The position numbers and the translations under genes were made by a program. A DNA stretch of 64,000 nucleotides from Xanthobacteraceae bacterium (GTDB taxonomy: Bacteria > Pseudomonadota > Alphaproteobacteria > Rhizobiales > Xanthobacteraceae): assembly GCA_030037895.1 (NCBI GenBank), contig JASHPW010000091.1, positions 1 to 64,000 on the forward strand, in the 5' to 3' direction. Shown here in pieces: positions 1-64,000 of this stretch (positions are counted from its first letter, which is position 1; each line of letters starts with the position of its first letter). The notes beneath the pieces were generated by a model, which saw nothing but the letters and a program-made list of their open reading frames with translations, did not search any database and was not told the origin of the DNA.

Positions 1-1
1 C

Positions 2-1036
2 GGCCAGGACAGCGAGCGCGGCACCTTCTCGCAACGTCATTCCGTGCTGATCGACCAGGAGACCGAGCAGCGCTATACGCCGTTCAATCATCTGGCCGAA
101 GGACAGGCGCGCTTCGAGGTCGTCAATTCGATGCTCTCGGAAGAGGCCGTGCTCGGCTTCGAGTACGGCTACTCGCTCGCCGAGCCCAACGCCCTGACCA
201 TGTGGGAAGCCCAGTTCGGCGATTTCGCCAACGGCGCGCAGGTGGTGCTCGACCAATTCGTCTCGTCCGGCGAGCGCAAATGGCTGCGTATGTCGGGCCT
301 CGTCTGCCTTTTGCCGCACGGCTATGAAGGACAAGGACCCGAGCACTCGTCCGCGCGCCTGGAGCGGTTCCTGCAGATGTGCGCCGAGGACAACATGCAG
401 GTCGCCAACTGCACCACGCCGGCGAACTACTTCCACATCCTGCGCCGGCAGCTCAACCGCGACTTCCGCAAGCCGCTCGTCCTGATGACGCCGAAATCGC
501 TGCTGCGCCATCGCCGCGCCGTGTCGCGGCTCGACGAGATGGGGCCGAATACGACCTTCCACCGGCTGCTCTGGGACGACGCGCAGATGTCTCCCCCGCA
601 AGCGGGGGAGGGGAGGGAGGAGGCGATTAAGCTCGTCGCCGACGACAAGATTCGCCGGGTCGTCCTCTGCTCTGGAAAGGTCTATTTCGATCTCTACGAG
701 GAGCGCGAGAAACGCGGGATCGACGACATTTATCTGCTGCGCATCGAGCAGCTTTATCCGTTTCCGACCAAGGCGCTGATGACCGAGCTGTCGCGCTTCA
801 AAGCGGCCGAGATCGTCTGGTGCCAGGAAGAGCCGCGCAACATGGGAGCGTGGGTGTTCGTGGACATCTTCCTGGAATGGGTGCTCAACCAGATCGGCGC
901 CAAGAGCCGCCGCGCGCGCTATGCCGGCCGGCCGGCTTCGGCCTCGACGGCGGTCGGGCAGATGTCGCAGCATCTCGGCCAGCTCAAACGATTGCTTGAA
1001 GAGGCGCTGGGGCAGCGGACGACGGATAACAAATAG
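2..1036 (+). CDS. sucA: 2-oxoglutarate dehydrogenase E1 component, C-terminal part
   Basis: This is the thiamine-diphosphate E1 subunit of the 2-oxoglutarate dehydrogenase complex of the TCA cycle, which decarboxylates 2-oxoglutarate and passes the succinyl group to lipoyl-E2. The 5' end lies outside the window. The frame is open from base 2 and reads GQDSERGTFSQRHSVL, the conserved transketolase-like segment, so the GTG at 44 is internal. Conserved blocks follow: the EAQFGDFANGAQ stretch, LPHGYEGQGPEHSSAR, RRVVLCSGKVYFDLYEER and the C-terminal EEPRNMGAW segment. odhB follows 77 bases downstream. A short Pro/Gly-rich insertion encoded by a DNA palindrome interrupts the region between LLWDDAQ and LVADDKIRR. 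Confidence 0.97.
   Translation, partial: GQDSERGTFSQRHSVLIDQETEQRYTPFNHLAEGQARFEVVNSMLSEEAVLGFEYGYSLAEPNALTMWEAQFGDFANGAQVVLDQFVSSGERKWLRMSGLVCLLPHGYEGQGPEHSSARLERFLQMCAEDNMQVANCTTPANYFHILRRQLNRDFRKPLVLMTPKSLLRHRRAVSRLDEMGPNTTFHRLLWDDAQMSPPQAGEGREEAIKLVADDKIRRVVLCSGKVYFDLYEEREKRGIDDIYLLRIEQLYPFPTKALMTELSRFKAAEIVWCQEEPRNMGAWVFVDIFLEWVLNQIGAKSRRARYAGRPASASTAVGQMSQHLGQLKRLLEEALGQRTTDNK
586..625. repeat. Palindromic repeat inserted in frame within sucA
   Basis: The DNA has perfect 9-base arms, CTCCCCCGC at 591-599 and GCGGGGGAG at 602-610, followed by a G/A-rich run to about 625. It resembles the intergenic palindromes near 2980 and 55558, which have CCTCCCCCT / AGGGGGAGG arms. Here it is translated in frame as roughly MSPPQAGEGREEA, a low-complexity stretch in an otherwise conserved enzyme. 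Confidence 0.7.
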
Positions 1037-1113
1037 AATTTCTTTTTCCGTACTCTGTCGTCCGTCTTCCGTCGTCGCTTTGCTGACGGTCCTGCAAACG
1101 AGGAAACGAGGCC

Positions 1114-2373
1114 ATGGCTGAAATCCGCGTTCCCGCGCTCGGCGAATCGGTGACCGAAGCGACGATCGGCAAGTGGTTCAAGCAAGCCGGCGACGTGGTC
1201 GCGGTCGACGAGCCGCTGGTGGAGCTCGAGACCGACAAGGTGACGATCGAGGTGCCGGCGCCGGCTGCCGGCGTGCTCACCGATGTCGCGGTCAAGGACG
1301 GAGATACGGTCGCCGTCGGCGCGCTCCTCGGCGCCATCAAGGAAGGCGCCGGCGCGGTGCCGGCCGGCCGGCCCAATCAGAAAACCGAACGCGCGAAGGC
1401 GATCGATGCCGGGCCCGAGCAGCCGGTGTTGAAGGAGGCGCGTCCGCCGGTCGCCGCCAAGGTGGCGGCTGCGGAGTCGCCGCTGGCGCCGTCGGTGCGC
1501 AAACTCGCCGCCGAAACCGGCATGGATGTCGCGGCCGTGCCCGGCACCGGCAAGGACGGCCGCGTCACCAAGGGCGATATGCTCGCGGCGATCGAGCGCG
1601 CGGCGGCGCAGCCGACGCCGGTTGCCGCCTCGGCCGCCGTTCAGGCGCGGGCGCCCTCGCCGCCCGACGACGCCGCGCGCGAGGAGCGGGTGCGCATGAC
1701 GCGGCTGCGGGCGACCATCGCGCGCCGGCTCAAGGATGCGCAAAACACCGCCGCCATGCTCACGACCTTCAACGAGGTCGATATGACGCGGGTGATGGCG
1801 CTGCGCAGCCAGTACCGCGACTTGTTCGAGAAGAAGCACGGAACGAAGCTCGGCTTCATGGGCTTTTTCGTGCGCGCCTGCGTTGAGGCGCTCAAGGAAA
1901 TCCCCGCCGTCAACGCCGAGATCGACGGCACCGACATCGTCTACAAGAACTACTACCATATCGGCATCGCGGTCGGCACCGAGCGCGGCCTGGTCGTGCC
2001 GGTGGTGCGCGACTGCGATCTGAAATCGCTCGCCGAGATCGAGAAGGCGGTCGCCGATGCCGGCCGCCGCGCCCGCGACGGATCGCTCAAGATCGAGGAG
2101 CTGCAGGGCGGCACCTTCACCATCACCAACGGCGGCGTCTACGGCTCGCTGATGTCGACGCCGATCCTCAACGCGCCGCAATCCGGCATCCTCGGCATGC
2201 ACAAGATCGAGGAGCGGCCGATGGCGGTCAACGGCAAGATCGAAATTCGGCCGATGATGTACCTCGCGCTCTCTTATGACCACCGCCTCGTCGACGGCCG
2301 CGAGGCGGTGACGTTTTTGGTGCGGGTGAAGGAGTGCCTGGAGGACCCGGCGCGGCTGGTGCTGGATTTGTGA
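1114..2373 (+). CDS. odhB: Dihydrolipoyllysine-residue succinyltransferase (E2 of 2-oxoglutarate dehydrogenase)
   Basis: E2 core of the 2-oxoglutarate dehydrogenase complex, 419 residues; it transfers succinyl from lipoamide to CoA. Visible domains are an N-terminal lipoyl domain (about 1-76) with the lipoylated Lys in [12 protein letters not shown], an Ala/Pro linker, a peripheral subunit-binding domain (about 128-165, [12 protein letters not shown] then [14 protein letters not shown]), and the catalytic domain (about 190-419) ending with the HxxxDG motif as [13 protein letters not shown]. The ATG follows an AACGAGG ribosome site. It lies between sucA and lpd in the usual order, but two small genes now separate it from lpd. 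Confidence 0.97.
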
Positions 2374-2386
2374 TAGAATTATCTAC

Positions 2387-2638
2387 ATGGCAACTGTCGC
2401 CCGCTTCGATGGAATTAAAATTCAGTTTTACTGGGATGAACATCGGCCAGCGCACTTCCATGCCGAGTATGGGGAGTACCGTGCTCAAGTCGCCATCGAC
2501 AGCTTGAAGATTATCCAAGGCTATATACCTAACGCGCAGTTTCGAAAGGTGAGAGCATGGGCCAGATCGCGAAAAAGCCAACTGCTCGCCGCTTGGATGA
2601 GGTGCAGATCAGATCTTCACCCGGGCAAAATCGCGTGA
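2387..2638 (+). CDS. DUF4160 domain protein
   Basis: A small 83-residue protein starting MATVARFDGIKIQFYW, followed by the DEHRPAHFHAEYGEYRA stretch, the family signature (an aromatic-rich strand, then D-x-H-x-P-x-H-F-H). DUF4160 proteins are commonly encoded next to DUF2442 proteins, as here, and the pair has been suspected of being toxin-antitoxin-like; that role is not established. It starts 13 bases after odhB and overlaps the next gene by 4 bases. Its codon use is visibly AT-richer than odhB and lpd (attaaaattcagttttac), suggesting later acquisition. Confidence 0.8.
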   Translation: MATVARFDGIKIQFYWDEHRPAHFHAEYGEYRAQVAIDSLKIIQGYIPNAQFRKVRAWARSRKSQLLAAWMRCRSDLHPGKIA

Positions 2639-2934
2639 AGAAGCTGCCGCGCATCGTCTCGGCGATGTCTGTGATTCATGGCGTTCTAAAGATAGTCTGG
2701 AATGATGGATACGAAGGTGTTGTCGATCTTCGCCCAACGATCGCACGCGGAAGAATCTTCGCTTATCTGCAAAATCCCAAGAATTTCGCCAAAGTGCGCG
2801 TGAGCGATTACGGGCATTCTATAGAGTGGATAAACGAAAAAGGCGAAGAAATCGACTTTGGGGCGGATACGTTGCGAGCCAAGGCCGAGAATCAGGCAAG
2901 GCTCAATGAGGTTGCGTCAATCCTTCAATACTAA
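2635..2934 (+). CDS. DUF2442 domain protein
   Basis: Partner of the DUF4160 gene. I chose the GTG at 2635 because it overlaps the preceding TGA as GTGA, the pattern of translational coupling, and gives MKKLPRIVSAMSVIHGVLK, the normal beginning of DUF2442 proteins (99 residues). An upstream ATG at 2557 in the same frame would add an unrelated tail copied from the overlap. The core reads DGYEGVVDLRPTIARGRIF, then a repetitive strand with YGHSIEW and GEEIDFGADTL. DUF2442 proteins are proposed DNA-binding or antitoxin-like partners; no function is proven. Like its neighbour it is AT-richer than the flanking TCA-cycle genes. Confidence 0.75.
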   Translation: MKKLPRIVSAMSVIHGVLKIVWNDGYEGVVDLRPTIARGRIFAYLQNPKNFAKVRVSDYGHSIEWINEKGEEIDFGADTLRAKAENQARLNEVASILQY

Positions 2935-2979
2935 TCGCTTTATGAAGATGTTGGGAAGCTACGTCGGCAGTTCCATTTT

Positions 2980-3106
2980 CCTCCCCCTGAAAGGGGGAGG
3001 GTCGCCGAGCGGAGCGAGGCGGGGTGGGGGTTATCCGCGCGTCGTCGACCCCCATCTGGCTCGCCGCTGCCGCGGCTTGCCGCCCTCCTCCTTGCAGGGG
3101 GAGGAA
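2980..3106. repeat. Intergenic palindromic repeat block between the DUF2442 gene and lpd
   Basis: It contains a perfect hairpin with arms CCTCCCCCT (2980-2988) and AGGGGGAGG (2992-3000) around GAA. It continues with GCCGAGCGGAGCGAGGCGGG-type sequence and closes with a second C-rich/G-rich pair near 3084-3106. The same core recurs at 55558-55578. This is a dispersed REP-like element; no coding potential is credible. Confidence 0.75.
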
Positions 3107-3121
3107 TAAGCGGAGCAGGCA

Positions 3122-4528
3122 ATGGCTCAATACGACCTCATCGTCATCGGCAGCGGCCCCGGCGGCTATGTCTGCGCCATCCGCGCGGCGCAGCTCGGGT
3201 TGAAAACGGCGGTGGTGGAGAAGCGCGCGACCTTCGGCGGCACCTGCCTCAATGTCGGCTGCATCCCCTCGAAGGCGATGCTGCACGCCTCGGAGCTTTA
3301 TGAACAGGCCGGCCACGGCTTTGCGCAGATGGGGATCAAAGTCGGCAAGCCGAGCGTCGATCTTGCCGCGCTCATCAAGTACAAGGAGCAGAATGTCGAC
3401 AGCAACGTCAAGGGCGTCGAGTTCTTGTTCAAGAAGAACAAGATCGAAACGTTTCACGGCGCCGGCTCGATCGTCGCGCCCGGCAAGGTCGAGGTGAAGA
3501 GCGCGGACGGCAAGGCGCAGACGCTGGAAAGCAAGAATATCGTCGTCGCCACCGGCTCGGATGTTGCGCGCCTTCCCGGCATCGACATCGACGAGACGCG
3601 CATCGTGTCCTCGACCGGCGCGCTCGAATTCGCCAAGGTGCCGCAGAAGCTGCTCGTCGTTGGCGCCGGCATCATCGGGCTGGAGCTTGGCTCAGTATGG
3701 CGGCGGCTCGGCGCCGAGGTGACGATCGTCGAGTTTCTCGATCACATCTTGCCCGGCATCGACGGCGAGGTGGCGCGCCAGTTCCAGCGCATTCAGCAGA
3801 AGCAGGGCATTGCCTTCAGGCTCTCCTCGAAAGTCACCGGCGTGGACGCTTCCGGCAAGGCGCTCAAGGTCAAGGTCGAGCCCGCCGGCGGCGGCAGTGC
3901 GGCGGAGACGGTGGAGGCGGATATCGTGCTCATAGCGATCGGCCGCGTGCCTTACACCGAAGGCCTCGGCCTCGATGCGGTCGGCGTGAGACGGGACAAT
4001 CGCGGCCGCATCGTCGTCGATCCGCATTTCCGCACCAACGTCGCCGGCGTCTACGCCATCGGCGACGCCATTGCCGGCCCGATGCTCGCGCACAAGGCGG
4101 AAGAGGAGGGCGTCGCGGTCGCGGAAATTCTCGCCGGGCAGGCCGGCCACGTGAACTACGAGGTCATTCCGAACGTCGTCTACACGTTCCCGGAAATCGC
4201 CTGCGTCGGCAGGAGCGAAGAGGAGCTGAAAGAGGCCGGCATGGCCTACAATGTCGGCAAATTCCCCTTCGCCGCCAACAGCCGCGCCCGGGTGAACCTC
4301 GCGACCGACGGGTTCGTCAAAATATTGGCCGACGCCAAGACCGATCGCGTGCTCGGCGTGCACATCCTCGGACCCGACGCCGAAACGATGATCGCGGAAG
4401 CGGCGATCGCCATGGAGTTCGGCGCTTCCGCCGAGGATATCGCGCGCACCTGCCACGCCCATCCGACGCTGACCGAAGCGCTGAAGGAAGCGGCGCTGGC
4501 GGTCGCCAAGCGCGCGATCAATTTCTGA
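3122..4528 (+). CDS. lpd: Dihydrolipoyl dehydrogenase (E3)
   Basis: Flavoprotein E3 of the 2-oxoacid dehydrogenase complexes, 468 residues; it reoxidises dihydrolipoamide with NAD+. It shows the N-terminal FAD-binding GSGPGGYVCAIRAAQLG, the redox disulfide in GGTCLNVGCIPSK, the NAD-binding GAGIIGLELGSVW near residue 180, the second FAD contact YAIGDAIAGPMLAHKAEEEG, and the C-terminal HAHPTLTEALKEA holding the catalytic His-Glu pair. It is the last gene of the sucA-odhB-lpd group. The spacer before it carries palindromic repeats, and its ribosome site (GGAG, bases 3113-3116) lies just after them. Confidence 0.97.
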   Translation: MAQYDLIVIGSGPGGYVCAIRAAQLGLKTAVVEKRATFGGTCLNVGCIPSKAMLHASELYEQAGHGFAQMGIKVGKPSVDLAALIKYKEQNVDSNVKGVEFLFKKNKIETFHGAGSIVAPGKVEVKSADGKAQTLESKNIVVATGSDVARLPGIDIDETRIVSSTGALEFAKVPQKLLVVGAGIIGLELGSVWRRLGAEVTIVEFLDHILPGIDGEVARQFQRIQQKQGIAFRLSSKVTGVDASGKALKVKVEPAGGGSAAETVEADIVLIAIGRVPYTEGLGLDAVGVRRDNRGRIVVDPHFRTNVAGVYAIGDAIAGPMLAHKAEEEGVAVAEILAGQAGHVNYEVIPNVVYTFPEIACVGRSEEELKEAGMAYNVGKFPFAANSRARVNLATDGFVKILADAKTDRVLGVHILGPDAETMIAEAAIAMEFGASAEDIARTCHAHPTLTEALKEAALAVAKRAINF

Positions 4529-4560
4529 GACACCGGCGACGCGGGTCGTGACGCGCGCCG

Positions 4561-6033
4561 TCATTCAACGACGATCTTGACCTCGTCGCCGGTCTTCAGC
4601 TTCTCGCCCGGCTCGAGTCCGTTGAGCACGCGGAAGCGCTCCAATTGACGGTCGGTAACGGCCATTCGGCTCGCCAGCTTATCGACCGTTTCGCCGGGTC
4701 CGACGGTCACCACCTGCAGGCGCAGCGGCTTGGCGGCCTCGATCTCGGCAAGGCTCATGCGGCGGAACGTGCCGACCGACTCGCGGAAGATGCGGTCGAC
4801 CTCGGGCGTGCGATGCTTGGCGGCAAAGATGAAGCGGTAGACGTCGCTGCCGAAGCGGATGGCGTAGAGCCGGAAGTCCCATTGGTCGCCCTTGGCGGCG
4901 GCGGTGGCGGCGGGAAAGCCGTTGATGGTGATGTCTTCGACGGTGGCGGGGTCGATATTCTCAATCCAACCGGAGGTGAGATAGGCCGCGAGCGTTTGCT
5001 CGGCGGGAACGCGTACCACGTCGAGACGCAGCGCCTGGCCGCCGCCACGTTTGACGCCGAGCACGGCTTGCGCCGTGTTGTCGAGCGTGAAGCCTTCGGG
5101 CGCGGTGAAGGTGAAGCCCAGCCGCGGATGCAGGAAGCGGCGGCCGCGCACGAAGCCTTCGCTCGGGTCCTCGCCGAACACGATGCCGTCGATGCCGGCG
5201 AGATAGGCATCCTTGTCGCGCGCGCCGCTGCGGGCCGGGGCGCCGTACTGACGGGCGTTGGCGAGCGCATTGGTGATCCGCTCCGGAGTCGCCGGATGCG
5301 AGGACAAAAAGTCCGGCGCGCGCGGATTGATGGCGCCATTTTGCTGCGGCTTGAGCGCGGAATTGTGCTCCATCGAGGTGAGGAATCGGACCGCGCCATA
5401 GGGGTCGTAGCCGGCGCGCGCGGCGATGCCGATGCCGATGGCGTCCGCCTCGAACTCCTGGGCGCGCGAGAAGCTGGCGAGCGCGAGCTTCGACTTGGCG
5501 AGCGCCAGCGCGCCCTCTTGCGGATCGGTGATGACGTCGGTGACCACGCGGTTCACCAGCGCGGTCTGGCGCGCCTGCTCCTCGCGGATCGCGGCGTGGC
5601 GCGCGATCACATGCCCCATTTCGTGGGCGAGCACGGAGGCAAGTTCGGATTCGTCATTGGCTAGGGCGATGAGGCCGCGCGTGACGTAAAGCTGACCCGA
5701 GGGCAGGGCGAAGGCGTTGATTGCCTGCGAATTGAGCATGGTGACCTTGTAATGCAGGTCGGGCCGCTCGGACGCCGCAACCAGGCGATCGACGGTGCGC
5801 TCGATCATGCTCTGCAGTCGGGGATCGTTATAGACGCCGCCATAGGCGGCGAGGATGCGCTGATGCTCACGCAGCGCCGCCGGAGACATGGCGGCTTCCG
5901 CTTCCGCGGACTTGGCCGGTGCCGGCAGCGAAGCCTGCGTCGCCATGGGCGGAGGCGCCCCGGCGCAGGCCGCAAGAATAAGCGCGGCCACGGCGACGCC
6001 CGCATGGGCAAGCCGAACGCGCACCGTCCCCAT
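4561..6033 (-). CDS. M48 family metalloprotease lipoprotein with C-terminal LysM-like domain
   Basis: A zinc metalloprotease probably anchored to the inner face of the outer membrane, about 490 residues. The start at 6033 gives a lipoprotein signal with lipobox LILAAC (Cys 23). The zinc motif is LAHEMGHVIARH (His137, Glu138, His141), with the third ligand in FSRAQEFEADAIG. The C-terminus (PGETVDKLASRMAV...GEKLKTGDEVKI) looks like a LysM fold. The architecture resembles BepA/YfgC-type outer-membrane quality-control proteases, but there is no TPR region, so equivalence is only inferred. It converges with lpd. A GTG 18 bases upstream is an alternative start. Confidence 0.88.
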   Translation of the reverse strand: MGTVRVRLAHAGVAVAALILAACAGAPPPMATQASLPAPAKSAEAEAAMSPAALREHQRILAAYGGVYNDPRLQSMIERTVDRLVAASERPDLHYKVTMLNSQAINAFALPSGQLYVTRGLIALANDESELASVLAHEMGHVIARHAAIREEQARQTALVNRVVTDVITDPQEGALALAKSKLALASFSRAQEFEADAIGIGIAARAGYDPYGAVRFLTSMEHNSALKPQQNGAINPRAPDFLSSHPATPERITNALANARQYGAPARSGARDKDAYLAGIDGIVFGEDPSEGFVRGRRFLHPRLGFTFTAPEGFTLDNTAQAVLGVKRGGGQALRLDVVRVPAEQTLAAYLTSGWIENIDPATVEDITINGFPAATAAAKGDQWDFRLYAIRFGSDVYRFIFAAKHRTPEVDRIFRESVGTFRRMSLAEIEAAKPLRLQVVTVGPGETVDKLASRMAVTDRQLERFRVLNGLEPGEKLKTGDEVKIVVE

Positions 6034-6079
6034 GACCCCCGATTTGATCACCGTCTTACCCGTCCATCGCTCGCGGCAA

Positions 6080-6919
6080 TCACTCGCGGTCGATCAGCTC
6101 GATCTGCTCCGGGCGTGCCGCCTCGATCCACGGCCCGCCGCGCTCCTCGATCCATCCGCGCACCCGGACGCGCCGGCCCGCGAGCCTTTTCGGCTCGAGG
6201 CCCGCCGCCGTGAAGTTACGCGCGTTTCGCTTCAGGATCGTAACAGTGAAGTCCTCGGTCCACCGCCGCCCGAAATTCACATAGATTGTGGCGCCGCTTT
6301 CGCGCACCGACACCACCTTGCCCTCGACCAACGCGAAGCGGCCTCGCTCGGCCAGCACTTCGGCGGGGTTGGCGGCGTCGAGCAAGTCATAATACGAATT
6401 GGACCACAGGCCAAGCTTGGCCTCCCGCGCGGCGTTTTCGCGGCCGAGGAGTTCCGTGGCGCAGGCGCGATTGCCGACCCGGGTGCCGACGCGGGCAAGG
6501 CCGGCGGCGATCAGATCGGCCTCGACGGAACGCCCCCCGTCGCGCGGCGTGGCGGCGTAGGCCACGATCCGCCCGTAGCGATCGGTCGGAATCTCCGCGC
6601 GCCTGAGCACGATCTCGGCACCGGCGAGGAGCGCGGCAAGGCCGTCCTTCGCCGCCATGCCGCCCGGCGCAGCGTCCGTTTCCTGCGGCGCCGGCAGCGG
6701 TGGAACTTCGATCGCGGCGAGGCGGACCTCGCGGCCGTCGTCGAGCACGAAGGTGCGGCCGTCGATGACGCGGCGCGCGGTGCCGCGTGCGATCTCATCG
6801 CCGCCGCACGAGGTTGCGCGCTCCGGCTCGCTCTGCGCACCGGCGCAGAGACATCCGCACAGGATCGCGAATTGGGCCGCCAGTGCCGCAGCCAATACCC
6901 CATCCCGCCCGCCGATCAT
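6080..6919 (-). CDS. Exported thermonuclease-like (SNase/OB-fold) protein
   Basis: A 279-residue protein with an N-terminal hydrophobic signal (AALAAQFAILCGCLCAGAQS) and an SNase-like OB domain: RRVIDGRTFVLDDGREVRLA, then the DRYGRIVAY strand and the AGLARVG segment. The Arg residues corresponding to Arg35 and Arg87 of staphylococcal nuclease can be placed (VRLA, DRYGR). The position of the general base Glu43 reads IEVPPLP, with no Glu after the Pro. A second small OB-like stretch follows (GKVVSVRESGATIYVNFG). It may bind nucleic acid without cutting, or use another base. It lies 46 bases downstream of the M48 protease gene's start region, on the same strand. Confidence 0.78.
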   Translation of the reverse strand: MIGGRDGVLAAALAAQFAILCGCLCAGAQSEPERATSCGGDEIARGTARRVIDGRTFVLDDGREVRLAAIEVPPLPAPQETDAAPGGMAAKDGLAALLAGAEIVLRRAEIPTDRYGRIVAYAATPRDGGRSVEADLIAAGLARVGTRVGNRACATELLGRENAAREAKLGLWSNSYYDLLDAANPAEVLAERGRFALVEGKVVSVRESGATIYVNFGRRWTEDFTVTILKRNARNFTAAGLEPKRLAGRRVRVRGWIEERGGPWIEAARPEQIELIDRE

Positions 6920-7080
6920 CGGCGTCGAGCGAAGGGCCGGAATGCGGCGGCACTGCGGCGGCGTCCGGCGCGTACCTCTCCCCGCCGCTGAGGAGAAGAG
7001 AGAAGCAACATGAGAGATTCGTTCCTTCAGCCCGCTTTACGCTTTATTGCGCCGGCTCGGGCTCCTTTCCCGGTCTCCGC

Positions 7081-8025
7081 CTATGCGGTTCTTTTCCCCG
7101 GGATCGGCAGCAGCATGGCCTTCCGGCCATCGATCTTCTTGCGGCCCTTCTTGGCAGGTGTGGCGCGCGCGCCTCGCACCACGCTCCGGAAGGCCGCCGC
7201 AAGCGCGGCAAGCGCATCGCGCGGCCGGCCGTCCTTGACCCTTGTGTGCAGCAAAACCGGCAAGCGCGGTAAGTCGGGAAGCCCGAGCTTGGGACCTACG
7301 TCAATTGCGCCGAACGGCAGCATGCGCGGCGCCAACGCGGCAACGCCGAGCCCGGCCGTGACGGCTGCAGCGACCGCAGCAACGCCGCCGCCGACGAAAA
7401 TTTCCGTCCAGGGGACACCTGCCGCATCGAGAAGCTTGGCGGCCATCGCACGCACACCACACGGCTCGGCCAGTGTGGCAACCGGCAGCGGCTCGCCCGC
7501 GCGATGCCGCCAGCTTGGCGCTGCGAACCAGCCGAATTTTTCCTCGGTCAGAATTTCTCCGTCGCTCCGCCCGTTATGCAGGCGGACGATCACCGTGTCG
7601 AGTTCGCGCCGGTCGAAGCTTTGAATGAGGTCGCCCGACGATCCGATCCGGATGTCGATCAATAGCTGCGGGTCTTGCGCGTTCATGCGCGCGATCAACG
7701 CCGGGAGCTCCGGCCCCGCAACATGGTCGCTGATGCCGATGGTAAGGCGCTGCCGGGTCCCGGCAAATTCGGCAAGCGCGCGATCCTGTGCCTCCAGGAG
7801 TTCGCGCGCGTGTTCGAGGAAGGCTGCGCCGCGCGCCGAAAGCCGCACGTACCGGGGCGTCCGCTCGACGAGCCGGCAGCCGAGCCTCGCTTCGAGCCGC
7901 TTCAGCTTGAGGCTGATTGCGGCTTGCGTCGTCCGCATCGCTTCGGCCGCGCGGGTGAAGCTGTCGAGTTCGGCGATGCACACGAAAGCCGCAATGGCAT
8001 CCAGGTCGAGCGGGCGTTCAATCAT
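7081..8025 (-). CDS. LysR-family regulator with a Ku-like C-terminal tail
   Basis: A 314-residue LysR regulator. The N-terminal winged helix-turn-helix (about 8-65) reads AFVCIAELDSFTRAAEAM, then TTQAAISLKLKRLEARLG; a periplasmic-binding-like effector domain follows. It is transcribed away from a tautomerase gene, 94 bases apart, and is the obvious candidate regulator of it. Odd feature: the last 27 residues begin ATPAKKGRKKIDGRKAMLLP and are not LysR sequence. They match the tail of the nearby Ku protein (APAKKGRKKIEGQKEMLLP), and the DNA is also alike (7084-7164 versus 8806-8868). A natural LysR end would fall near residue 285. Confidence 0.9.
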   Translation of the reverse strand: MIERPLDLDAIAAFVCIAELDSFTRAAEAMRTTQAAISLKLKRLEARLGCRLVERTPRYVRLSARGAAFLEHARELLEAQDRALAEFAGTRQRLTIGISDHVAGPELPALIARMNAQDPQLLIDIRIGSSGDLIQSFDRRELDTVIVRLHNGRSDGEILTEEKFGWFAAPSWRHRAGEPLPVATLAEPCGVRAMAAKLLDAAGVPWTEIFVGGGVAAVAAAVTAGLGVAALAPRMLPFGAIDVGPKLGLPDLPRLPVLLHTRVKDGRPRDALAALAAAFRSVVRGARATPAKKGRKKIDGRKAMLLPIPGKRTA

Positions 8026-8119
8026 TTCTATACATTATCGCTGATATCAATATCCATAGCATACCAAAATAGCCGGACGGCATCTAATGTAAAGCCAGGA
8101 CAAAATGAAAGGACCCGCG

Positions 8120-8500
8120 ATGCCGCTCCTTCACATCTCGCTGCGCGCCGGAAAGCCGCAAGCCTACCGCCAGGCAATCTTCGACAGCCTTTACCGCGCG
8201 ATGCGGGAAACATTCAACGTGCCCGAAGACGACCAGTTCATGACCATCACGGAGCATGACGTCGCGAACTTCCGCTACAGCGCGTCTTATCTTGACATCG
8301 CCCGAAGCGACGATCTCGTGCTGATCCAGATCGCCGCGAACAACACCCGCACCGTGGAACAGAAGAAAGCGCTGTTCCGGCGGATTGCGGAGTTGCTCGG
8401 CAAAAGCCCCGGCATCCGGCCGGAGGACGTGTTCGTGAACCTAGTAGAAGTGGCGAAAGAGAATTGGTCCTTCGGCCACGGCCTCGCGCAATACGCTTGA
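8120..8500 (+). CDS. Tautomerase-superfamily protein (first copy)
   Basis: 126 residues. I chose the ATG at 8120, not the upstream ATG at 8105, because it places Pro right after Met (MPLLHISLRAGKP); tautomerases use an N-terminal Pro as general base. The body reads RETFNVPEDDQFMTITEHD, NNTRTVEQKKALFRRIAELL and FVNLVEVAKENWSFGHG, typical of the larger single-chain tautomerases. The substrate is unknown. A close paralogue of identical length lies at 24699-25079, also divergent from a LysR gene. The spacer to LysR (8026-8119) is AT-rich and contains GATATCAATATC, a possible regulator site. Confidence 0.85.
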   Translation: MPLLHISLRAGKPQAYRQAIFDSLYRAMRETFNVPEDDQFMTITEHDVANFRYSASYLDIARSDDLVLIQIAANNTRTVEQKKALFRRIAELLGKSPGIRPEDVFVNLVEVAKENWSFGHGLAQYA

Positions 8501-8626
8501 GGCGATGTCATGTTCGCGCTTGTCGCGGGCAACCGCGTCTTTGGTGCGGGCATTCGCCAAGTCGTGGATGGCCGAGAGAAGCCCGGCTATGACGAATCAT
8601 ACGAAAGCCGCGACGAAACGTAACCC

Positions 8627-8665
8627 GTCATCCTGAGGAGCGAGCGAAGCGAGCCTCGAAGGATG
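8627..8665. repeat. Intergenic palindromic repeat (CATCCTGAGGAGC...AGGATG)
   Basis: A short element with arms CATCCT (8629-8634) and AGGATG (8660-8665) enclosing GAGGAGCGAGCGAAGCGAGC. This sequence type is a familiar dispersed intergenic element in Bradyrhizobium-like genomes. It lies between the tautomerase and ku genes. Confidence 0.65.
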
Positions 8666-8718
8666 AAGGCCGAAGCGCCGAGGCCGCCGCCCTAAAGCGG
8701 TGCGGTGGTCCTTGAGAA

Positions 8719-9663
8719 TTACCCCGCTTTGCGCTGTTTGGCGTGATTGCGCGCGGGCTTGCGGTGCTCCTCGCGGGCGGTTTCGCGCGTGCCTTTCGTG
8801 CCGGTTATCGGCAGCAGCATTTCCTTCTGGCCTTCGATTTTCTTGCGACCCTTTTTGGCGGGCGCGGTGCGCGTGGCGCGGCCGCCGGCATCCGCCTGCA
8901 CGGAGCGGCGCAGCGCATCCATGAGATTGATGACTTTGCCGGTCGGCTGCTCCTTCGGAATTTCGATCTTTTCACCCTTGGCTTTTTTCTCGATCAGCTC
9001 CTGCAAGGCGCGCTCGTAATGGTCCTCGAATTCCTGCGGCTTGAAATGCCCGCTTTTGGTCTCGACGATATGCCGCGCCAAATCCATCATGTCCTTGGTC
9101 AGCTTCACGTTTGGTATGTCGTCGAAATACTCGCCGGCGTTCCGCACCTCATAGGGAAAACGCAAGAGCGTGCCCATGAGCCCCTTGCCGCGCGGCACCA
9201 TGGCGATGACATGCTCGCGGCTCGTGAGCACCACGCGGCCGAGCGCCACCATCTTCATTTGTTCGATGACGTTGCGGATGACGACGAAGGCGTCCTGGCC
9301 GACCTTGCCGTCGGGCGCGATGTAATAGGGGCGGATGTTGTAGAGTTCGTCGATCTCGTCGCGGGGCACGAACTCGTCGATGTCGATGGTCTTAGTGCTT
9401 TCGAGCGCGATCGATGCCAGTTCCTCGTCGGTGATCTCGACGTATTCGCCCTTGGCGACCTCGTAACCCTTGATGATCTGGTCCGACGGCACTTCCTCGC
9501 CGGTCTCCTCGTCGACCTTGCGATAGCGGACGCGGTTGCCGGTCTCGCGGTTGAGCTGATTGAAGCTGATCTTCTCGCGCTCGGAGGTCGCCGGATAAAG
9601 AGCGATCGGGCAGGAAACGAGCGAAAGCCGCAAATAGCCTTTCCAATACGCACGCGGGGCCAC
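8719..9663 (-). CDS. ku: Non-homologous end-joining protein Ku
   Basis: Bacterial Ku, a homodimeric ring that binds DNA double-strand ends and recruits LigD. I chose the GTG at 9663, giving MAPRAYWKGYLRLSLVSCPI, the canonical Ku start, because GAGGAG lies 7 bases upstream; the open frame runs 35 codons further but lacks homology. The Ku core (about 1-255) shows NQLNRETGNRVRYRKVDEET, RPYYIAPDG and a conserved GRVVLTSREHVIAM stretch. The C-terminal tail is Lys/Arg-rich (KPARNHAKQRKAG), a DNA-binding extension. No ligD is in view. Part of the tail is duplicated at the end of the LysR gene 0.6 kb away. Length is 314 residues. Confidence 0.95.
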   Translation of the reverse strand: MAPRAYWKGYLRLSLVSCPIALYPATSEREKISFNQLNRETGNRVRYRKVDEETGEEVPSDQIIKGYEVAKGEYVEITDEELASIALESTKTIDIDEFVPRDEIDELYNIRPYYIAPDGKVGQDAFVVIRNVIEQMKMVALGRVVLTSREHVIAMVPRGKGLMGTLLRFPYEVRNAGEYFDDIPNVKLTKDMMDLARHIVETKSGHFKPQEFEDHYERALQELIEKKAKGEKIEIPKEQPTGKVINLMDALRRSVQADAGGRATRTAPAKKGRKKIEGQKEMLLPITGTKGTRETAREEHRKPARNHAKQRKAG

Positions 9664-9841
9664 GGTTAACTCCTCAACTTGTGCAACGGAACACCAACGA
9701 TAGGAAGGATAGCGCGTTCCGGCCGCGGGGTGGAGACACGCGAGCGCAACGTTTCCGGTTTGTTCCAAAAGCCACGGCTTCTAAGGTGCGATCATTGCAC
9801 CCCCGATGAGCGGCTCGGGATTCAATGATCGCCGCCGCTCA

Positions 9842-11536
9842 TCAGGCCGTCTTTTGCTCGCTCAGGCCCAGTTCCTTGATCGTCTCGTCGCGCATGATGA
9901 ACTTCTGCACCTTGCCGGTCACGGTCATCGGGAAAGCATCGACGAATTTGATGTAGCGCGGAATTTTGTAATGCGCGATCTGGCCCTTGCAGAAGTTTTG
10001 CACCTCTTCGGCGCTGGCGCTGGCGCCGGGCTTGAGCTTCACCCAGGCGCAGAGCTCCTCGCCGTACTTCAGGTCGGGCACGCCCACGACCTGGACTGCT
10101 TCGATCTTGGGGTGCCGGAACAGAAATTCCTCGACCTCGCGCGGATAGACGTTCTCGCCGCCGCGGATCACCATGTCCTTGATCCGGCCGACGATGTTGC
10201 AATAGCCCTCCTCGTCGATCGTGGCGAGGTCGCCGGTATGCATCCAGCCGGCGCGATCGATCGCTTCCGCGGTCTTTTCCTCGTCGCCCCAATAGCCGAG
10301 CATCACCGAATAGCCGCGCGTGCAGAATTCGCCGGACGTGCCCGGCGGCACGACATGGCCGTCGCCGTCGATGATCTTGATCTCGACATGGGGGTGCACG
10401 CGGCCGACGGTCGAGACGCGGCGCTCGAGCGGATCGTCGCAGGACGTTTGCGTGCTCACCGGGCTCGTTTCGGTCATGCCGTAGGCGATGGTCACGTCGC
10501 GCATGTTCATCTCGTTGACGCAGCGCTTCATCACCTCGATCGGGCAGGGCGAGCCGGCCATGATGCCGGTGCGCAGCGAAGCAAGATTGAAACGCTTGAA
10601 CTCCGGATGGCCGAGCTGGGCGATGAACATCGTCGGCACCCCGTAGAGCGTCGTGCAACGCTCGGCCTCGACCGCGTCCAGCGTCGTCAGAGGATCGAAG
10701 CCTTCGGACGGATAGACCATGGCGGCGCCGTGGGTGATGCAGGCCAAATTGCCGAGCACCATGCCGAAGCAGTGATAAAGCGGCACCGGTATGCAGACGC
10801 GGTCGCGATCGGTCAGGCGCAGCGCCTCGCCGATGAAATAGCCGTTGTTGAGGATGTTGTGATGGGTGAGCGTCGCTCCCTTGGGAGCGCCGGTGGTGCC
10901 GCTGGTGAATTGGATGTTGATCGGGTCGTCGAATTGCAGCTTGGCCGCCAGTTCCGTGAGCACGGCGCGATGGCGCTCGCCGCCCATGCCGAGCACGTCG
11001 TCGAAACGCAGGAAGCCGCGCGCCTCGCCTTCGCCGATGCGAATGAGCGTGGTCAGCGCCGGCAGGCGCTTGGCCTGCAATCTGCCCGGAGCGCTGCGGT
11101 CGATCTCCGGCGCCAGCTCGCGCAGCATGCCGACATAGTCGCTCGCCTTGAACTCATTGGCGGTGACGAGCGCCTTGCAGCCGACCTTGTTGAGCGCGTA
11201 GTCCAGCTCGGAGAGCCGGTAGGAGGGATTGATGTTGACCAGGATAAGTCCGGCCTTGGCGGTGGCGAATTGCGTGATCGCCCATTCGGAATTGTTCGGC
11301 GACCAGATGCCGACGCGATCACCCGGCACAAGGCCGAGCGCCAGCAGTCCCGCGGCAAAGGCATCGACCTTGGCTTTGAGCTCGCCATAGCTCCAGCTTA
11401 CGTTCTGCTGGCGCACGATGAGCGCGTCCCGATCGCTCCAGCGCGCTGCCGCCTTGTCGAAATGCACGCCGATGGTGTCGCCGATGAGCGGCTCGCTCGA
11501 TGCGCCATGGACGTAGCTTTGGGTCAATTTGGCCAT
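9842..11536 (-). CDS. AMP-forming acyl-CoA synthetase
   Basis: An ATP-dependent fatty-acid or carboxylate CoA ligase of the ANL superfamily, 564 residues. The ATG at 11536 follows GGGAGGAAG, and the protein begins [20 protein letters not shown]; the frame extends upstream through the tRNA-Arg region without coding character. Motifs are the P-loop-like [19 protein letters not shown], the A5 motif YGMTETSP, and the A7-A10 region [20 protein letters not shown] followed by [16 protein letters not shown]. The Lys for adenylation is in TVTGKVQKF near the end. It resembles medium/long-chain FadD-like enzymes; the substrate cannot be told. Confidence 0.93.
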
Positions 11537-11712
11537 AACTTCCTCCCGAGGACACCGTTCGACGCGCCGGCCGGACTTGTGGTCGTCCGCTCTCACGCCC
11601 ATGTCCGCTCCGGAGTTTCCGATAAAGAGCGCCCCCGTGCCATCTGATTTAGCGTCGCGGCGCACCTTGGCGGTCGCGGCTCGATGTGGAACTATGGCGC
11701 GTTCCCGCCCGT

Positions 11713-11789
11713 GGTCCCGTAGCTCAGCCGGATAGAGCAGCGGTTTCCTAAACCGAAGGTCAGAGGTTCGAGTCCTCTCGGGACCGCCA
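11713..11789 (+). tRNA. tRNA-Arg (CCT anticodon)
   Basis: A cloverleaf of 77 bases including CCA. The acceptor arm GGTCCCG pairs with CGGGACC, the D arm reads GCTCAGCCGGATAGAGC, the anticodon loop TTCCTAA carries CCT, and the T arm is AGAGGTTCGAGTCCTCT. Genomic CCA is present at 11787-11789. It decodes AGG. The decayed toxin-antitoxin locus begins about 100 bases downstream. Confidence 0.96.
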
Positions 11790-11883
11790 ACAAATAAAAT
11801 CAAAGCCTTAGCCCGTGGGGCTCTTGACCCGTGGTGGATCGAATAGGGGGTAGTCCCCTGTGACGTACCGTTCGACGGGACGA

Positions 11884-11916
11884 GACTCAACGTACCGCGT
11901 TGCGGTACGTTGAGTC
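11884..11916. repeat. Perfect 15-base inverted repeat
   Basis: Arms GACTCAACGTACCGC (11884-11898) and GCGGTACGTTGAGTC (11902-11916) flank GTT. A partial extra copy (GACGTACCGTT) lies just upstream. It sits between tRNA-Arg and the higB relic and covers the place where the higB start region should be. There is no T-run after it, so a simple terminator is not obvious. Confidence 0.85.
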
Positions 11917-11917
11917 G

Positions 11918-12189
11918 GCGACCAGGAGCTTTGCCGACAAGCGTACGGCAGCCATCTTCGCGGGCTATGCCGTCCGCAATCTGTCGTCGCAGATACAGAG
12001 CCGTGCCCGCGCAAAGCTTCTGGCGATCGACAACTCGACGATCTGCGCGTGCCGCCGGGCGATCGTCTGGAAATGCTGCATGGGAATCGGCAGGGCCAGC
12101 ACAGCATTCGGATCAACGATCAATGGCGGATTTGCTTCGTTTGGCAAAGCGGCGAGGCCCAGGACGTCGAAATCGCCGACTACCATTGA
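11918..12189 (+). pseudogene. higB-like toxin, broken
   Basis: Remains of a HigB/RelE-fold mRNA-cleaving toxin of about 92 residues. The N-terminal half is readable in one frame ([20 protein letters not shown], then [11 protein letters not shown]) and the C-terminal half in another ([20 protein letters not shown], then [16 protein letters not shown] and DVEIADYH ending at TGA 12187). The frames change near 12033, where about 10 bases that family members have appear to be missing. No ATG precedes the N-terminal half; the expected start position reads GCG. The toxin is therefore probably inactive. Confidence 0.75.
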
Positions 12190-12199
12190 GGAGGCGGAA

Positions 12200-12553
12200 A
12201 TGACAATCAAGCGTGAAGAGCTGAACAAGCGGCAAGTTGATTTCTCGGATGTGCGTTCCGGCCGCCGCCTGCCGCCGGTGCATCCGGGCGAGATCCTGCG
12301 CGACGAGTTCCTGGTGCCATTGGGCATCAGCGTTTATGAGTTGGCGAACGCCATCAAGGTGCCGCGCTCGCGGGTGAACGATATCGTGCTGGGCCGCCGC
12401 GCCATGACGACCGACACCGCGCTGCGCCTGGGCCGGTACTTTGGCACCACGCCGGAGTTCTGGATCAACCTGCAGGCGCTCTATGACCTGGACGTGGCCG
12501 GCCGCACCGTGCGCGGCCGGATCGAGCGCGAGGTGAAGCCGCGCGCCGCATAG
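12200..12553 (+). CDS. higA: HigA-family antitoxin (XRE-type regulator)
   Basis: 117 residues, with start ATG 12200 behind a GAGGAGG ribosome site and 10 bases after the toxin relic's stop codon. The helix-turn-helix domain (about 28-95) reads HPGEILRDEFLVPLGISVYE, then LANAIKVPRSRVNDIVLGRR and TTDTALRLGRYFGTTPEFWI, the HigA signature. Intact HigA antitoxins bind their toxin and repress their own operon. Here the toxin frame is broken, so this is an orphan antitoxin that may still act as a DNA-binding protein. Confidence 0.92.
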   Translation: MTIKREELNKRQVDFSDVRSGRRLPPVHPGEILRDEFLVPLGISVYELANAIKVPRSRVNDIVLGRRAMTTDTALRLGRYFGTTPEFWINLQALYDLDVAGRTVRGRIEREVKPRAA

Positions 12554-12874
12554 CGTGCGTCCGGTCGCGCGTTCCGCGATCATGCAGTGGAAAGTGCCAG
12601 AATCCCGATCCCGCTGCGCCCGGGACGTCTGCAATCGGGTCTTCGCCCCCTGCGCCACGCCTGCGGATGATTTCGGCGACAAGCGCACGCCACTCTCGGG
12701 CGTGAGACCGTCACCCGTGCCGCCGACCGATTCGCGTTGCCGGCGGCGGTGTGGCGCGTCCGAGGAAGGCGAGAATCGGTTTTCCATCCAAACGCGCGAT
12801 AAAACAAGAATCCGGACTGGGACGATAATTCGAAGATCGTCTCCACTCCGGTCATCAGCTTTTCACCTCGACGC
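12554..12874. other. Gene-free stretch between higA and ohr
   Basis: About 320 bases with short open frames on both strands, none with a ribosome site or a recognisable domain. I see no RNA gene, terminator hairpin or mobile-element sequence. It may contain decayed coding sequence, but I cannot identify any family. Confidence 0.5.
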
Positions 12875-13312
12875 TTACGCGCCCTTCACCTCGATCTGCA
12901 CGTCGACGTTGCCGCGCGTGGCGTGCGAATAGGGGCAGATTTTCTCGTGTGCTTCCTTGGCGAGCGCCGCCAATTCCGATTGGGCCAAGCTTGAGTCTTC
13001 GACCCGAAGCTTCACCGCAAGCCCAAAGCCGCCGCCGTCGCGTGGGCCGATCGAGACGTCCGCCGTGACGCGGGCCTTGGTGGCGTCCTTTTTGTGCTGT
13101 TTGGCCACGAAATCGAGCGCCCCGCCGAAACAGGCTGCGTAGCCGGCCGCAAACAAATGCTCCGGCGTCGTCGTGCCGGGCTTGCCTGGTCCGCCCATGG
13201 CTTTCGGCACCGACAGGTCCGCGCGAACCGATCCGTCGCGGGCTTCCGTATGACCGTTGCGTCCGCCGGTCGCGGTGGCGGTGGCGGTAAATAGCGGCTT
13301 GATGGTGTCCAT
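12875..13312 (-). CDS. ohr: Organic hydroperoxide resistance protein (OsmC/Ohr family)
   Basis: A thiol peroxidase that reduces organic hydroperoxides with lipoyl groups of 2-oxoacid dehydrogenase complexes as donor. It is 145 residues, normal for Ohr. The peroxidatic Cys61 is in GYAACFGGALDF and the resolving Cys near residue 126 is in EKICPYSHATRGN. The N-terminus IKPLFTATATATGGRNGHTE is the classic Ohr start. No ohrR (MarR-type) gene lies next to it, unlike many Ohr loci. Confidence 0.93.
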   Translation of the reverse strand: MDTIKPLFTATATATGGRNGHTEARDGSVRADLSVPKAMGGPGKPGTTTPEHLFAAGYAACFGGALDFVAKQHKKDATKARVTADVSIGPRDGGGFGLAVKLRVEDSSLAQSELAALAKEAHEKICPYSHATRGNVDVQIEVKGA

Positions 13313-13413
13313 CGCGTTGCTCCGATCGTTCGAGAAGATGACAGGTCAGGGGCCTATCGTCCGGGATTGTCGCATGTTCATCCCGTCCCCGGCGACTGGG
13401 AAAATCCGTCGCG

Positions 13414-14760
13414 TCACTCCGCCGCCTTACGCGTTTCGAAGAACCGGTTCGCCGGCCGCGGCAGGCCGAGATTTTCGCGCAAGGTCGTGCCCTCGTAGTC
13501 GCGCCGGAACAGCCCGCGCCGCTGCAGCTCCGGTACCACATGATTGACGAAATCATCGAGCCCGCCGGGCAGGTAGGGGAACATGACGGTGAAGCCGTCG
13601 CAGGCTTCGGTCGCGAGCCATTGCTCCATTTCGTCGGCGATGGTTTTTGGCGTGCCGACCATGGCGAGGCCGGCATAGCCGCCGAGCCGCTGCGCAAGCT
13701 GGCGGACGGTGAGCTTTTCCCGTTTCGCGACTTCGATCACCCGCTCGCGCGCGCTTTTGCTGGCGTTGCTCTCGGGGATTTTTTCCGGCAGCGGCTTGTC
13801 CGGGTCGAAGCGCGAGGCGTCGTGGCCGAGCGCGATCGACAACGAGGCGATGGCGTTGTCGTAGTAGACGAGACTGTCGAGCCGCGCCCGCTTGGCGCGC
13901 GCTTCTTCCGCCGTCTCGCCGACGACGACGAAGCAGGCCGGCATGATTTTCATGTGTTTGCGCGCGCGGCCGACCCTTTCCATTCGCGCCTTCACGTCGG
14001 CGTAGAATTCGCGCCCGGCGGCGATGTCGCTCGGCGGAGTGAACACCGCTTCCGCGGTCTCGGCCGCGAGCTGGCGGCCGGAATCAGACGCGCCGGCCTG
14101 GACGATGACCGGCCAACCCTGAACGGGGCGGGCGATGTTGAGCGGTCCGCGCACCGAGAAGTATCTGCCCTTGTGATTGGGCACGTGCAGCTTGTCGGGA
14201 TCGAAATAAAGGCCTTGATCGACATCGCGGATGAAGGCGTCGTCGGCCCAGGAATCCCACAGGCCGGTGACCACGTCATAGAATTCGCGCGCGCGGCGAT
14301 AGCGCTCGCCGTGCTCCATGTGGTCGGTCATCCCGAAGTTCAACGCCGCGTCCGGATTGGAGGTGGTGACGATATTCCAGCCGGCGCGGCCGCCGCTGAG
14401 ATGGTCGAGCGAGGCAAAGCGCCGCGCCACGTGATAGGGCGCGTCGAAGGTGGTCGAGCCGGTGGCGATAAGCCCGATATGCTCGGTGACCATGGCCAAG
14501 GCCGACAGCAGCGTGAACGGCTCGAACGACGTGACCGTGTGGCTGTGCTTGAGCGCGTCGAGCGGCATGTTGAGCACCGCCAGATGATCGGCCATGAAGA
14601 ACGCATCGAATTTGGCCTGCTCCAGCGTTTGCGCGAAGCGCTTGAGATGGGCCAAGTTGAAATTGGCGTCCGGGAAAGCGCCGGGATAGCGCCAGGCCCC
14701 CGTATGGATGCTCGCCGGCCGCATGAAAGCGCCGAGATGGAGTTGACGTGAAGCGCTCAC
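13414..14760 (-). CDS. FMN-dependent monooxygenase, NtaA/SnaA/DszA type (LLM class)
   Basis: About 448 residues of a bacterial-luciferase-fold flavin monooxygenase. I chose the GTG at 14760, behind AAGAAAGAGG, because it gives MSASRQLHLGAFMRPASIHT; the TTG at 14784 adds only eight residues. Family features are HLKRFAQTLEQAKFDAFFMA, the insertion typical of the NtaA group and RFASLDHLSGGRAGWNIVTT. Such enzymes oxidise chelators, sulfones or amines using reduced FMN from a separate reductase; no reductase gene is adjacent. It diverges from a ridA relic and an ABC transporter operon, which hints at uptake and oxidation of one nitrogen- or sulfur-containing compound, but this is inference. Confidence 0.9.
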   Translation of the reverse strand: MSASRQLHLGAFMRPASIHTGAWRYPGAFPDANFNLAHLKRFAQTLEQAKFDAFFMADHLAVLNMPLDALKHSHTVTSFEPFTLLSALAMVTEHIGLIATGSTTFDAPYHVARRFASLDHLSGGRAGWNIVTTSNPDAALNFGMTDHMEHGERYRRAREFYDVVTGLWDSWADDAFIRDVDQGLYFDPDKLHVPNHKGRYFSVRGPLNIARPVQGWPVIVQAGASDSGRQLAAETAEAVFTPPSDIAAGREFYADVKARMERVGRARKHMKIMPACFVVVGETAEEARAKRARLDSLVYYDNAIASLSIALGHDASRFDPDKPLPEKIPESNASKSARERVIEVAKREKLTVRQLAQRLGGYAGLAMVGTPKTIADEMEQWLATEACDGFTVMFPYLPGGLDDFVNHVVPELQRRGLFRRDYEGTTLRENLGLPRPANRFFETRKAAE

Positions 14761-14890
14761 TGCCGCCTCTTTCTTAGCCTCCAAGATGGGACTTTAACTT
14801 CAAGGCGTCATCTGCTTCAAATGAGCGCGGGGCGGCGGATTTTGCCATTCTCGGCTCCGCTCCAGGGCGATTACAATTCAGGAGAGTGCC

Positions 14891-15027
14891 GTGGGCAAGG
14901 TACGCTATCTCAATCCGCAGGCTTTATTCGCGCCGCCCCTCGGCACGTTGTGCTCGTCGTTTCCAGACTCGCCCTCGACGGACTTCCGTGCGAGATCGAT
15001 GCAGTGGCAGTGCTGCCGGAGAAGTGA
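14891..15027 (+). pseudogene. RidA-family gene with large internal deletion
   Basis: A GTG behind AGGAGAG opens GKVRYLNPQALFAPPLGT, the beginning of many RidA-like proteins. After about 19 codons another frame carries HVVLVVSRLALDGLPCEIDA then VAVLPEK and a stop, the C-terminal strand of the same family (xxVVVSRLALDGLxCEIDAxAVLP). About 80 central residues are gone and the two ends are out of frame. RidA proteins deaminate enamine/imine intermediates and often sit in catabolic operons. The rest of the 14785-15169 spacer holds no other gene. Confidence 0.6.
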
Positions 15028-15169
15028 TACAGGCTTTGAGTGATTACCAAGGTTTGGGGGGCTTCGTGCGCGCCGCAATGAGGACGGCATGAGCTCTCGG
15101 TCCTTCCGACGTCGGCTCGGTGGGGCGGCTTAAGGGTCGGAGCGAACGCAACAGGGTGCGGAGGCGTGC

Positions 15170-16360
15170 ATGAAGAAGTTTCTTGCCGGAATATGTGCGG
15201 CGGGTGTTTGGGCGTTGGCCGGCGCGGCGGCCCATGCCGCCGACCTCAAGATCGCGCTCATCTACAGCAAGACCGGCCCGCTCGAGGCCTATGCCAAGCA
15301 GACCGAAACCGGGCTGATGCTGGGCTTCGAGTACCTCACTCACGGGACCATGATGCTCGACGGGCGCAAGATCGTGGTTCTGCCGAAGGACGATCAGGGC
15401 AAGCCTGACGTGGCGAAATCACTCCTCGAGCAGGCCTACGCGGACGACAATGTCGATCTTGCCATCGGCACCACCTCGTCGGGCGCGACGCTGGCCATGT
15501 TGCCCGTCGCCGCGGATGCCAAGAAACTCCTGATCGTCGAGCCGGCGGTCGCCGACTCGATCACCGGCGATCGATGGAACCGTTATATTTTCCGCACCGC
15601 CCGCAACTCCTCTCAGGACGCGCTCGCCGCCGCGGTCGCGCTCGGCAAAGGCGACGTCTCGATCGCGATGTTGGCGCAGGACTACGCCTTCGGCCACGAC
15701 GGTGTCGCGGCGTTCAAGACGGCGCTGGCGGAGGCGCACAGCAACGCCAAGGTCGTGTTCGAGGAATACGCGCCGTTTTCCACCACCGATTTCACCGCCT
15801 CGGCGCAGCGTCTGTTCGACGCGCTTAAAGATCGGCCGGGCCAAAAAATCATCGCCATCATCTGGGCCGGCCCCAATCCGGTTATCAAGATCGCCGATCT
15901 CAAGCCCGAACGTTACGGCATCGCGCTGGCGCCCGGCGGCAACATCCTTCCGGTCATGCGGCAGTGGCGGCAGTTGGCCGGGGTTGAGGGCACGATCTAC
16001 TACTATTACGGCTTCCCGAAGAATCCGATGAACGACTGGCTCGTCGCCGAACACGAGAAGCGCTTCCACATGCCGCCCGATTTCTTCACCGCCGGCGGCA
16101 TGGCGGCGGCGAGCGCCGTTGTCACGGCGATCAAGAAAGCCGGCGGCACCGATACCGAGAAGCTGATCGCCGCCATGGAGGGCATGGAATTCGACACGCC
16201 CAAGGGCAAGATGATTTTCCGCAAGGAGGATCATCAGGCGCTGCAACCCATGTACGTGTTCAAGATCAAGGCCAACGGCGCAAACGAGTGGGATCTTCTC
16301 GATCTGGTCCGGGAAATTTCGATCGCGGAGCTGCCGTTGCCGATTCGCAACAAGCGGTGA
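15170..16360 (+). CDS. ABC transporter substrate-binding protein (branched-chain amino acid type)
   Basis: A periplasmic type-I binding protein (Peripla_BP_6 fold), 396 residues, with signal peptide MKKFLAGICAAGVWALAGAA cleaved after AHAA. The mature part starts DLKIALIYSKTGPLEAYAKQ, matching the family start, and includes TTSSGATLAMLPVAADAKK and the ITGDRWNRYIFRTARNSSQD segment. The ATG follows GCGGAGG. It is the first of five co-directional genes with 1-base gaps or overlaps. Proteins of this fold bind amino acids, amides, urea or aromatic acids; the ligand here is unknown. Confidence 0.92.
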   Translation: MKKFLAGICAAGVWALAGAAAHAADLKIALIYSKTGPLEAYAKQTETGLMLGFEYLTHGTMMLDGRKIVVLPKDDQGKPDVAKSLLEQAYADDNVDLAIGTTSSGATLAMLPVAADAKKLLIVEPAVADSITGDRWNRYIFRTARNSSQDALAAAVALGKGDVSIAMLAQDYAFGHDGVAAFKTALAEAHSNAKVVFEEYAPFSTTDFTASAQRLFDALKDRPGQKIIAIIWAGPNPVIKIADLKPERYGIALAPGGNILPVMRQWRQLAGVEGTIYYYYGFPKNPMNDWLVAEHEKRFHMPPDFFTAGGMAAASAVVTAIKKAGGTDTEKLIAAMEGMEFDTPKGKMIFRKEDHQALQPMYVFKIKANGANEWDLLDLVREISIAELPLPIRNKR

Positions 16361-16361
16361 A

Positions 16362-17129
16362 ATGGCGACGCAGCCGGCGGCAGCGATCGAGACGCGTGAT
16401 CTCAGCATCAGCTTCGGGGGTCATGTCGCCGTCAACGCGGTCAGCTGCGCGTTCCATGCCGGCACGCTGACCGCGATCGTCGGTCCGAACGGCGCCGGCA
16501 AGACCACGTATTTCAACCTGATCTCGGGTCAGCTCAGAGCCACCGCCGGCCGCGTGTTGTTCAAGGGTGCGGACATCACCGCGCTGGCGCCATCACGGCG
16601 GGCGCGAGCCGGGCTCGGCCGCGCATTCCAACTGACGAACCTGTTTCCCAATCTCAGCGTGCACGAGAACGTGCGGCTGGCGGTGCAAAGCCGCCTCGGC
16701 AGGGGGCTCGATCTGTTGCGCACCTGGACCCGGCACAGCGCGCTGATCGAGGAGGCCGACGACATTATCCGTCAGGTCGGGCTATCGGCGCGCCGCACAC
16801 TGCGCGCCCGGCTCCTTCCGCACGGCGACCAGCGCAAGCTCGAAGTCGCGATCCTGCTCGCGCTCAGACCGGAGGTTTTCCTGTTCGACGAACCGACTGC
16901 CGGCATGAGCGTCGACGAGGTGCCGGTCATTCTCGACCTCATCCATGCGATCAAGGGAAACCGCGATCGGACCATCATTCTGGTCGAGCACAAGATGGAC
17001 GTGGTGAGCTCGCTCGCCGACCGGATCGTCGTGCTGCACAACGGCGAACTCGTCGCCGACGGCGATCCGGCGAGCGTGATGGCGCTTCCGATCGTGCAAG
17101 AGGCCTATCTCGGAGCGGCGAATGTCTGA
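16362..17129 (+). CDS. ABC transporter ATP-binding protein, LivG type
   Basis: A 255-residue ATPase of the branched-chain amino acid family. It shows Walker A GPNGAGKTTYFNLISGQL, the LivG-type AFQLTNLFPNLSVHENVRLA, a divergent signature region (LLPHGDQRKLEVAILLALRP instead of LSGGQ) and Walker B VFLFDEPTAGMSVDEV. It starts one base after the binding-protein stop and overlaps the next ATPase gene by 8 bases, so the subunits are translationally coupled. Confidence 0.93.
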   Translation: MATQPAAAIETRDLSISFGGHVAVNAVSCAFHAGTLTAIVGPNGAGKTTYFNLISGQLRATAGRVLFKGADITALAPSRRARAGLGRAFQLTNLFPNLSVHENVRLAVQSRLGRGLDLLRTWTRHSALIEEADDIIRQVGLSARRTLRARLLPHGDQRKLEVAILLALRPEVFLFDEPTAGMSVDEVPVILDLIHAIKGNRDRTIILVEHKMDVVSSLADRIVVLHNGELVADGDPASVMALPIVQEAYLGAANV

Positions 17130-17856
17130 GCGCGCGCCACTGCTCACGCTCAACGGCGTCAACACCCATATCGGGCCATACCACATCTTGCAGGGCGTCG
17201 ACCTCGAAGTGCCGCGCGGCGCGCTCACCATGCTCTTGGGTCGCAACGGCGCCGGCAAAACCACGACGCTGCGCACCATCATGGGGCTCTGGCACGCCTC
17301 GGCCGGCTCCGTGCGTTTCGACGGCGCCGACATCACGGCGTGGGCCACCCCCGACATCGCCCGGGCCGGCATCGCCTATGTGCCGGAGAACATGGGTATC
17401 TTCGCCGATCTGACGGTGCGCGAGAATCTCCTGCTGGCGGCGCGTTCCGGCCCGATCGACGCGGCGCGGCTGCGCTGGATCTTCGGCCTGTTCCCGGCGC
17501 TGGAAAAATTCTGGTTGCTGGCGGCGGGCGTGCTGTCCGGCGGACAAAAGCAGATGCTCTCGATCGCCCGCGCCATCATCGAGCCGCGCAAGCTGTTCCT
17601 CATCGACGAGCCGACCAAGGGACTCGCGCCCGCCATCATCGCCAACATGATCGCGGCGTTCCATGAGCTGAAAAAGTCGTCGGACACCACCATCCTCGTC
17701 GTCGAGCAGAATTTCCTGTTCGCCAAATCGCTCGGCGATGCCGTAGCGGTCATGGACAACGGCCGGGTGGTGCATGCCGGCGCCATGACGGCGCTCGTCG
17801 CGGACCGCGATCTGCAGCAGCGGCTCCTGGGCCTCAGCCTGGACCGCAACCAATGA
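17122..17856 (+). CDS. ABC transporter ATP-binding protein, LivF type
   Basis: A 244-residue ATPase, the second of the pair. It has Walker A GRNGAGKTTTLRTIMGLW, signature LSGGQKQMLSIARAIIEPRK, Walker B LFLIDEPTKGLAPAI and the H-loop region VVEQNFLFAKSLGD. LivF-type subunits heterodimerise with LivG-type subunits beneath the two permeases. The reading frame overlaps the permease start by ATGA. Confidence 0.94.
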   Translation: MSERAPLLTLNGVNTHIGPYHILQGVDLEVPRGALTMLLGRNGAGKTTTLRTIMGLWHASAGSVRFDGADITAWATPDIARAGIAYVPENMGIFADLTVRENLLLAARSGPIDAARLRWIFGLFPALEKFWLLAAGVLSGGQKQMLSIARAIIEPRKLFLIDEPTKGLAPAIIANMIAAFHELKKSSDTTILVVEQNFLFAKSLGDAVAVMDNGRVVHAGAMTALVADRDLQQRLLGLSLDRNQ

Positions 17857-18860
17857 CGACGCGCGTCGAGCAGGCCCTTCCGCCGCGGCGGCGCGATCTG
17901 GCGCCGATCCTCCTGGTGCCGCTCGTTGCACTCGCGGCGCTGCCGCTGGTTGGCTCGCTCTCGACCTGGGTGACGCTGACCCTGGCCGGACTCGCCATGG
18001 GGATGATCATCTTCATCATCGCTTCGGGCCTCACCCTGGTGTTCGGCCTGATGGACGTGCTCAACTTCGGCCACGGCGCGTTCATCTCGATCGGCGCCTA
18101 TACCGCCGCGGTGCTGGCGCCGTCGCTGTCCGGCCTCATCCGGGCCGATTCGCTCGCTCTCAACCTCATCGCCTTGCTGGCGTTGATCGCGCTCGCCATG
18201 GCGGTGACCGGCGTGCTCGGCTACGCGTTCGAGCGCATCATCATCATGCCGGTCTACCGCCAGCATCTCAAACAGATCCTGGTCACCATCGGCGGCCTGA
18301 TCGTCGCCGAGCAGATCATCATCGCGGTGTTCGGGCCGGTGTTGATCGTGCTGCCGTTGCCGACGGCGTTCCGCGGCTCGTTGGTGTTCGGCGACATCGC
18401 CATCGAGCGCTACCGGCTGATCGCGGTCGTCGTCGGGCTCGTGATTTTCGCGGCCATGGTGCTCATTCTCGACCGCACGCGAATCGGACTCTTGATCCGC
18501 GCCGGCGTCGAGAACGGCGAAATGGTCGAGGCGCTCGGCTACCATATCCGCCGGCTGTTCGCGGGCGTGTTCATAGCCGGCTCGGCGCTCGCCGGACTCG
18601 GCGGCGTGATGTGGGGCTTTTACCGCGAGGCGCTCACGCCCGGCATGGGCATGGACGTCATGGTGCTGGTCTTCATCGTGGTGGTGATCGGCGGGCTCGG
18701 CTCGGTGGGCGGCTGCTTCATCGGTTCGCTGCTGGTGGCGGTGGTGGCGAACTATACCGGCTTCCTGGCGCCGAAGCTCGCGCTCGGCTCCAATATCCTG
18801 CTCATGGCGCTGATCTTGCTCTGGCGCTCGCGCGGCCTTTATCCGGTGGCGAAGAGATGA
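17853..18860 (+). CDS. ABC transporter permease, LivH type
   Basis: 335 residues with about eight to ten hydrophobic segments. Family hallmarks are ASGLTLVFGLMDVLNFGHGA near residue 55 and AGVENGEMVEALGYHIRRLF (coupling helix region). It begins at ATGA shared with the LivF-type stop and ends in an ATGA overlap with the LivM-type gene. Confidence 0.93.
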   Translation: MTTRVEQALPPRRRDLAPILLVPLVALAALPLVGSLSTWVTLTLAGLAMGMIIFIIASGLTLVFGLMDVLNFGHGAFISIGAYTAAVLAPSLSGLIRADSLALNLIALLALIALAMAVTGVLGYAFERIIIMPVYRQHLKQILVTIGGLIVAEQIIIAVFGPVLIVLPLPTAFRGSLVFGDIAIERYRLIAVVVGLVIFAAMVLILDRTRIGLLIRAGVENGEMVEALGYHIRRLFAGVFIAGSALAGLGGVMWGFYREALTPGMGMDVMVLVFIVVVIGGLGSVGGCFIGSLLVAVVANYTGFLAPKLALGSNILLMALILLWRSRGLYPVAKR

Positions 18861-19912
18861 GCATCCTGCGCGCGATTCTGTCGGGCGACCCGCCGCGCGG
18901 ACGGCCGCTGGCGCTGGTGCTCACGGCGATTTTCGTCGGCCTCGCCTTCGCGCCGTTGCTGTTTCCCGGCATCGGGGCGCTGAATGTCGCCGCCAAGATC
19001 TGTTATTTCGTGGTGCTCGCCGCGAGCTATGATCTGCTGCTCGGCTATACCGGCGTCGTGTCGTTCGCCCACACGATGTTCTTCGGCATCGGCGGCTACG
19101 GCGCCGGACTGGCGCTCTACGATCTCGGTCCCTCGTGGAGCTCAATCCTCATCGGCACCGGCGCAGCGCTCCTCGTCGCCATCGCGCTCGCGCTGGTGAT
19201 CGGTCTGTTCTCATTGCGGGTGCGCGCCATCTTCTTCGCCATGATTACGCTCGCGGTCGCCAACGCCTTCTCGATCCTCGCCTCGCAACTGAGCTCGTTT
19301 ACCGGCGGCGAGGACGGCTGCACCTTTCGCCTGCCGGAATTGCTGCGGCCGGGATTTCGCCTCGTTGCGGGCCCGTTCGCGATCAGCGGGCGGCTCATCA
19401 GCTATTATCTGGTGTTCTTCGCCGCGCTCATCTTGTTTCTGCTGATGCTGCGCATCGTCAACTCGCCGTTCGGCCGCGTGCTGCAGGCGATCCGCGAGAA
19501 CGAGTTCCGCGCCGAGGCGCTCGGCTATCGCACCATGGTCTATCGCTCGATCGGTAATTGCCTGGCGGCCGCAGCCGCCGCTTTGGCGGGCGTGCTCTCG
19601 GCCCTATGGCTGCGCTATACCGGGCCGGCGGTGACGCTCTCCTTCGACATCATGCTCGACATTCTGCTGATGGTGGTGATCGGCGGCATGGGCACGCTCT
19701 ACGGCGCGGTGATCGGCGCAACGATCTTTGTGCTCGCCGAAACCTATCTGCAGAGCCTGATGGCGGCGCTGAACCACGCGACCGAAGGCCTTCCGCTCCT
19801 TCCGCTCCTGTTCCATCCGGACCGCTGGCTGTTGTGGCTCGGCGTCCTGTTCGTGCTCAGCGTCTATTTCTTTCCGGCGGGAATTGTGGGCGGGCTGCAG
19901 AAGCGTCGATAG
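18857..19912 (+). CDS. ABC transporter permease, LivM type
   Basis: The second permease, 351 residues. I chose the ATG at 18857 because it overlaps the previous TGA (ATGA) and gives MSILRAILSGDPPRGRPLAL; the frame is open 246 bases further upstream, but that part lies within the LivH-type gene. Conserved blocks are YDLLLGYTGVVSFAHTMFFG, the AIRENEFRAEALGYRTMVYR loop and VIGGMGTLYGAVIGATIF. It is the last gene of the operon, with a convergent gene starting to read 4 bases away. Confidence 0.93.
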   Translation: MSILRAILSGDPPRGRPLALVLTAIFVGLAFAPLLFPGIGALNVAAKICYFVVLAASYDLLLGYTGVVSFAHTMFFGIGGYGAGLALYDLGPSWSSILIGTGAALLVAIALALVIGLFSLRVRAIFFAMITLAVANAFSILASQLSSFTGGEDGCTFRLPELLRPGFRLVAGPFAISGRLISYYLVFFAALILFLLMLRIVNSPFGRVLQAIRENEFRAEALGYRTMVYRSIGNCLAAAAAALAGVLSALWLRYTGPAVTLSFDIMLDILLMVVIGGMGTLYGAVIGATIFVLAETYLQSLMAALNHATEGLPLLPLLFHPDRWLLWLGVLFVLSVYFFPAGIVGGLQKRR

Positions 19913-19916
19913 CGGA

Positions 19917-20435
19917 TTATCTCGCCAGCGCGTCGGCGCCGGCCTTGGCGACTTGCGCATCCTGCGAGGACAGTGCGCCGGAGACGCCGACCGCGCCGAT
20001 GATCTTGCCATCGACAACGACCGGTATCCCGCCTTCGAGTGGCGTGATGTCCTTGACGGCGAGCAGGCGCAGCCCGGCGCCGCCGGCGGCGATGGCATCG
20101 TCGAGCGCCTTGCTCGGCCGTTTGAACTCGAGCGCCGTGCGCGCCTTGCCCTCGGACGCGCCGATGGAGGCGAGCTGGGTGTTGTCGATCTTGTGGAACA
20201 TCACCAGATTGCCGCCGCTGTCGAGGATGGTGATCGCCACCTGCCAGGAATTCTTCGCCGCCTCGAGCTCCGCCGCCGCCATTGCGCGCTTGGCCTGATC
20301 AAGTGTGATCGGAGGTCCATAGGGCAGCGTCGCCGCCGACGGCTGCTGCTGAGGAGCGGGCTGCTGGGCCAACGCCGATCCGGCCGCCATTGCAAACGCG
20401 GCCAACGCGCAGGCGAGCGCGAGCATCCGGGACAT
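19917..20435 (-). CDS. Exported GlcG/HbpS-family heme-binding-like protein
   Basis: 172 residues; the ATG at 20435 follows GAGGAGGTGC. An Ala-rich signal peptide (LALACALAAFAMAAGSALAQ) precedes a Gln/Pro spacer and the GlcG/HbpS domain: LDQAKRAMAAAELEAAKNSW, ITILDSGGNLVMFHKIDNTQ, then the GGIPVVVDGKIIGAVGVSGA strand pair. HbpS of Streptomyces binds heme; the role of the proteobacterial members is open. It converges tightly (4-base gap) on the ABC operon. Confidence 0.87.
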   Translation of the reverse strand: MSRMLALACALAAFAMAAGSALAQQPAPQQQPSAATLPYGPPITLDQAKRAMAAAELEAAKNSWQVAITILDSGGNLVMFHKIDNTQLASIGASEGKARTALEFKRPSKALDDAIAAGGAGLRLLAVKDITPLEGGIPVVVDGKIIGAVGVSGALSSQDAQVAKAGADALAR

Positions 20436-20650
20436 CTGCAGCACCTCCTCTCGGCTATGCCGCTTGGCGCGGCGCCGCCGCACAATAGGCGGCAAAATCG
20501 GCCGGTGGAAGCGGCTCCACGTACCGCCGGCAATGCGCGCGGGGACGAAGCTCGGCGCGAATGGGCGCTCGGCAAAACGTGATCAGATAGGTGCTGCGTT
20601 GCGCCCCCGCCGCCCCTATATTGGCCTTCGCCAGCGCAGGACACGCCGAC

Positions 20651-21316
20651 ATGTTCTCGTTTTTCAACAAGGTCGAAATGCCGAGCGCCGATGCCGCGCT
20701 GCCGGGGCGGCCGACGCCCATCCCAACGGCCCGGCAGCATTTCGTCAACGGCCGGACGCTCAAGGGCCCCTATCCCGAGGGGCTCGCCTTAGCGATGTTC
20801 GGCCTCGGTTGCTTCTGGGGCGCCGAGCGCAAGTTCTGGGAGCTCGGCGGCGTCTACGTGACCGCGGTCGGTTACGCCGGCGGCTACACGCCCAACCCCA
20901 CCTACGAGGAGGTGTGCAGCGGGCGCACCGGCCACAACGAGGTCGTGCTCGTGGTCTACGACCCCAACAGAATTTCCTACGAGCGCCTGCTCAAGGTCTT
21001 TTGGGAAAGCCACGACCCGACCCAGGGCATGCGCCAGGGCAACGATATCGGCACGCAATACCGTTCCGGCATCTATGTGTTTTCGCCGGCGCAGCGCGCC
21101 GCCGCCGAGGCGTCGCGGTCGGCCTATGCCAAAGCGTTGGCGGCCGAGGGCATGGGGGCAATTACGACCGAGATCCGCGACGCGCCGCCTTTCTATTTTG
21201 CCGAGGATTATCACCAGCAATATCTGGCAAAGAATCCGCAAGGCTATTGCGGCCTCGGCGGCACCGGCGTGAGCTGCCCGATCGGCACCGGCGTTGGCGC
21301 CTCTGCCTCCGGCTGA
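20651..21316 (+). CDS. msrA: Peptide-methionine (S)-S-oxide reductase
   Basis: MsrA repairs oxidised methionine; 221 residues. The ATG at 20651 opens [20 protein letters not shown]. The catalytic Cys lies in [13 protein letters not shown], and the SDPTQG-like substrate loop reads [20 protein letters not shown]. Further conserved parts are [20 protein letters not shown] and [20 protein letters not shown], where the last Cys is a likely resolving residue. It is divergent from the GlcG-like gene. Confidence 0.96.
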
Positions 21317-21448
21317 TGGTGGCGGCCCACTACGATGGCGCGGCATCGCCGGCGTCGACCTTATTGACGACACAAGCCGATTAAGCTCTCACTCGTCGTC
21401 CGGTCTCTTGCCGCGTCGCGTCGCGGCCGGAATGACGGAGAGGGTTCC

Positions 21449-21967
21449 ATGCAGCGGAGCGAACGCGGCATCCAAGCGGCGATGTTTCTTTCCCGATGGC
21501 TGTTGGCGCCGTTCCTGCTCGGTCTATTCTGCTGCCTCATTCTGCTGATCTATCGTTTCTTCGCCGATCTTTACGGGCTTGCCATCCAGCTTCCGAACCT
21601 GGGCTGGCACGACCTTGTCGTCGGCGTGCTCAGCCTGATCGATATCGCGCTGACCGCCAATCTCGTCCTCATCGTGATCTTCTCCGGTTATGAGAACTTC
21701 ATCTGCAAGATCGAAGTAAAGGAGCGGTCTGACTGGCCCGAAGCCCTCATCGACGTGGATTTTGGCGCGCTCAAGCAGAAGCTCTTGGGCTCGATCGTCG
21801 TCATCGCCGCCGTCGATGCGCTCGCCTGGTATCTCGACCTCGAAAAATATACCGATACGTCGAAACTGGGATGGGCGATCGCCTTCCCGCTGATGCTCGT
21901 CGCCGCGATGCTCCTGCTCGCCGTCGCCGACCGGCTCGGGCGCCATACCGATAAAAGCCGCGAGTAA
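21449..21967 (+). CDS. UPF0114 (YqhA-like) inner-membrane protein
   Basis: 172 residues with about four membrane segments: LLAPFLLGLFCCLILLIYRF, VVGVLSLIDIALTANLVLIV, LLGSIVVIAAVDALAWYL and a C-terminal IAFPLMLVAAMLLLAVADRL. The SGYENFICKIE motif between segments two and three is the UPF0114 signature. Function unknown; no operon partner is visible. Confidence 0.9.
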   Translation: MQRSERGIQAAMFLSRWLLAPFLLGLFCCLILLIYRFFADLYGLAIQLPNLGWHDLVVGVLSLIDIALTANLVLIVIFSGYENFICKIEVKERSDWPEALIDVDFGALKQKLLGSIVVIAAVDALAWYLDLEKYTDTSKLGWAIAFPLMLVAAMLLLAVADRLGRHTDKSRE

Positions 21968-22040
21968 TCGCCGGGCGCCGCTGCCCGGTGAGGAATTGTT
22001 AACCATACCGGGCGTTAATCGGACCTCAAGGTTCGCTCGA

Positions 22041-22835
22041 ATGGGCCGGATTGCGCGCATGCGGGTCACCCGCTTTCTCATGATGGTGTTGGCGGTCGCA
22101 TTTGCCGCCGCGGGATGCGCACAGCAGCCGATCACGCCACTCCAGGTTGCGTCCGCGGCTCCGCCGCCCAGCATCGATAATATGGTCTATGGGCCGGCCG
22201 CCGCGTCGGCGCCCGCTCCGCTCCCTTCGGAGCAGGCGGCGGCGGCGCGTGGTCTCTTCATGACCGCTTCGCTCCCGCCGAGGTCGGGGACGCCGGCGCC
22301 CGTCGTGACGGCCGCAACGCTCCCACAGGGAACGGCGGCAACAGGGTCCATCGCCCATCCGCCCGCTCTCAATGAGGGGCCCTATACGCTCGATTCAGGC
22401 GACCGGCTTCGCATCGTGGTGTTCGGTCAGGAGGGCCTGACCAATTCCTACGCCGTCGACGCCAGCGGCCATATCGCCATGCCGCTCATCGGCTCGGTGC
22501 TGGCGCGTGGGGCGACGACCGACGAACTGTCGAGCCGCATCGCCGACAAGCTGCGCCAAGGGTTCATCCGCGAGCCGCACGTAGCGGTCGAAATCGAAGC
22601 CTACCGGCCGTTCTTTATCCTCGGCGAAGTCACCCAGCCGGGCCAATACCCCTACGTCGCCGACATGACGGCGGAGACCGCCGTGGCGATCGCCGGCGGA
22701 TTCACGCCGCGGGCGTTCCGCCGGACCGTCACCTTGAATCGCATCGTCAGCGGGCAGCAGGTGCGCATGACCGTGCCGGTCACTTATCCGCTGCGACCCG
22801 GCGACACGATCAACGTGCAGGAGCGCTGGTTCTGA
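22041..22835 (+). CDS. Polysaccharide export lipoprotein (Wza/KpsD-like, Poly_export and SLBB domains)
   Basis: About 264 residues. A lipoprotein signal ends FAAAGC. After a Pro/Ala-rich spacer comes the polysaccharide-export domain (YTLDSGDRLRIVVFGQEGLT, DASGHIAMPLIGSVLARGAT) and one SLBB-type domain (FFILGEVTQPGQYPYVADMT, then TAETAVAIAGGFTPRAFRRT). These proteins form the outer-membrane channel for capsule or exopolysaccharide. No Wzc or glycosyltransferase genes are adjacent. A TTG at 21996 and an ATG at 22059 are alternative starts. Confidence 0.87.
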   Translation: MGRIARMRVTRFLMMVLAVAFAAAGCAQQPITPLQVASAAPPPSIDNMVYGPAAASAPAPLPSEQAAAARGLFMTASLPPRSGTPAPVVTAATLPQGTAATGSIAHPPALNEGPYTLDSGDRLRIVVFGQEGLTNSYAVDASGHIAMPLIGSVLARGATTDELSSRIADKLRQGFIREPHVAVEIEAYRPFFILGEVTQPGQYPYVADMTAETAVAIAGGFTPRAFRRTVTLNRIVSGQQVRMTVPVTYPLRPGDTINVQERWF

Positions 22836-22836
22836 T

Positions 22837-22914
22837 CGGAAGCCTGAAATTGGAATTCAGAAGTTGACGTCTGGCTTCGAACGCCGACGTCCCACTTCTG
22901 ATTTCCGCCTTCCG
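22837..22914. terminator. Long interrupted inverted repeat between convergent genes
   Basis: Nested arms: CGGAAG (22837) with CTTCCG (22909), AGAAGT (22859) with ACTTCT (22894), and GACGTC (22866) with GACGTC (22886). TTTT follows on the + strand just after. It fills the whole 83-base spacer between two convergent genes and is a good bidirectional terminator candidate. Confidence 0.65.
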
Positions 22915-22918
22915 GATT

Positions 22919-23596
22919 TTACCTCTTCATGTTCGTTTGTAGGAACGCGATCGAGCGCCGCCAGGCGACCTTGGCGGCGGCTTCGTTATAGCTGCCGCGC
23001 TCGTCGCAATTGAAGCCGTGCTGCGCGTCGGGATAGACGTAGATTTCGCAGTCGCGGCCGCATTTTTGCTTGATCGTCTCGACGTCGCTCATCGGGATCG
23101 ACGCGTCCTTTTCGCCGAAATGCAGCTGCGTCGGTACTTTCGGTTTCTCGTTGGCGTTCTTGGCGATCTGGCCGCCGTAATAGCCGATGGCGGCCGACAG
23201 GCCGTTGAGCTTGGCGGCGGCGAGGAACGCGATGGTGCCGCCCATGCAGAAGCCGATGATAGCGACCGGTCCGTCCTTCTTCAGCACGTCGATGGCCGCC
23301 TGCACGTCGCGCATCATCGCCGCCCAATCCGGATTGGCGACGAATTTGCGGGCGTTGGCGATCTCGTCTGGCGAATAGCCGCTCTCGAAATTCGGTTGCT
23401 GACGATCGAACAAAGCCGGCGCCACGGCCGCATAGCCCTCGCCGGCGAGGCGATCGCACACGGTGCGGATGTGATGATTGACGCCGAAAATCTCCTGAAT
23501 GACGACGATGCCGCCCTTGGCCGGGCCGCTCGGTTCGGCGCGGTAGGCGCCGAGCTTGAAGCTGTCCGACGCCGTGAGTGTGAATTGCTTACCCAA
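22919..23596 (-). CDS. Dienelactone hydrolase family protein
   Basis: An alpha/beta hydrolase of the dienelactone hydrolase family, 225 residues. I chose the TTG at 23596 because AAGGAGG lies 7 bases upstream and the protein then begins MGKQFTLTASDSFKLGAYRA. The nucleophile is the Cys in GFCMGGTIAF and the catalytic His is in DAQHGFNCDERG. The acid is probably the Asp in FGEKDASIP. Family members hydrolyse dienelactone or other small esters and lactones; the substrate is not known. Confidence 0.9.
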   Translation of the reverse strand: MGKQFTLTASDSFKLGAYRAEPSGPAKGGIVVIQEIFGVNHHIRTVCDRLAGEGYAAVAPALFDRQQPNFESGYSPDEIANARKFVANPDWAAMMRDVQAAIDVLKKDGPVAIIGFCMGGTIAFLAAAKLNGLSAAIGYYGGQIAKNANEKPKVPTQLHFGEKDASIPMSDVETIKQKCGRDCEIYVYPDAQHGFNCDERGSYNEAAAKVAWRRSIAFLQTNMKR

Positions 23597-23705
23597 GATG
23601 ATCCTCCTTCGCGTGACAATGCTCACCCCGCAAGCCTGCCTAACATAGATCGTCGCGGATGTCGCTTGAGTGGCGGCAAGCGGAGCCGGACACGCGCTTG
23701 TCTGT

Positions 23706-24584
23706 TCAGCGCCGACCGGCGGTCACGCCCGGCAACTCATCCAGCAGGATGTCTCTTAGCCGGACAACGGCCTGCGAAGGATTGCCTTCCGCGGCATAGA
23801 GTGAGAGTTCGATGTGCGGCAGTTTCGGCAAGCCATTTGACCTGCCCAATACTGCGAGCTGCGCCGGCACACCAAGCGCGGTGCGGACGGTGATCCCAAG
23901 GCCCGCTGCCGCCGCAGCCCACAAGCCGCTGAGGCTCGGAGAGGTGAAGGCAAGCCGCCACGGCCGCTTCGCCTTTTCGAGGGCTTCGATACCCGGCTGT
24001 CGGAACACGCAGGGTGGCTCGAACAAGGCGAGGGGAATTTTTTCGCCTTGCGCGTAAGAATTGCCTTTCTGACCGATCCAAGCCATCGGCAGCCGTCGCA
24101 CGGTGATGGCGTTGGGGAGCGGCGGCGGGCTTCCCCAAAGCAGCGCGAGATCGAGACCGCCATGTGCAATGCGATCGACGAGTTTATGCGTCCGGTCGAC
24201 GCGCGCTTCGATCAGCACCGACGGATGCGTGCGGGTAAAACGTGCCAGCACGCCGGGCAACCAGGTATCGCCAAAGTCCTGCGGTACGCCGAACCGCACC
24301 GAGCCTTCGACCGATATGCCGCGCGCGACCGCCACGGCCTGATCGTTCAGCTCAAGGATGCGTCGTGCGTAGCCGAGGACAACGTCACCTGCGTCGGTGA
24401 GAGCAAGGCTCCGCCCTTGGCGGCGAAACAACGGCCGGCCGATGCGCTCTTCCAGCTTGCGCATTTGCAGACTTACCGCGGACTGCGAACGCCCCAGCCG
24501 GTCCGCCGCCTTGCCGAAACCGCCGAGATCCATCGCGACGGCCAGCGTCCGCAGAACGTCCATATCGAGATTCGCCAGCAGCAT
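23706..24584 (-). CDS. LysR-family transcriptional regulator (second LysR/tautomerase pair)
   Basis: 292 residues. The winged helix-turn-helix (about 10-65) reads TLAVAMDLGGFGKAADRLGR then SQSAVSLQMRKLEERIGRPL. The effector domain includes VRFGVPQDFGDTWLPGVLAR and ends naturally at LPGVTAGRR, with no Ku-like tail. It is divergent from a tautomerase gene, with 114 bases between. The AT-rich spacer contains CATTATCAATTTTTC, comparable to CATTATC in the first pair's spacer. Confidence 0.94.
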   Translation of the reverse strand: MLLANLDMDVLRTLAVAMDLGGFGKAADRLGRSQSAVSLQMRKLEERIGRPLFRRQGRSLALTDAGDVVLGYARRILELNDQAVAVARGISVEGSVRFGVPQDFGDTWLPGVLARFTRTHPSVLIEARVDRTHKLVDRIAHGGLDLALLWGSPPPLPNAITVRRLPMAWIGQKGNSYAQGEKIPLALFEPPCVFRQPGIEALEKAKRPWRLAFTSPSLSGLWAAAAAGLGITVRTALGVPAQLAVLGRSNGLPKLPHIELSLYAAEGNPSQAVVRLRDILLDELPGVTAGRR

Positions 24585-24698
24585 AATGCTTCAATTCGAC
24601 AAAAGTGTTGCTTCAACATTATCAATTTTTCTAAAGAGGCGCAAGGCATTATATTGTCGCTGAAGCCGCCGGACGCGGTCCCTTCGACGGAGCAATCA

Positions 24699-25079
24699 AT
24701 GCCGCTTATTCGGATTTCGCTGCGCGCCGGCAAGCCCGCGGGCTACGCGCGCGCGATCGCAGACAATGTCTATGAAGCGTTGCGTGAAACGTTCAACGTG
24801 CCGGCACATGACTTTTTTGCGACCATCAGCGAGCACGACCAGAACGACTTCATCTACGACCGGGAATACTTCAACATCGCGCGCACCGACGATCTGGTGT
24901 TTATCCAAATGACGGTGAGCAATACCCGCACCGTCGAGCAGAAGAAGGCGCTTTACCGCCGTATCGTCGAACGGCTCGCAAAGGGGCCGGGCCTGCGCCC
25001 GCAGGACGTATTCATCAATCTGGTCGAAGTCGCCAAGGAGAACTGGTCGTTCGGCCTGGGCGAGGCGCAATATGCGTAG
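24699..25079 (+). CDS. Tautomerase-superfamily protein (second copy)
   Basis: 126 residues, starting MPLIRISLRAGKPAGYARAI with Pro after Met. An open frame extends far upstream, but only this ATG gives the family start. It parallels the protein at 8120-8500 throughout: RETFNVPAHDFFATISEHDQ, SNTRTVEQKKALYRRIVERL and FINLVEVAKENWSFGLG. Both copies lie divergent from LysR genes, so the whole module appears to have been duplicated or acquired twice. Substrate unknown. Confidence 0.87.
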   Translation: MPLIRISLRAGKPAGYARAIADNVYEALRETFNVPAHDFFATISEHDQNDFIYDREYFNIARTDDLVFIQMTVSNTRTVEQKKALYRRIVERLAKGPGLRPQDVFINLVEVAKENWSFGLGEAQYA

Positions 25080-25254
25080 CCCGGTCCTCCACGCCGCGCC
25101 GGCGCCGAGTGTGGCCGCCGTCGTATCGGTGTCTTTATCGCGCTGCTCGTGCCGGCGGCCGCGGTTTCGTTCCTGCTGGAATCGCCGTGGCACGCCATCC
25201 CGTCGAACGTCTTGGACGGCTTGACGTCTCCGGCGAGCTTCGGTCGCGAACGAC

Positions 25255-26976
25255 CTATCGTTCCTCCGCGGGCAAGATCGGGTGCCGCGATCGATGCCGG
25301 CTCTTGTTCAAGCCGGCTGAATTGTCGGCACGGCGACCGGATCGCGCCTCTTCGCGCGTGACGACGATGAAGTCGGTGCCCTCGCCGGTTTCCTCGCCGA
25401 GGCCCTGGTCGGAAACGATGAGCGAAGAGCCCGGGACGATCAATGCCGAAATCCGGTTGATCGCGTCCTGGGGAATTTGGATCCGGGCAAGCGCTTCGTG
25501 CGGCGTCTCCGGCGGCGGGTCCGGGGCCGACTCGGCGACCGGCTCGCCTCGTCGTCTTCGTTTGCCGTCCCTCTCGGGCCGGTTCTGCGCCTTCTGCGCC
25601 GCCTGCGGTGGGCGGGCGCCGGGAAGCGAGACGACGGTCCAGCGCAAGGTTGCGCCATCGGCCATGAATTGCATGGCGGTGAACACGTGCGTCCCGAGCG
25701 GCCGTCCCGGATGCTCGATGCTGATCGGCGCATCGAACAGCGGCGCAAAATCCTGGCGCACGTAGATCTTGGCTGTCTTGCGGCTGACGAAGATCGCGAT
25801 CGGCGCTCGCTTTCTCGCTTTCGCAAGTTCGGCTGGCTTCGGGAACGGCATCGGCACCGTTTCCAAAGCGGCGTCGATCGCGGGCCTCAGCGTCCCGGCT
25901 GTCCCCAACGCCGCCGACGCGCCGTCCTCGGGCGCCGGCGGCGCGGACGATGGCGCCGGCGCGGGGTTTCGATCGGCCGCCGCGGCCGGCGTGTTCACGT
26001 CAGTGGTCGTCGGGGCTTGTGGGTCAACCGGATTGCGGTCGGCGGATTTGCCCGCGGCCTCCCGCTGATCCGTCTCGGCCGTATCGACAGGTTTGACCGC
26101 GGGCTCAGGATTCTTCGCGCCGGTCGCGTCCTCTGCCGCGGCGGCGGGCTTGGTCGAATCAAGCGGCGAAATAACCGAGCGCACGTCCCCGATCGGGACC
26201 GGAGCGATCGCCGGCGTGGCGGCGTCGGTCGTTTTGCTGTCGTCGGTCGTCTGCGCGGTCTTGGTGGGTTCGACGGCTGCAAGCGCCGCGGTCGGAATCG
26301 GCGCCGGCGGCTGTTCCTTGTGCACGAACAGATGCGGATCTGAAAACTCCTGCGGTCTCAGCTCGGGCCGCGCGATGATCACACCCGCCCCGAGCCTGGT
26401 CAGGGCCCACAGACGTACCGCAAAGTCGTGCGGTATGCGGATGCAGCCATGCGAAGCGGGATGACCGACGCCAACGCCCTCATGGATCGCGATGCCCGAC
26501 CAGGTGATGCGCTGCATATAGGGCATCGGCGCGCGGCTGTAGATGTTCGACCGGTGGTGGCGCTCCTTGCCGATGACGTTGAAAACGCCCAAAGGCGTCG
26601 GATGATCGGGCACTCCGGTGGCAACCGGCGCATCCGCCACGTGTGCGCCGTCGCTGTAGAGGTGAAGCTTCTGTTGATTGATGGAAATGATGATTTGCAG
26701 CGGACCTTTCGGAATATTCCCGAACGGTTCTTTGCTGACGTGCGTCTTCTTCTTGTGCCTGACCCCGGCCTTGATCTCGGATTTTGCCGTGGCCGCCGCC
26801 GGCGACGACGCAATCGCCAGCGCGCAAACGAGTCCCGCGCAGAGAGTGCCGAGAAGAGCGCGACTCGGCCGGCGCTGACGCGCGGCCGTGGAGCCGTTCC
26901 ATGCACGATCGCCGCTCAATCCGGACACCCGGTCATGAGGGAAGACGCGATTCGAGGCGCAAATCTTAATGCACAC
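25255..26976 (-). CDS. L,D-transpeptidase with second, degenerate YkuD-like domain
   Basis: 573 residues if the GTG at 26976 is used; the start is uncertain because no ATG occurs early in the frame. A membrane segment or signal lies at about 41-60 (LLGTLCAGLVCALAIASSPA). The YkuD domain (about 92-200) carries IHEGVGVGHPASHGCIRIP with His165, His176 and Cys178, the L,D-transpeptidase site that crosslinks peptidoglycan or anchors proteins to it. A Pro/Ala/Asp-rich linker of about 150 residues follows. The second domain (about 385-565, IAIFVSRKTAKIYVRQDFAP) has the YkuD strand pattern but no HxxC site. Confidence 0.88.
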   Translation of the reverse strand: MCIKICASNRVFPHDRVSGLSGDRAWNGSTAARQRRPSRALLGTLCAGLVCALAIASSPAAATAKSEIKAGVRHKKKTHVSKEPFGNIPKGPLQIIISINQQKLHLYSDGAHVADAPVATGVPDHPTPLGVFNVIGKERHHRSNIYSRAPMPYMQRITWSGIAIHEGVGVGHPASHGCIRIPHDFAVRLWALTRLGAGVIIARPELRPQEFSDPHLFVHKEQPPAPIPTAALAAVEPTKTAQTTDDSKTTDAATPAIAPVPIGDVRSVISPLDSTKPAAAAEDATGAKNPEPAVKPVDTAETDQREAAGKSADRNPVDPQAPTTTDVNTPAAAADRNPAPAPSSAPPAPEDGASAALGTAGTLRPAIDAALETVPMPFPKPAELAKARKRAPIAIFVSRKTAKIYVRQDFAPLFDAPISIEHPGRPLGTHVFTAMQFMADGATLRWTVVSLPGARPPQAAQKAQNRPERDGKRRRRGEPVAESAPDPPPETPHEALARIQIPQDAINRISALIVPGSSLIVSDQGLGEETGEGTDFIVVTREEARSGRRADNSAGLNKSRHRSRHPILPAEER

Positions 26977-27089
26977 AAGGGCCTCTCGCCACGGGGTGGC
27001 CGCCGGATGATGAGCGCTTCGTCGTCAGTTAAGGGTAAGGCAAGACGGGACGATAACGCCGTGGCGCGTGCGCGGGTTGCCTGGCCGCT

Positions 27090-28103
27090 TCACGCCGCCG
27101 GCGCGATGGCGAAGGCCCCGGCCAGCAATTCATAGGAATGTCTGCGCGCGGCATGATCGTAAGCCATGGTCGTGATCATCAATTCATCGGCGCGCGTTGC
27201 CTCGATCAGCGCAAGCAGCCGGCTCTTCACGCTGTCGATGCCGCCGACGATCAAGCGCTCGCGATGCCGCGCGATGCGTTCGCGGTCGATCGGCGTATAG
27301 GGATAGGCGGCGGCCTCGGCAGGCGAGGCAAGCGGCAAATATTCGCCCTTGGCGCGGCGCACGAAATTCAGATCGGCGCTCGCGGCGATGCGCTCGGCTT
27401 CGGCGTCGTTGTCGGCGGCGATCGCCGCTGTGGCGAGGATGGCATAGGGCTGCGTCAGTTCCCGCGATGGCTTGAAATGCTCGCGATAGCTCAGCATCGC
27501 GCTCGCCGCGTCGTACTCGGCGAAATGGTGGGCAAAGGCGAATCCCATGCCGACGGCGGCGGCAAGCTCGGCGCTGTATCCGCTCGAGCCGAGGAGCCAG
27601 ATCGGCGGCAGCGCGACATCCGCGGGGACGGCATGCACGCTGCGGAAGGGGTGGCCCTCCGGCAGGCCGCCGCGCTCCAAGAGAACCAATTCCTGAAAGC
27701 GCTCGAGAAAGTCGTCGCCTTCCCGCGGGTCCTGGCGGCGGCGCAGCGCGTAGGAGGTCACCGGATCGGTCCCCGGCGCGCGGCCGAGGCCGAGATCGAT
27801 GCGTCCCGGGAACAGCGCCTCCAGCACCTTGAAGCGCTCGGCGACCATCAGCGGCGCGTGATTCACCAGCATCACGCCGCCCGAACCGACGCGGATGTGC
27901 GTTGTTACGGCCGCGATCTGGCCGATCATGATCTCGGGCGCGGAACTGGCGATGCTGGCAAGGTTATGGTGCTCCGCGAGCCAGTAGCGCGTATAGCCGA
28001 GCCGGTCGGCGAGCCGCGCCAGGTCAAGCGAGTTGTGCAAGGCCGCCGATCCCGGTGTCGCCGTGGTGACGGGTGAGAGGTCGAGGACGGAAAGAGGGGT
28101 CAC
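27090..28103 (-). CDS. LLM-class flavin-dependent oxidoreductase (luciferase-like)
   Basis: 337 residues of the YhbW/LuxAB-like group: LSVLDLSPVTTATPGSAALH, YTRYWLAEHHNLASIASSAP, VGSGGVMLVNHAPLMVAERF and PGRIDLGLGRAPGTDPVT are the family blocks. It uses reduced FMN to oxidise an unknown substrate. The start is a GTG at 28103. No reductase lies nearby. Confidence 0.93.
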   Translation of the reverse strand: MTPLSVLDLSPVTTATPGSAALHNSLDLARLADRLGYTRYWLAEHHNLASIASSAPEIMIGQIAAVTTHIRVGSGGVMLVNHAPLMVAERFKVLEALFPGRIDLGLGRAPGTDPVTSYALRRRQDPREGDDFLERFQELVLLERGGLPEGHPFRSVHAVPADVALPPIWLLGSSGYSAELAAAVGMGFAFAHHFAEYDAASAMLSYREHFKPSRELTQPYAILATAAIAADNDAEAERIAASADLNFVRRAKGEYLPLASPAEAAAYPYTPIDRERIARHRERLIVGGIDSVKSRLLALIEATRADELMITTMAYDHAARRHSYELLAGAFAIAPAA

Positions 28104-28163
28104 GCGCGCCAGGGAGAAATGCCGTTTTCAATCGTGAAAACGTGGGCGCAATCGCGGCGCCGG

Positions 28164-29249
28164 TCAATCCCGCGTCCCAACTTGACGGTCCGTCCAGCTC
28201 ACAAACGGCCCGCCGACGGCAGATGTCGTCCTTGGCGGTTTCTTGGACGCGATTTTCGAGCGGTGAACTCGCGCTGGGCGCGCTTGCGCCTGCACCACCC
28301 GCAGCACCTGCCGCGGTTGGAACGATTGCGGCGCGGTTTGAAAACCGGGCTGCCCGAAACCGAAATTCTGACTGTCGGACTGGGCGACGGCGGTGGCGCG
28401 CCGTTTGCGCGCACGGTGCATCCTGGCAGCAACGCGCGTGCGCGTCTTCGTCGCCGCGGTCTTCTTCGCTGCGATTTTCTTCACCGCGACCTTTCCGGCG
28501 GTCTTGGGCGTTGCCTTTGCGTCCTCCCGGACGAGGCTCGCGGGTGCGGGTTCGATTGCCGGCGTCGTCTGCTCGGCGGCGGGAATTTGATCCGTCGGCG
28601 ACGCGACGGTGGCGACGCGCGGAGGTGCGGCGGGCGCCGGGCCGCCCGTCGGCTCGGCAGCCTCCTTCGGTTTTGCTTCCCGGTCCGCTTCGGGAACCTT
28701 CGCTTGTTGAGGTGGCGGCGGCGCGGCCGAGCCCGTCGTCGCGGATGGCGACGACGTTGACTCGGCGGCGCCCGTCGTTGCGGGCTGCGCCGGCTTGGAG
28801 GCACCAACCGCGGGGTTGTCCGCAAGCGGCGCGACGGGTTTCACCGCCGCTTCTTCGCTTTGTTGTGCGGCGGTGGAGGTGGCCGCCGGCGGCTGCGCCG
28901 TGGCGGCTGTCTTCGCCGTCGTCGCGACGCCGGGTTGCGGCGCAATCGCGGTGGCGCGCGGCGCTTCAATGTCGTGAGCGTCAAGCTCGCGTACCTGCGC
29001 ATCCATCGGACCGCCTTCGGCGTGCGGCGCGGTGAACCCGGAGAGATGAAACAATGGCTCCGCCGCGGCAACCCTCATCGGCAATGCCGCGGTGTGATCG
29101 GCGGCGAGCTGCAGCGGCGCGGTGGCGGCCTGCAGACGCACGAGCGGTTCGTGATTCACACGAAAGGCGGCGAACACGCCGAATCCACCGCCCAGCGCAA
29201 CAACCGAGACGAAAATGGCCGCGATCATCAAGCGGACATTGGGAAACAT
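28164..29249 (-). CDS. Hypothetical membrane-anchored Ala/Pro/Thr-rich protein
   Basis: 361 residues from ATG 29249, MFPNVRLMIAAIFVSVVALG; the longer frame upstream lacks support. One N-terminal membrane helix (about 6-28) is followed by a short conserved-looking FRVNHEPLVRL segment. The long low-complexity domain is rich in Ala, Pro, Thr and Glu, with a basic AKKTAATKTRTRVAARMHRA stretch near the C-terminus that resembles DNA-binding histone-like tails. No known domain is recognised. It may be a periplasmic or cell-wall linker; function unknown. Confidence 0.6.
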   Translation of the reverse strand: MFPNVRLMIAAIFVSVVALGGGFGVFAAFRVNHEPLVRLQAATAPLQLAADHTAALPMRVAAAEPLFHLSGFTAPHAEGGPMDAQVRELDAHDIEAPRATAIAPQPGVATTAKTAATAQPPAATSTAAQQSEEAAVKPVAPLADNPAVGASKPAQPATTGAAESTSSPSATTGSAAPPPPQQAKVPEADREAKPKEAAEPTGGPAPAAPPRVATVASPTDQIPAAEQTTPAIEPAPASLVREDAKATPKTAGKVAVKKIAAKKTAATKTRTRVAARMHRARKRRATAVAQSDSQNFGFGQPGFQTAPQSFQPRQVLRVVQAQARPARVHRSKIASKKPPRTTSAVGGPFVSWTDRQVGTRD

Positions 29250-29495
29250 TCGACCTCGCAGAACGCCCGCACGAGACCCGCAGAAGCACGCGCTACACGA
29301 GGCGATGGTCATCGCGAGGGCAAGGGGCCTCAGTGCCGACCGATTCCTTCGGTCGAGGAGGCGGCGGACCGTACCCGCCGCCGGGCCCGCCGATTCAAGC
29401 ACGGCTCGACATTAGCTTGAGTCGCCGAAAAGCCAACATGAAAAATAGGATTTGCGCGGCCGCGCCCCGGCCACCGCGCGACGCGCGGTTGCGCG

Positions 29496-30488
29496 TTAGC
29501 GCACGACCGGTTCTGGCGCGGATGCCGACGTCGGCGGCGATCCCGGCAAGACCACGACGCGCGTACCGATGTTCACCCTGCTGTAGAGGTCTTCAATGTC
29601 CTCGTTGGTCAGCCGGATGCAGCCCGAGGACACGAAGGTGCCGATGGTCGACGGCTGGTTGGTGCCGTGAATCCGATAAAGCGTGTTGCCGAGATAAAGT
29701 GCGCGCGCGCCGAGCGGGTTGCCCTCGCCGCCGGCCATGAACCGCGGCAGATAGGGCTGGCGCTCGATCATCTCCTTCGGTGGATACCAATCCGGCCATT
29801 CGGTCATGCGCCTGATGCGCTCGGTGCCCGACCAGGTGAAACCTTCGCGGCCGACGCCGATTCCATAGCGCAAAGCTTTGCCGTTGCCGCGCACCAGATA
29901 AAGGTAGGTGTGCGGGGTGTCGATGATGATGGTGCCCGCCGGCTCCGAAGTCGCGTAATCGACGAGCTGGCGGCGGAACTGCGGCGGCAGCTCCTTGGCC
30001 GGGCCACGCTCGGGCTGATCTTCCGGCGGCAATGCAGCGATAATTGCGGCGCGGTTCGGCGCCGGCGCGGTACCGTAGCCGCCCGGATTGCGGATCGAGC
30101 CGGTCACATCGGCCGGCACGGGACCGCCGCCGATGTCAGCCGGCGGCCGCGGGGCAGCGTCACTCTCCGGTGACGGCGGTGCCTGCGACGCTACGCCCTG
30201 TTGAGGGACGCCATAGGGCGCTGCCGGGGCGCCATATGTGTTGCGATAGACCGATGGCGCTGGCCCGTAAACGCTGCCGCTGGGTGGTTGGGTGGCCTCC
30301 CCACCGACGTCTGCCGGCAGCGGCGCGTTGGTATAAGGCTGCGGCGACTCGTCGGCCGGATAGGGGGCCGGCGGCTCCGGGTAAAAATCGGTCGGCGGCG
30401 GCGGGGGAGGGGGATAGGATTGCGCCACCGCCCCGAATGAACCGGCAACGGTAACGGCGATGACGACAAGGCTGATACTGGCGCGCAA
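29496..30488 (-). CDS. L,D-transpeptidase (ErfK/YbiS/YcfS/YnhG type), exported
   Basis: 330 residues from a TTG at 30488 that yields a clean signal peptide (MRASISLVVIAVTVAGSFGA, cleaved after VAQS); an in-frame ATG about 140 bases upstream is possible but gives a less natural start. A Pro-rich spacer with many Tyr precedes the YkuD domain, which contains PAGTIIIDTPHTYLYLVRGN, GVGREGFTWSGTERIRRMTE and the active site HGTNQPSTIGTFVSSGCIR (His274, Cys290). It crosslinks or anchors to peptidoglycan. It is the second such enzyme within 5 kb. Confidence 0.92.
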   Translation of the reverse strand: MRASISLVVIAVTVAGSFGAVAQSYPPPPPPPTDFYPEPPAPYPADESPQPYTNAPLPADVGGEATQPPSGSVYGPAPSVYRNTYGAPAAPYGVPQQGVASQAPPSPESDAAPRPPADIGGGPVPADVTGSIRNPGGYGTAPAPNRAAIIAALPPEDQPERGPAKELPPQFRRQLVDYATSEPAGTIIIDTPHTYLYLVRGNGKALRYGIGVGREGFTWSGTERIRRMTEWPDWYPPKEMIERQPYLPRFMAGGEGNPLGARALYLGNTLYRIHGTNQPSTIGTFVSSGCIRLTNEDIEDLYSRVNIGTRVVVLPGSPPTSASAPEPVVR

Positions 30489-30716
30489 GGCGAGGCCCCC
30501 GATGGCCCTCGAAGCTCGGCATTGTCTTTGCAAAGGAGATTTGGCGGGAAGAAGGCGGCAATCCGGCAACAGCCTGCCTGACCCGCGTGTGAGTCCTGCC
30601 GGAGGAATGCATAGATAACGAATCATGAATAATGCCCAGCCGGGCGTCGGTCGCTGGATTTTCATTGCCGCTTCATCTCGGCTACAAGACGGCGCCCGCA
30701 GCGAAGGAACGGTCCG

Positions 30717-31694
30717 ATGGTGTCCGTGAGCGACTGGAAGGTGCCGTCCTCCGTGCAGCCGAAGCCGGAGGATTATGCTTACGACATTGACCTCGCCTTG
30801 GGGTCCATGGTGGCGCTGCGCGCAACCGTGCCGGCCGACGCGTTCACGGCGGAAACGCTCGGCACCGAGCGCGCCGGTAACGGCGTGTTCATTCGCGGCA
30901 ACGGCCTCGTGCTGACCATCGGTTACCTGATCACCGAGGCGGATACGATCTGGCTCACGTTGAGCGATGGACGCTCGGTGCCCGGCCACGTGCTTGCCTA
31001 CGACCAGGAGACCGGTTTCGGGCTGGTGCAGGCGCTCGCCAAGCTTGAAATGCCCGCGCTCGAATTGGGTCGATCGGCGGCGGCTTCGCTCGGCGAGCGC
31101 GTCGTGGTCGGCGGCGCCGGCGGGCGGCAACGCTCGGTCGGCGCGCGCATCGTCGCCAAACAGGAATTTGCCGGCTATTGGGAATACGTGCTCGATGAAG
31201 CGATCTTCACCGCGCCGGCGCATCCGAATTGGGGCGGCACCGCGCTGATCGGACCCGCCGGCGATCTCCTCGGTATCGGCTCGCTGCAGCTCCAGCACGC
31301 GGTCGGGAAGGGTCAGCCGCAGAACATCAACATGATCGTGCCCATCGATCTGTTGAAGCCGGTCCTCGACGATCTGCTCAAGTTCGGGCGGCGCAATGCG
31401 CCGCCGCGGCCCTGGCTCGGTCTCTACGCGACGGAGGTGGAGAATCGACTCGTCATCGTCGGGCTCGCGGACCGCGGACCGGCGCAGCGCGCCGACCTGC
31501 GCACCGGCGACATCGTGATCGCGGTCGCGGGCACGGAGGTCCACGACCTCGCCGGCATGTTCCGCCGCATTTGGGCGCAGGGCCGGGCCGGCGTTGAAGT
31601 GCCGCTTACGATCTATCGCGACGGGGAGACCACGGAGCTGCGCGTGAAATCGGGCGAGCGCGATCGCTTCCTCAAGGGACCGAGCCTGCATTGA
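30717..31694 (+). CDS. Trypsin-fold S1C pseudoprotease with PDZ domain
   Basis: 325 residues: a DegP-like chymotrypsin fold (about 45-220) and a C-terminal PDZ domain (about 231-315, WLGLYATEVENRLVIVGLAD, then GDIVIAVAGTEVHDL). Aligned by eye with DegP, all three catalytic positions are replaced. The His of TNNHV corresponds to Tyr70 (LTIGYLITEAD), the Asp to Gly100 (YDQETGFGL), and the Ser of GNSGG to Trp172 (HPNWGG). There is no signal peptide or membrane helix, so it is probably cytoplasmic. It likely acts as a scaffold or binding protein, not a protease; the partner is unknown. Confidence 0.82.
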   Translation: MVSVSDWKVPSSVQPKPEDYAYDIDLALGSMVALRATVPADAFTAETLGTERAGNGVFIRGNGLVLTIGYLITEADTIWLTLSDGRSVPGHVLAYDQETGFGLVQALAKLEMPALELGRSAAASLGERVVVGGAGGRQRSVGARIVAKQEFAGYWEYVLDEAIFTAPAHPNWGGTALIGPAGDLLGIGSLQLQHAVGKGQPQNINMIVPIDLLKPVLDDLLKFGRRNAPPRPWLGLYATEVENRLVIVGLADRGPAQRADLRTGDIVIAVAGTEVHDLAGMFRRIWAQGRAGVEVPLTIYRDGETTELRVKSGERDRFLKGPSLH

Positions 31695-31727
31695 GCGTCG
31701 TCGCTTTGCTCCGCGCATTGACGGCTG

Positions 31728-32606
31728 CTACAGCTCCTCAAACAATGCGCGCAATCCCTCGCGGTAGGTGGGATAGAGAAGGCTGACGCCGAGCTCGCGC
31801 TTGAGCTTGTCGTTACGTACGCGCCGGCATTCCCGCCAGAAGCTCAGCGCCATCGGCGACAGGGTCGGCGCGGCATCCGCGAAGGCGATTTCCGGCGGCG
31901 GGTCGCGGCCCAACAATTGCGCCGCGAAGGCGAGCGGGTCGCTGGGCGGGCTTGGCTCGTCGTCGGCGACGTTGAAGATTCCCATAGCCCGGCGCGTCAA
32001 TGCCGCGCCGATCGCCTGCGCGATGTCGCCGACGTGGATGCGATTGAAGACTTGGCCGGGCTTGACGATGCGCCGGGCTGTTCCGCGTGCGATCTGGGTA
32101 AGCGCATTCTGTCCCGGCCCGTAAATGCCGGCGAGCCGCAGGATGGCGACGGCGGTGCCGCGGCGCGCACCGGACTTTTGCCAGGCGCGCTCGGCCGCAA
32201 GGCGCTCGCGGCTGCGCGCCGAACCCGGTTGCGGCGGCGTTTCCTCGTCGACCCATCCGCCGCCATGGTCGCCGTAGACGCCGACCGTCGACAAATAGAC
32301 GATCGAACGGAGCCGGCGCGCCTGGGCCAAGGTGTCGCCAAAAGCGCGCAGGACGGGATCGCCCTCCGCGTCGGGCGGAACCGAAACAAGCGCCACGTCC
32401 ATCTCGCCGACGGCGTCGCGAACGTCCGGCGTCGCCGCCGTGCCGTCGAAGACGAGCGCTTTCAGCCGGCCCGCGAAATGCGCATTGAGGGCGGCGGCGC
32501 GTTCGGCGCCGCGCACGGTGCCGACGACGCGGTCGAAGCCGCCGCCGAACACGCCGATGAAATATTCCGCCGCATAGCCGAGCCCGAAACAGATCAGCGT
32601 GGACAT
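31728..32606 (-). CDS. NAD(P)-binding SDR/epimerase-like protein (YeeZ-like)
   Basis: 292 residues from ATG 32606. The Rossmann start is atypical (TLICFGLGYAAEYFIGVFGG); STVGVYGDHGGGWVDEET carries the STxGVYG motif, and RLAGIYGPGQNAL the substrate-side loop. The catalytic Tyr-Lys of classical SDRs is not evident. Proteins of this group are NAD(P)-dependent epimerase/dehydratase-like; no precise reaction can be assigned. Confidence 0.85.
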   Translation of the reverse strand: MSTLICFGLGYAAEYFIGVFGGGFDRVVGTVRGAERAAALNAHFAGRLKALVFDGTAATPDVRDAVGEMDVALVSVPPDAEGDPVLRAFGDTLAQARRLRSIVYLSTVGVYGDHGGGWVDEETPPQPGSARSRERLAAERAWQKSGARRGTAVAILRLAGIYGPGQNALTQIARGTARRIVKPGQVFNRIHVGDIAQAIGAALTRRAMGIFNVADDEPSPPSDPLAFAAQLLGRDPPPEIAFADAAPTLSPMALSFWRECRRVRNDKLKRELGVSLLYPTYREGLRALFEEL

Positions 32607-32623
32607 CGCGTGCTCGCACTCTT

Positions 32624-32747
32624 CGTCATTCCGGGGCGCGGGCTTCACAGCCCGCGAGCCCGGAATCCATAACCATGACGGGTGCCGTTTCTGCGCGGGA
32701 AGTGGTTATGAATTCCGGACAACCGCTGCGCGGTTTCCGGAATGACG
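32624..32747. repeat. Intergenic palindromic repeat (CGTCATTCC...GGAATGACG)
   Basis: Perfect 9-base outer arms, CGTCATTCC (32624-32632) and GGAATGACG (32739-32747). An inner near-perfect pair, GGAATCCATAACCA and TGGTTATGAATTCC, flanks a GC-rich centre. The inner motif GGAATCCATAA recurs at 35739. This is a dispersed intergenic element of the kind common in this bacterial group. Confidence 0.75.
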
Positions 32748-32759
32748 GCTCGTTGATAG

Positions 32760-33902
32760 TCACGTCATCTCTCGCGTTTCTTTGCTCAGCGCCGCTACCC
32801 ATTCCTCGATGACGTCCAGGTTGGTCTCGGCGGCGCAACGTTCGGCCGCGCGGCGTTCGAGCCGTGCGCGGTCGAGCCGACCGAGCGCCCATATGGCGGC
32901 GCCGCGGATGAGCGGCGAGGGATCGTCGAGCAATCGCTCGGCCGCGCCGGCGAGCGTTGCATCCGCGGAATTGCCGATCGCGATCAGCACATTGCGCAAG
33001 AACCGCGCGCGGCCGATGCGCCTGACCGCGCTTTTCGCAAACAGCGCGCGGAAGCTGGCATCGTCGAGCCGGGCCAAATCGGCGAGAGCCGGCGCGCGCA
33101 GGGCGGCACGCGCGGCAAGCTTTATTTCGCGCCCCGCCTGGGCAAACTTGTTCCATGGACAAACCGCCAGGCAATCATCGCAGCCATAGATGCGGTTGCC
33201 CATGAGCGGGCGCAGTTCGCGCGCAATCGGGCCCTTGTGCTCGATGGTGAGGTAGGAGATGCAACGCCGCGCGTCGAGCCGATAGGGCGCGGGGAATGCC
33301 GCTGTCGGACAGATGTCGAGGCACGCGTGGCAGGTGCCGCAATGGTCGCGCTCCGGCCGGTCGGGCGGCAGATCGAGCGTGGTGAAGATGGCGCCGAGGA
33401 ACAGCCACGAGCCCCATTCGCGCGACACCAGATTGGTATGCTTGCCCTGCCAGCCGAGACCGGCCGCTTCGGCGAGCGGCTTCTCCATCACCGCGGCGGT
33501 GTCGACGAACACCTTGACGTCGCCGCCGGCATTGTCGACGAGCCAGCGTCCGAGGTTCTTGAGCCGCGGCTTGATCACCTCGTGGTAATCGTCGCCCTGG
33601 GCGTAGACCGAGACGGCGCCGCGCCGGCGCTCTTTCAGGACCGCGAGCGGGTCATGGCGCGGGCCGTAATTGACGCCGAGCATGACGATTGCGCGCACGT
33701 CGGCCCACATCGCGCGCGGATCGCCGCGCCGACCGGCGTTCCGCGCCATCCATTCCATGTCGCCGTGCGCGCCGGCGGCGAGGAAGTGGCGCAATCGCTC
33801 CGCCGCGCGCGGGGTCGAATCCGGCCGCGCCACGCCGACCACGTCGAAACCTTGAGCCCGGGCGGCCTCGGCCAGCGCCGTCTTGAGCGCGGCCGGCGTC
33901 AG
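32760..33902 (-). CDS. queG: Epoxyqueuosine reductase
   Basis: QueG performs the last step of queuosine synthesis in tRNA with cobalamin and two 4Fe-4S clusters. The clusters are in [17 protein letters not shown] and [35 protein letters not shown] is the conserved substrate-site block, and a C-terminal HEAT-like part ends the protein. The start is odd. No ATG, GTG or TTG lies near the family start. A CTG at 33902 overlaps the GST stop as CTGA and gives 380 residues, about the length of E. coli QueG. The only other option is a GTG at 34028 deep inside the GST gene. Confidence 0.93.
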
Positions 33903-34591
33903 AAGTCGAGATTGGCGTAGCTCGGCGACGGCGGCAGGCCGGCCAGCGTCTCGCCGAGCAACGGGCGGAACGAGGGTCGCGATTTGATCCGCGCGTACCA
34001 GGCTTTGGCGGTCTCGTCTTCGTCCCACGGCACATCGCCCAGATAATCGACGGCGGACAGGTGCGCCGCCGCGGTGAGATCGGCATAGGTCAGGCTGTCG
34101 CCGGCCAGCCAGTCGCGCTTGCGCACGAGCCAGCCGATATAGGCCAGATGATATCTAATATTGTTCCGCGCCGCGCGCATGATGTCGGTGTCGGGCGGTC
34201 CGCCGCCGCGCCCGGAGGGAATGAAGCGCTTGTAGACGCGCTCCATCACCAGGGCGCCGCTCACCTCCTCGAAGAACTTGTCGTTGAACCAGCTCATCAA
34301 GCGGCGGACCTCGATGCGCTCTCCGGTTTCGCGCGGCAAGAGCCGACGCTGGACCAGCTTATCGCCGCGCGTTTCGTCGAGGTATTCGGCGATAATGGCC
34401 GCTCCCGGGACCGGCGGCACGCCCTCTTCCACCAGGACCGGCGTCGTTCCCGCGGGATTGAGCGCGAGAAACTCCTCGCGCCGGTCCCAGACCCGCTCCT
34501 CGACGAGCCGCGGCACCAAGCCGTATTCGTCGAGGATGAGCCGAATCGAACGGGAATGCGGACAGAAAGGATGATGAAATAGCGTCAGCAT
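33899..34591 (-). CDS. Glutathione S-transferase family protein
   Basis: 230 residues: an N-terminal thioredoxin-like domain ([20 protein letters not shown], then [14 protein letters not shown] with the cis-Pro and [16 protein letters not shown]) and a helical C-domain ([16 protein letters not shown]). A CPHS motif near the N-terminus could supply a catalytic Cys or Ser. Its stop codon overlaps the likely queG start by 4 bases, suggesting coupled translation. Confidence 0.92.
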
Positions 34592-34828
34592 GCGATCGCG
34601 GGCGCGTTACGAAAAGCGTTTGCACGAGTCGCGGAACCCAGCTCGGGTCGGCGCGACTTTCGGAATCACCTTCTTATAGGCGAAGCGGCGCCACAGGCAA
34701 ATTGTGCAGAATCGGCCCTTTGCCGTTGCCCGAATCTCGACCTTGCGCCACAAGTCCGACAAACCGCCCTGCAAGGTCCTTGCCGAATCAGGCGCGTGCC
34801 GCTTTTCCCCTCCGCCGTGGAACTCATC

Positions 34829-35638
34829 ATGATGACGCTCGATCTCATCAAGGCGACCATCCTCGGCGTGGTTGAGGGGCTGACCGAGTTCATTCCGGTC
34901 TCCTCGACCGGGCACCTTTTGTTGATGCAGCAGTTCCTCGGCTTCAGCGACGAGGATTTCGGCAAGAGCTTCACGGTCTTGATTCAGTTCGGCGCAATCC
35001 TGGCGCTGTTGTCGATCTACGCCGTGCGGCTGTGGCGCCTCTTCATCGGGATGTTCAACGACCCCCACGCCCGGCGCTTCGTCATCGGCGTGCTGATCGC
35101 GTTCCTGCCGGCGGCGGTGATCGGGGCAATCGCCTACAGGTTCATCAAGGAGGTGCTGTTCAATCCCTGGATCGTATGCTTCACGCTGATCGCGGGCGGC
35201 GCCGTGCTGCTCTGGGTCGACCAACTCGATCTCAAGCCGCGCCATCGCGACGCGACGGGATTCACGCTGCCCATGTACTTCATCATCGGGCTCGCCCAAT
35301 GCCTGTCCATGGTCCCCGGCGTCTCGCGCTCCGGGGCGACCATCGTTGCGGCCATGCTGCTCGGCGCCGACCGGCGCGCGGCGGCGGAATTCTCGTTCTG
35401 GCTCGCCATGCCGACCATGGCCGGCGCGTTCGCCTATGATCTCTACAAGAGCCACGCGCAGATGAGCGGCGGTAACCTCGAGTTGGTCGCCGTCGGCTTC
35501 GTCGTCTCCTTCATCTGTGCCTGGTTCGTGGTGAAGACGTTCCTCGGTTACGTATCGCGCCACGGCTTCACGTTGTTCGTCTGGTGGCGGGTCGCGGTGG
35601 GCACGGCGGGCCTGATCGCGCTGGCGTTGGGGCTGTGA
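34829..35638 (+). CDS. uppP: Undecaprenyl-diphosphate phosphatase
   Basis: UppP/BacA recycles the lipid carrier of peptidoglycan and O-antigen synthesis; polytopic, about 269 residues from ATG 34829 (a GTG at 34796 is also in frame). The motifs are [20 protein letters not shown] (Glu-rich active-site loop) and [20 protein letters not shown] (the second conserved loop with Arg and Ser). These are the UppP hallmarks. It stands alone between divergent GST/queG and dodecin. Confidence 0.96.
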
Positions 35639-35663
35639 AACCGAATCCGCCAGATTGACTCCT

Positions 35664-35808
35664 GATTCGTCGTTGCGGACCGAACCAACGGGTCCGGCTC
35701 GCAGCGGCCGGCCTGATGATAGGCTCCGCGAGGAATTCGGAATCCATAACCGCGGATCGTGATTATGGATTCCGGACTCGCCGTTGCGCGGGCGATCCGG
35801 GTTCCTTC
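35664..35808. repeat. Intergenic palindromic repeat block
   Basis: The core is a perfect 11-base inverted repeat, GGAATCCATAA (35739-35749) and TTATGGATTCC (35763-35773). It is flanked by CGTTGCGGACC- and CGTTGCGCGGGCGATCC-type sequence. The core is shared with the element at 32624-32747. It fills the spacer between uppP and the dodecin gene. Confidence 0.7.
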
Positions 35809-35904
35809 CCCAAGCCCTGCGGCTGGATCTGGGCTATGATGAACTCGCGCGGAGTACTGCCGCGCGCATTCAATTTTAAGACAAAATGGGAAAGGAGCGA
35901 TCCA

Positions 35905-36126
35905 ATGGCGAAGAAGCAAGGAGACAGCGTCTACCGCATTATCGACGTCGTCGGCGTCAGCGATAAATCATGGGAGGACGCCGGTCGCATGGCGGTACAA
36001 ACCGCCGCCAGTTCGCTGCGTGATCTGCGCGTCGCCGAGGTCACCAAGATGGACATGAAGGTGGAGGACGGCAAGGTCACGGCGTTTCGCACTCGCGTCG
36101 CGCTCTCCTTCAAGTATGAGTCCTGA
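35905..36126 (+). CDS. Dodecin family flavin-binding protein
   Basis: 73 residues; the ATG at 35905 follows AAAGGAG. The sequence SVYRIIDVVGVSDKSWEDAG, AVQTAASSLRDLRVAEVTKM and the closing ALSFKYES match dodecins, small beta-alpha-beta-beta proteins that form hollow dodecamers binding flavin or CoA. Dodecins store or buffer flavins. The upstream part of the open frame is repeat sequence, not coding. Confidence 0.94.
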   Translation: MAKKQGDSVYRIIDVVGVSDKSWEDAGRMAVQTAASSLRDLRVAEVTKMDMKVEDGKVTAFRTRVALSFKYES

Positions 36127-36170
36127 TCCGCTCTCCCGGACTTGACCGGCTCTCGGCGCCGCTGCCGCCG

Positions 36171-37142
36171 CTATGCGGTGCGGCTGCGGAACTGGCCGGT
36201 CTTGCGGAAGCGCCAGAGATAGTCCGGCACCACCGACGCGAACGAGGCGGGCACGATGCCGAGCGCTTCGAGCGTGCGGCCTTCGTGGTGGGCGGCGGCA
36301 GAGACGACGTTGTCGCGCTTGAGCAGGTCGACTTGGTCGGGGGTGACCGGCGGCTTGGGCAGGAACTGGAGGAACGCGGCCTGCAGCTTCATCAGCGCGA
36401 ACGGCACCGGCAACAGCAGTCGGTTGCGCTCGATAGTGGCAAGGACGAACGTCATCAACTCCTTGAACGTGCATATGTCCGGCCCGCCGATTTCGTAGAC
36501 CGTGCCGCGCTTCGTCTCGCCGTCGACCGCCTTGGCGATCGCCTGCGCCACGTCTCCGACGAACACCGGCTGAAAGCGCGTATGACCGCCGCCGGGAAGC
36601 GGCAGCGCCGGCGCGATGCGCGCAAGCGCGGCGAAACGGTTGAAGAAGTCGTCCTCGGGACCGAACACGATCGATGGGCGCATGATGATCGCTTCGCTCT
36701 GCGCCGCCAGCACCAGCCGTTCGCCAACCGCTTTCGACCGCGCGTAGCGCGAGGGCGAGTTCTCGTCGGCACCGATGGCCGAGACGTGGACGAGGCGCGC
36801 GTTTGCGGCCCGGGCGGCGAGCGCAACCGCCTGCGCCCCTTCCGCCTGAACGGCGTCGAATCGCTGGCGGCCCCTTTCGAACAGAATGCCGACCAGGTTG
36901 ATCACGGCATCGGCGTCGCGCGTCGCCGCGGTCACCGATTGCGGGTGCCGTACATTGGCTTGCACCGCGTGGATTTGGCCGACACGGCCGAGCGGCTGCA
37001 GATGCCCGGTCAGCTCCGGGCGGCGCACCGCGACGCGGATGAGGTAATTGCGGTTGGCGAGCGCGCGCACCACGTGGCGGCCGAGGAAACCCGAGCCGCC
37101 GAACACGGTGACGAGCGTGTCGGACCTGCTTTTCGCGCTCAT
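36171..37142 (-). CDS. NDUFA9-like NAD(P)-binding SDR protein (complex I-associated family)
   Basis: 323 residues from ATG 37142, MSAKSRSDTLVTVFGGSGFL. The Rossmann motif GGSGFLGRHVVRALANRNY, a DADAVINLVGILFE strand and YARSKAVGERLV (Tyr-x3-Lys) are present. The family is the atypical SDR related to the mitochondrial complex I subunit NDUFA9, widespread in alphaproteobacteria. A role in quinone or complex I biology is presumed, not shown. Confidence 0.9.
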   Translation of the reverse strand: MSAKSRSDTLVTVFGGSGFLGRHVVRALANRNYLIRVAVRRPELTGHLQPLGRVGQIHAVQANVRHPQSVTAATRDADAVINLVGILFERGRQRFDAVQAEGAQAVALAARAANARLVHVSAIGADENSPSRYARSKAVGERLVLAAQSEAIIMRPSIVFGPEDDFFNRFAALARIAPALPLPGGGHTRFQPVFVGDVAQAIAKAVDGETKRGTVYEIGGPDICTFKELMTFVLATIERNRLLLPVPFALMKLQAAFLQFLPKPPVTPDQVDLLKRDNVVSAAAHHEGRTLEALGIVPASFASVVPDYLWRFRKTGQFRSRTA

Positions 37143-37505
37143 TGGCGGCGGAATACTTGATCGCCGGCGGGCTGTATAGGGGGAAGCGGCGTGGTCCCGA
37201 GATGGCCGCCGGCAAGGTGTTGCGACAGCCGCCGGCAAGAGGCTTCGTCGAATGCCGCCGGCGCCCCCGCGCTGGCGTCCATGCGCAGCAGAACGAGAAC
37301 GAGGATGCCACAGGCTCCCGGGATGCAATAACGGTTCGCGGTTTTTATCGTCGCCGTGCTCAAGCTGTTTCCTCTGGCGATGAAGGTCGGAATCAACGGG
37401 AGCTTTTTGCTCGCGGTCGCGGCCGGGAGACACGTGAATGCGGACGCTGGCGAAAAGGCCGTTCCATTGACAAGGCCAGGACCGCTCCGTACCTATCGCC
37501 GCGCG
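37143..37505. other. Gene-free stretch upstream of tRNA-Leu
   Basis: 363 bases between the NDUFA9-like gene start and tRNA-Leu. It must hold promoters for both, but I could not pick convincing -35/-10 boxes. Short open frames occur on both strands, none with homology I recognise. Confidence 0.5.
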
Positions 37506-37590
<85 letters not shown>

Positions 37591-37685
37591 CCCCAAAACT
37601 GGGCTTCGATTTTGCTTAAGCGTTTGCCGGAAAAGTCCCACCAAGCGTTTCGGTGGGACACGATTCTATTCTTTTCGCGGTGGCG

Positions 37686-38963
37686 TCAGAAGAACCCTGA
37701 GATACCGCCGATTATACCGAGCGCGCACACAACCGACGAAACTCCGATCACTGCCCCAAGATACCAGCCGCGCAGGCGGTTCGCCTCGGGCAATGTCTTG
37801 ATCGCGAGCGCCGCCAAAAAGCCGACTACCAACGGCAACAGGAATGCGTTCAGAACTTGCGCGGCGATGTTCAGCCATACCAGATCGGAAACCCACCGCA
37901 CCGAAACGGCCGACCCGATGATGCAAGCCGCATAGACGCCAAAGAACCAACGCGCCCGGAAGGGGTGATATTCCAACGATCGGCGGTAGCCGGAAACTTC
38001 GCCAACGCCCCACGCCAGTGCCAAAGACGAGACGATAGCCGCCACCATCGCCGCGCCCAATACGCCCGCGCTGAACACAGCCTGGGCGGCCCCGCCGCCG
38101 AGAACCCGGCTTAAGGACACAATGATGTCGCCCACGCTATCTAAGGAAGTCGGTGTGAATCGGGTGCCCAAAGTGGCGGCTGCGGCAACCAGCACCGCCG
38201 CGGTCAGAAGCTGGGTCAGAATGGCACCAAAGGCGGTGTCCCACCGCTCCGCTGCAATATCGCGAGGTTTCAGCCGCTTTTCGACGACGGCCGATTGTTG
38301 ATAGAACACCATCCAGGGATTGAAGACCGCTCCGACAATAGCTGCCGCTAGATACAGAAATCGTCGATTGCCAAGCGGAATGTGCACGGCATCCCGGAGC
38401 ACCGACGCCAAATCCGGTTGGGCTGCGTAGGCAACGACGAAGAAGGCCAACTCGAACAAGCCGATTATGAGCGCCGTCCGTTCGATTCGTCTGTAGGAAC
38501 CGGTGGCCACCATCAGCAATAAGACCGCCGAGCTGAGCGACAGCGTGAAAGAGCGCGGCAGGCTGTACAGTTCGCCGATGCCGGCGATGCCCGTGAACTC
38601 GGTAATCAACGAACCGATGGTGGCCGCTGCCAAGCCTGCCACCGACAGCCAAGCCCACCCGCGTCCAAAGAACTCGCGGATCAATTCACCATGGCCACGC
38701 ATGGTGAAGATGCCCAGCCGAACCGTCAGTTCCTGTATCATGTAGAGCATGGGGATCAGCAGAAACAGCAGCGGCAACAAGTGATAGCGCCACTGCGCGC
38801 CAGCCGCGGCGGCGGTGACGACGTTGCCAGCATCCGTGTCCGCGAGCATGACCAGAAGCCCCGGCGCCCATACGGCAATGAAGCGGAGGGGGGAGGCCCG
38901 CGTCACGCGATGCCACCAGTCCACGGCCGGTTTTGTTGAATATCTTTTCTCCGCGGGCCGCAT
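37686..38963 (-). CDS. NRAMP-related divalent metal transporter
   Basis: 425 residues with about eleven membrane helices (LeuT fold). The helix-1 metal-binding motif reads LADTDAGNVVTAA in place of the canonical DPGN of NRAMP manganese/iron carriers, and the helix-6 motif reads NPWMVFYQQSAVVEK in place of the MPHN-type segment. Such replacements occur in NRAMP-related magnesium-type transporters (NRMT) described from other bacteria, so Mg or another hard cation is possible. The metal is not settled by sequence. It converges on tRNA-Leu. Confidence 0.85.
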   Translation of the reverse strand: MRPAEKRYSTKPAVDWWHRVTRASPLRFIAVWAPGLLVMLADTDAGNVVTAAAAGAQWRYHLLPLLFLLIPMLYMIQELTVRLGIFTMRGHGELIREFFGRGWAWLSVAGLAAATIGSLITEFTGIAGIGELYSLPRSFTLSLSSAVLLLMVATGSYRRIERTALIIGLFELAFFVVAYAAQPDLASVLRDAVHIPLGNRRFLYLAAAIVGAVFNPWMVFYQQSAVVEKRLKPRDIAAERWDTAFGAILTQLLTAAVLVAAAATLGTRFTPTSLDSVGDIIVSLSRVLGGGAAQAVFSAGVLGAAMVAAIVSSLALAWGVGEVSGYRRSLEYHPFRARWFFGVYAACIIGSAVSVRWVSDLVWLNIAAQVLNAFLLPLVVGFLAALAIKTLPEANRLRGWYLGAVIGVSSVVCALGIIGGISGFF

Positions 38964-39278
38964 CGCTCGAATCTGGAGAGTTGAAGGTGGCCCGTTCTCC
39001 TGACCTTACGGAGATCTCCTGACGTACAGAGAAGGCGGCTGACACGGCCGCAAGGATTCCAATTTGCCGACCGCAAAGATATCGATGACGTAATCAGGTG
39101 GGCGTTTGCAGGTAAAGATGAGATCACCGATCCGTGCCTCTTGCCCTGTCGCCGTCCCTCACGGCTCCGCCTTCGCGGGCGCCTGTCTTAAGGCATTCCC
39201 GGATCGGCGGATAATAGGCGGGTCGCCGCCGATCCGGTGCTCGACGAAGCGGGCGAGCCGATCATGTCGTTGAGCCCT
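38964..39278. other. Gene-free stretch between the NRAMP-related gene and the hydrolase gene
   Basis: 315 bases with no credible open frame, RNA gene or hairpin that I can identify. It contains the promoter region of the NRAMP-related gene. I looked for a metal riboswitch and saw no recognisable conserved core. Confidence 0.45.
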
Positions 39279-39899
39279 CTATCGACGCAGTGCCGCGGCG
39301 ATCTCGGCGCAGGTTAACGTGCGGCCGACATTCGTCAGCGCGTAATTGAGGCCTGCGCGCTGCCAATCGTCGTTCACGGTCGAGGTGCCGTCGCTGGCGA
39401 CGATCACCTCGTAGCCGGCGTCGGCCGCATGGCGGGCGGTATGCTCGATCGACATGTTGGTCCAGGCGCCGGTGATGATGAGCGTCTCGGCGCCGAACCC
39501 GCGCAACAGGCTGTCGAGTTTGGTACCGAAGAAGCCGTTCATGCGCATCTTTTCAATCACGGTGTCGCCCTGCTGGGGTTCGAGGCCGGCGACGGGCGCT
39601 GCGCCCCAGCTACCACGCACTACGGCCTTGGCCTCCTTGAGGCCTTGGAACAGTGGCGCGTTTAGCTTCAGCCCCGGTGCTCCCGGCTCGACGATATAAT
39701 GGATGTGGATCACCGGCACGCCGAGCGCCCGAGCCGCTTTGGCGAGCCCGGCTACGTTGGCGACAATGTTCTGACTTGCGGCATGTTTCGGGGCACCGGA
39801 GTCGGCAAACGCTCCTCCCTCACTAATCACGTCGTTCTGCAAATCTTGGATGATCATTGCCGCAGACGACGGATTTACACGCAAAACTTCTTTGGCCAT
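39279..39899 (-). CDS. Isochorismatase-fold hydrolase with Ser replacing the catalytic Cys
   Basis: 206 residues; the ATG follows AGGAGGAAAAAG. The isochorismatase-like triad can be placed: Asp19 in MIIQDLQND and Lys117 in IEKMRMNGFFGT. The nucleophile position in GAWTNMSIEHTARHAADAGY is Ser150, where cysteine hydrolases have Cys (TNVCVE). Isochorismatase itself lacks this Cys and acts on a vinyl ether, so the Ser form may not be an amidase. It is the last gene of the GntR-controlled cluster, 10 bases after the lactonase gene. Confidence 0.85.
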   Translation of the reverse strand: MAKEVLRVNPSSAAMIIQDLQNDVISEGGAFADSGAPKHAASQNIVANVAGLAKAARALGVPVIHIHYIVEPGAPGLKLNAPLFQGLKEAKAVVRGSWGAAPVAGLEPQQGDTVIEKMRMNGFFGTKLDSLLRGFGAETLIITGAWTNMSIEHTARHAADAGYEVIVASDGTSTVNDDWQRAGLNYALTNVGRTLTCAEIAAALRR

Positions 39900-39909
39900 C
39901 TTTTTCCTC

Positions 39910-40815
39910 CTACTTCATGTATGGCAGCTTGTTGCCGCCGATTTTCAGATTGATCTTGTAGAGCGAGGTCGACGCGCAGATGAAAAGGGTCTTCCAATCG
40001 TCGCCGCCCCAGTTGAGGTTGCCGACGTTCTCAGGCACATCGATGCGGCCCAATAACTCGGCCTTGGGGCTTATGACCCAGATGCCGCCGGGGCCGGTGA
40101 CGTAGATGTTGCCCGCGGCGTCGCATTTCATACCGTCGGGGATGCCCTCCTCGATGACGCCGGTGCCGATGTGATCGAAGAACATCTGACCATTGCCGAT
40201 GGTGCCGTCGGCATTCCGCCGGAAGACGCGGATGTGGCCGCGTGGGCTGTCATTGATGTAGAGCAGAGACTCGTCGGGCGAAAAACAAAGGCCATTGGGC
40301 TGCTCGAAGTCATCGACTAGGAGTTGCAGCTCCTGGCCCGACGGCTGCACGCGGTAGACGCCCTGGAATTTCAGGTCCTGCTTGCGCTCCAGCCCGAAGT
40401 CCGGCGTGCGGCCGTAGGTCGGGTCGCTGAAATAGATGCTCTTGTCGCGGGCGACGATGACATCGTTGGGGCTGTTGAGCTGCGTTCCCTTGTAGTGCGA
40501 GGCGACGGTCTGGCGGCTGCCGTCGGCGCGCAGGCGTATGACCGAGCTGGTCACGTGCTCGCAGATCAGAAGATCGCCGCTCGTCTCGTAAGTCAGGCCG
40601 TTGCCCTTGTTCGAGGGCCGCGCCACTTCGCGCACACCGCTCGTAGCATCCCAGCGCCGGCGCACGTCACCCGGCATGTCGCTGAACAGCAGATACTTGC
40701 CGGCGTGGTTCCAGACCGGGCCTTCGGTAAAGGTGAACCCGGTGCCGAGCCGTTCCACCTTGGCACCCTTGGGCACCAGTTCGTAGAAGCGCTCAGTATT
40801 GGTAATCGTTTCCAT
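39910..40815 (-). CDS. SMP-30/gluconolactonase-like sugar lactonase
   Basis: 301 residues with a six-bladed propeller pattern: LGTGFTFTEGPVWNHAGKYL, LTYETSGDLLICEHVTSSVI, LNSPNDVIVARDKSIYFSDP and EEGIPDGMKCDAAGNIYVTG. The metal site residues Glu (FTEGP), Asn (SPND) and Asp (PDGMK) are all visible. These enzymes open sugar lactones made by sugar dehydrogenases, which fits the dehydrogenases and sugar-type transporter in the same gene string. The ATG follows GGGAGACAGAG. Confidence 0.9.
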   Translation of the reverse strand: METITNTERFYELVPKGAKVERLGTGFTFTEGPVWNHAGKYLLFSDMPGDVRRRWDATSGVREVARPSNKGNGLTYETSGDLLICEHVTSSVIRLRADGSRQTVASHYKGTQLNSPNDVIVARDKSIYFSDPTYGRTPDFGLERKQDLKFQGVYRVQPSGQELQLLVDDFEQPNGLCFSPDESLLYINDSPRGHIRVFRRNADGTIGNGQMFFDHIGTGVIEEGIPDGMKCDAAGNIYVTGPGGIWVISPKAELLGRIDVPENVGNLNWGGDDWKTLFICASTSLYKINLKIGGNKLPYMK

Positions 40816-40856
40816 GTCTCTGTCTCCCTGGGCTTGCCGTTACGCGGACGGCTCCG

Positions 40857-41882
40857 CTAGATTTGCATCCGTGGATGCGGACTGCGCGCGTAGAGCGCGA
40901 TGGTTGGAATGATGAGCGCGCCGAGGATCGCCTCCTGCGCCGCCGACGAGAGGTCGTTACCGGCAAGGATGGTCTGCAGCACCGTCAGGATGAGAACGCC
41001 GAGCACGCTCTGACCGTAGCCGCCACGGCCGCCGACGAGCGAGGTGCCGCCAATCAGTACCGCCGCGATCGTAGTGAAGAGATAGGGATCGCCGACGCCG
41101 GCATAACCGCTGCCGGTGTAGCCGAGCAGAAGCACGCCAGTCATTGCCGCCATGACGGCGCTGAGGCTGAAGACCAGGATCCACAGCCTCTCGTTCGGCA
41201 ACAACACCCGCTCGGCGGCGGACTGGTTGCCGCCGAGAGCATAGATGCTGCGGCCGACCCAACTCTGCCGCAGCATGAAGATGATGAGCGCAGCCAGCGC
41301 CGCCCAGAGCAGCACCGCGGGTGCGACGCCGATTGCCTTGTCGGCTACGGCAAAATTTTGGATCCAATCCGGAATTTGGCCTTCGATCGTGCCGCCCGAG
41401 ATGCCGGCGTTGCCGCTGCCGCTGACCAAGATCTGGACGATGCCAAGCACGGCGTTGCCGACCCCCAGCGTCACCACCAGCGACTGCCCGCGCAGGCGAT
41501 GGCTGACGAAACCGCTGAGGGCGCCAATGGCGGCAGCGAGCGCAAGGACGACGAGGATTCCCGGCACCGATGGAACGCCTTCGTTCATCAGCTTAACCAA
41601 GCCGACATTGGCGGCGCCGACGACGAATGGGATGGAGATGTCAAGGCCGCCGATCAGCGCGCATAGCGTCTGCCCGATCGTTGCCATGCCGAGAAATGAG
41701 GCGAAGACCAAGTTCGAGCGTAAGTTGACGAGCGACCAGAAGCCGTCGATCGTCGCAGCGCCATAGGCGATCAGCGCAGCGAGCGCGACTGCCGCAAGAA
41801 CCGTGCTCTTGTATTGCATCACGGCCATGCCGAGGCTGAGCCGGCGGTTGGGGTGGGCACGGCCTGCGTCGATGGCGGTCAT
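40857..41882 (-). CDS. Sugar-type ABC transporter permease (RbsC-like), subunit 2
   Basis: 341 residues from ATG 41882, which overlaps the stop of the other permease (ATGA). About eight to ten membrane segments; LCALIGGLDISIPFVVGAAN, VVTLGVGNAVLGIVQILVSG, IYALGGNQSAAERVLL and IGGTSLVGGRGGYGQSVLGV are the RbsC/AraH-family blocks. It should pair with the permease encoded just upstream to form a heterodimeric channel. Confidence 0.93.
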   Translation of the reverse strand: MTAIDAGRAHPNRRLSLGMAVMQYKSTVLAAVALAALIAYGAATIDGFWSLVNLRSNLVFASFLGMATIGQTLCALIGGLDISIPFVVGAANVGLVKLMNEGVPSVPGILVVLALAAAIGALSGFVSHRLRGQSLVVTLGVGNAVLGIVQILVSGSGNAGISGGTIEGQIPDWIQNFAVADKAIGVAPAVLLWAALAALIIFMLRQSWVGRSIYALGGNQSAAERVLLPNERLWILVFSLSAVMAAMTGVLLLGYTGSGYAGVGDPYLFTTIAAVLIGGTSLVGGRGGYGQSVLGVLILTVLQTILAGNDLSSAAQEAILGALIIPTIALYARSPHPRMQI

Positions 41883-42895
41883 TTGCCCCACCTTGCCAGC
41901 CACTTGCCGTCGTCCGGCCGCGTCGTCGAGAGGCTTGCGAGGATTGCCCCCGCGACCAGCGCCGCGACCAGCACGGCCCCGGTCGCGAACTGCGTCCAAT
42001 AGCTTGCATTCAAGCCGAAATTGAACGTCGAAAGAACGTAAGAAATCAACCAGATATCAATGGCGCCGAGAACGGAGCCGATGCCCTTGGCCCGGCCGCC
42101 GCCGAGACTCGCGCCGCCAATGACGAGTGCCGTCACCGCGTTCAGCGTATAGGGCGCGCCGGCGGTCGGGTCGGCCGAGCCGATGAGCCCGGTGTACATG
42201 ACGCTCGCGATGCCGACGAACACGCCGGCGATGACATGGGCGCCGATCCGCGTCGGGATCAGCGAAATCCCGCTGACGAAGGCGGTGCGGTCGTTCGCGC
42301 CCATGAGGCGGATGTTGCGGAAAAAGGTCGTCCGCGACACCAGCCACCACAACACGAACGCAGCGAGTGGGACGTAGAGGATCGGCGAGAAGATCGTGGA
42401 CGCCGAGCCGAAATTGGAAAGCCAAGCCGGTGCCGTGCCGCCCGAGTGGGGCAAGATGACCGTATTCGAGCCGTCGACCACGAGGTACACGGCGAGCGTC
42501 ACCACCACGGTGCTGATGCGCAGCGTCGCAATCAGCGTGCCCATCGCCGCCTGAAGCAGAACGCCGAGTCCGATGGCGCAGGCGAAGACGGCGACCGGCC
42601 CGGTCAGGTCGATCTTTGTCAGCCCGAGGACGATCGTGATGTTGATCAGGGTCATTATCGGGCCGATCGAAAGGTCGACGCCGGCCGGACCGGCGATGGC
42701 GATCGGGGTCAGCGCCAAGGTAGCAAGGACCAGCGGTGAGGCGCCGATGAGGGCACCGGCAAGCCCGTCGGAGGTGAAAAGATGCGGGCCGCGGATCGCG
42801 GCGATGACGAGCAGCACCACGAAGAGGATTGCCGGCGTCGCCAACGAGCGCTGCCTGTTGATGCCGCGCAAGGCCACGGCCTCAGTGCTGGGCAT
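41879..42895 (-). CDS. Sugar-type ABC transporter permease (RbsC-like), subunit 1
   Basis: 338 residues from ATG 42895, MPSTEAVALRGINRQRSLAT, overlapping the ATPase gene by 14 bases. The family blocks are IAGPAGVDLSIGPIMTLINI, IRLMGANDRTAFVSGISLI and IGGASLGGGRAKGIGSVLGA. The longer open frame upstream lies inside the ATPase gene and is not coding. Confidence 0.92.
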   Translation of the reverse strand: MPSTEAVALRGINRQRSLATPAILFVVLLVIAAIRGPHLFTSDGLAGALIGASPLVLATLALTPIAIAGPAGVDLSIGPIMTLINITIVLGLTKIDLTGPVAVFACAIGLGVLLQAAMGTLIATLRISTVVVTLAVYLVVDGSNTVILPHSGGTAPAWLSNFGSASTIFSPILYVPLAAFVLWWLVSRTTFFRNIRLMGANDRTAFVSGISLIPTRIGAHVIAGVFVGIASVMYTGLIGSADPTAGAPYTLNAVTALVIGGASLGGGRAKGIGSVLGAIDIWLISYVLSTFNFGLNASYWTQFATGAVLVAALVAGAILASLSTTRPDDGKWLARWGK

Positions 42896-44495
42896 CGCCG
42901 AGGCCCTGTAAGTTGGTGTAGCCAAACATCGCGGCGAGCACGGCATCGCTCGTGATCTCGCTGGCCGCAAGCGTGCGGAAAACGGTCTGCGACCTGAACA
43001 CGAAGACGCGGTCGCACAGACCGAGGAACTCCTCGATCTCGTTGGAAAGAAATAACACGACCTTGCCCGCCGTCGCCAAGCTGTGGAGCAAAGCGTAGAT
43101 GTCGTATTTGGCACCGATGTCGACGCCGCGCGTCGGATCATTCAGCGCCAGTACCAGGGGTGCGGCGGCAAGCGCGCGGCCGACCACGAGCTTCTGCTGA
43201 TTGCCGCCGCTCAACGAGTTGATCGGAGCGTCGGTGTGTCCCATGCGAATTGAAAGATTCTGCACCTGCTGCGAGAACATTCGTTTCACGCGCTGCCGAT
43301 TGATCACGCCGGCCCGCGCTGTCCGTCGGTATAATGCCACGCCGAAATTCTCGAATACCGAGAGATTGGGGAATATCCCTTCCACTTTCCGGTCGCCGGG
43401 GATGTAAGCCATGTTCGCCCGCTCGGCGGCTCTTGCGGAGTCGATCACGTGGCGAATCCCCCGGCTCGTGACTGTCACCTCGCCGGCGACCGGCTCGCGG
43501 AAGCCGGTGATGGTCTGCATGAACTCTACCTGGCCGTGCCCCTCGAGACCGGCCAGCCCGACAATCTCGCCGGCGCTTACCGTGAGATCGATCGGCGCAG
43601 CGTAGGGCGTAAGCTTGAGGCCTGAGACTGCGAGCGCTTTGTCGCCGACGGCGCGAGCTTCGCGCGCCGAGGGCCCGACAGCGGTTGGGCGCGATTCGCC
43701 GCGCATCAGTTCGAGCAGCCGTACCTCTGTAATCTCGGTACCTGTCAGCGTGCCGACGTCGACACCGTCGCTGAGAACGGTGGCGCGGTCGCAGATCGTG
43801 GTAAGCTCGTGAATGCGGTGCGAGACGAGCAGCACGCAAACGCCGTCCGCACGGAGCTGCCGCATCACATCGAAGAAACGCTCGGCACTGGAATGGTCAA
43901 GTGCCGCCGTCGACTCGTCGAAAACGATGACGCGCGGATGGCTGAGCAACGCCCGCGCGATCACGATCCATTGCCGCGTATTGAGTGGCAGTTCATTGAC
44001 CGGAACGTCGAGGTCAACGGGGGTGCCGACGAGACGGGTGAGCAACTCTTGCGCCTGCACCTGTTTTTTTCTCGACGACAGACGGGCACGGAACAGCCCG
44101 TCGTCGCCGACGAAGAGGTTGTCGAGAACGGTGGCACCCTCGGCGACGAGGATCTCCTGAAAGACGACTGCGATGCCCATCGCCCTTGCCGCGTGTGGGC
44201 TTGTCGGACGCTTACCGTTGACCTCGATTGTACCGGCATCGGGATGAAGTACGCCGGCGAGCAGTTTCGCCAGCGTGCTTTTGCCGCTGCCGTTTTCGCC
44301 CACGATCGCGTGTACTTCACCAGACCGCGCGGCGAACGAGCATGAACGCAGCGCATGGGCCTCGCCAAACGACTTGCTGACCTTGCGTACGACCACCGCG
44401 TCGATGCCGGGTGTCGTGGACACACCCGGCACCGGCGCGGCCATCAGATCGACGTTCCGCACTGCTGACGCCCCCGTTCTCGTCATCCAGTCCAC
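42882..44495 (-). CDS. Sugar-type ABC transporter ATP-binding protein with two ATPase domains (RbsA/MglA-like)
   Basis: About 537 residues, two nucleotide-binding domains. Domain 1 has Walker A GENGSGKSTLAKLLAGVL and Walker B VIVFDESTAALD, but its signature region reads ELPLNTRQWIVIARALL, far from LSGGQ. Domain 2 lacks a good Walker A (GLEGHGQVEFMQTIT) as usual for RbsA-like proteins, and has a canonical SLSGGNQQKLVVGRAL plus VLALNDPTRGVDIGA. The start is uncertain: a GTG at 44495 or an ATG nine bases later. It energises the two permeases. Confidence 0.92.
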   Translation of the reverse strand: MDWMTRTGASAVRNVDLMAAPVPGVSTTPGIDAVVVRKVSKSFGEAHALRSCSFAARSGEVHAIVGENGSGKSTLAKLLAGVLHPDAGTIEVNGKRPTSPHAARAMGIAVVFQEILVAEGATVLDNLFVGDDGLFRARLSSRKKQVQAQELLTRLVGTPVDLDVPVNELPLNTRQWIVIARALLSHPRVIVFDESTAALDHSSAERFFDVMRQLRADGVCVLLVSHRIHELTTICDRATVLSDGVDVGTLTGTEITEVRLLELMRGESRPTAVGPSAREARAVGDKALAVSGLKLTPYAAPIDLTVSAGEIVGLAGLEGHGQVEFMQTITGFREPVAGEVTVTSRGIRHVIDSARAAERANMAYIPGDRKVEGIFPNLSVFENFGVALYRRTARAGVINRQRVKRMFSQQVQNLSIRMGHTDAPINSLSGGNQQKLVVGRALAAAPLVLALNDPTRGVDIGAKYDIYALLHSLATAGKVVLFLSNEIEEFLGLCDRVFVFRSQTVFRTLAASEITSDAVLAAMFGYTNLQGLGDAQH

Positions 44496-44522
44496 GTGAA
44501 TGCACCCGTGAGTTTGCCGGCG

Positions 44523-45770
44523 CTACCCTTTCTTTTGCAGCGGATCTGCCGGCCGCTCGAAGTACATGTCCATCGTCTTGCGCGGGAACCACTCCTGGTA
44601 CGGCGGCTCGACCCATTCGTTGGAGGTATAGGTGGTGCCGGCAGGGAGCAGGTTCGCGAGATCCGAGTGTTTGATCGCCCCCGGCCCGATCAGGATGCTC
44701 GCGATCTTCGGTCCCTGACCCAGAAGCGTACGCAGCATGGCTTCCCAGCCTTCCTCCATCTCGTTGCCCGGAGGCCAAGCCTGATAGGTGAGCTTGAGCC
44801 AATCGGGATGGTCGCGCCAATAGGCGAGCGGGCCCATCTCGCCGCCAGCGGTGATCGGCACGATCTTCCGACCAGCCTGTTGCAGGGCACTCAACGCACC
44901 GAGGTCGCCCGGCGACTGGGAGGCGAGGCCATGGAGCGGCTGCGGATGGGTCGCGAGGAACTCCAGGACCTTGGTCTTGGCAACTGAATCCACCCAACTA
45001 CCATCGACAGTTCCGACGACTTTGATGCCCGGGAAGCCCTTCAAGCCGACCTCGTGGCCCCGGCGGAAATCGTCGCTCGCCTCGGCCTGTGGGATGCCCT
45101 GGACAATCAGAACGTTGCCTTTGCCGCCCATGCTCTGGCCGAGCGCTTGGCCTTGAAGTTTGCCGCCCAACGCGTAGTTGCCGCTGATCTGCAACGCATA
45201 GGGTGAAGTTACGCCGCCCTGGATGGCGACGAACAGCACTCCGTGATCGTAGGCATACTTAATGACGCCGTTCAGGGCCGTCGGCGCCGCGCCGATCGTC
45301 ATGATGGCGTCGCAGCCTTGATCGACGAGTTGGCGAATTTGTTGAATCTGCTTGGGGAGGTCGAGATTGGCCTCGGTGGTGATGACGTCGCGGACCAGAC
45401 CGGCCGCCTTGTATTTTGGCAACAGCACTTCCTGGAGCCGGGTTCGCGCACCGATGCGCCAAGTGTTGCCGCCGAACGAGCTGGCATAGCCGATCAGCCA
45501 GGGTGCCGACTTCTTTGGCTTGAAGTCATGATATACGCTTGCACCGAGCGGAGTCGTGGTTGCAAGCTCGTAATATTGCTGAACTTCGGCGGGCAGGCTC
45601 TTCAGTACCGACTCGCTGCCAGCGGCGGCCGCCCAGACTTTGGCCGACCCCACCAAGCCGCCCATGATACCTGCCGCGGCGACGCTGCCAGTCTGCAGCA
45701 GCGCGCGACGGCTAAGCTTGGCCGGCGTCAATTGCAGATTGTCGTGTTGATTCTTCCGGGTCGCTTCCAT
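44523..45770 (-). CDS. Sugar-type ABC transporter substrate-binding protein, Tat-exported
   Basis: 415 residues; the ATG follows GGGAGAAACCG. The twin-arginine signal LSRRALLQTGSVAAAGIMGG indicates export as a folded protein. The mature domain is of the ribose-binding Peripla_BP_4 type: WLIGYASSFGGNTWRIGART, IQQIRQLVDQGCDAIMTIGA, GNVLIVQGIPQAEASDDFRR and VVGTVDGSWVDSVAKTKVLE. The ligand is unknown; the neighbouring lactonase and alcohol dehydrogenase suggest a sugar, polyol or related acid. Confidence 0.92.
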   Translation of the reverse strand: MEATRKNQHDNLQLTPAKLSRRALLQTGSVAAAGIMGGLVGSAKVWAAAAGSESVLKSLPAEVQQYYELATTTPLGASVYHDFKPKKSAPWLIGYASSFGGNTWRIGARTRLQEVLLPKYKAAGLVRDVITTEANLDLPKQIQQIRQLVDQGCDAIMTIGAAPTALNGVIKYAYDHGVLFVAIQGGVTSPYALQISGNYALGGKLQGQALGQSMGGKGNVLIVQGIPQAEASDDFRRGHEVGLKGFPGIKVVGTVDGSWVDSVAKTKVLEFLATHPQPLHGLASQSPGDLGALSALQQAGRKIVPITAGGEMGPLAYWRDHPDWLKLTYQAWPPGNEMEEGWEAMLRTLLGQGPKIASILIGPGAIKHSDLANLLPAGTTYTSNEWVEPPYQEWFPRKTMDMYFERPADPLQKKG

Positions 45771-45866
45771 CGGTTTCTCCCTTGTTAAAAACTTAGTTAT
45801 GGATGTATGTGAACGACGTTCACCCTGCTTCGCGCACTTCGAGTCTTTAGTTTGGCCTCGCCCCCT

Positions 45867-46046
45867 TCATCGACGCTGGGCCGGCATGTCGTGGTGCGCG
45901 CACGCTTGGCCGAGACCGCTCCGCTCGACGAGCACGTCAACGCGGGCACCCCGCGCAGCCGGCCGCCATCGGCCACCGATAAAGAGGTCGGTTATGACGC
46001 CGGTGACCTCGGCGGCATCGATTGGGGCGGTGGCAGCGAGCGACAT
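45867..46046 (-). pseudogene. N-terminal stub of an aldehyde dehydrogenase
   Basis: It starts 11 bases after the alcohol dehydrogenase stop, on the same strand. It reads TGVITDLFIGGRWRPAARGA then RVDVL, which is the N-terminal strand pair of NAD-dependent aldehyde dehydrogenases. After about 39 residues it runs into unrelated sequence and stops at 45867. The remaining 430-odd residues of such an enzyme are absent. The remaining spacer to the binding-protein gene (45771-45866) holds nothing recognisable. Confidence 0.6.
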
Positions 46047-46057
46047 GACACGAACTC

Positions 46058-47290
46058 TCATTCGGCTGCGGACAGATGCGCCCCCCGCCAGTCGCCGACG
46101 AAGGCCGCGTTGACGATGGACGTCGCTCCCTCGAGGTCGAGCGAGCGCGGATTGTTGGTGACGAGGCGTGTGGCCTTGAGCGACTGACTTGCAACCCACG
46201 CAAGCTGATCAGCCTTCAGACCGAGGTCGGCCAGCGTCTTGGGAATCCCGATGTCGTCAAACAGCGCGGAGACGGCCGCCACGGCGGCGTCCGCAAGCTC
46301 CTCTTGATCGGTGCCGGCAATGCCCATGGCGCGAGCGACCTCGGCATAGGTCGCGGTGCAGTTCGGGCGGTTGAAAGCCATGACATAGCGCAGCAGCGCC
46401 GCGACACCGAGGCCGTGGGCGGTATGGGTCAAGGCGCCGACCGGATATTGGATGGCGTGTGCGGCGCCGGTGCCGGCGCTGCCGAAGGCGAGACCGGCTA
46501 GCATCGCGGCGTACATCACCGCGGAGCGCGCTTCGAGGTCCGCACCGTCGGCGACCGCGCGAGGCAGGTAGGTCGTGAGCGCCGTAATCGCGGTAAGCGC
46601 ATTGCGGTCGCTCAGCCCGTTTTTGCCGACAAAGACGCGGTCGACTGTGAGCCCCGGCTCGCGAGGGCGCCTGACCGCGGTGAAGGATTCGATCGCATGG
46701 GCCATGGCATCGGCGCCGGAAAGTGCGGTCAAGCCGGGCGGGCATGACAGCGTCAGTTCGGGATCGCAGATCGCGGTGTGGGGAATGAGGTACGGGCTGG
46801 AGATTCCGACCTTGAGCGTCTGATTGGAGTCGCCCAAGACCGCAACGGGCGTGACCTCCGATCCGGTGCCCGAGGTCGTCGGCATCCCGATCACCGGTAG
46901 CACGGGCCCCGGCACACGGTTCTCGCCGTAGAAACTGTCCACCGTGCCGTCGTAGCTCAGCATCAGCGCGACGACCTTGGCCATGTCGAGGCAGCTGCCA
47001 CCGCCGATGCCGATCACCACGCTGGGCTTGAAAGACCGCGCGACGTCGAGGCAAGCGAGGATGCCGGTGAGCGGGAGCTCGGCTTCGGTGCCATCGAAAA
47101 CCAGGACGGCCATACCTTGGTCGTCGAGCGAAGCTCGGAGCACCGTCATGTCGTTGGTCGAGGCGAAGCGCGTGTCGGTGCAGACCAGCGCTCGCTTGCC
47201 GATCTGGCCGGCTATCCGGCCAAGGCTGAGGCGCTGGCCTGGTCCAAAGAGGATCGCGCGCGACGCCCGCATCACTCCGAAGTCGATCAT
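46058..47290 (-). CDS. Iron-containing alcohol dehydrogenase (group III)
   Basis: 410 residues of NAD(P)-dependent alcohol/polyol dehydrogenase. Conserved parts are VVIGIGGGSCLDMAKVVALM (nucleotide loop), IGMPTTSGTGSEVTPVAVLG, and metal-ligand regions GADAMAHAIESFTAVRR, AHAIQYPVGALTHTAHGLGV. His ligands are visible in AMAHAIES, AAHAIQ and THTAHG. It probably oxidises an alcohol to the aldehyde that the now-truncated neighbour would once have handled. Confidence 0.93.
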   Translation of the reverse strand: MIDFGVMRASRAILFGPGQRLSLGRIAGQIGKRALVCTDTRFASTNDMTVLRASLDDQGMAVLVFDGTEAELPLTGILACLDVARSFKPSVVIGIGGGSCLDMAKVVALMLSYDGTVDSFYGENRVPGPVLPVIGMPTTSGTGSEVTPVAVLGDSNQTLKVGISSPYLIPHTAICDPELTLSCPPGLTALSGADAMAHAIESFTAVRRPREPGLTVDRVFVGKNGLSDRNALTAITALTTYLPRAVADGADLEARSAVMYAAMLAGLAFGSAGTGAAHAIQYPVGALTHTAHGLGVAALLRYVMAFNRPNCTATYAEVARAMGIAGTDQEELADAAVAAVSALFDDIGIPKTLADLGLKADQLAWVASQSLKATRLVTNNPRSLDLEGATSIVNAAFVGDWRGAHLSAAE

Positions 47291-47331
47291 CTTCAGTGCT
47301 TTCCGCTCATCACATTTGTTCCCAAGCGCCG

Positions 47332-48366
47332 TTAGCCGTTAGCCGCGCGGCGCGCTGGCGGCGCTTTTGCCAGAGTACAAATCTCGCTCCACAATTCCTC
47401 AGTAACCGGGATGCCGGTGGCCAGACGCTCGGCGCGACGCAGGAGTGAACCTTCGCCCGGCACCAGCACCGGGCTGCCGGGCCGACTCGGCGGGCAGGCG
47501 CGGACGGCATCGAGGTAGGCTGAAATGCTCGGCCCCACCGCGCTCGAGACGGGGTCGACGACGATGAATACGTCGCCCTTGTTGCAAGGCCGATCGGAGT
47601 CAAGGGTGCCGACAACGTCTGTACCGAGCGCTGCCCCGGTCAAGCTCGTCACCAGCACTTCGAGCGCGAGACCGAGAGCGTAACCTTTGGCACCGCCGAA
47701 CGGCGAGATAGCGCCGTGCGTAGCGGCGTCGGGGTCGGTGGTCGGCTCGCCATTGGCGTCGAGCGCCCAATCGGCGGGGATCGGCGTGCCACGCTGGGCA
47801 TGATCGTAAATCTTGCCCATCGCCACCCGACTCGTGGCCATATCGAGCACCAGTGGGTGGGGCGCCGCAGGTACGCCGATGGCAATGGGGTTGGTCCCGA
47901 GCATCGCCTTGCGTCCGCCCCAGGGATGGACCAACGCTTCGCTCGTCGTGATCGCAATCGCCGTTTGTCCCTTCGCGGCAATGCGCTCGACATACCAACC
48001 AAGCATGCCCAGGTGGTTGTTGTTGGCGATCGCCGCGACGGCAATGCCGGTCCGGCGCGCCCTCTCCGCGATCGCTGCAAGTGCCGGACCTGCCACGACC
48101 GGACCGAGCCCGCGACGGCCGTCAACCTGAAGGAAGGCTTCGGAGCGCCAAGTGGCGACGCCTTCCGTCACAGGATCGGCCACGCCGTTGTGGATGCGTT
48201 CGATGATTCGCGGTAGTCGCAGCAGACCGTGGGACGGGCGATCGCACAGCTCTGCCTCGAGCAATAGATCAATTTGAGTCTGCGCGTGCTGATCGGGCAC
48301 GCCGGCGAGAGCCAAGGCGCGTATGCCCATCGACCGGGCATCTGCATGACTGATCGCGAGAATCAT
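47332..48366 (-). CDS. Malate/L-lactate dehydrogenase family oxidoreductase (Ldh type)
   Basis: 344 residues of the Ldh/MDH2 family (ComC, YlbC, YiaK relatives) that reduce or oxidise 2-oxoacids with NAD(P). Blocks: ADARSMGIRALALAGVPDQH, HGLLRLPRIIERIHNGVADP, NNHLGMLGWYVERIAAKGQT and PLVLDMATSRVAMGKIYDHA. It is the first gene of the leftward cluster, divergent from the GntR gene, and its start lies 8 bases from an operator candidate. Confidence 0.93.
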   Translation of the reverse strand: MILAISHADARSMGIRALALAGVPDQHAQTQIDLLLEAELCDRPSHGLLRLPRIIERIHNGVADPVTEGVATWRSEAFLQVDGRRGLGPVVAGPALAAIAERARRTGIAVAAIANNNHLGMLGWYVERIAAKGQTAIAITTSEALVHPWGGRKAMLGTNPIAIGVPAAPHPLVLDMATSRVAMGKIYDHAQRGTPIPADWALDANGEPTTDPDAATHGAISPFGGAKGYALGLALEVLVTSLTGAALGTDVVGTLDSDRPCNKGDVFIVVDPVSSAVGPSISAYLDAVRACPPSRPGSPVLVPGEGSLLRRAERLATGIPVTEELWSEICTLAKAPPARRAANG

Positions 48367-48373
48367 AAAATCT

Positions 48374-48389
48374 AATCGGATATCTGATT
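48374..48389. promoter_or_regulatory. Candidate GntR operator
   Basis: AATCGGATATCTGATT is a 16-base dyad with 14 of 16 positions symmetric, centred on GATATC. It lies in the 130-base, AT-rich divergent spacer between the Ldh-type and GntR genes, directly upstream of the Ldh start. A second shorter dyad, TAGGG-ATA-CCCTA, lies near 48407-48419. FCD-type GntR proteins bind such short palindromes and commonly repress both directions until the inducer binds. Confidence 0.5.
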
Positions 48390-48496
48390 TGATATTGTGA
48401 AAACTAGGGATACCCTATTAATGTGTCAAGATGATTCGCGCAGTCCGACAATCGGTCATAATTGGAGATGAAACCGCGTGGGGGGAGGTGAAGAAC

Positions 48497-49153
48497 GTGC
48501 CGCGCCGTGTGTCGCTTGGGGACGACGTCTACGAGGCGCTACTCACACGGCTGATCTCGCTGAAAATCGCGCCCGGCGCGCGGATCAACGTGGACGCGCT
48601 GGTGAAGGATCTCGGCGTGTCACAGACGCCGATCCGCGCTGCGCTCGTGCGCCTCGAGGTCGAGGGGCTGGTCGTCAAAACCCACTTGGTAGGCTATAGC
48701 GCCGCGCCGCTGCCCGGCCGCCGTCGCTTCGAACAGATATATGAATTGCGCATGCTGCTCGAGCCCGTTGCCGCGGCCAATGCGGCGCGTGCTTTGACGC
48801 CGGCAGACCGCACGGCATTGCAAGAGCTCCACGATGCGATGGCGACACCTTCGTCCGCGGATGCGCGGCTTGCCTACGGAAAATTTGCCACCTGGGACGC
48901 CGCGTTCCATGCGCGTATTGCGACCGCGGGCGGCAGCGATCTGATCGCTGAGACGCTGGCCCGTCTGCACACGCACATGCACCTGTTCCGGCTGTTGTTT
49001 CACTCGCGCGTGACGGAGGAAGCGATCAGCGAGCACGCCGCAATCATGGCCGCGCTGCGCGCCGGCGATCCCGATGCAGCCCAAGTGGCGATGAAGCGCC
49101 ACATCCTCTTCTCGCAGAAAAGAATGGCGCCGATCTTCGAAACGTTGGAATAG
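48497..49153 (+). CDS. GntR-family regulator with FCD domain
   Basis: About 218 residues. I chose the GTG at 48497 because GGGGGAGGTG lies 6 bases upstream and the protein then begins MPRRVSLGDDVYEALLTRL; the ATG at 48431 is in frame but lacks a ribosome site. The winged helix-turn-helix (about 8-70) reads VDALVKDLGVSQTPIRAALV, then RLEVEGLVVK. The FCD ligand domain contains IYELRMLLEPVAAANAARAL and the metal-ligand pattern near RAGDPDAAQVAMKRHI. It is the likely regulator of the divergent gene cluster. Confidence 0.93.
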   Translation: MPRRVSLGDDVYEALLTRLISLKIAPGARINVDALVKDLGVSQTPIRAALVRLEVEGLVVKTHLVGYSAAPLPGRRRFEQIYELRMLLEPVAAANAARALTPADRTALQELHDAMATPSSADARLAYGKFATWDAAFHARIATAGGSDLIAETLARLHTHMHLFRLLFHSRVTEEAISEHAAIMAALRAGDPDAAQVAMKRHILFSQKRMAPIFETLE

Positions 49154-49174
49154 GGGCATTCCCGCGAGACACCA

Positions 49175-49201
49175 CGACATAATGTCGGCACGGTTGTTTT
49201 T
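49175..49201 (+). terminator. Candidate intrinsic terminator downstream of the GntR gene
   Basis: Hairpin CGACAT-A-ATGTCG (49175-49187) is followed within 10 bases by TTGTTTTT. The stem is short, but it sits 22 bases after the GntR stop codon and before the convergent efeB gene. Confidence 0.45.
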
Positions 49202-49312
49202 ATACCGTTTTTCGTCTGCGCGGACATCACGCCTTTTACCGCTTCACCATGACCTGCGACCTGCCGCAGCTCGCTGAGCCGGCGCGGCGTGGGCGAGGAC
49301 GGCGATCCTGCC

Positions 49313-50545
49313 TCAGGCGAACATTCCTTCGGCGATGTATGAGCCCTCCTGAGGTGCGGGTGGCACGAAAAAGATCGCTGAGCCGATGTGGGAAACATAT
49401 TCGTTAAGAGCGTCGGAGGCGCCGAGCTTGACTTGTAAGGCTTCGAAATGCGCCGGATCGTTCTGGTAGGCGATGAACAGGAGACCTGCGTCGAGAAGCC
49501 CGACCTGATTGATGCCATCTGTATAGTTATAGGGACGTCGCAGAATCTTGATCCCGCCGTTGTTCTCGTGGGCGGCCAATCGAATGTGCGCCGTGAGCGG
49601 GATGATGAAATTCCCGTCGGCGTCCTTTTTCTCGAAGTCCGGCGTGTCAAACTCCCCGGTGCCCGTCAGCGGGGCTCCGGAGATCTTGAAGCGCCCAATC
49701 ACCTTGTTCTGATCACTGACCCGGTCCGTATCCCAGTTCTCGATATGCATCTGGATCTTGCGCACGATTTGATAGGTTCCGTGCCGCTGCCAGGATGGCC
49801 CGTCCAAGATCCAGACGAATTTGTCGAAATCGGCATTCTCCATGACGTTACGGGTGCCGTCCTTGAAGCCGAGGAGATTGCGCGGCGTGGTTTCGCCCTT
49901 GCCGGCGGATGCTCGGCCGAAGCCCATGACGGTCCAGCGCGTGGCCGCGGCGCCTGTATCCTTGGCGATGCGGGCGAGGTCGCGGACGGCGTGGTAGGCG
50001 ACCTCAGGGTCATCGGCGCAGGCCTGGAGGGAGAGATCACCACCAGTCAAGCGCGGTTCAAGTGCATCGCTGGGAAGACGCTTGAGATCGCGCAGCAAGG
50101 CCGGTCTCTGGTGACTGAGACCATAGGTATCGGTGAATATCCTGGGGCCTAGCCCGACGGTCACGGTCAAAGATGCGGGGCCGAGGTCCAAGGCCTCGCC
50201 AGTGTCGAAGCCGACGCCGTTGGCGCGGGTCGGCTCGACCTGCCCGATGGTCTCGCCTTTCATCAATTGGGCAATCGCGCCCGACCACCGCGCCAGCAGG
50301 ATCTGCAAATCCGACCGCTGCGCAGAGGTAAGGTCAAAGGTCATGTAGAAAACATTGCGTTGCGGGGACGTACGTATGCCGGCTTGCTCGGCGACGCCGT
50401 AGAAGGCGTGCCGCTGAGTCAGATCGACGACGTCCTCGACGCCGTTTGGAGCGGCTTGCGCGGCCGTGCAAGTGGCCGCGCCGATTGTGCCCGCGGCGGT
50501 TCCGAAAAGCACGTCGCGGCGGGAAAGATGATTATTCTGGCTCAT
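49313..50545 (-). CDS. efeB: Dyp-type heme peroxidase of the ferrous iron uptake system
   Basis: 410 residues from ATG 50545. A twin-arginine signal (NHLSRRDVLFGTAAGTIGAA) exports it folded with heme. The Dyp motif is LGFKDGTRNVMENADFDKF (GxxDG) with the distal Arg nearby; the proximal His region and FIAYQNDPAHFEALQ follow. EfeB oxidises Fe(II) or acts on heme in the periplasm for EfeUO. It is the last gene of efeU-efeO-efeB, 23 bases after efeO. Confidence 0.94.
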   Translation of the reverse strand: MSQNNHLSRRDVLFGTAAGTIGAATCTAAQAAPNGVEDVVDLTQRHAFYGVAEQAGIRTSPQRNVFYMTFDLTSAQRSDLQILLARWSGAIAQLMKGETIGQVEPTRANGVGFDTGEALDLGPASLTVTVGLGPRIFTDTYGLSHQRPALLRDLKRLPSDALEPRLTGGDLSLQACADDPEVAYHAVRDLARIAKDTGAAATRWTVMGFGRASAGKGETTPRNLLGFKDGTRNVMENADFDKFVWILDGPSWQRHGTYQIVRKIQMHIENWDTDRVSDQNKVIGRFKISGAPLTGTGEFDTPDFEKKDADGNFIIPLTAHIRLAAHENNGGIKILRRPYNYTDGINQVGLLDAGLLFIAYQNDPAHFEALQVKLGASDALNEYVSHIGSAIFFVPPAPQEGSYIAEGMFA

Positions 50546-50568
50546 GCCCAAACGGCTGCCGTCCGTCA

Positions 50569-51795
50569 TCAGTGAATGGTTGCGACTTTCTCAGCGATTT
50601 TGGACAGCGGCTCCTGGAGCGTTTGAATGCTCTTGCTGAGCTTGGCGGCGTCGGCGGCCTTTAATTCGGCGGTGTAGATCTTATAACCGCCGGATACGCG
50701 CGGATCGCGGTATGTGTCGAGCAGCGCCTTCACCGTTGCGAACTCGCCGGTTACCCTCTTGGCGAGTTCTGGATCAATCTTATCCATACCGGGCTCGAGA
50801 AACGCGAAAGCCTGCTGAGCGCCTTCGACATTGCCCGCGAAGTCGACAAGATCGTAGTGGCTGAACGCTTCTTCCTCGCCTGTGATCTTGGTATTTTGCA
50901 CCTCTTCAAGAAGGTCGGCGGCGCCGTTGGCGAGATCCTCAGGCTTGTAGGTGAGCGATTTCACCACGCTATCGAGCGTGTCGACGTTCTTCTGCAGTTC
51001 GGCGGCCTGCTTTCTGGTCTCATCGGTGATCCGTCCATTCTGGAACAGGTCGCGCTCGATGGCGTGGAAGCCATGCCAGCCGACCTTCTCGTCAAGGTTG
51101 GAGGCGCGCATATCGATGAGATAATCGAGATTGCCAGCGTTGTCGGTGGCCTTGAATCCGGGCAGCACGAAGCCGCCGACATCGGATTCGATGCGCTCGT
51201 AGAACGGACGGGCCAGCGGATAGTCTGCCTTGGCCTTGGCGAGGTCGCCGGCGTCGATGTCCACCTTCAGACGATTGACTGCCGTCACCATGGCGTCGAC
51301 GACGCCGTCTACGTAATTCGCATATCCCCGGGTGCCGGAGGCGAGGATCTCCGCCGTGCTGCCGATTGGCTCGGCTGCGGCCTTCCCGGTGACAGTGAAG
51401 TCCTGCAGTTCCTGCTTCGCGCCGGGGCAGTAGATCTGGTACGTCCCGCCGCCGAGCGTGAGGGTGAAGCTGACCGTGGGCAGGCCCGGGGCGAGATTCT
51501 CCTTCTCGCCGAGGATGCGATTGTTGCTTTGCAGCTCGATCTCCGCGATCGCGGTGGCGGTTTTGTTGGTCACGGCGAAGGTGATTGGTCCGGCTTTGGC
51601 CGAAGTATGGTCAAGGATGCAGGCGCCGCCGTTGTCGCCGGCAAGGGTGATCTTGACCTGGGAGGCGCCGTTCTCCACCGGCGCGGGCGAGCCATCCTGG
51701 GCGACGGCTATTGCGCCGGCGCCGGCGGCAAGCGCGAGCAGCGTCGCCAGTCCGGTTGTGGCGATGAGCGACTGTATCGGGTTAAAGAGCGGCAT
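50569..51795 (-). CDS. efeO: Periplasmic iron-binding protein EfeO (cupredoxin plus M75 domain)
   Basis: 408 residues from ATG 51795, behind AAAGGAG. A signal peptide (IATTGLATLLALAAGAGAIA, cleaved after VAQ) is followed by a cupredoxin-like domain (ILDHTSAKAGPITFAVTNKT, then YQIYCPGAKQELQDFTVTG). The M75 imelysin-like domain comes next, with the HxxE iron motif in VGWHGFHAIERDLFQNGRIT. It delivers iron to the EfeU permease. Overlap with efeU is 14 bases. Confidence 0.94.
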   Translation of the reverse strand: MPLFNPIQSLIATTGLATLLALAAGAGAIAVAQDGSPAPVENGASQVKITLAGDNGGACILDHTSAKAGPITFAVTNKTATAIAEIELQSNNRILGEKENLAPGLPTVSFTLTLGGGTYQIYCPGAKQELQDFTVTGKAAAEPIGSTAEILASGTRGYANYVDGVVDAMVTAVNRLKVDIDAGDLAKAKADYPLARPFYERIESDVGGFVLPGFKATDNAGNLDYLIDMRASNLDEKVGWHGFHAIERDLFQNGRITDETRKQAAELQKNVDTLDSVVKSLTYKPEDLANGAADLLEEVQNTKITGEEEAFSHYDLVDFAGNVEGAQQAFAFLEPGMDKIDPELAKRVTGEFATVKALLDTYRDPRVSGGYKIYTAELKAADAAKLSKSIQTLQEPLSKIAEKVATIH

Positions 51796-53425
51796 GAATT
51801 GCTCCTTTCCTGGCCGTGTCCTCGGCGCGCCGGCCGGTTCTTGGAATGGGATTGACGACGCCGGTGACGCCGCGCAGCCGCATAAAGGTGCGGCAAGCGG
51901 ATGCCCCAAGGAGAAGGGCGATGATCACGAGCGCGATCGGCAACTGGACGGCCCACAACAGCCGTTCGGTGCGCGCTGCTGCGATGGCATTGAGTTCCGT
52001 CACAACGTCGTCGCGATAGGCAGCGGATACCTGCCAGCCGCTCGCCGGCGCGTCGCTGCCGGCATCATCAACTGTGAGCGTGCGCGGCGTCTGGAGGCCG
52101 CTTCCGGAAAGGGTGACGATGGTGACGCTGCGCTCGACCGCATCCAACAGTTCGCCATCGGCGGTCCACACGCTGGTGGAACGGTCGATCGACCAGTCGG
52201 CAGTGAACGGACCGGGATGCTGGCGGAAGTTCAGGCCGATCGGTGTCCGCCCGCCGGACAACGCGATGACTTGGTTAAGGGTGAGCGTGGACGCGGCGTT
52301 GGCCGGGGTCGTCGTGCCGGTGAGGACCCACGCCGACGCTTCGACGCCGTCATGCTGCTCGCGCCGGCGCCCGCTTTCCGGGAGGGGAAGGGCGGTCTGC
52401 TCCGCCCCGCGGAGGGAAACCTTCAGCACCAGCGGGGAACTGTCGCGCGTTGCGCTCAGCCGAGCGGTGCCGACAGGCTGCGAGGAACTCCCCGCTGCAG
52501 CGACGATCGTCGCCTGGGCCGGCAACTGCAGATGTGGGGTAGGGTAGAAAATGGCCATGCCGAGCGCGAGCGCCGCAAGCGCACCGGCGATCGTGACCTG
52601 CAATCGCGCCGCTGTGCGTGGCCGCGGACGTCGAGACGATGGCCAATAGATAAACAGGGCGACGGGAATGAGGTAGGCAAGCCAACCGATCGCCTCGATC
52701 AGCCGCGGATCGGCGGGAATGCCAAGCACTCCGGTGATGAGCGCGGACCGGATCGTGCCAGGAGCGACAAGCCAAGACAGGTTCACCGTCGACTGCTGCC
52801 CGGCGTTGAGCCAGCCGGCTTCGTGGACTGAGCGCAGCGACGTGATCACCAATCCCGCGGCGACCAAGATGAGGAATGCTCCCGTGAAGCGGAAGAACCT
52901 CGACAGGTTGATCTTGACGCCGCCGACATAGATGCCCCAGCCGAGGCCGACCGCCATGGCGAGCCCGATGGCCGCGCCGGTGGCCGCCAACAGGGCCGAC
53001 TGTGCGGCCGAGAATGTTGCCAGCAGGAACACGCTGGTCTCGAAGCCCTCTCTCAGAACCGCCAGGAACGCCATGCTGGCCAGTGCATAGACGCTCGCCT
53101 GACTCAGCGCTGCAGCGGCCTCGGCCTCGAGCTGCCGTTTCATGTCGCGCGCATGCGCATTCATCCACGCGATCATTCCGGTGACAAAGACGATTGCGAT
53201 GGCGCCAATGACGCTTTCCATGCCTTCCTGCCCAGCCTGAGGCAGCGCTTCCTCGACCAGTTTGAGGCCGACACCGACGGCGATCGACAAAATCACCGCA
53301 AGCGCTACGCCCAGCCACATGGCCGTGAGACTCTTGCCGCTCCGGTGCAGGAATGCCGCGATGATGCCGACGATCAGCGACGCTTCGAGCCCTTCGCGCA
53401 GGCCGATGACAAGTGTCGCTAGCAT
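51782..53425 (-). CDS. efeU: FTR1-family high-affinity iron permease with large C-terminal extension
   Basis: 547 residues; EfeU is normally about 280. The N-terminal part is the seven-helix permease with both iron motifs: TLVIGLREGLEASLIVGII and AFLAVLREGFETSVFLLATF (REGLE and REGFE). After residue about 290 an extra domain follows. A membrane helix (TIAGALAALALGMAIFYPTP) precedes a soluble stretch of about 200 residues with beta-rich character, and a final helix (LLWAVQLPIALVIIALLLGA) ends it. The extension may contribute to periplasmic contact with EfeO or EfeB; this is inference. Confidence 0.93.
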   Translation of the reverse strand: MLATLVIGLREGLEASLIVGIIAAFLHRSGKSLTAMWLGVALAVILSIAVGVGLKLVEEALPQAGQEGMESVIGAIAIVFVTGMIAWMNAHARDMKRQLEAEAAAALSQASVYALASMAFLAVLREGFETSVFLLATFSAAQSALLAATGAAIGLAMAVGLGWGIYVGGVKINLSRFFRFTGAFLILVAAGLVITSLRSVHEAGWLNAGQQSTVNLSWLVAPGTIRSALITGVLGIPADPRLIEAIGWLAYLIPVALFIYWPSSRRPRPRTAARLQVTIAGALAALALGMAIFYPTPHLQLPAQATIVAAAGSSSQPVGTARLSATRDSSPLVLKVSLRGAEQTALPLPESGRRREQHDGVEASAWVLTGTTTPANAASTLTLNQVIALSGGRTPIGLNFRQHPGPFTADWSIDRSTSVWTADGELLDAVERSVTIVTLSGSGLQTPRTLTVDDAGSDAPASGWQVSAAYRDDVVTELNAIAAARTERLLWAVQLPIALVIIALLLGASACRTFMRLRGVTGVVNPIPRTGRRAEDTARKGAIHAAL

Positions 53426-53571
53426 GGCGGCACCCCGCTAAGGGGCTTCGATGTCTTCGGCATTGGCGCCCGTCTGCGGTTGCAACAACGTCGCGCAGCA
53501 ATGGGCGCGGCGCGTGTTCAACTTTGAAATTCCCTTTTATGCGGTTGGGAGAACGCCTGCAATCGCAATGA

Positions 53572-53588
53572 TTTAGATCGATTCCAGT
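53572..53588. promoter_or_regulatory. Candidate Irr (iron control element-like) site upstream of efeU
   Basis: TTTAGATCGATTCCAGT matches 10 of 14 specified positions of the rhizobial ICE consensus TTTAGAA-N3-TTCTAAA (counting by eye). It lies about 150 bases upstream of efeU. Irr regulates iron genes in this bacterial group, so the site would fit, but the match is partial and the distance is long. Confidence 0.35.
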
Positions 53589-53620
53589 GTTTATCGCTCA
53601 AAGCAAAAAACTGGCGAGGT

Positions 53621-53803
53621 TTGTGCAGCCCGCTGCTCGCCAAGGACCTCGACGACTTCCAGTTCGACGGTACCCCGATCACCGAGACACCGAGACCCTG
53701 GTGCGCGATTTGGCCAGTGGCGGCTTCCTTGCCCAAAGCGCAATGCTGTCCTGGTCGGCGGTGCCCGCACAGGCAAACACACCTAGCAATCGGATATTCG
53801 TGA
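53621..53803 (+). pseudogene. IS21-family istB fragment, frameshifted
   Basis: Fragments of the IstB ATPase are readable across two frames: LLAKDLDDFQFDGTPITET, then LVRDLASGGFLAQ, and an NAVLVGGARTGK P-loop remnant with THLAIG. At least three lesions break the frame: an 8-base tandem duplication (ACCGAGAC at 53681-53688 and 53689-53696), a 2-base insertion near 53740, and a missing base near the P-loop. No istA, terminal repeats or target duplications were found. It marks the right edge of the accessory region. Confidence 0.75.
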
Positions 53804-53858
53804 CTTTAAAGCGCGGCGTCGTGCTCCCATCTTGAGCTTTGCGCAAGCGAGTCCGGCA

Positions 53859-54692
53859 ATGGCGGAACCGAACGGAAAAACGGTGCTGGTCACTGGCTCG
53901 ACCGATGGCGTCGGCCGCGTGGTGGCAAAGAGGTTGGGAGAAGGCGGCTGGCGCGTCCTGGTGCACGGCCGCGATCGCGAACGGGGCGAGCGCCTCGTCG
54001 CCGAGATCAAGGCCGCGGGCGGCGCGGCGCAATTTCTGGCCGCGGATTTTTCCGCGCTTGCCGACGTGCGGCGGCTCGCCGCCGCGGTGCGGCGGGCGAC
54101 CGATCGGCTCGACCTTCTCATCAACAATGCCGGCATTGGCGGCGGCGGTCCGCAAGGAACGCGGCAGGAAAGCGCCGACGGATACGAGTTGCGCTTCGCG
54201 GTGAACTATCTCTCCGGCTTCCTGCTCACCCATCTGCTGTTGCCGCTCCTGGAAGCGAGCGCGCCGGCCCGCATCGTCAACGTCTCCTCGCTCGGCCAGC
54301 AGCCGATCGACTTCGACGACGTGATGCTGACGCGCGACTACAGCGGCATGCGCGCCTATCGCCAGAGCAAGCTGGCGCAGATTCTGTTCACCCTCGATCT
54401 TGCCCGCGCGCTGGATGGCACCGGCGTGACGGTCAATGCCTTGCATCCGGCGACGTTCATGGACACGAAGATGGTGCGCGAGTTCGGCACGCCGAGGAGC
54501 ACCGTCGCGGAGGGCGCCGACGCCATCCTCAAACTTGCGGCGTCTCCCGAGCTTGAGGGGCGCAGCGGACTTTACTTCAACGGCCTGCACGAGGCGCGCG
54601 CGGACGCGCAGGCCTACGATCCGCAAGCGCGGCAGCGGCTCAAGACGCTCAGCCTGGAGCTTGCCGGCCTGGCCCCAGCCATTACCGGTTAG
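53859..54692 (+). CDS. SDR-family oxidoreductase
   Basis: 277 residues from ATG 53859, MAEPNGKTVLVTGSTDGVG. It carries the classical Rossmann glycine motif TGSTDGVGRVV, NNAG in LLINNAGIGGGGPQG, Ser of the triad in IVNVSSLGQQ, and YRQSKLAQILFTLDLAR (Tyr-x3-Lys). The layout matches WW-domain/retinol-dehydrogenase-like SDRs. The substrate cannot be told. A TTG at 53832 adds nine residues. Confidence 0.92.
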   Translation: MAEPNGKTVLVTGSTDGVGRVVAKRLGEGGWRVLVHGRDRERGERLVAEIKAAGGAAQFLAADFSALADVRRLAAAVRRATDRLDLLINNAGIGGGGPQGTRQESADGYELRFAVNYLSGFLLTHLLLPLLEASAPARIVNVSSLGQQPIDFDDVMLTRDYSGMRAYRQSKLAQILFTLDLARALDGTGVTVNALHPATFMDTKMVREFGTPRSTVAEGADAILKLAASPELEGRSGLYFNGLHEARADAQAYDPQARQRLKTLSLELAGLAPAITG

Positions 54693-54788
54693 TTTTGACG
54701 CGCCAAACCGGTTACGATATTCAACCGGCAGCGCCCACGAGTCCTGACCGGTGTGCGCCACACGAGCCTTGCCGCAGCGCGTTCCCGC

Positions 54789-55421
54789 ATGACCATCCGC
54801 CTGCACCGCGGCGATCTGCCGGACCTTTCGCGCTACGCCGGCGCGGACGCGGTCGCGGTCGACACCGAGACCATGGGGCTCGATCCGGCCCGCGACCGGC
54901 TGTGCCTGGTTCAGCTTTCGCCCGGCGATGGTTCTGCGGACCTGGTGCAGATTCCCGCGCACGCCCAGGACACGTCCAACTTCGCGCCCAACCTGAAGCA
55001 GCTTCTCGCCGATGCCCGGCTGCTCAAGATTTTTCACTTCGCGCGGTTCGATCTCGCCATGCTCTACAAGACCTTGGGCGTCATGCCGCAACCGGTCTAC
55101 TGCACCAAGATCGCCTCGCGTCTCGTCCGGACCTATACCGACAAGCACGGCCTTAAGGACCTGGTGCGCGAGGTGCTGGGGCATGACCTGTCGAAACAGC
55201 AGCAATTGTCCGATTGGGGCGCAGCGGAATTCAGCGACTCCCAGCTTTCCTACGCGGCCGCCGATGTGCTCTATCTGCACGCACTCAAAGAGCGGCTCGA
55301 TGCCATGCTCGCGCGCGAGGGCCGGGAGGGGCTCGCCGCGGCCTGCTTTCGTTTCCTGCCGGACCGCGTGCGGCTTGATCTCGCGGGCTTTGGCGCAGAA
55401 GACATTTTCGCCCATTCCTAA
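54789..55421 (+). CDS. Ribonuclease D-type 3'-5' exonuclease (single domain)
   Basis: 210 residues from ATG 54789, MTIRLHRGDLPDLSRYAGAD. The DEDDy exonuclease motifs are VDTETMGLDPARDRLCLVQL (Exo I), HFARFDLAMLYKTLG (Exo II) and YAAADVLYLHALKERL (Exo III). HRDC domains of full-length RNase D (about 375 residues) are absent, as in the short alphaproteobacterial form. Likely role: 3' trimming of tRNA or small RNAs. Confidence 0.92.
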   Translation: MTIRLHRGDLPDLSRYAGADAVAVDTETMGLDPARDRLCLVQLSPGDGSADLVQIPAHAQDTSNFAPNLKQLLADARLLKIFHFARFDLAMLYKTLGVMPQPVYCTKIASRLVRTYTDKHGLKDLVREVLGHDLSKQQQLSDWGAAEFSDSQLSYAAADVLYLHALKERLDAMLAREGREGLAAACFRFLPDRVRLDLAGFGAEDIFAHS

Positions 55422-55467
55422 TACCTGGAGCACTGAAGAGCGCTCCGCTCAGCGCGCGGCCTGCGAC

Positions 55468-55599
55468 CCCCTTCTCTGGGGTCCCCTCCCGTCGCACTCG
55501 CGCGACGGGGTGCCCCGATCTCCCCCTGCAGGGGAAGAAGAAAACGGCCCGCTCTTTCCTCCCCCTGAAAGGGGGAGGGTTGGGGAGGGGGTCTGCTGA
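55468..55599. repeat. Intergenic palindromic repeat block upstream of lptC
   Basis: It contains CCTCCCCCT-GAA-AGGGGGAGG (55558-55578), identical in core to the element at 2980-3000, preceded by a C-rich/G-rich block. The whole 55422-55769 spacer (348 bases) shows no coding sequence otherwise; the lptC promoter should lie in its last 150 bases. Confidence 0.7.
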
Positions 55600-55769
55600 G
55601 TCAAAGATTTCTCGTCAATCAGGGGAAACAGTAAAAGCGGGCATTCGCCGCGGCGGCCGCCTTTCGCCGGCCCCGTCGGGGCCACATTCATAGGCGACAA
55701 TTCCCAGTGGGCCGCTAAAATCGATCCGGCTGTGATCCGAATCCGGGCAACGTCTGAGGGGACCGCCGC

Positions 55770-56462
55770 TTGACCGCTGTCTATCCCGCCGACATCGCGA
55801 AGGCTGCCTTCTCGGCGAAGGGTCGCGGGGATGTCGCGCGGATCTATCGCGCCGCGCTGAGGCACAGCCGGTACGTGCGTTGGCTGCGGCTCAGCGTGCC
55901 TGTCGGCATCGCCATGGCTTTATTTACGGTCGTCGCGGCCAACTACATACCGCCGATCGGCGGCTTTCGGTTGCCGGGGGAACTCGGCAAGCTCGTCATC
56001 AAAGGCACCAAGATCACGATGCAGCAGCCGCGGCTCTCCGGCTTCACCGCGGATTCCCGCCCTTATGAGTTCATCGCGAACGCCGCCGCGCAGGACATCA
56101 CCAAACCCGATTTCATGGAATTGCAACGGCCGCGCGGCAAGATTCAGATGGAAGACAAGAGCATAGTCGACATAACGGCCACCTCGGGCACCTACGACGC
56201 CAAGACCGAAATGCTGACGCTCATCGATAATGTCCACGTCCTCTCGTCGACGGGCTATGAGGTGCGTCTGAGCGAGGCGGGGATCGATATGCACACGAGC
56301 GTGGTGGTGTCTGAGAAGCCGGTCTGGGTCAAGCTGCTCAACGGCTTTCTGAATGCCCACCGGATGGAGGTGACCGATAACGGCACTGTTTTGCATTTCG
56401 GCGGCGGCGTCGCGATGACCATGTATCCGGATAAGGGTTCCACAAAGGCAAGCGAACAATGA
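55770..56462 (+). CDS. lptC: Lipopolysaccharide export protein LptC
   Basis: 230 residues, start TTG 55770 behind GAGGGGACC. One N-terminal membrane helix (VPVGIAMALFTVVAANYIPP) anchors a periplasmic beta-jellyroll domain (IKGTKITMQQPRLSGFTADS, GTYDAKTEMLTLIDNVHVLS). LptC receives LPS from LptB2FG and passes it to LptA. It overlaps lptA by 4 bases (ATGA), as expected for the lptCAB order. Confidence 0.92.
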   Translation: MTAVYPADIAKAAFSAKGRGDVARIYRAALRHSRYVRWLRLSVPVGIAMALFTVVAANYIPPIGGFRLPGELGKLVIKGTKITMQQPRLSGFTADSRPYEFIANAAAQDITKPDFMELQRPRGKIQMEDKSIVDITATSGTYDAKTEMLTLIDNVHVLSSTGYEVRLSEAGIDMHTSVVVSEKPVWVKLLNGFLNAHRMEVTDNGTVLHFGGGVAMTMYPDKGSTKASEQ

Positions 56463-57130
56463 CGCGCCGGCTTCGGTTCTGGGCTGTGATGATGGCTTTG
56501 GCGGCGCCGGGGTCTGCCGCGGCGCAGGGACCGTCCTCGGCCGGGCCAGGCCCGACTCAGACCGTCCTTCAGAATCCGAGTGAGGGTCAGCCGATCCACA
56601 TCGAATCCACGTCGCTCGAAGTGCGCGACAAGAGCAAGGTCGCGACCTTCACCGGCGACGTCGTGGTGGTCCAGGGCGACACGACGATAAAATGCCAGAC
56701 ACTCGTCGTCTTCTATGGGGCACAGGAGAATGCCGGCGCCGGCAAGCACGTTGCGGGCGTCCAGCCGGCGGCAGGCACGTCCCAGAGCGGGCAAAGTCGG
56801 GCAGCGCCGGTGGTGCCGCAGGGAGAGCAGGACATCCGCAAGATAGAAGCGCGTGGCGGCGTCACCGTTGTCTCCAAGGACCAGAACGCCAGCGGCGATC
56901 TTGGCGTCTACGATCCCAAGGCAAAGACGATCACGCTGATCGGCAACGTCGTGGTCAGTCAGGGCAAGAACGTCCTGCACGGCGATCAAGTCGTGGTCAA
57001 TACGGCGACGGGAGATGCGCTATTCGAATCGCCGACCCAAAACCGGGTTCGCGCGCTCTTTCAGTCCGACAAGAACGACATCGGCGCCCCAAGCAACGTT
57101 ATGTCCGCCGGACCTAGCCGGACGAATTGA
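56459..57130 (+). CDS. lptA: Lipopolysaccharide transport protein LptA (OstA family)
   Basis: 223 residues with a signal peptide (FWAVMMALAAPGSAAAQG). OstA-like strands include IHIESTSLEVRDKSKVATFT, VVVQGDTTIKCQTLVVFYG, GGVTVVSKDQNASGDLGVYD and NVVVSQGKNVLHGDQVVVNT. It forms the periplasmic bridge for LPS. It contains an insertion of about 50 residues rich in Ala, Gly and Gln (about 85-125) not usual in enteric LptA. Confidence 0.92.
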   Translation: MTRRLRFWAVMMALAAPGSAAAQGPSSAGPGPTQTVLQNPSEGQPIHIESTSLEVRDKSKVATFTGDVVVVQGDTTIKCQTLVVFYGAQENAGAGKHVAGVQPAAGTSQSGQSRAAPVVPQGEQDIRKIEARGGVTVVSKDQNASGDLGVYDPKAKTITLIGNVVVSQGKNVLHGDQVVVNTATGDALFESPTQNRVRALFQSDKNDIGAPSNVMSAGPSRTN

Positions 57131-57227
57131 GCGCGCGGGCCGCGGCGTTGCCACGTGAAATCGGCTAAAATCCCCTCTTGGAGCCCGAATCGTCCGCGAT
57201 TCGCGGCTGAAAACTTCCGAGACTGGC

Positions 57228-58229
57228 GTGCTGGACATTTTCTCATATTTTCGCCGCCGCCCCGGCCCGAAACGTGGCAAAGCGACTGCCGCCTCGGGGG
57301 ACGAGGTCATCGACCTCGCGAGTATGGGCGGCGCCATCAACGGCACCTATGTCGATATTGCGAGCCTGACGCCGCCGACGGCGAAGGCGCGCAGCAAGCG
57401 TCCGCCGGCGCAGCCGCCGCGCCAACCTTCGCCGGACAACGTGTCGCGCCTGCCGGCCCAACCGCGCCGCCGCGGCGATGGGAACGGCGCCGCGCCGGCC
57501 GAGCGCAAGAGCGGCCTTTTCGTCCATGGAGTGGAGAAGAGCTTCGTCGGGCGCAAGGTGGTCAAGAATGTAAGTCTTTACCTGCGCAAGGGCGAGGCGG
57601 TGGGCCTTCTCGGCCCCAACGGGGCCGGCAAGACGACGGTCTTCTACATGATGACCGGTCTCATCAAGGCCGATAAAGGACGGATCGAACTCGACGGTTA
57701 CGACGTCACGGCGCTGCCGATGTACCAGCGGGCCCGTCTTGGCATCGGCTACCTTCCGCAAGAAGCCTCGATTTTCCGCGGCCTCAACGTCGAGCAGAAT
57801 ATCCGCGCCGTGCTCGAAGTGGTCGAGCCCGACGCCAAGCGGCGCGAGCACGATCTCGACGGGCTGCTTGAGGAGTTCGGCATCACGCGGTTGCGCAAAA
57901 CGCCGTCCATCGCGCTCTCCGGCGGCGAGCGCCGGCGCGTCGAGATCGCCCGCTCGATCGCCACGCGACCGAATTACATGCTGCTCGACGAGCCTTTTGC
58001 CGGCATCGATCCGATCGCCCTCGGCGACATCCAGTCGCTGGTGCGTCATCTGACCAATCGCGACATCGGCGTGCTGATTACCGACCACAATGTGCGCGAG
58101 ACGCTCGGTCTGACCGATCGTGCCTACATCATCTATTCCGGCGAAGTGCTGATGGAAGGCCGCGCCGACGAGATCGTTAACAACCCGGACGTGCGTCGGC
58201 TCTATCTCGGCGAGGAGTTCCGACTTTAA
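57228..58229 (+). CDS. lptB: LPS export ABC transporter ATPase LptB with N-terminal extension
   Basis: 333 residues from GTG 57228; the enteric form is about 240. The ATPase core begins near residue 95 (GLFVHGVEKSFVGRKVVKNV) with Walker A GLLGPNGAGKTTVFYMMTGL, signature IALSGGERRRVEIARSIATR and Walker B YMLLDEPFAGIDPIALGDIQ. The first 95 residues are Pro/Arg/Ala-rich (ARSKRPPAQPPRQPSPDNV) and may be disordered. Its partners LptF and LptG are elsewhere. Confidence 0.95.
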   Translation: MLDIFSYFRRRPGPKRGKATAASGDEVIDLASMGGAINGTYVDIASLTPPTAKARSKRPPAQPPRQPSPDNVSRLPAQPRRRGDGNGAAPAERKSGLFVHGVEKSFVGRKVVKNVSLYLRKGEAVGLLGPNGAGKTTVFYMMTGLIKADKGRIELDGYDVTALPMYQRARLGIGYLPQEASIFRGLNVEQNIRAVLEVVEPDAKRREHDLDGLLEEFGITRLRKTPSIALSGGERRRVEIARSIATRPNYMLLDEPFAGIDPIALGDIQSLVRHLTNRDIGVLITDHNVRETLGLTDRAYIIYSGEVLMEGRADEIVNNPDVRRLYLGEEFRL

Positions 58230-58313
58230 GCCTATCCGAAATCGGTTGACGACAACGCGGCCGAATTGCGGTAGAGAACAAGCAAGAATCGGACCAATTC
58301 GGCCGCCTTCGCG

Positions 58314-59834
58314 ATGGCACTCTCACAAAAACTGCAGATCCGCCAGAGCCAAGCGCTGGTGATGACGCCGCAGTTGATGCAGGCGATCAAGCTGTTGCAG
58401 TTTTCCAATCTCGATCTGGTCGCCTATGTCGAAGCCGAGCTTGAGCGCAATCCCCTGCTTGAGCGCGGCACGGAGGACGAACCGGCGCCGGGCGAGCCCG
58501 ACGGCAGCGGAACGGCGGACAAGGCGGCGGACGGCGTGGCGTGGAACGCAAACGAAAGTGGGCCGAACGGCGACTCCGGCGCAGAGCGTCTCGATGCGCG
58601 TCTCGATGAGGCTTTCTCCGATGACGCCGAGCCGGATCGCCCGCGGACTGCCGAAGCTTCGGCGGGATATTCGCAATGGGCGGGCGTCGGCCCCGGCGGC
58701 CGCGATGACGACGACTACAATCTCGAGGCGTTCGTCTGCGCTGAAACGACGCTGGCGGACTGGCTGCGCGAACAGCTCATGTTCGCCATCACCGATCCGC
58801 GACGGCGCATGATCGGTCAATACCTGGTCGATCTCGTCGACGAGGCCGGATATCTGAGCGGCGACCTGGCGGCGGCGGCGGAAAGGCTCGGCACCAGTGT
58901 CGGCGAAATCGAGGCCGTGCTCGCGGTGCTGCAGAGCTTCGATCCGCCCGGCGTCTGCGCGCGGGATTTGGCCGAATGCCTGGCGCTTCAGCTCGAAGAA
59001 CGCGGCCGCTTCGATCCGGCGATGCAGGCTTTGATCAAACGGCTCGACCTCCTGGCCAAGCGTGATTTCGCCGCTCTGAAGAAAATCTGCGGCGTCAGCG
59101 AGGAGGACCTGGCCGACATGATCGCGGAGATCCGCCGCCTCAATCCAAAGCCCGGCCTCGTCTTCGGGTCGGCGGTCGTGCAGCCGATCGTGCCGGATGT
59201 TTTCGTGCGGCCGGGTCCCGATGGCGGCTGGATCGTCGAACTCAATTCCGACACTCTGCCGAAGGTCCTGGTCAATCAAAGCTATTACGCCGAAATCTCG
59301 GCCACGACGCGGCGCGACGCCGAGAAATCCTACCTCGCCGAATGCCTGCAAAGCGCCACCTGGCTGGTGCGCGCTCTCGACCAGCGCGCGCGGACCATCC
59401 TCAAGGTCGCCAACGAGATCGTGCGCCAGCAGGACGCCTTCTTTGCGCGCGGCGTGGAGCAGCTGCGTCCGCTCAACCTCAAGACCGTCGCCGAAGCCAT
59501 CGGCATGCACGAGTCGACCGTCTCCCGCGTCACCGCCAACAAATACATGGCGACCAGCCGCGGCATCTTCGAGCTAAAATACTTCTTCACTTCGGCGATT
59601 GCCGCCACCCACGGCGGCGAGGCCCATTCCGCCGAGGCGGTGCGCCACCGCATCAAGCAGTTGATCGATGCCGAGAGCGCGGCCGACGTGTTGTCCGACG
59701 ACACCATCGTCGAGAAGCTGCGCGCGGCCGGCATTGACATAGCGCGACGAACGGTCGCGAAATATCGCGAGGCCATGCGCATTCCCTCCTCGGTGCAGCG
59801 CCGGCGCGAGAAGCAGGCGGCGGCGGTCAGCTAA
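58314..59834 (+). CDS. rpoN: RNA polymerase sigma-54 factor
   Basis: 506 residues. Region I is Gln/Leu-rich (LQIRQSQALVMTPQLMQAIK), region II is acidic, and the core-binding region and helix-turn-helix (SRVTANKYMATSRGIFELKY) follow. The RpoN box reads ARRTVAKYREAMRIPSSVQ near the end. Sigma-54 directs nitrogen, C4-dicarboxylate and other promoters with -24/-12 elements and needs enhancer-binding ATPases. Position after lptB and before hpf-ptsN is conserved in proteobacteria. Confidence 0.97.
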   Translation: MALSQKLQIRQSQALVMTPQLMQAIKLLQFSNLDLVAYVEAELERNPLLERGTEDEPAPGEPDGSGTADKAADGVAWNANESGPNGDSGAERLDARLDEAFSDDAEPDRPRTAEASAGYSQWAGVGPGGRDDDDYNLEAFVCAETTLADWLREQLMFAITDPRRRMIGQYLVDLVDEAGYLSGDLAAAAERLGTSVGEIEAVLAVLQSFDPPGVCARDLAECLALQLEERGRFDPAMQALIKRLDLLAKRDFAALKKICGVSEEDLADMIAEIRRLNPKPGLVFGSAVVQPIVPDVFVRPGPDGGWIVELNSDTLPKVLVNQSYYAEISATTRRDAEKSYLAECLQSATWLVRALDQRARTILKVANEIVRQQDAFFARGVEQLRPLNLKTVAEAIGMHESTVSRVTANKYMATSRGIFELKYFFTSAIAATHGGEAHSAEAVRHRIKQLIDAESAADVLSDDTIVEKLRAAGIDIARRTVAKYREAMRIPSSVQRRREKQAAAVS

Positions 59835-60058
59835 CGGCCCTGAAGCTCGCGTCGGCTGGTGCGGCGCCGCGTTGACTCCGCACCCGCCAATGCCTAGCTC
59901 GAAATAAGCGTCTGGTACGCGCCGTCGTTGCGCGGCGCGCGGCGCTAAAAGCGCGCAGTGCCGAAGCAATCCGGACTGTTCGTCTGCCCGGCGGGATTGC
60001 TCTTGGTCGCTATGCTTCTCGATGACTGCGGGGTGAGACCGCTCGAGCGGAGGCTGCC

Positions 60059-60385
60059 ATGCCATTTCGCATTTCGGGAAAAAATCTCGACGTCGGCGAT
60101 GCGCTGCGGGAGCGCATCAGCGGTCGCATCGCCGAAGCCATGGATAAGTATTTCGACGGAGGCTATTCCGGGCACGTGACGGTTGCGAAAGAGGGCTTCG
60201 AATTTCGCACCGAATGCGCCATCCACCTTGATTCGAAGATCACGCTGCACGCCGAGGGCAGGGCGCCCGACGCCTATGCCAGCGCCGACCAGGCGGCGTT
60301 GCGGGTGGAAAAGCGGCTGCGCCGCTATCATCGCCGACTCAAGGGTCGTCGTTCCGGGCGCGCGGATGGCGAGGACTCGGCTTAG
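60059..60385 (+). CDS. hpf: Ribosome hibernation factor (HPF/YfiA), truncated to its N-terminal domain
   Basis: 108 residues: MPFRISGKNLDVGDALRERI, GGYSGHVTVAKEGFEFRTEC, then YASADQAALRVEKRLRRYHR, the S30AE fold that sits in the decoding site of idle ribosomes. Relatives in this group are long forms of about 190 residues with a second domain that pairs 70S particles. Here an amber codon (TAG 60383-60385) ends the frame right before that domain, whose remains are still present downstream in the same frame. The product should resemble a short HPF. Confidence 0.9.
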   Translation: MPFRISGKNLDVGDALRERISGRIAEAMDKYFDGGYSGHVTVAKEGFEFRTECAIHLDSKITLHAEGRAPDAYASADQAALRVEKRLRRYHRRLKGRRSGRADGEDSA

Positions 60386-60620
60386 GTCGCAGGCTGCATC
60401 ATCGCCGCCCCGCAGGAGCGGAAGAACGAAGCGGAACTCGGCGGCTTCACATCCGCAATCATCGTCGAGTCGATCGCCATGCTGAAACAATTGTCGATCG
60501 GCGATGCGGTGATGGAACTCGATGTGACCGGCGCTTGCGTTCTCGATCAACGTCGTCTGTCGCCGCGCCGACGGCATTGCGGCGTGATCGATCCGGCCGT
60601 CGTCGTCCCCAGATGCCCAT
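60386..60620 (+). pseudogene. Remnant of the HPF C-terminal (S30AE_C) domain
   Basis: Continuing in frame after the amber codon, the sequence reads CIIAAPQERKNEAELGGFTS, then AIIVESIAMLKQLSIGDAVM and ELDVTGA, the expected start of the C-domain. After about 60535 the frame is lost; the next frame carries AFSINVVCRRADGIAA then a stop, matching the closing VNVVYRRADG strand. So there is one nonsense codon and at least one frameshift. Confidence 0.7.
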
Positions 60621-60659
60621 TGACGCCGTGGCGGGCGCTCCTTATGGTCCGCCGCCCTT

Positions 60660-60707
60660 GAGCATGATGCGGAGAGACGGGCACCGGTTTCGGATAAGCT
60701 CATGCTC
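60660..60707. repeat. Intergenic palindromic repeat (GAGCATGA...TCATGCTC)
   Basis: Arms GAGCATGA (60660-60667) and TCATGCTC (60700-60707) flank TGCGGAGAGACGGGCACCGG-type sequence. This GAGCATGATCCGGAAAAG-like element is a well-known dispersed repeat of Bradyrhizobium and relatives; here it lies between the hpf remnant and ptsN. Confidence 0.75.
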
Positions 60708-60766
60708 CAGAAAGCCCGCGCCGGAGAAAGTCCGCGCCGGGCGACGGCTTCCCCCAGGTTTCATTC

Positions 60767-61228
60767 ATGCCGCTCACCGATCTCGTCGCGTCGAACGCGA
60801 TCCTCCCGGCGCTCAAGGTCAACAACAAGAAGCAGGTTCTTCACGAGCTTGCCGCGCACGCCGCTTTGCTCAGCGGTCAGGGCGAGCGCGCGATATTCGA
60901 CATCCTGACGCAGCGCGAGAAGCTCGGCTCGACCGCCGTCGGCAACGGCATCGCCATTCCTCACGGCAAGATGCCCAATCTCACCCGGCTGTTCGGATTG
61001 TTCGCGCGGCTCGATCGGCCGGTCGATTTCGAGGCGCTTGACGGCCAACCGGTCGATCTCATCTTTCTGCTGCTCGCGCCGGAAAGCGCTGGCGCCGATC
61101 ATTTGAAGGCGCTTGCCCGCGTGGCGCGACTTCTGCGCGACCCCGCCGTCGCCCATAAGCTGCGCGCGTCGCAGGATGCGGAAGCGCTCTACGCCGTGTT
61201 GGCCATGCCGTCGGCGAGCGCGGCGTAA
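60767..61228 (+). CDS. ptsN: Nitrogen-regulatory PTS enzyme IIA (EIIA-Ntr)
   Basis: 153 residues. The phosphorylated His lies in GNGIAIPHGKMPNLTRLFGL; other blocks are KKQVLHELAAHAALLSGQGE and FEALDGQPVDLIFLLLAPES. EIIA-Ntr links the PTS-Ntr phosphorelay to potassium, nitrogen and stress regulation. The rpoN-hpf-ptsN arrangement supports the identity. Start ATG at 60767. Confidence 0.95.
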   Translation: MPLTDLVASNAILPALKVNNKKQVLHELAAHAALLSGQGERAIFDILTQREKLGSTAVGNGIAIPHGKMPNLTRLFGLFARLDRPVDFEALDGQPVDLIFLLLAPESAGADHLKALARVARLLRDPAVAHKLRASQDAEALYAVLAMPSASAA

Positions 61229-61244
61229 TCAGACGGCTTCTGCT

Positions 61245-61517
61245 TCAATGCACGCTGACCGTCTCCAGTTGCTGGCTGATGGCGTTGGCGATGGCTGCTT
61301 CGCGGCTGTCGGTAAGCATGATCGGCGTGCCGTCCGCCGCATGCAGCGCAAAGAGCTTCAGCCCCGGCTGAATTTCCGGCAGTTGCGGGAACAGCGCCGG
61401 GATGTCCTCGGAACGTATCGTTTTCACATAGGCGATTCGTCCACCGCCGAGATGGGCGAGCGCTTCGGGCGATATCTCGATTTGTTTCACTTCGCTACGG
61501 TTCATTGCCAATGCCAT
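61245..61517 (-). CDS. DUF1150 family protein
   Basis: 90 residues: MNRSEVKQIEISPEALAHLG (from Met 5, a possible start) then GGRIAYVKTIRSEDIPALFP and ADGTPIMLTDSREAAIANAI. The family is alphaproteobacterial and often follows small heat-shock genes; here it lies 18 bases after hsp20 on the same strand, so it is probably cotranscribed. Function unknown. Confidence 0.88.
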   Translation of the reverse strand: MALAMNRSEVKQIEISPEALAHLGGGRIAYVKTIRSEDIPALFPQLPEIQPGLKLFALHAADGTPIMLTDSREAAIANAISQQLETVSVH

Positions 61518-61535
61518 GACGCTCGACTCCTTATC

Positions 61536-62000
61536 CTATGGCGTGGTCGAGTCTTCTTCAATTCCGTCTTCAGTTTCGTCGCTGCCCTTGATGGCGATCG
61601 ATTTGACGATGCACTCCGGCCGCGGACGCACCAGATCGATCGACAGCAATCCGTTCTTCAAGTCGGCGCCGAGCACTTCCATCCCCTCCGCCAGCACGAA
61701 GCTGCGCTGGAACTGGCGCGCGGCGATGCCGCGGTGGAGATATTGCCGGCCTTTGTCGTCCTGCTGGCGACCGCGAATGACGAGCTGGCTCTGTTCCAGC
61801 GTCACCTCGAGTTGATCGCGGGTGAAGCCCGCCACCGCCAATGTGATGCGCAGCCGATCCGGATTATCGCCGTCGCGCGGGATGCGCTCGATGTTGTAAG
61901 GCGGATAGCCGTCGGCGGCCTTGGCGACACGATCGAGCACGCGTTCGATCTCGTCGAAGCCGAGCAGAAACGGACTCGAAAGCGACGAAGGCCTGGACAT
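61536..62000 (-). CDS. Small heat shock protein (Hsp20/IbpA family)
   Basis: 154 residues. The N-terminal arm has SSPFLLGFDEIERVLDRVAK; the alpha-crystallin domain runs from PPYNIERIPRDGDNPDRLRI to GLLSIDLVRPRPECIVKSI, with FTRDQLEVTLEQSQLVIRG and LHRGIAARQFQRSFVLAEGM. The C-terminal IxI-like motif is not clear. It is an ATP-independent holdase chaperone. A hairpin covers its ribosome site. Confidence 0.93.
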   Translation of the reverse strand: MSRPSSLSSPFLLGFDEIERVLDRVAKAADGYPPYNIERIPRDGDNPDRLRITLAVAGFTRDQLEVTLEQSQLVIRGRQQDDKGRQYLHRGIAARQFQRSFVLAEGMEVLGADLKNGLLSIDLVRPRPECIVKSIAIKGSDETEDGIEEDSTTP

Positions 62001-62005
62001 GGTTT

Positions 62006-62028
62006 CAAAGTCCTTTAAAGCGACTTTG
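62006..62028 (-). promoter_or_regulatory. Candidate RNA thermometer hairpin over the hsp20 ribosome site
   Basis: On the mRNA strand, CAAAGTC and GACTTTG form a 7-base-pair stem around GCTTTAAAG; five bases separate it from the ATG. The likely ribosome site AAGGA spans the loop and the right arm, so it would be partly hidden until the stem melts. This is shorter than a full ROSE element. Confidence 0.45.
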
Positions 62029-62139
62029 CGGAGCCTTTAACAGCACTCCGTCGTCGGCGACATCGTCCCGCCGCAACGCTATATGGCGGTGCGGGATGAA
62101 TGCCGCAAGGCTGTGTCGTCGGGCGCCGCGCGCGACGGC

Positions 62140-62775
62140 TCACGGCCACTGCAGCGGTCCGGGCAGCGCGCGTTCGGCTTCCGCCGTAAGCTCCGCCTCG
62201 TGTCGCCCCACGAAATTGATCCCGACCATGATGACCACCACGGCAGCCAGACCAAAAATGATCACCATCGGGCCGGCCGCGCGTTCGACCTGGCGCCCCA
62301 GCAGATAGGCGGAGAATCCGAAGAAGGACGCCCAGGCGAGCGCGCCGACGATGTTGGCCAGCAGGAAGTGCCGCCAGGGCATGCGATTGGCTCCGGCCAG
62401 GATGCCGGCCAACGCGCGCAGCAGTGGGATGAAGCGCGCGACAATGATGATCTTGCCGCCGTGGCGCAGGAACAGATACTGGCCGAGCTTGATCCGGCTC
62501 TCGGTGATCCGCAGATAGACGCCGAAGCGCAGCAGCAGCCAATAGCCGAATTCGCGGCCGATGACGTAGCCGATCATTTGTCCGACGATCGCTCCACCCG
62601 CCGCAGTCAGGATGACCGAACCGATGTGAAAATCGTGTCGCGTCCCGGCGAGAATCGAGGCCAGGATGAGCACCGACTCCCCGGGCACGGGAAGACCGAC
62701 GCTTTCGAGGCCGATGATTCCGGCGACGATGACGAGGCCGTAGACATGGATCAGGTGGGCGATGGTGGGCGTCAA
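62140..62775 (-). CDS. DedA family inner-membrane protein
   Basis: 211 residues with about five membrane segments. The DedA/SNARE-associated features are ESVGLPVPGESVLILASILA, VGQMIGYVIGREFGYWLLLR and the FLRHGGKIIIVARFIPLLRA stretch with conserved Arg. Family members flip lipids such as undecaprenyl phosphate or support proton-coupled homeostasis. The start is a TTG (62775). Confidence 0.92.
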   Translation of the reverse strand: MTPTIAHLIHVYGLVIVAGIIGLESVGLPVPGESVLILASILAGTRHDFHIGSVILTAAGGAIVGQMIGYVIGREFGYWLLLRFGVYLRITESRIKLGQYLFLRHGGKIIIVARFIPLLRALAGILAGANRMPWRHFLLANIVGALAWASFFGFSAYLLGRQVERAAGPMVIIFGLAAVVVIMVGINFVGRHEAELTAEAERALPGPLQWP

Positions 62776-62937
62776 GACTGCGTAAAACCGGTAAGCCTGT
62801 GAGCGCGATGGCGGCGCGGCCGGAGCCTTATAGGGGATTTTCCGTCATAGCGACACGGCATGACGCGGCAATGGCATCCGTCGCAATTGAGGATTACACC
62901 CATGATCCGGGGAACGGGTAAAGGGGCGCTGCAATCG

Positions 62938-63363
62938 ATGCGGCCGGTCAGCACGTGCTGGCGATTCTCAAGCCTACTCTTCGGCGCGACGCTTGTCCTC
63001 GGCGCGTGCGCGCACCACCCATCCTCGACTGAAGCGGCCGCTGCCGAGGACGAGATCAATGTCCCTCCCACCAACTACAAGGCCGACATTCTCGCGGCGA
63101 TGCACGCCTATCTCAACGATCCGACCGGGATTCGCGATCCCGCCATTGCCGCCCCGGCGCTGAAACCCGTGGGCGGCGTCAAACGCTATGTCGTCTGTCT
63201 GCGTTTCAACGCCAAGAAGAACGGCAAGGATTATGCGGGCGTGAAGGAGGTGACGGCCGTCTTCATCGCCGGCCGGTTCGACCGCTTCGAAACGACATCA
63301 CGCGAGGCGTGCGCCGACGCGAGCTATGCGCCATTCCCGGAGCTTGGAAAGCTCGCGCCGTAA
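62938..63363 (+). CDS. Hypothetical exported lipoprotein
   Basis: About 141 residues from ATG 62938 (alternative ATG at 62902). A lipobox, LVLGAC, follows a hydrophobic segment. The mature part has NYKADILAAMHAYLNDPTGI, RYVVCLRFNAKKNGKDYAGV and EVTAVFIAGRFDRFETTSRE. I recognise no named family; two Cys residues (in VVCLRF and EACADA) could form a disulfide. It is divergent from the DedA gene. Confidence 0.75.
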   Translation: MRPVSTCWRFSSLLFGATLVLGACAHHPSSTEAAAAEDEINVPPTNYKADILAAMHAYLNDPTGIRDPAIAAPALKPVGGVKRYVVCLRFNAKKNGKDYAGVKEVTAVFIAGRFDRFETTSREACADASYAPFPELGKLAP

Positions 63364-63459
63364 GATGCAATATCAAGGGCACCGCGAATTGAGTTGAAAT
63401 TCCGCGTCGTCTTCGCCTTAATCGAAGCGGGAGTTCCTTCACAAGGTCAGAGGCAAGCC

Positions 63460-63960
63460 ATGGACTTCGTGCAGATCGCGACCTGTACCGCCGTCGCAGC
63501 CGTCGTGGCGTTGTCGGCGCAATCCGCCGTGGCGGCCCCCGCGCTTGCCACCAACAACGTCAATATGCGGCAAGGGCCGGGAACGAACTATCCCGTGATC
63601 ATCACTATTCCCGGCGGCAGCACCGTCGAGGTCGGCGGCTGCCAGGGCACATGGTGCGCGGTCACGTGGCAAGGCAAGAGCGGCTACGCGGTCGCGACGA
63701 GTTTGGATCAGGGCGGCGGCGCACCGCCTGCCGGCGCTGGTGGCCCACCGCCTCCCGGAGGTCCACCACCCGGCGCCACGGCGCAAGGACCGCCGCCGGA
63801 TTATCCGCCGGGAGCGCAGCCACCGCCGGGTTATGTACCACCCCCCGGCTACTATCCGCCGCCGCCGGGTTATGACCCCTATTATTACGCCCCGGGCTAT
63901 TACGCCCCGGGCTATTACGCCCCGTATTACTACGGCCCCTATTGGCGCCGTCGGTGGTGA
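63460..63960 (+). CDS. Exported bacterial SH3-domain protein with Pro/Tyr-rich tail
   Basis: 166 residues from ATG 63460. Signal peptide IATCTAVAAVVALSAQSAVA, then an SH3b domain (about 25-85: NNVNMRQGPGTNYPVIITIP, GTWCAVTWQGKSGYAVATSL). The C-terminal half is Pro/Gly-rich and then Tyr-rich, with YYAPG repeats followed by PYWRRRW. SH3b domains usually bind cell-wall peptides. The tail resembles surface-exposed low-complexity regions; function unknown. Confidence 0.88.
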   Translation: MDFVQIATCTAVAAVVALSAQSAVAAPALATNNVNMRQGPGTNYPVIITIPGGSTVEVGGCQGTWCAVTWQGKSGYAVATSLDQGGGAPPAGAGGPPPPGGPPPGATAQGPPPDYPPGAQPPPGYVPPPGYYPPPPGYDPYYYAPGYYAPGYYAPYYYGPYWRRRW

Positions 63961-64000
63961 GAACGTCAAAAATTAAAACGATACTCGATGATTCCGGGCG

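Follow-up and report, generated by a model that had tools for sequence, protein, structure and literature searches.

What compound is taken up and oxidised by a dense run of transporter, dehydrogenase and hydrolase genes behind a single divergent regulator, and has such a route been described before? The locus lies within the window, the whole stretch of 64,000 nucleotides from a Xanthobacteraceae bacterium that was analysed. An earlier note on this DNA had read the run as one GntR-controlled catabolic cluster for a polyol or sugar acid. We find that the nine-gene operon is real and horizontally moving, and that its probable role is to take up a sugar-acid lactone and oxidise it.

Gene content and recurrence of the operon

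All genes named in the earlier note are present at 39279–49153 with the families given to them, as judged from the open reading frame list and from Pfam and NCBIfam profiles. The GntR gene stands opposite the string Ldh2, iron-containing alcohol dehydrogenase (Fe-ADH), aldehyde dehydrogenase (ALDH) stub, Tat binding protein, dual ATPase, two permeases, SMP-30 and isochorismatase-fold protein:

39279–39899, − strand: predicted isochorismatase-fold enzyme (PF00857, E 2e-44)
39910–40815, − strand: predicted SMP-30/gluconolactonase-family lactonase (PF08450, E 2.5e-46)
40857–41882, − strand: CUT2 permease 2, start inferred (PF02653; 4-bp overlap with permease 1)
41879–42895, − strand: CUT2 permease 1, start inferred (PF02653; 14-bp overlap with the ATPase gene)
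42882–44495, − strand: dual-ATPase subunit of the CUT2 transporter, AraG/RbsA-type, start codon uncertain (PF00005 twice)
44523–45770, − strand: predicted Tat-exported CUT2-type solute-binding protein (PF13407)
45933–46046, − strand: SSADH-type ALDH remnant, about 38 codons (tblastn E 2e-5)
46058–47290, − strand: iron-containing alcohol dehydrogenase (PF00465/PF25137), in a clade with Acidisoma and L065
47332–48366, − strand: Ldh2-family (malate/L-lactate/sulfolactate type) 2-hydroxyacid dehydrogenase (PF02615, E 1.7e-102), in a clade with Acidisoma and L065
48368–48389, − strand: putative GntR operator, conserved motif AATCAGATATCCGATTAGATTT
48431–49153, + strand: divergent GntR/FCD-family regulator (PF00392 and PF07729), 81% identical to the Acidisoma operon regulator

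The tight packing that had been claimed is evident in the intergenic gaps, which range from −14 to +41 bp with one exception, the 287 bp between the Fe-ADH and binding-protein genes, inside which the ALDH remnant sits. The neighbourhood comparison proposed earlier found the same gene set in other genomes. Acidisoma sp. L85 (L068) carries all nine genes in the same order, and a Myxococcota MAG (L065) has the same order from Ldh2 on, its regulator lying off the fetched stretch; protein identity across this recurring set is 71–84%. Because the order recurs in both genomes to this extent, it is not due to chance. In trees, the Ldh2 proteins of the window and these two loci form one clade, and so do the Fe-ADH proteins (support 100/99 and 100/98). 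The part comprising the ABC transporter, SMP-30 and isochorismatase-fold genes is also kept in L063, L064 and L066. Judged from its genes, the operon is composed of three joined modules, namely GntR/Ldh2/Fe-ADH/SSADH, a CUT2 sugar-type transporter, and SMP-30 with a Ser-type isochorismatase-fold protein.

The operon is located in an accessory region, which was delimited by blastn and tblastn blocks against L173 and by junction sequences:

37506–37590, + strand: tRNA-Leu (CAG), left edge of the accessory region
37594–53839, no strand: accessory region holding the operon

This region of about 16 kb adjoins the tRNA gene; one congener (G308) has both flanking genes but lacks the region between them. 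A search for an attachment repeat copying the tRNA 3' end found none, and there is no integrase among the open reading frames that were read. The earlier view that no known pathway has exactly such a gene set agrees with the open-access full-text literature, in which we found no described operon with a matching set, an absence that is weak evidence, and nothing relevant on SMP-30 plus isochorismatase gene sets.

Regulator and putative operator

A promoter-like site, TTGACA-N17-TAGTTT, can be read directly from the sequence at 48429–48401 on the − strand, with the putative operator just downstream. The 22-bp operator motif matches a single locus in the 3.27-Mb host genome, at the operon. Most related loci have the same motif ahead of Ldh2, a conservation that was scored in part on the loci from which the motif was derived. 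This conserved site, of which GntR is the likely binder, backs the idea of one GntR-controlled catabolic operon.

The oxidation module

The GntR/Ldh2/Fe-ADH/SSADH module is widespread in Hyphomicrobiales, and the window fits it with an Ldh2 and an Fe-ADH of the triad family, a divergent GntR and the putative operator upstream of Ldh2. The structure entry closest to Ldh2 is PDB 3uoe, and Fe-ADH keeps the Asp/His metal-ligand motifs. The ALDH stub, previously counted as a member of the gene set, is a decayed gene and no working part. Its frame opens at ATG 46046, and DLFIGGRWRPAARGARVDV within it aligns with the N-terminal end of SSADH-type ALDHs (tblastn E 2e-5); nothing of the rest of the gene is left at the locus. 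At the corresponding place, SSADH is intact in related triads, a pseudogene in L065 and absent in Acidisoma. An intact relative with 60–61% identity is found elsewhere in the host genome (C50), where it adjoins 2-oxoacid-dehydrogenase genes and has no operator motif.

The sugar-acid or lactone chemistry suggested earlier gains support from the surroundings of the oxidative genes in other genomes, which include acid-sugar dehydratases as well as aldolases of the RraA or HpaI/GarL-like kind. MR-superfamily acid-sugar dehydratases adjoin the triad in five loci (L207, L211, L213, L214 and L219), an HpcH/HpaI aldolase in L060, RraA with an apiosidase-like GH in L181 and L212, and carboxylate-type TRAP/TTT transporters in L056 and L180. 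There is no aldolase gene in the window operon. Apiose was considered as a substrate from the apiosidase-like gene in L181 and L212, which represent one lineage only.

The CUT2 transporter

The operon holds a complete CUT2 sugar ABC transporter set of binding protein, double ATPase and BPD_transp_2 permeases, in line with the proposed sugar- or polyol-type uptake. The binding protein carries the twin-arginine motif SRRALLQ, and in a fold search its model matched sugar- and polyol-binding proteins (Z about 30), all of them general sugar and polyol binders. The genes next to its subfamily vary (alpha/beta hydrolase, MBL, flotillin, IclR and a symporter-like protein); the alpha/beta hydrolase, MBL and flotillin neighbours would fit other compound classes too.

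The SMP-30 and Ser-type isochorismatase-fold pair

The SMP-30 protein has an SGL domain in which the typical TEGPVW, NSPND, PNGL and DGM motifs were located, and its closest PDB entry is the putative gluconolactonase 3e5z. The model of the isochorismatase-fold protein matched 3kl2 with Z 30 (1.8 Å over 201 residues) and RutB with Z 27. In place of an Asp-Lys-Cys triad, this protein has Asp19, Lys117 and, at the position of the nucleophilic Cys, Ser150; Ser stands for the catalytic Cys in 79 of the 80 relatives scored. The two genes are adjacent in 79 of the 80 loci and fused in 26, and the pair is kept in lineages as far apart as Alphaproteobacteria, Actinomycetota and Acidobacteriota. CoxL is present in 29 of these 80 loci, and many loci combine the pair with Mo-hydroxylases instead of the triad, so the pair may serve chemistry other than plain sugar-acid oxidation. 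In other operons the pair is accompanied by a fuconolactonase-like amidohydrolase and by a gene resembling MBL lactonases.

The pair is widespread and apparently undescribed. We tentatively regard it, at a little under an even chance, as a phylum-spanning two-step catalytic unit in which a lactonase and a serine variant acting on a C–O bond, often as one bifunctional protein, are plugged into different oxidation modules; the window operon would be the version tied to a GntR-controlled sugar-acid oxidation module.

Alternative explanations

The earlier note had expected a step on an amide or enol-ether group. Its amide part did not hold up, because the catalytic Cys found in amide-hydrolysing relatives is missing from the isochorismatase-fold protein; the step could instead break an enol ether, an ester or a second lactone. 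That the protein removes an amide or carbamoyl group is quite unlikely, even though, among fold neighbours whose function is known, the amidohydrolases RutB, BiuH and NicF match best, since Ser replaces the catalytic Cys across the family (79 of 80 relatives scored). Moreover, the titles of structure entries describe substrate-bound crystals of the C-to-S variants of both BiuH and TrtA, an argument that in these two enzymes a Ser does not do the work of the Cys on amides. The Cys-to-Ser change, the near-obligate adjacency and the frequent fusion would also suit a catalytically dead protein that stabilises or scaffolds SMP-30. We consider this improbable, as Asp19, Lys117, Ser150 and the surrounding motif GAWTN[MF]S[IV]EHT hardly vary from phylum to phylum, which is not how a decaying active site behaves.

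For the operon as a whole, another candidate is catabolism of a C3-sulfonate, either DHPS or sulfolactate, in which Fe-ADH, ALDH and Ldh2 would work as they do when a 1,2-diol is oxidised to sulfopyruvate. In its favour, the best NCBIfam match of Fe-ADH is sulfoacetaldehyde reductase and that of Ldh2 is L-sulfolactate dehydrogenase, and sulfo-ED has SMP-30 as a sulfolactonase family. We judge such catabolism very unlikely, because the scores are far under the curated cut-offs (239 of 700 bits for Fe-ADH against SarD, 242 of 500 bits for Ldh2) and no desulfonating enzyme is found in the operon or was seen beside related triads. A BlcABC-like role, in which SMP-30 and the isochorismatase-fold protein would act as lactonases on gamma-butyrolactone-like or acyl-homoserine-lactone-derived lactones ahead of Fe-ADH and SSADH, is unlikely but less far-fetched. 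The blcABC genes on pAtC58 follow the same lactonase, Fe-ADH and SSADH logic, the SSADH of the R. etli triad shares 50% identity with BlcA, and one AHL lactonase with the isochorismatase fold, HqiA, has been described (PMC5430456). However, HqiA keeps D, K and C (PMC5430456), whereas the window protein has Ser; the window Fe-ADH is 37% identical to BlcB, which falls far outside the triad clade, so the two are not orthologous; Blc has an IclR regulator and neither Ldh2 nor an ABC transporter; and the SSADH partner in the operon is the 38-codon remnant, another SSADH lying elsewhere in the genome.

A proposed pathway

Our preferred reading, which we rate at about an even chance, is a horizontally acquired, GntR-repressed catabolic operon whose substrate is a small sugar acid or polyol derivative able to form a lactone. 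The gene set, its conservation and that of the operator, the Cys-to-Ser change, the ALDH decay and the accessory location are features of the sequence itself, onto which we infer a substrate class and an order and direction of steps. The Tat-exported binding protein and the CUT2 transporter would take up the compound, and SMP-30 would open its lactone. The Ser-type enzyme may act on the same intermediate and remove a substituent, most likely through hydrolysis of an enol ether, an ester or a second lactone by the acid chemistry of true isochorismatases rather than a Cys-amidase mechanism. Fe-ADH would convert the terminal CH2OH to an aldehyde, which an SSADH-type ALDH, lost from the locus and presumably supplied by another gene, would oxidise to the acid. 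Ldh2 would then turn the 2-hydroxy group into a 2-oxo group, giving a 2-oxo (di)acid that could enter central metabolism via an aldolase or decarboxylation. An intermediate of the pathway may free GntR from the operator, which would overlap the Ldh2 transcription start. Mevalonolactone and pantolactone were considered as substrates from chemistry alone.

The operon gives entry points to an undescribed catabolic route, namely the binding protein, which can be screened, the regulator, whose putative operator is named, and the conserved enzyme pair. Should the Ser-type isochorismatase-fold family prove to catalyse a reaction of its own, a single assay would aid annotation both of the 80 relatives retrieved and of Mo-hydroxylase operons with the same pair.

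Comparison with known systems

The blcABC (attKLM) genes on pAt of Agrobacterium fabrum C58 resemble the window in placing a lactonase, an iron ADH and an SSADH in series on a lactone, but they encode an MBL lactonase and an IclR regulator, without Ldh2 or an ABC transporter, where the window has SMP-30, GntR, Ldh2 and CUT2. RutB, BiuH and NicF, together with EntB and PhzD, share the fold and the Asp and Lys positions with the window protein at 17–32% identity; the three amidohydrolases have a nucleophilic Cys, in contrast to its Ser. Homologous SMP-30 and Ser-isochorismatase pairs, often fused, occur in CoxSML-like Mo-hydroxylase operons of Bradyrhizobium, Hoeflea, Yoonia and Actinobacteria, where the partners are CoxSML, MoxR, CoxE-type VWA, amidohydrolase and MBL proteins instead of the triad and a window-type CUT2 transporter.

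The teu locus of Rhizobium tropici, which serves root-exudate uptake (PMC3557214), likewise has a sugar-type ABC transporter, a likeness offered as a lead only. The R. etli symbiotic plasmid p42d carries relatives of the binding protein (43% identity), with GntR, alpha/beta hydrolase and SSADH genes beside them. In Rhizobiaceae-type loci, the triad has been joined independently to another CUT2 transporter and an alpha/beta hydrolase, in an uncharacterised operon of DJ-1, SBP, CUT2 permease, CUT2 ATPase and GntR opposite Ldh2, Fe-ADH, SSADH and alpha/beta hydrolase. This operon shares with the window the regulator family, the operator motif, the three dehydrogenase families in order, a CUT2 transporter and a hydrolase. 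It differs in its transporter, which is of another branch with one permease gene, in its intact SSADH, and in having the alpha/beta hydrolase and DJ-1 where the window has SMP-30 and the Ser-type isochorismatase-fold protein.

Organization of the operon and its transporter

The features named at 39279-49153 in the earlier note were all found by open reading frame and domain searches, in the following setting.

37594-53839: 16.2 kb accessory region beside tRNA-Leu, missing from the congener G308
37686-38963: NRAMP-like metal transporter gene, between tRNA-Leu and the operon
39279-49153: operon; minus strand, Ldh2, Fe-ADH, binding protein, ATPase, two permeases, SMP-30 and isochorismatase-fold genes; GntR gene divergent
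48368-48389: putative GntR operator
49313-53425: DyP-type peroxidase, EfeO-like and EfeU-like iron-uptake genes
53679-55433: gene with a homolog at the G308 junction

Neighbouring genes on the minus strand are separated by -14 to +41 bp; only the distance from Fe-ADH to the binding protein is larger, at 287 bp. GntR and Ldh2 are 64 bp apart. A motif check found Fe-ADH, SMP-30 and Ldh2 with intact metal and active-site motifs. Overall, the operon is a variant of a sugar-type catabolic operon, itself a known kind, in which the SMP-30/Ser-isochorismatase pair looks new as a functional unit.

Domain and family matches identify the transporter as CUT2 type; besides the binding protein it has two BPD_transp_2 permeases and a dual ATPase. 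A structural model of the binding protein has a mean pLDDT of 84. Fold comparison pairs it with 4pe6 (Z 31.9) and with polyol/sugar binders from Mycobacterium (Z about 30), which indicates a sugar-type fold but does not name the ligand. Its family (40-46% identity) is scattered over Hyphomicrobiales, up to R. etli p42d. Relatives at L032-L048 lie in operons with a flotillin-like protein, an alpha/beta hydrolase, an MBL protein and an IclR regulator; flotillin is likewise found ahead of the Cox operons that carry SMP-30 and the isochorismatase.

Genomic context and distribution

The contig belongs to the host, since most congeners carry the gene to the left of the operon region at 73-81% identity. 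A search of 19 congeners, several with incomplete genomes, found no Ldh2 (E <= 1e-60). In G308, no more than about 80 bp lie between the left-hand gene with tRNA-Leu and the homolog of 53679-55433, and this junction is either an empty site or a deletion; an attachment repeat was searched for at the accessory region and none was found. The DyP/EfeO-like/EfeU-like trio is on other contigs in two congeners (L177, L178).

Three aligned isochorismatase domains served as query for a scan of 84,980 species, each represented by one genome, which yielded 80 loci. Acidisoma sp. L85 carries nine of nine genes in the same order at 71-81% protein identity. L065, Deltaproteobacteria by title and Myxococcota by tree-tool label, carries every operon gene except the regulator (73-84% identity), whose position would lie beyond the stretch compared. 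These two loci and the window form one clade in the Ldh2 and Fe-ADH trees (support 100/99 and 100/98). Similarity this high among an order of Alphaproteobacteria, the Acetobacterales and a Myxococcota MAG suggests that the operon spread by horizontal transfer. At L063 and L064, unrelated genes precede the transporter, SMP-30 and isochorismatase genes; part of this block is also present on the short contig L066.

The oxidation genes and their putative operator

The GntR/Ldh2/Fe-ADH/SSADH set is common in Hyphomicrobiales, also on rhizobial plasmids, and its neighbours differ between loci.

Genes beside the GntR/Ldh2/Fe-ADH/SSADH set (neighbour lists are approximate, unannotated loci having been gene-called by a simple script)
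L061, L215-L218, L220-L222: DJ-1, one-permease CUT2 transporter, alpha/beta hydrolase
L207, L211, L213, L214, L219: MR-superfamily dehydratases, peptide-type ABC genes
L060: HpaI/GarL-like aldolase
L181, L212: RraA, apiosidase-like GH
L180: TctABC with CaiB and enoyl-CoA hydratase
L056: TRAP genes

The dehydratases are closest to talarate/galactarate and galactonate dehydratases. Based on these neighbours and family chemistry, the set would convert a hydroxy acid that bears a CH2OH end group to a 2-oxo (di)acid.

In the window, an ATG and about 38 codons that align with the N-terminal end of SSADH-type ALDHs lie in the 287-bp gap, and in related loci lacking the SMP-30/isochorismatase part an intact SSADH follows Fe-ADH. 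The equivalent position in L065 holds a decayed SSADH with an in-frame stop near the N-terminus, the middle missing and the C-terminus FGGVKQSGLGREG remaining, and in Acidisoma only 28 bp, by gene calls, separate Fe-ADH from the binding-protein gene. SSADH has thus been lost to differing extents in three orthologous operons. An intact SSADH relative adjoining 2-oxoacid dehydrogenase genes on another host contig might substitute for the missing ALDH step.

GntR-Ldh2 gaps share a motif resembling AATCAKATATCCKATNNGATTT, which the window site matches in full; with <=3 mismatches, this site and its overlapping reverse are the sole matches in the 3.27 Mb host genome. Among the other gaps, 19/20 score 17-22 of 22 and L067 scores 14, against a mean of 12.2 and a maximum of 19 in random segments of the same loci, a control that is partly circular because the motif was derived from part of the scored loci; the whole-genome uniqueness is not circular. 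GntR probably binds here. A TTGACA-N17-TAGTTT site lies immediately upstream, which would place the putative operator across the transcription start, as with a repressor.

The SMP-30/Ser-isochorismatase pair

The isochorismatase-fold enzyme was modelled with pLDDT 87, and the nearest structures to this predicted fold are 3kl2 (function unknown) and RutB. Ser150 aligns with the catalytic Cys of RutB. This position was left out of the search patterns. It is Ser in 79 of the 80 motif-bearing loci, Ala in one (L113 near 10414, GALTNMAVEHTAR) and Cys in none; Asp19 and Lys117 do not vary among the 29 members aligned. In true isochorismatases an Asp serves to split a vinyl ether and no thiol is needed, so that an ether/ester step is favoured here over an amide step. 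The Asp used in true isochorismatase is Asp37 (PMC12210187). The earlier proposal, polyol or sugar acid uptake and oxidation with an amide or enol-ether side-group step, is partly supported: it agrees with a sugar-type catabolic operon, and the amide step, with Ser150 for Cys, is the less favoured part.

SMP-30 lies <=300 bp away on the same strand in 79/80 loci, 26 of the 80 having both fused as a single open frame. The exception is L067 (9339-10621), a MAG that encodes TonB receptors. Its Ser-isochorismatase gene comes after GntR, Ldh2/Fe-ADH/SSADH are divergent, and no SMP-30 occurs within the 14.6 kb examined; this second arrangement ties the isochorismatase to the oxidation set. In many Alphaproteobacteria, the fusion is the last gene of an operon with flotillin, SRPBCC, CoxM/S/L-like hydroxylase, MoxR, CoxE-type VWA, fuconolactonase-like amidohydrolase and MBL genes. 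The neighbours of the pair in Actinobacteria are CoxSML, SSADH, Zn-ADH, amidase and RidA genes. At L052, L053 and L110-L142, the CoxL-like Mo-hydroxylase is split, with MoCoBD_1 and MoCoBD_2 as separate genes, alongside MoxR, CoxE-type VWA, flotillin, amidohydrolase, MBL and the fusion; these operons look like a conserved undescribed pathway.

Proposed pathway and comparison with BlcABC

We infer the following order for all steps. The CUT2 system would import the compound, SMP-30 would open a lactone and the Ser-type isochorismatase-fold enzyme would cleave a C-O bond. Fe-ADH would then oxidize the terminal alcohol, an ALDH encoded outside the operon would finish the terminal oxidation, and Ldh2 would oxidize the 2-hydroxy group, with an intermediate lifting repression via GntR. 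The logic of lactonase, Fe-ADH and SSADH partly resembles BlcABC, the Agrobacterium lactone pathway. However, membership was rejected because the operon Fe-ADH is only 37% identical to BlcB, which falls far outside its clade, and the remaining genes differ.
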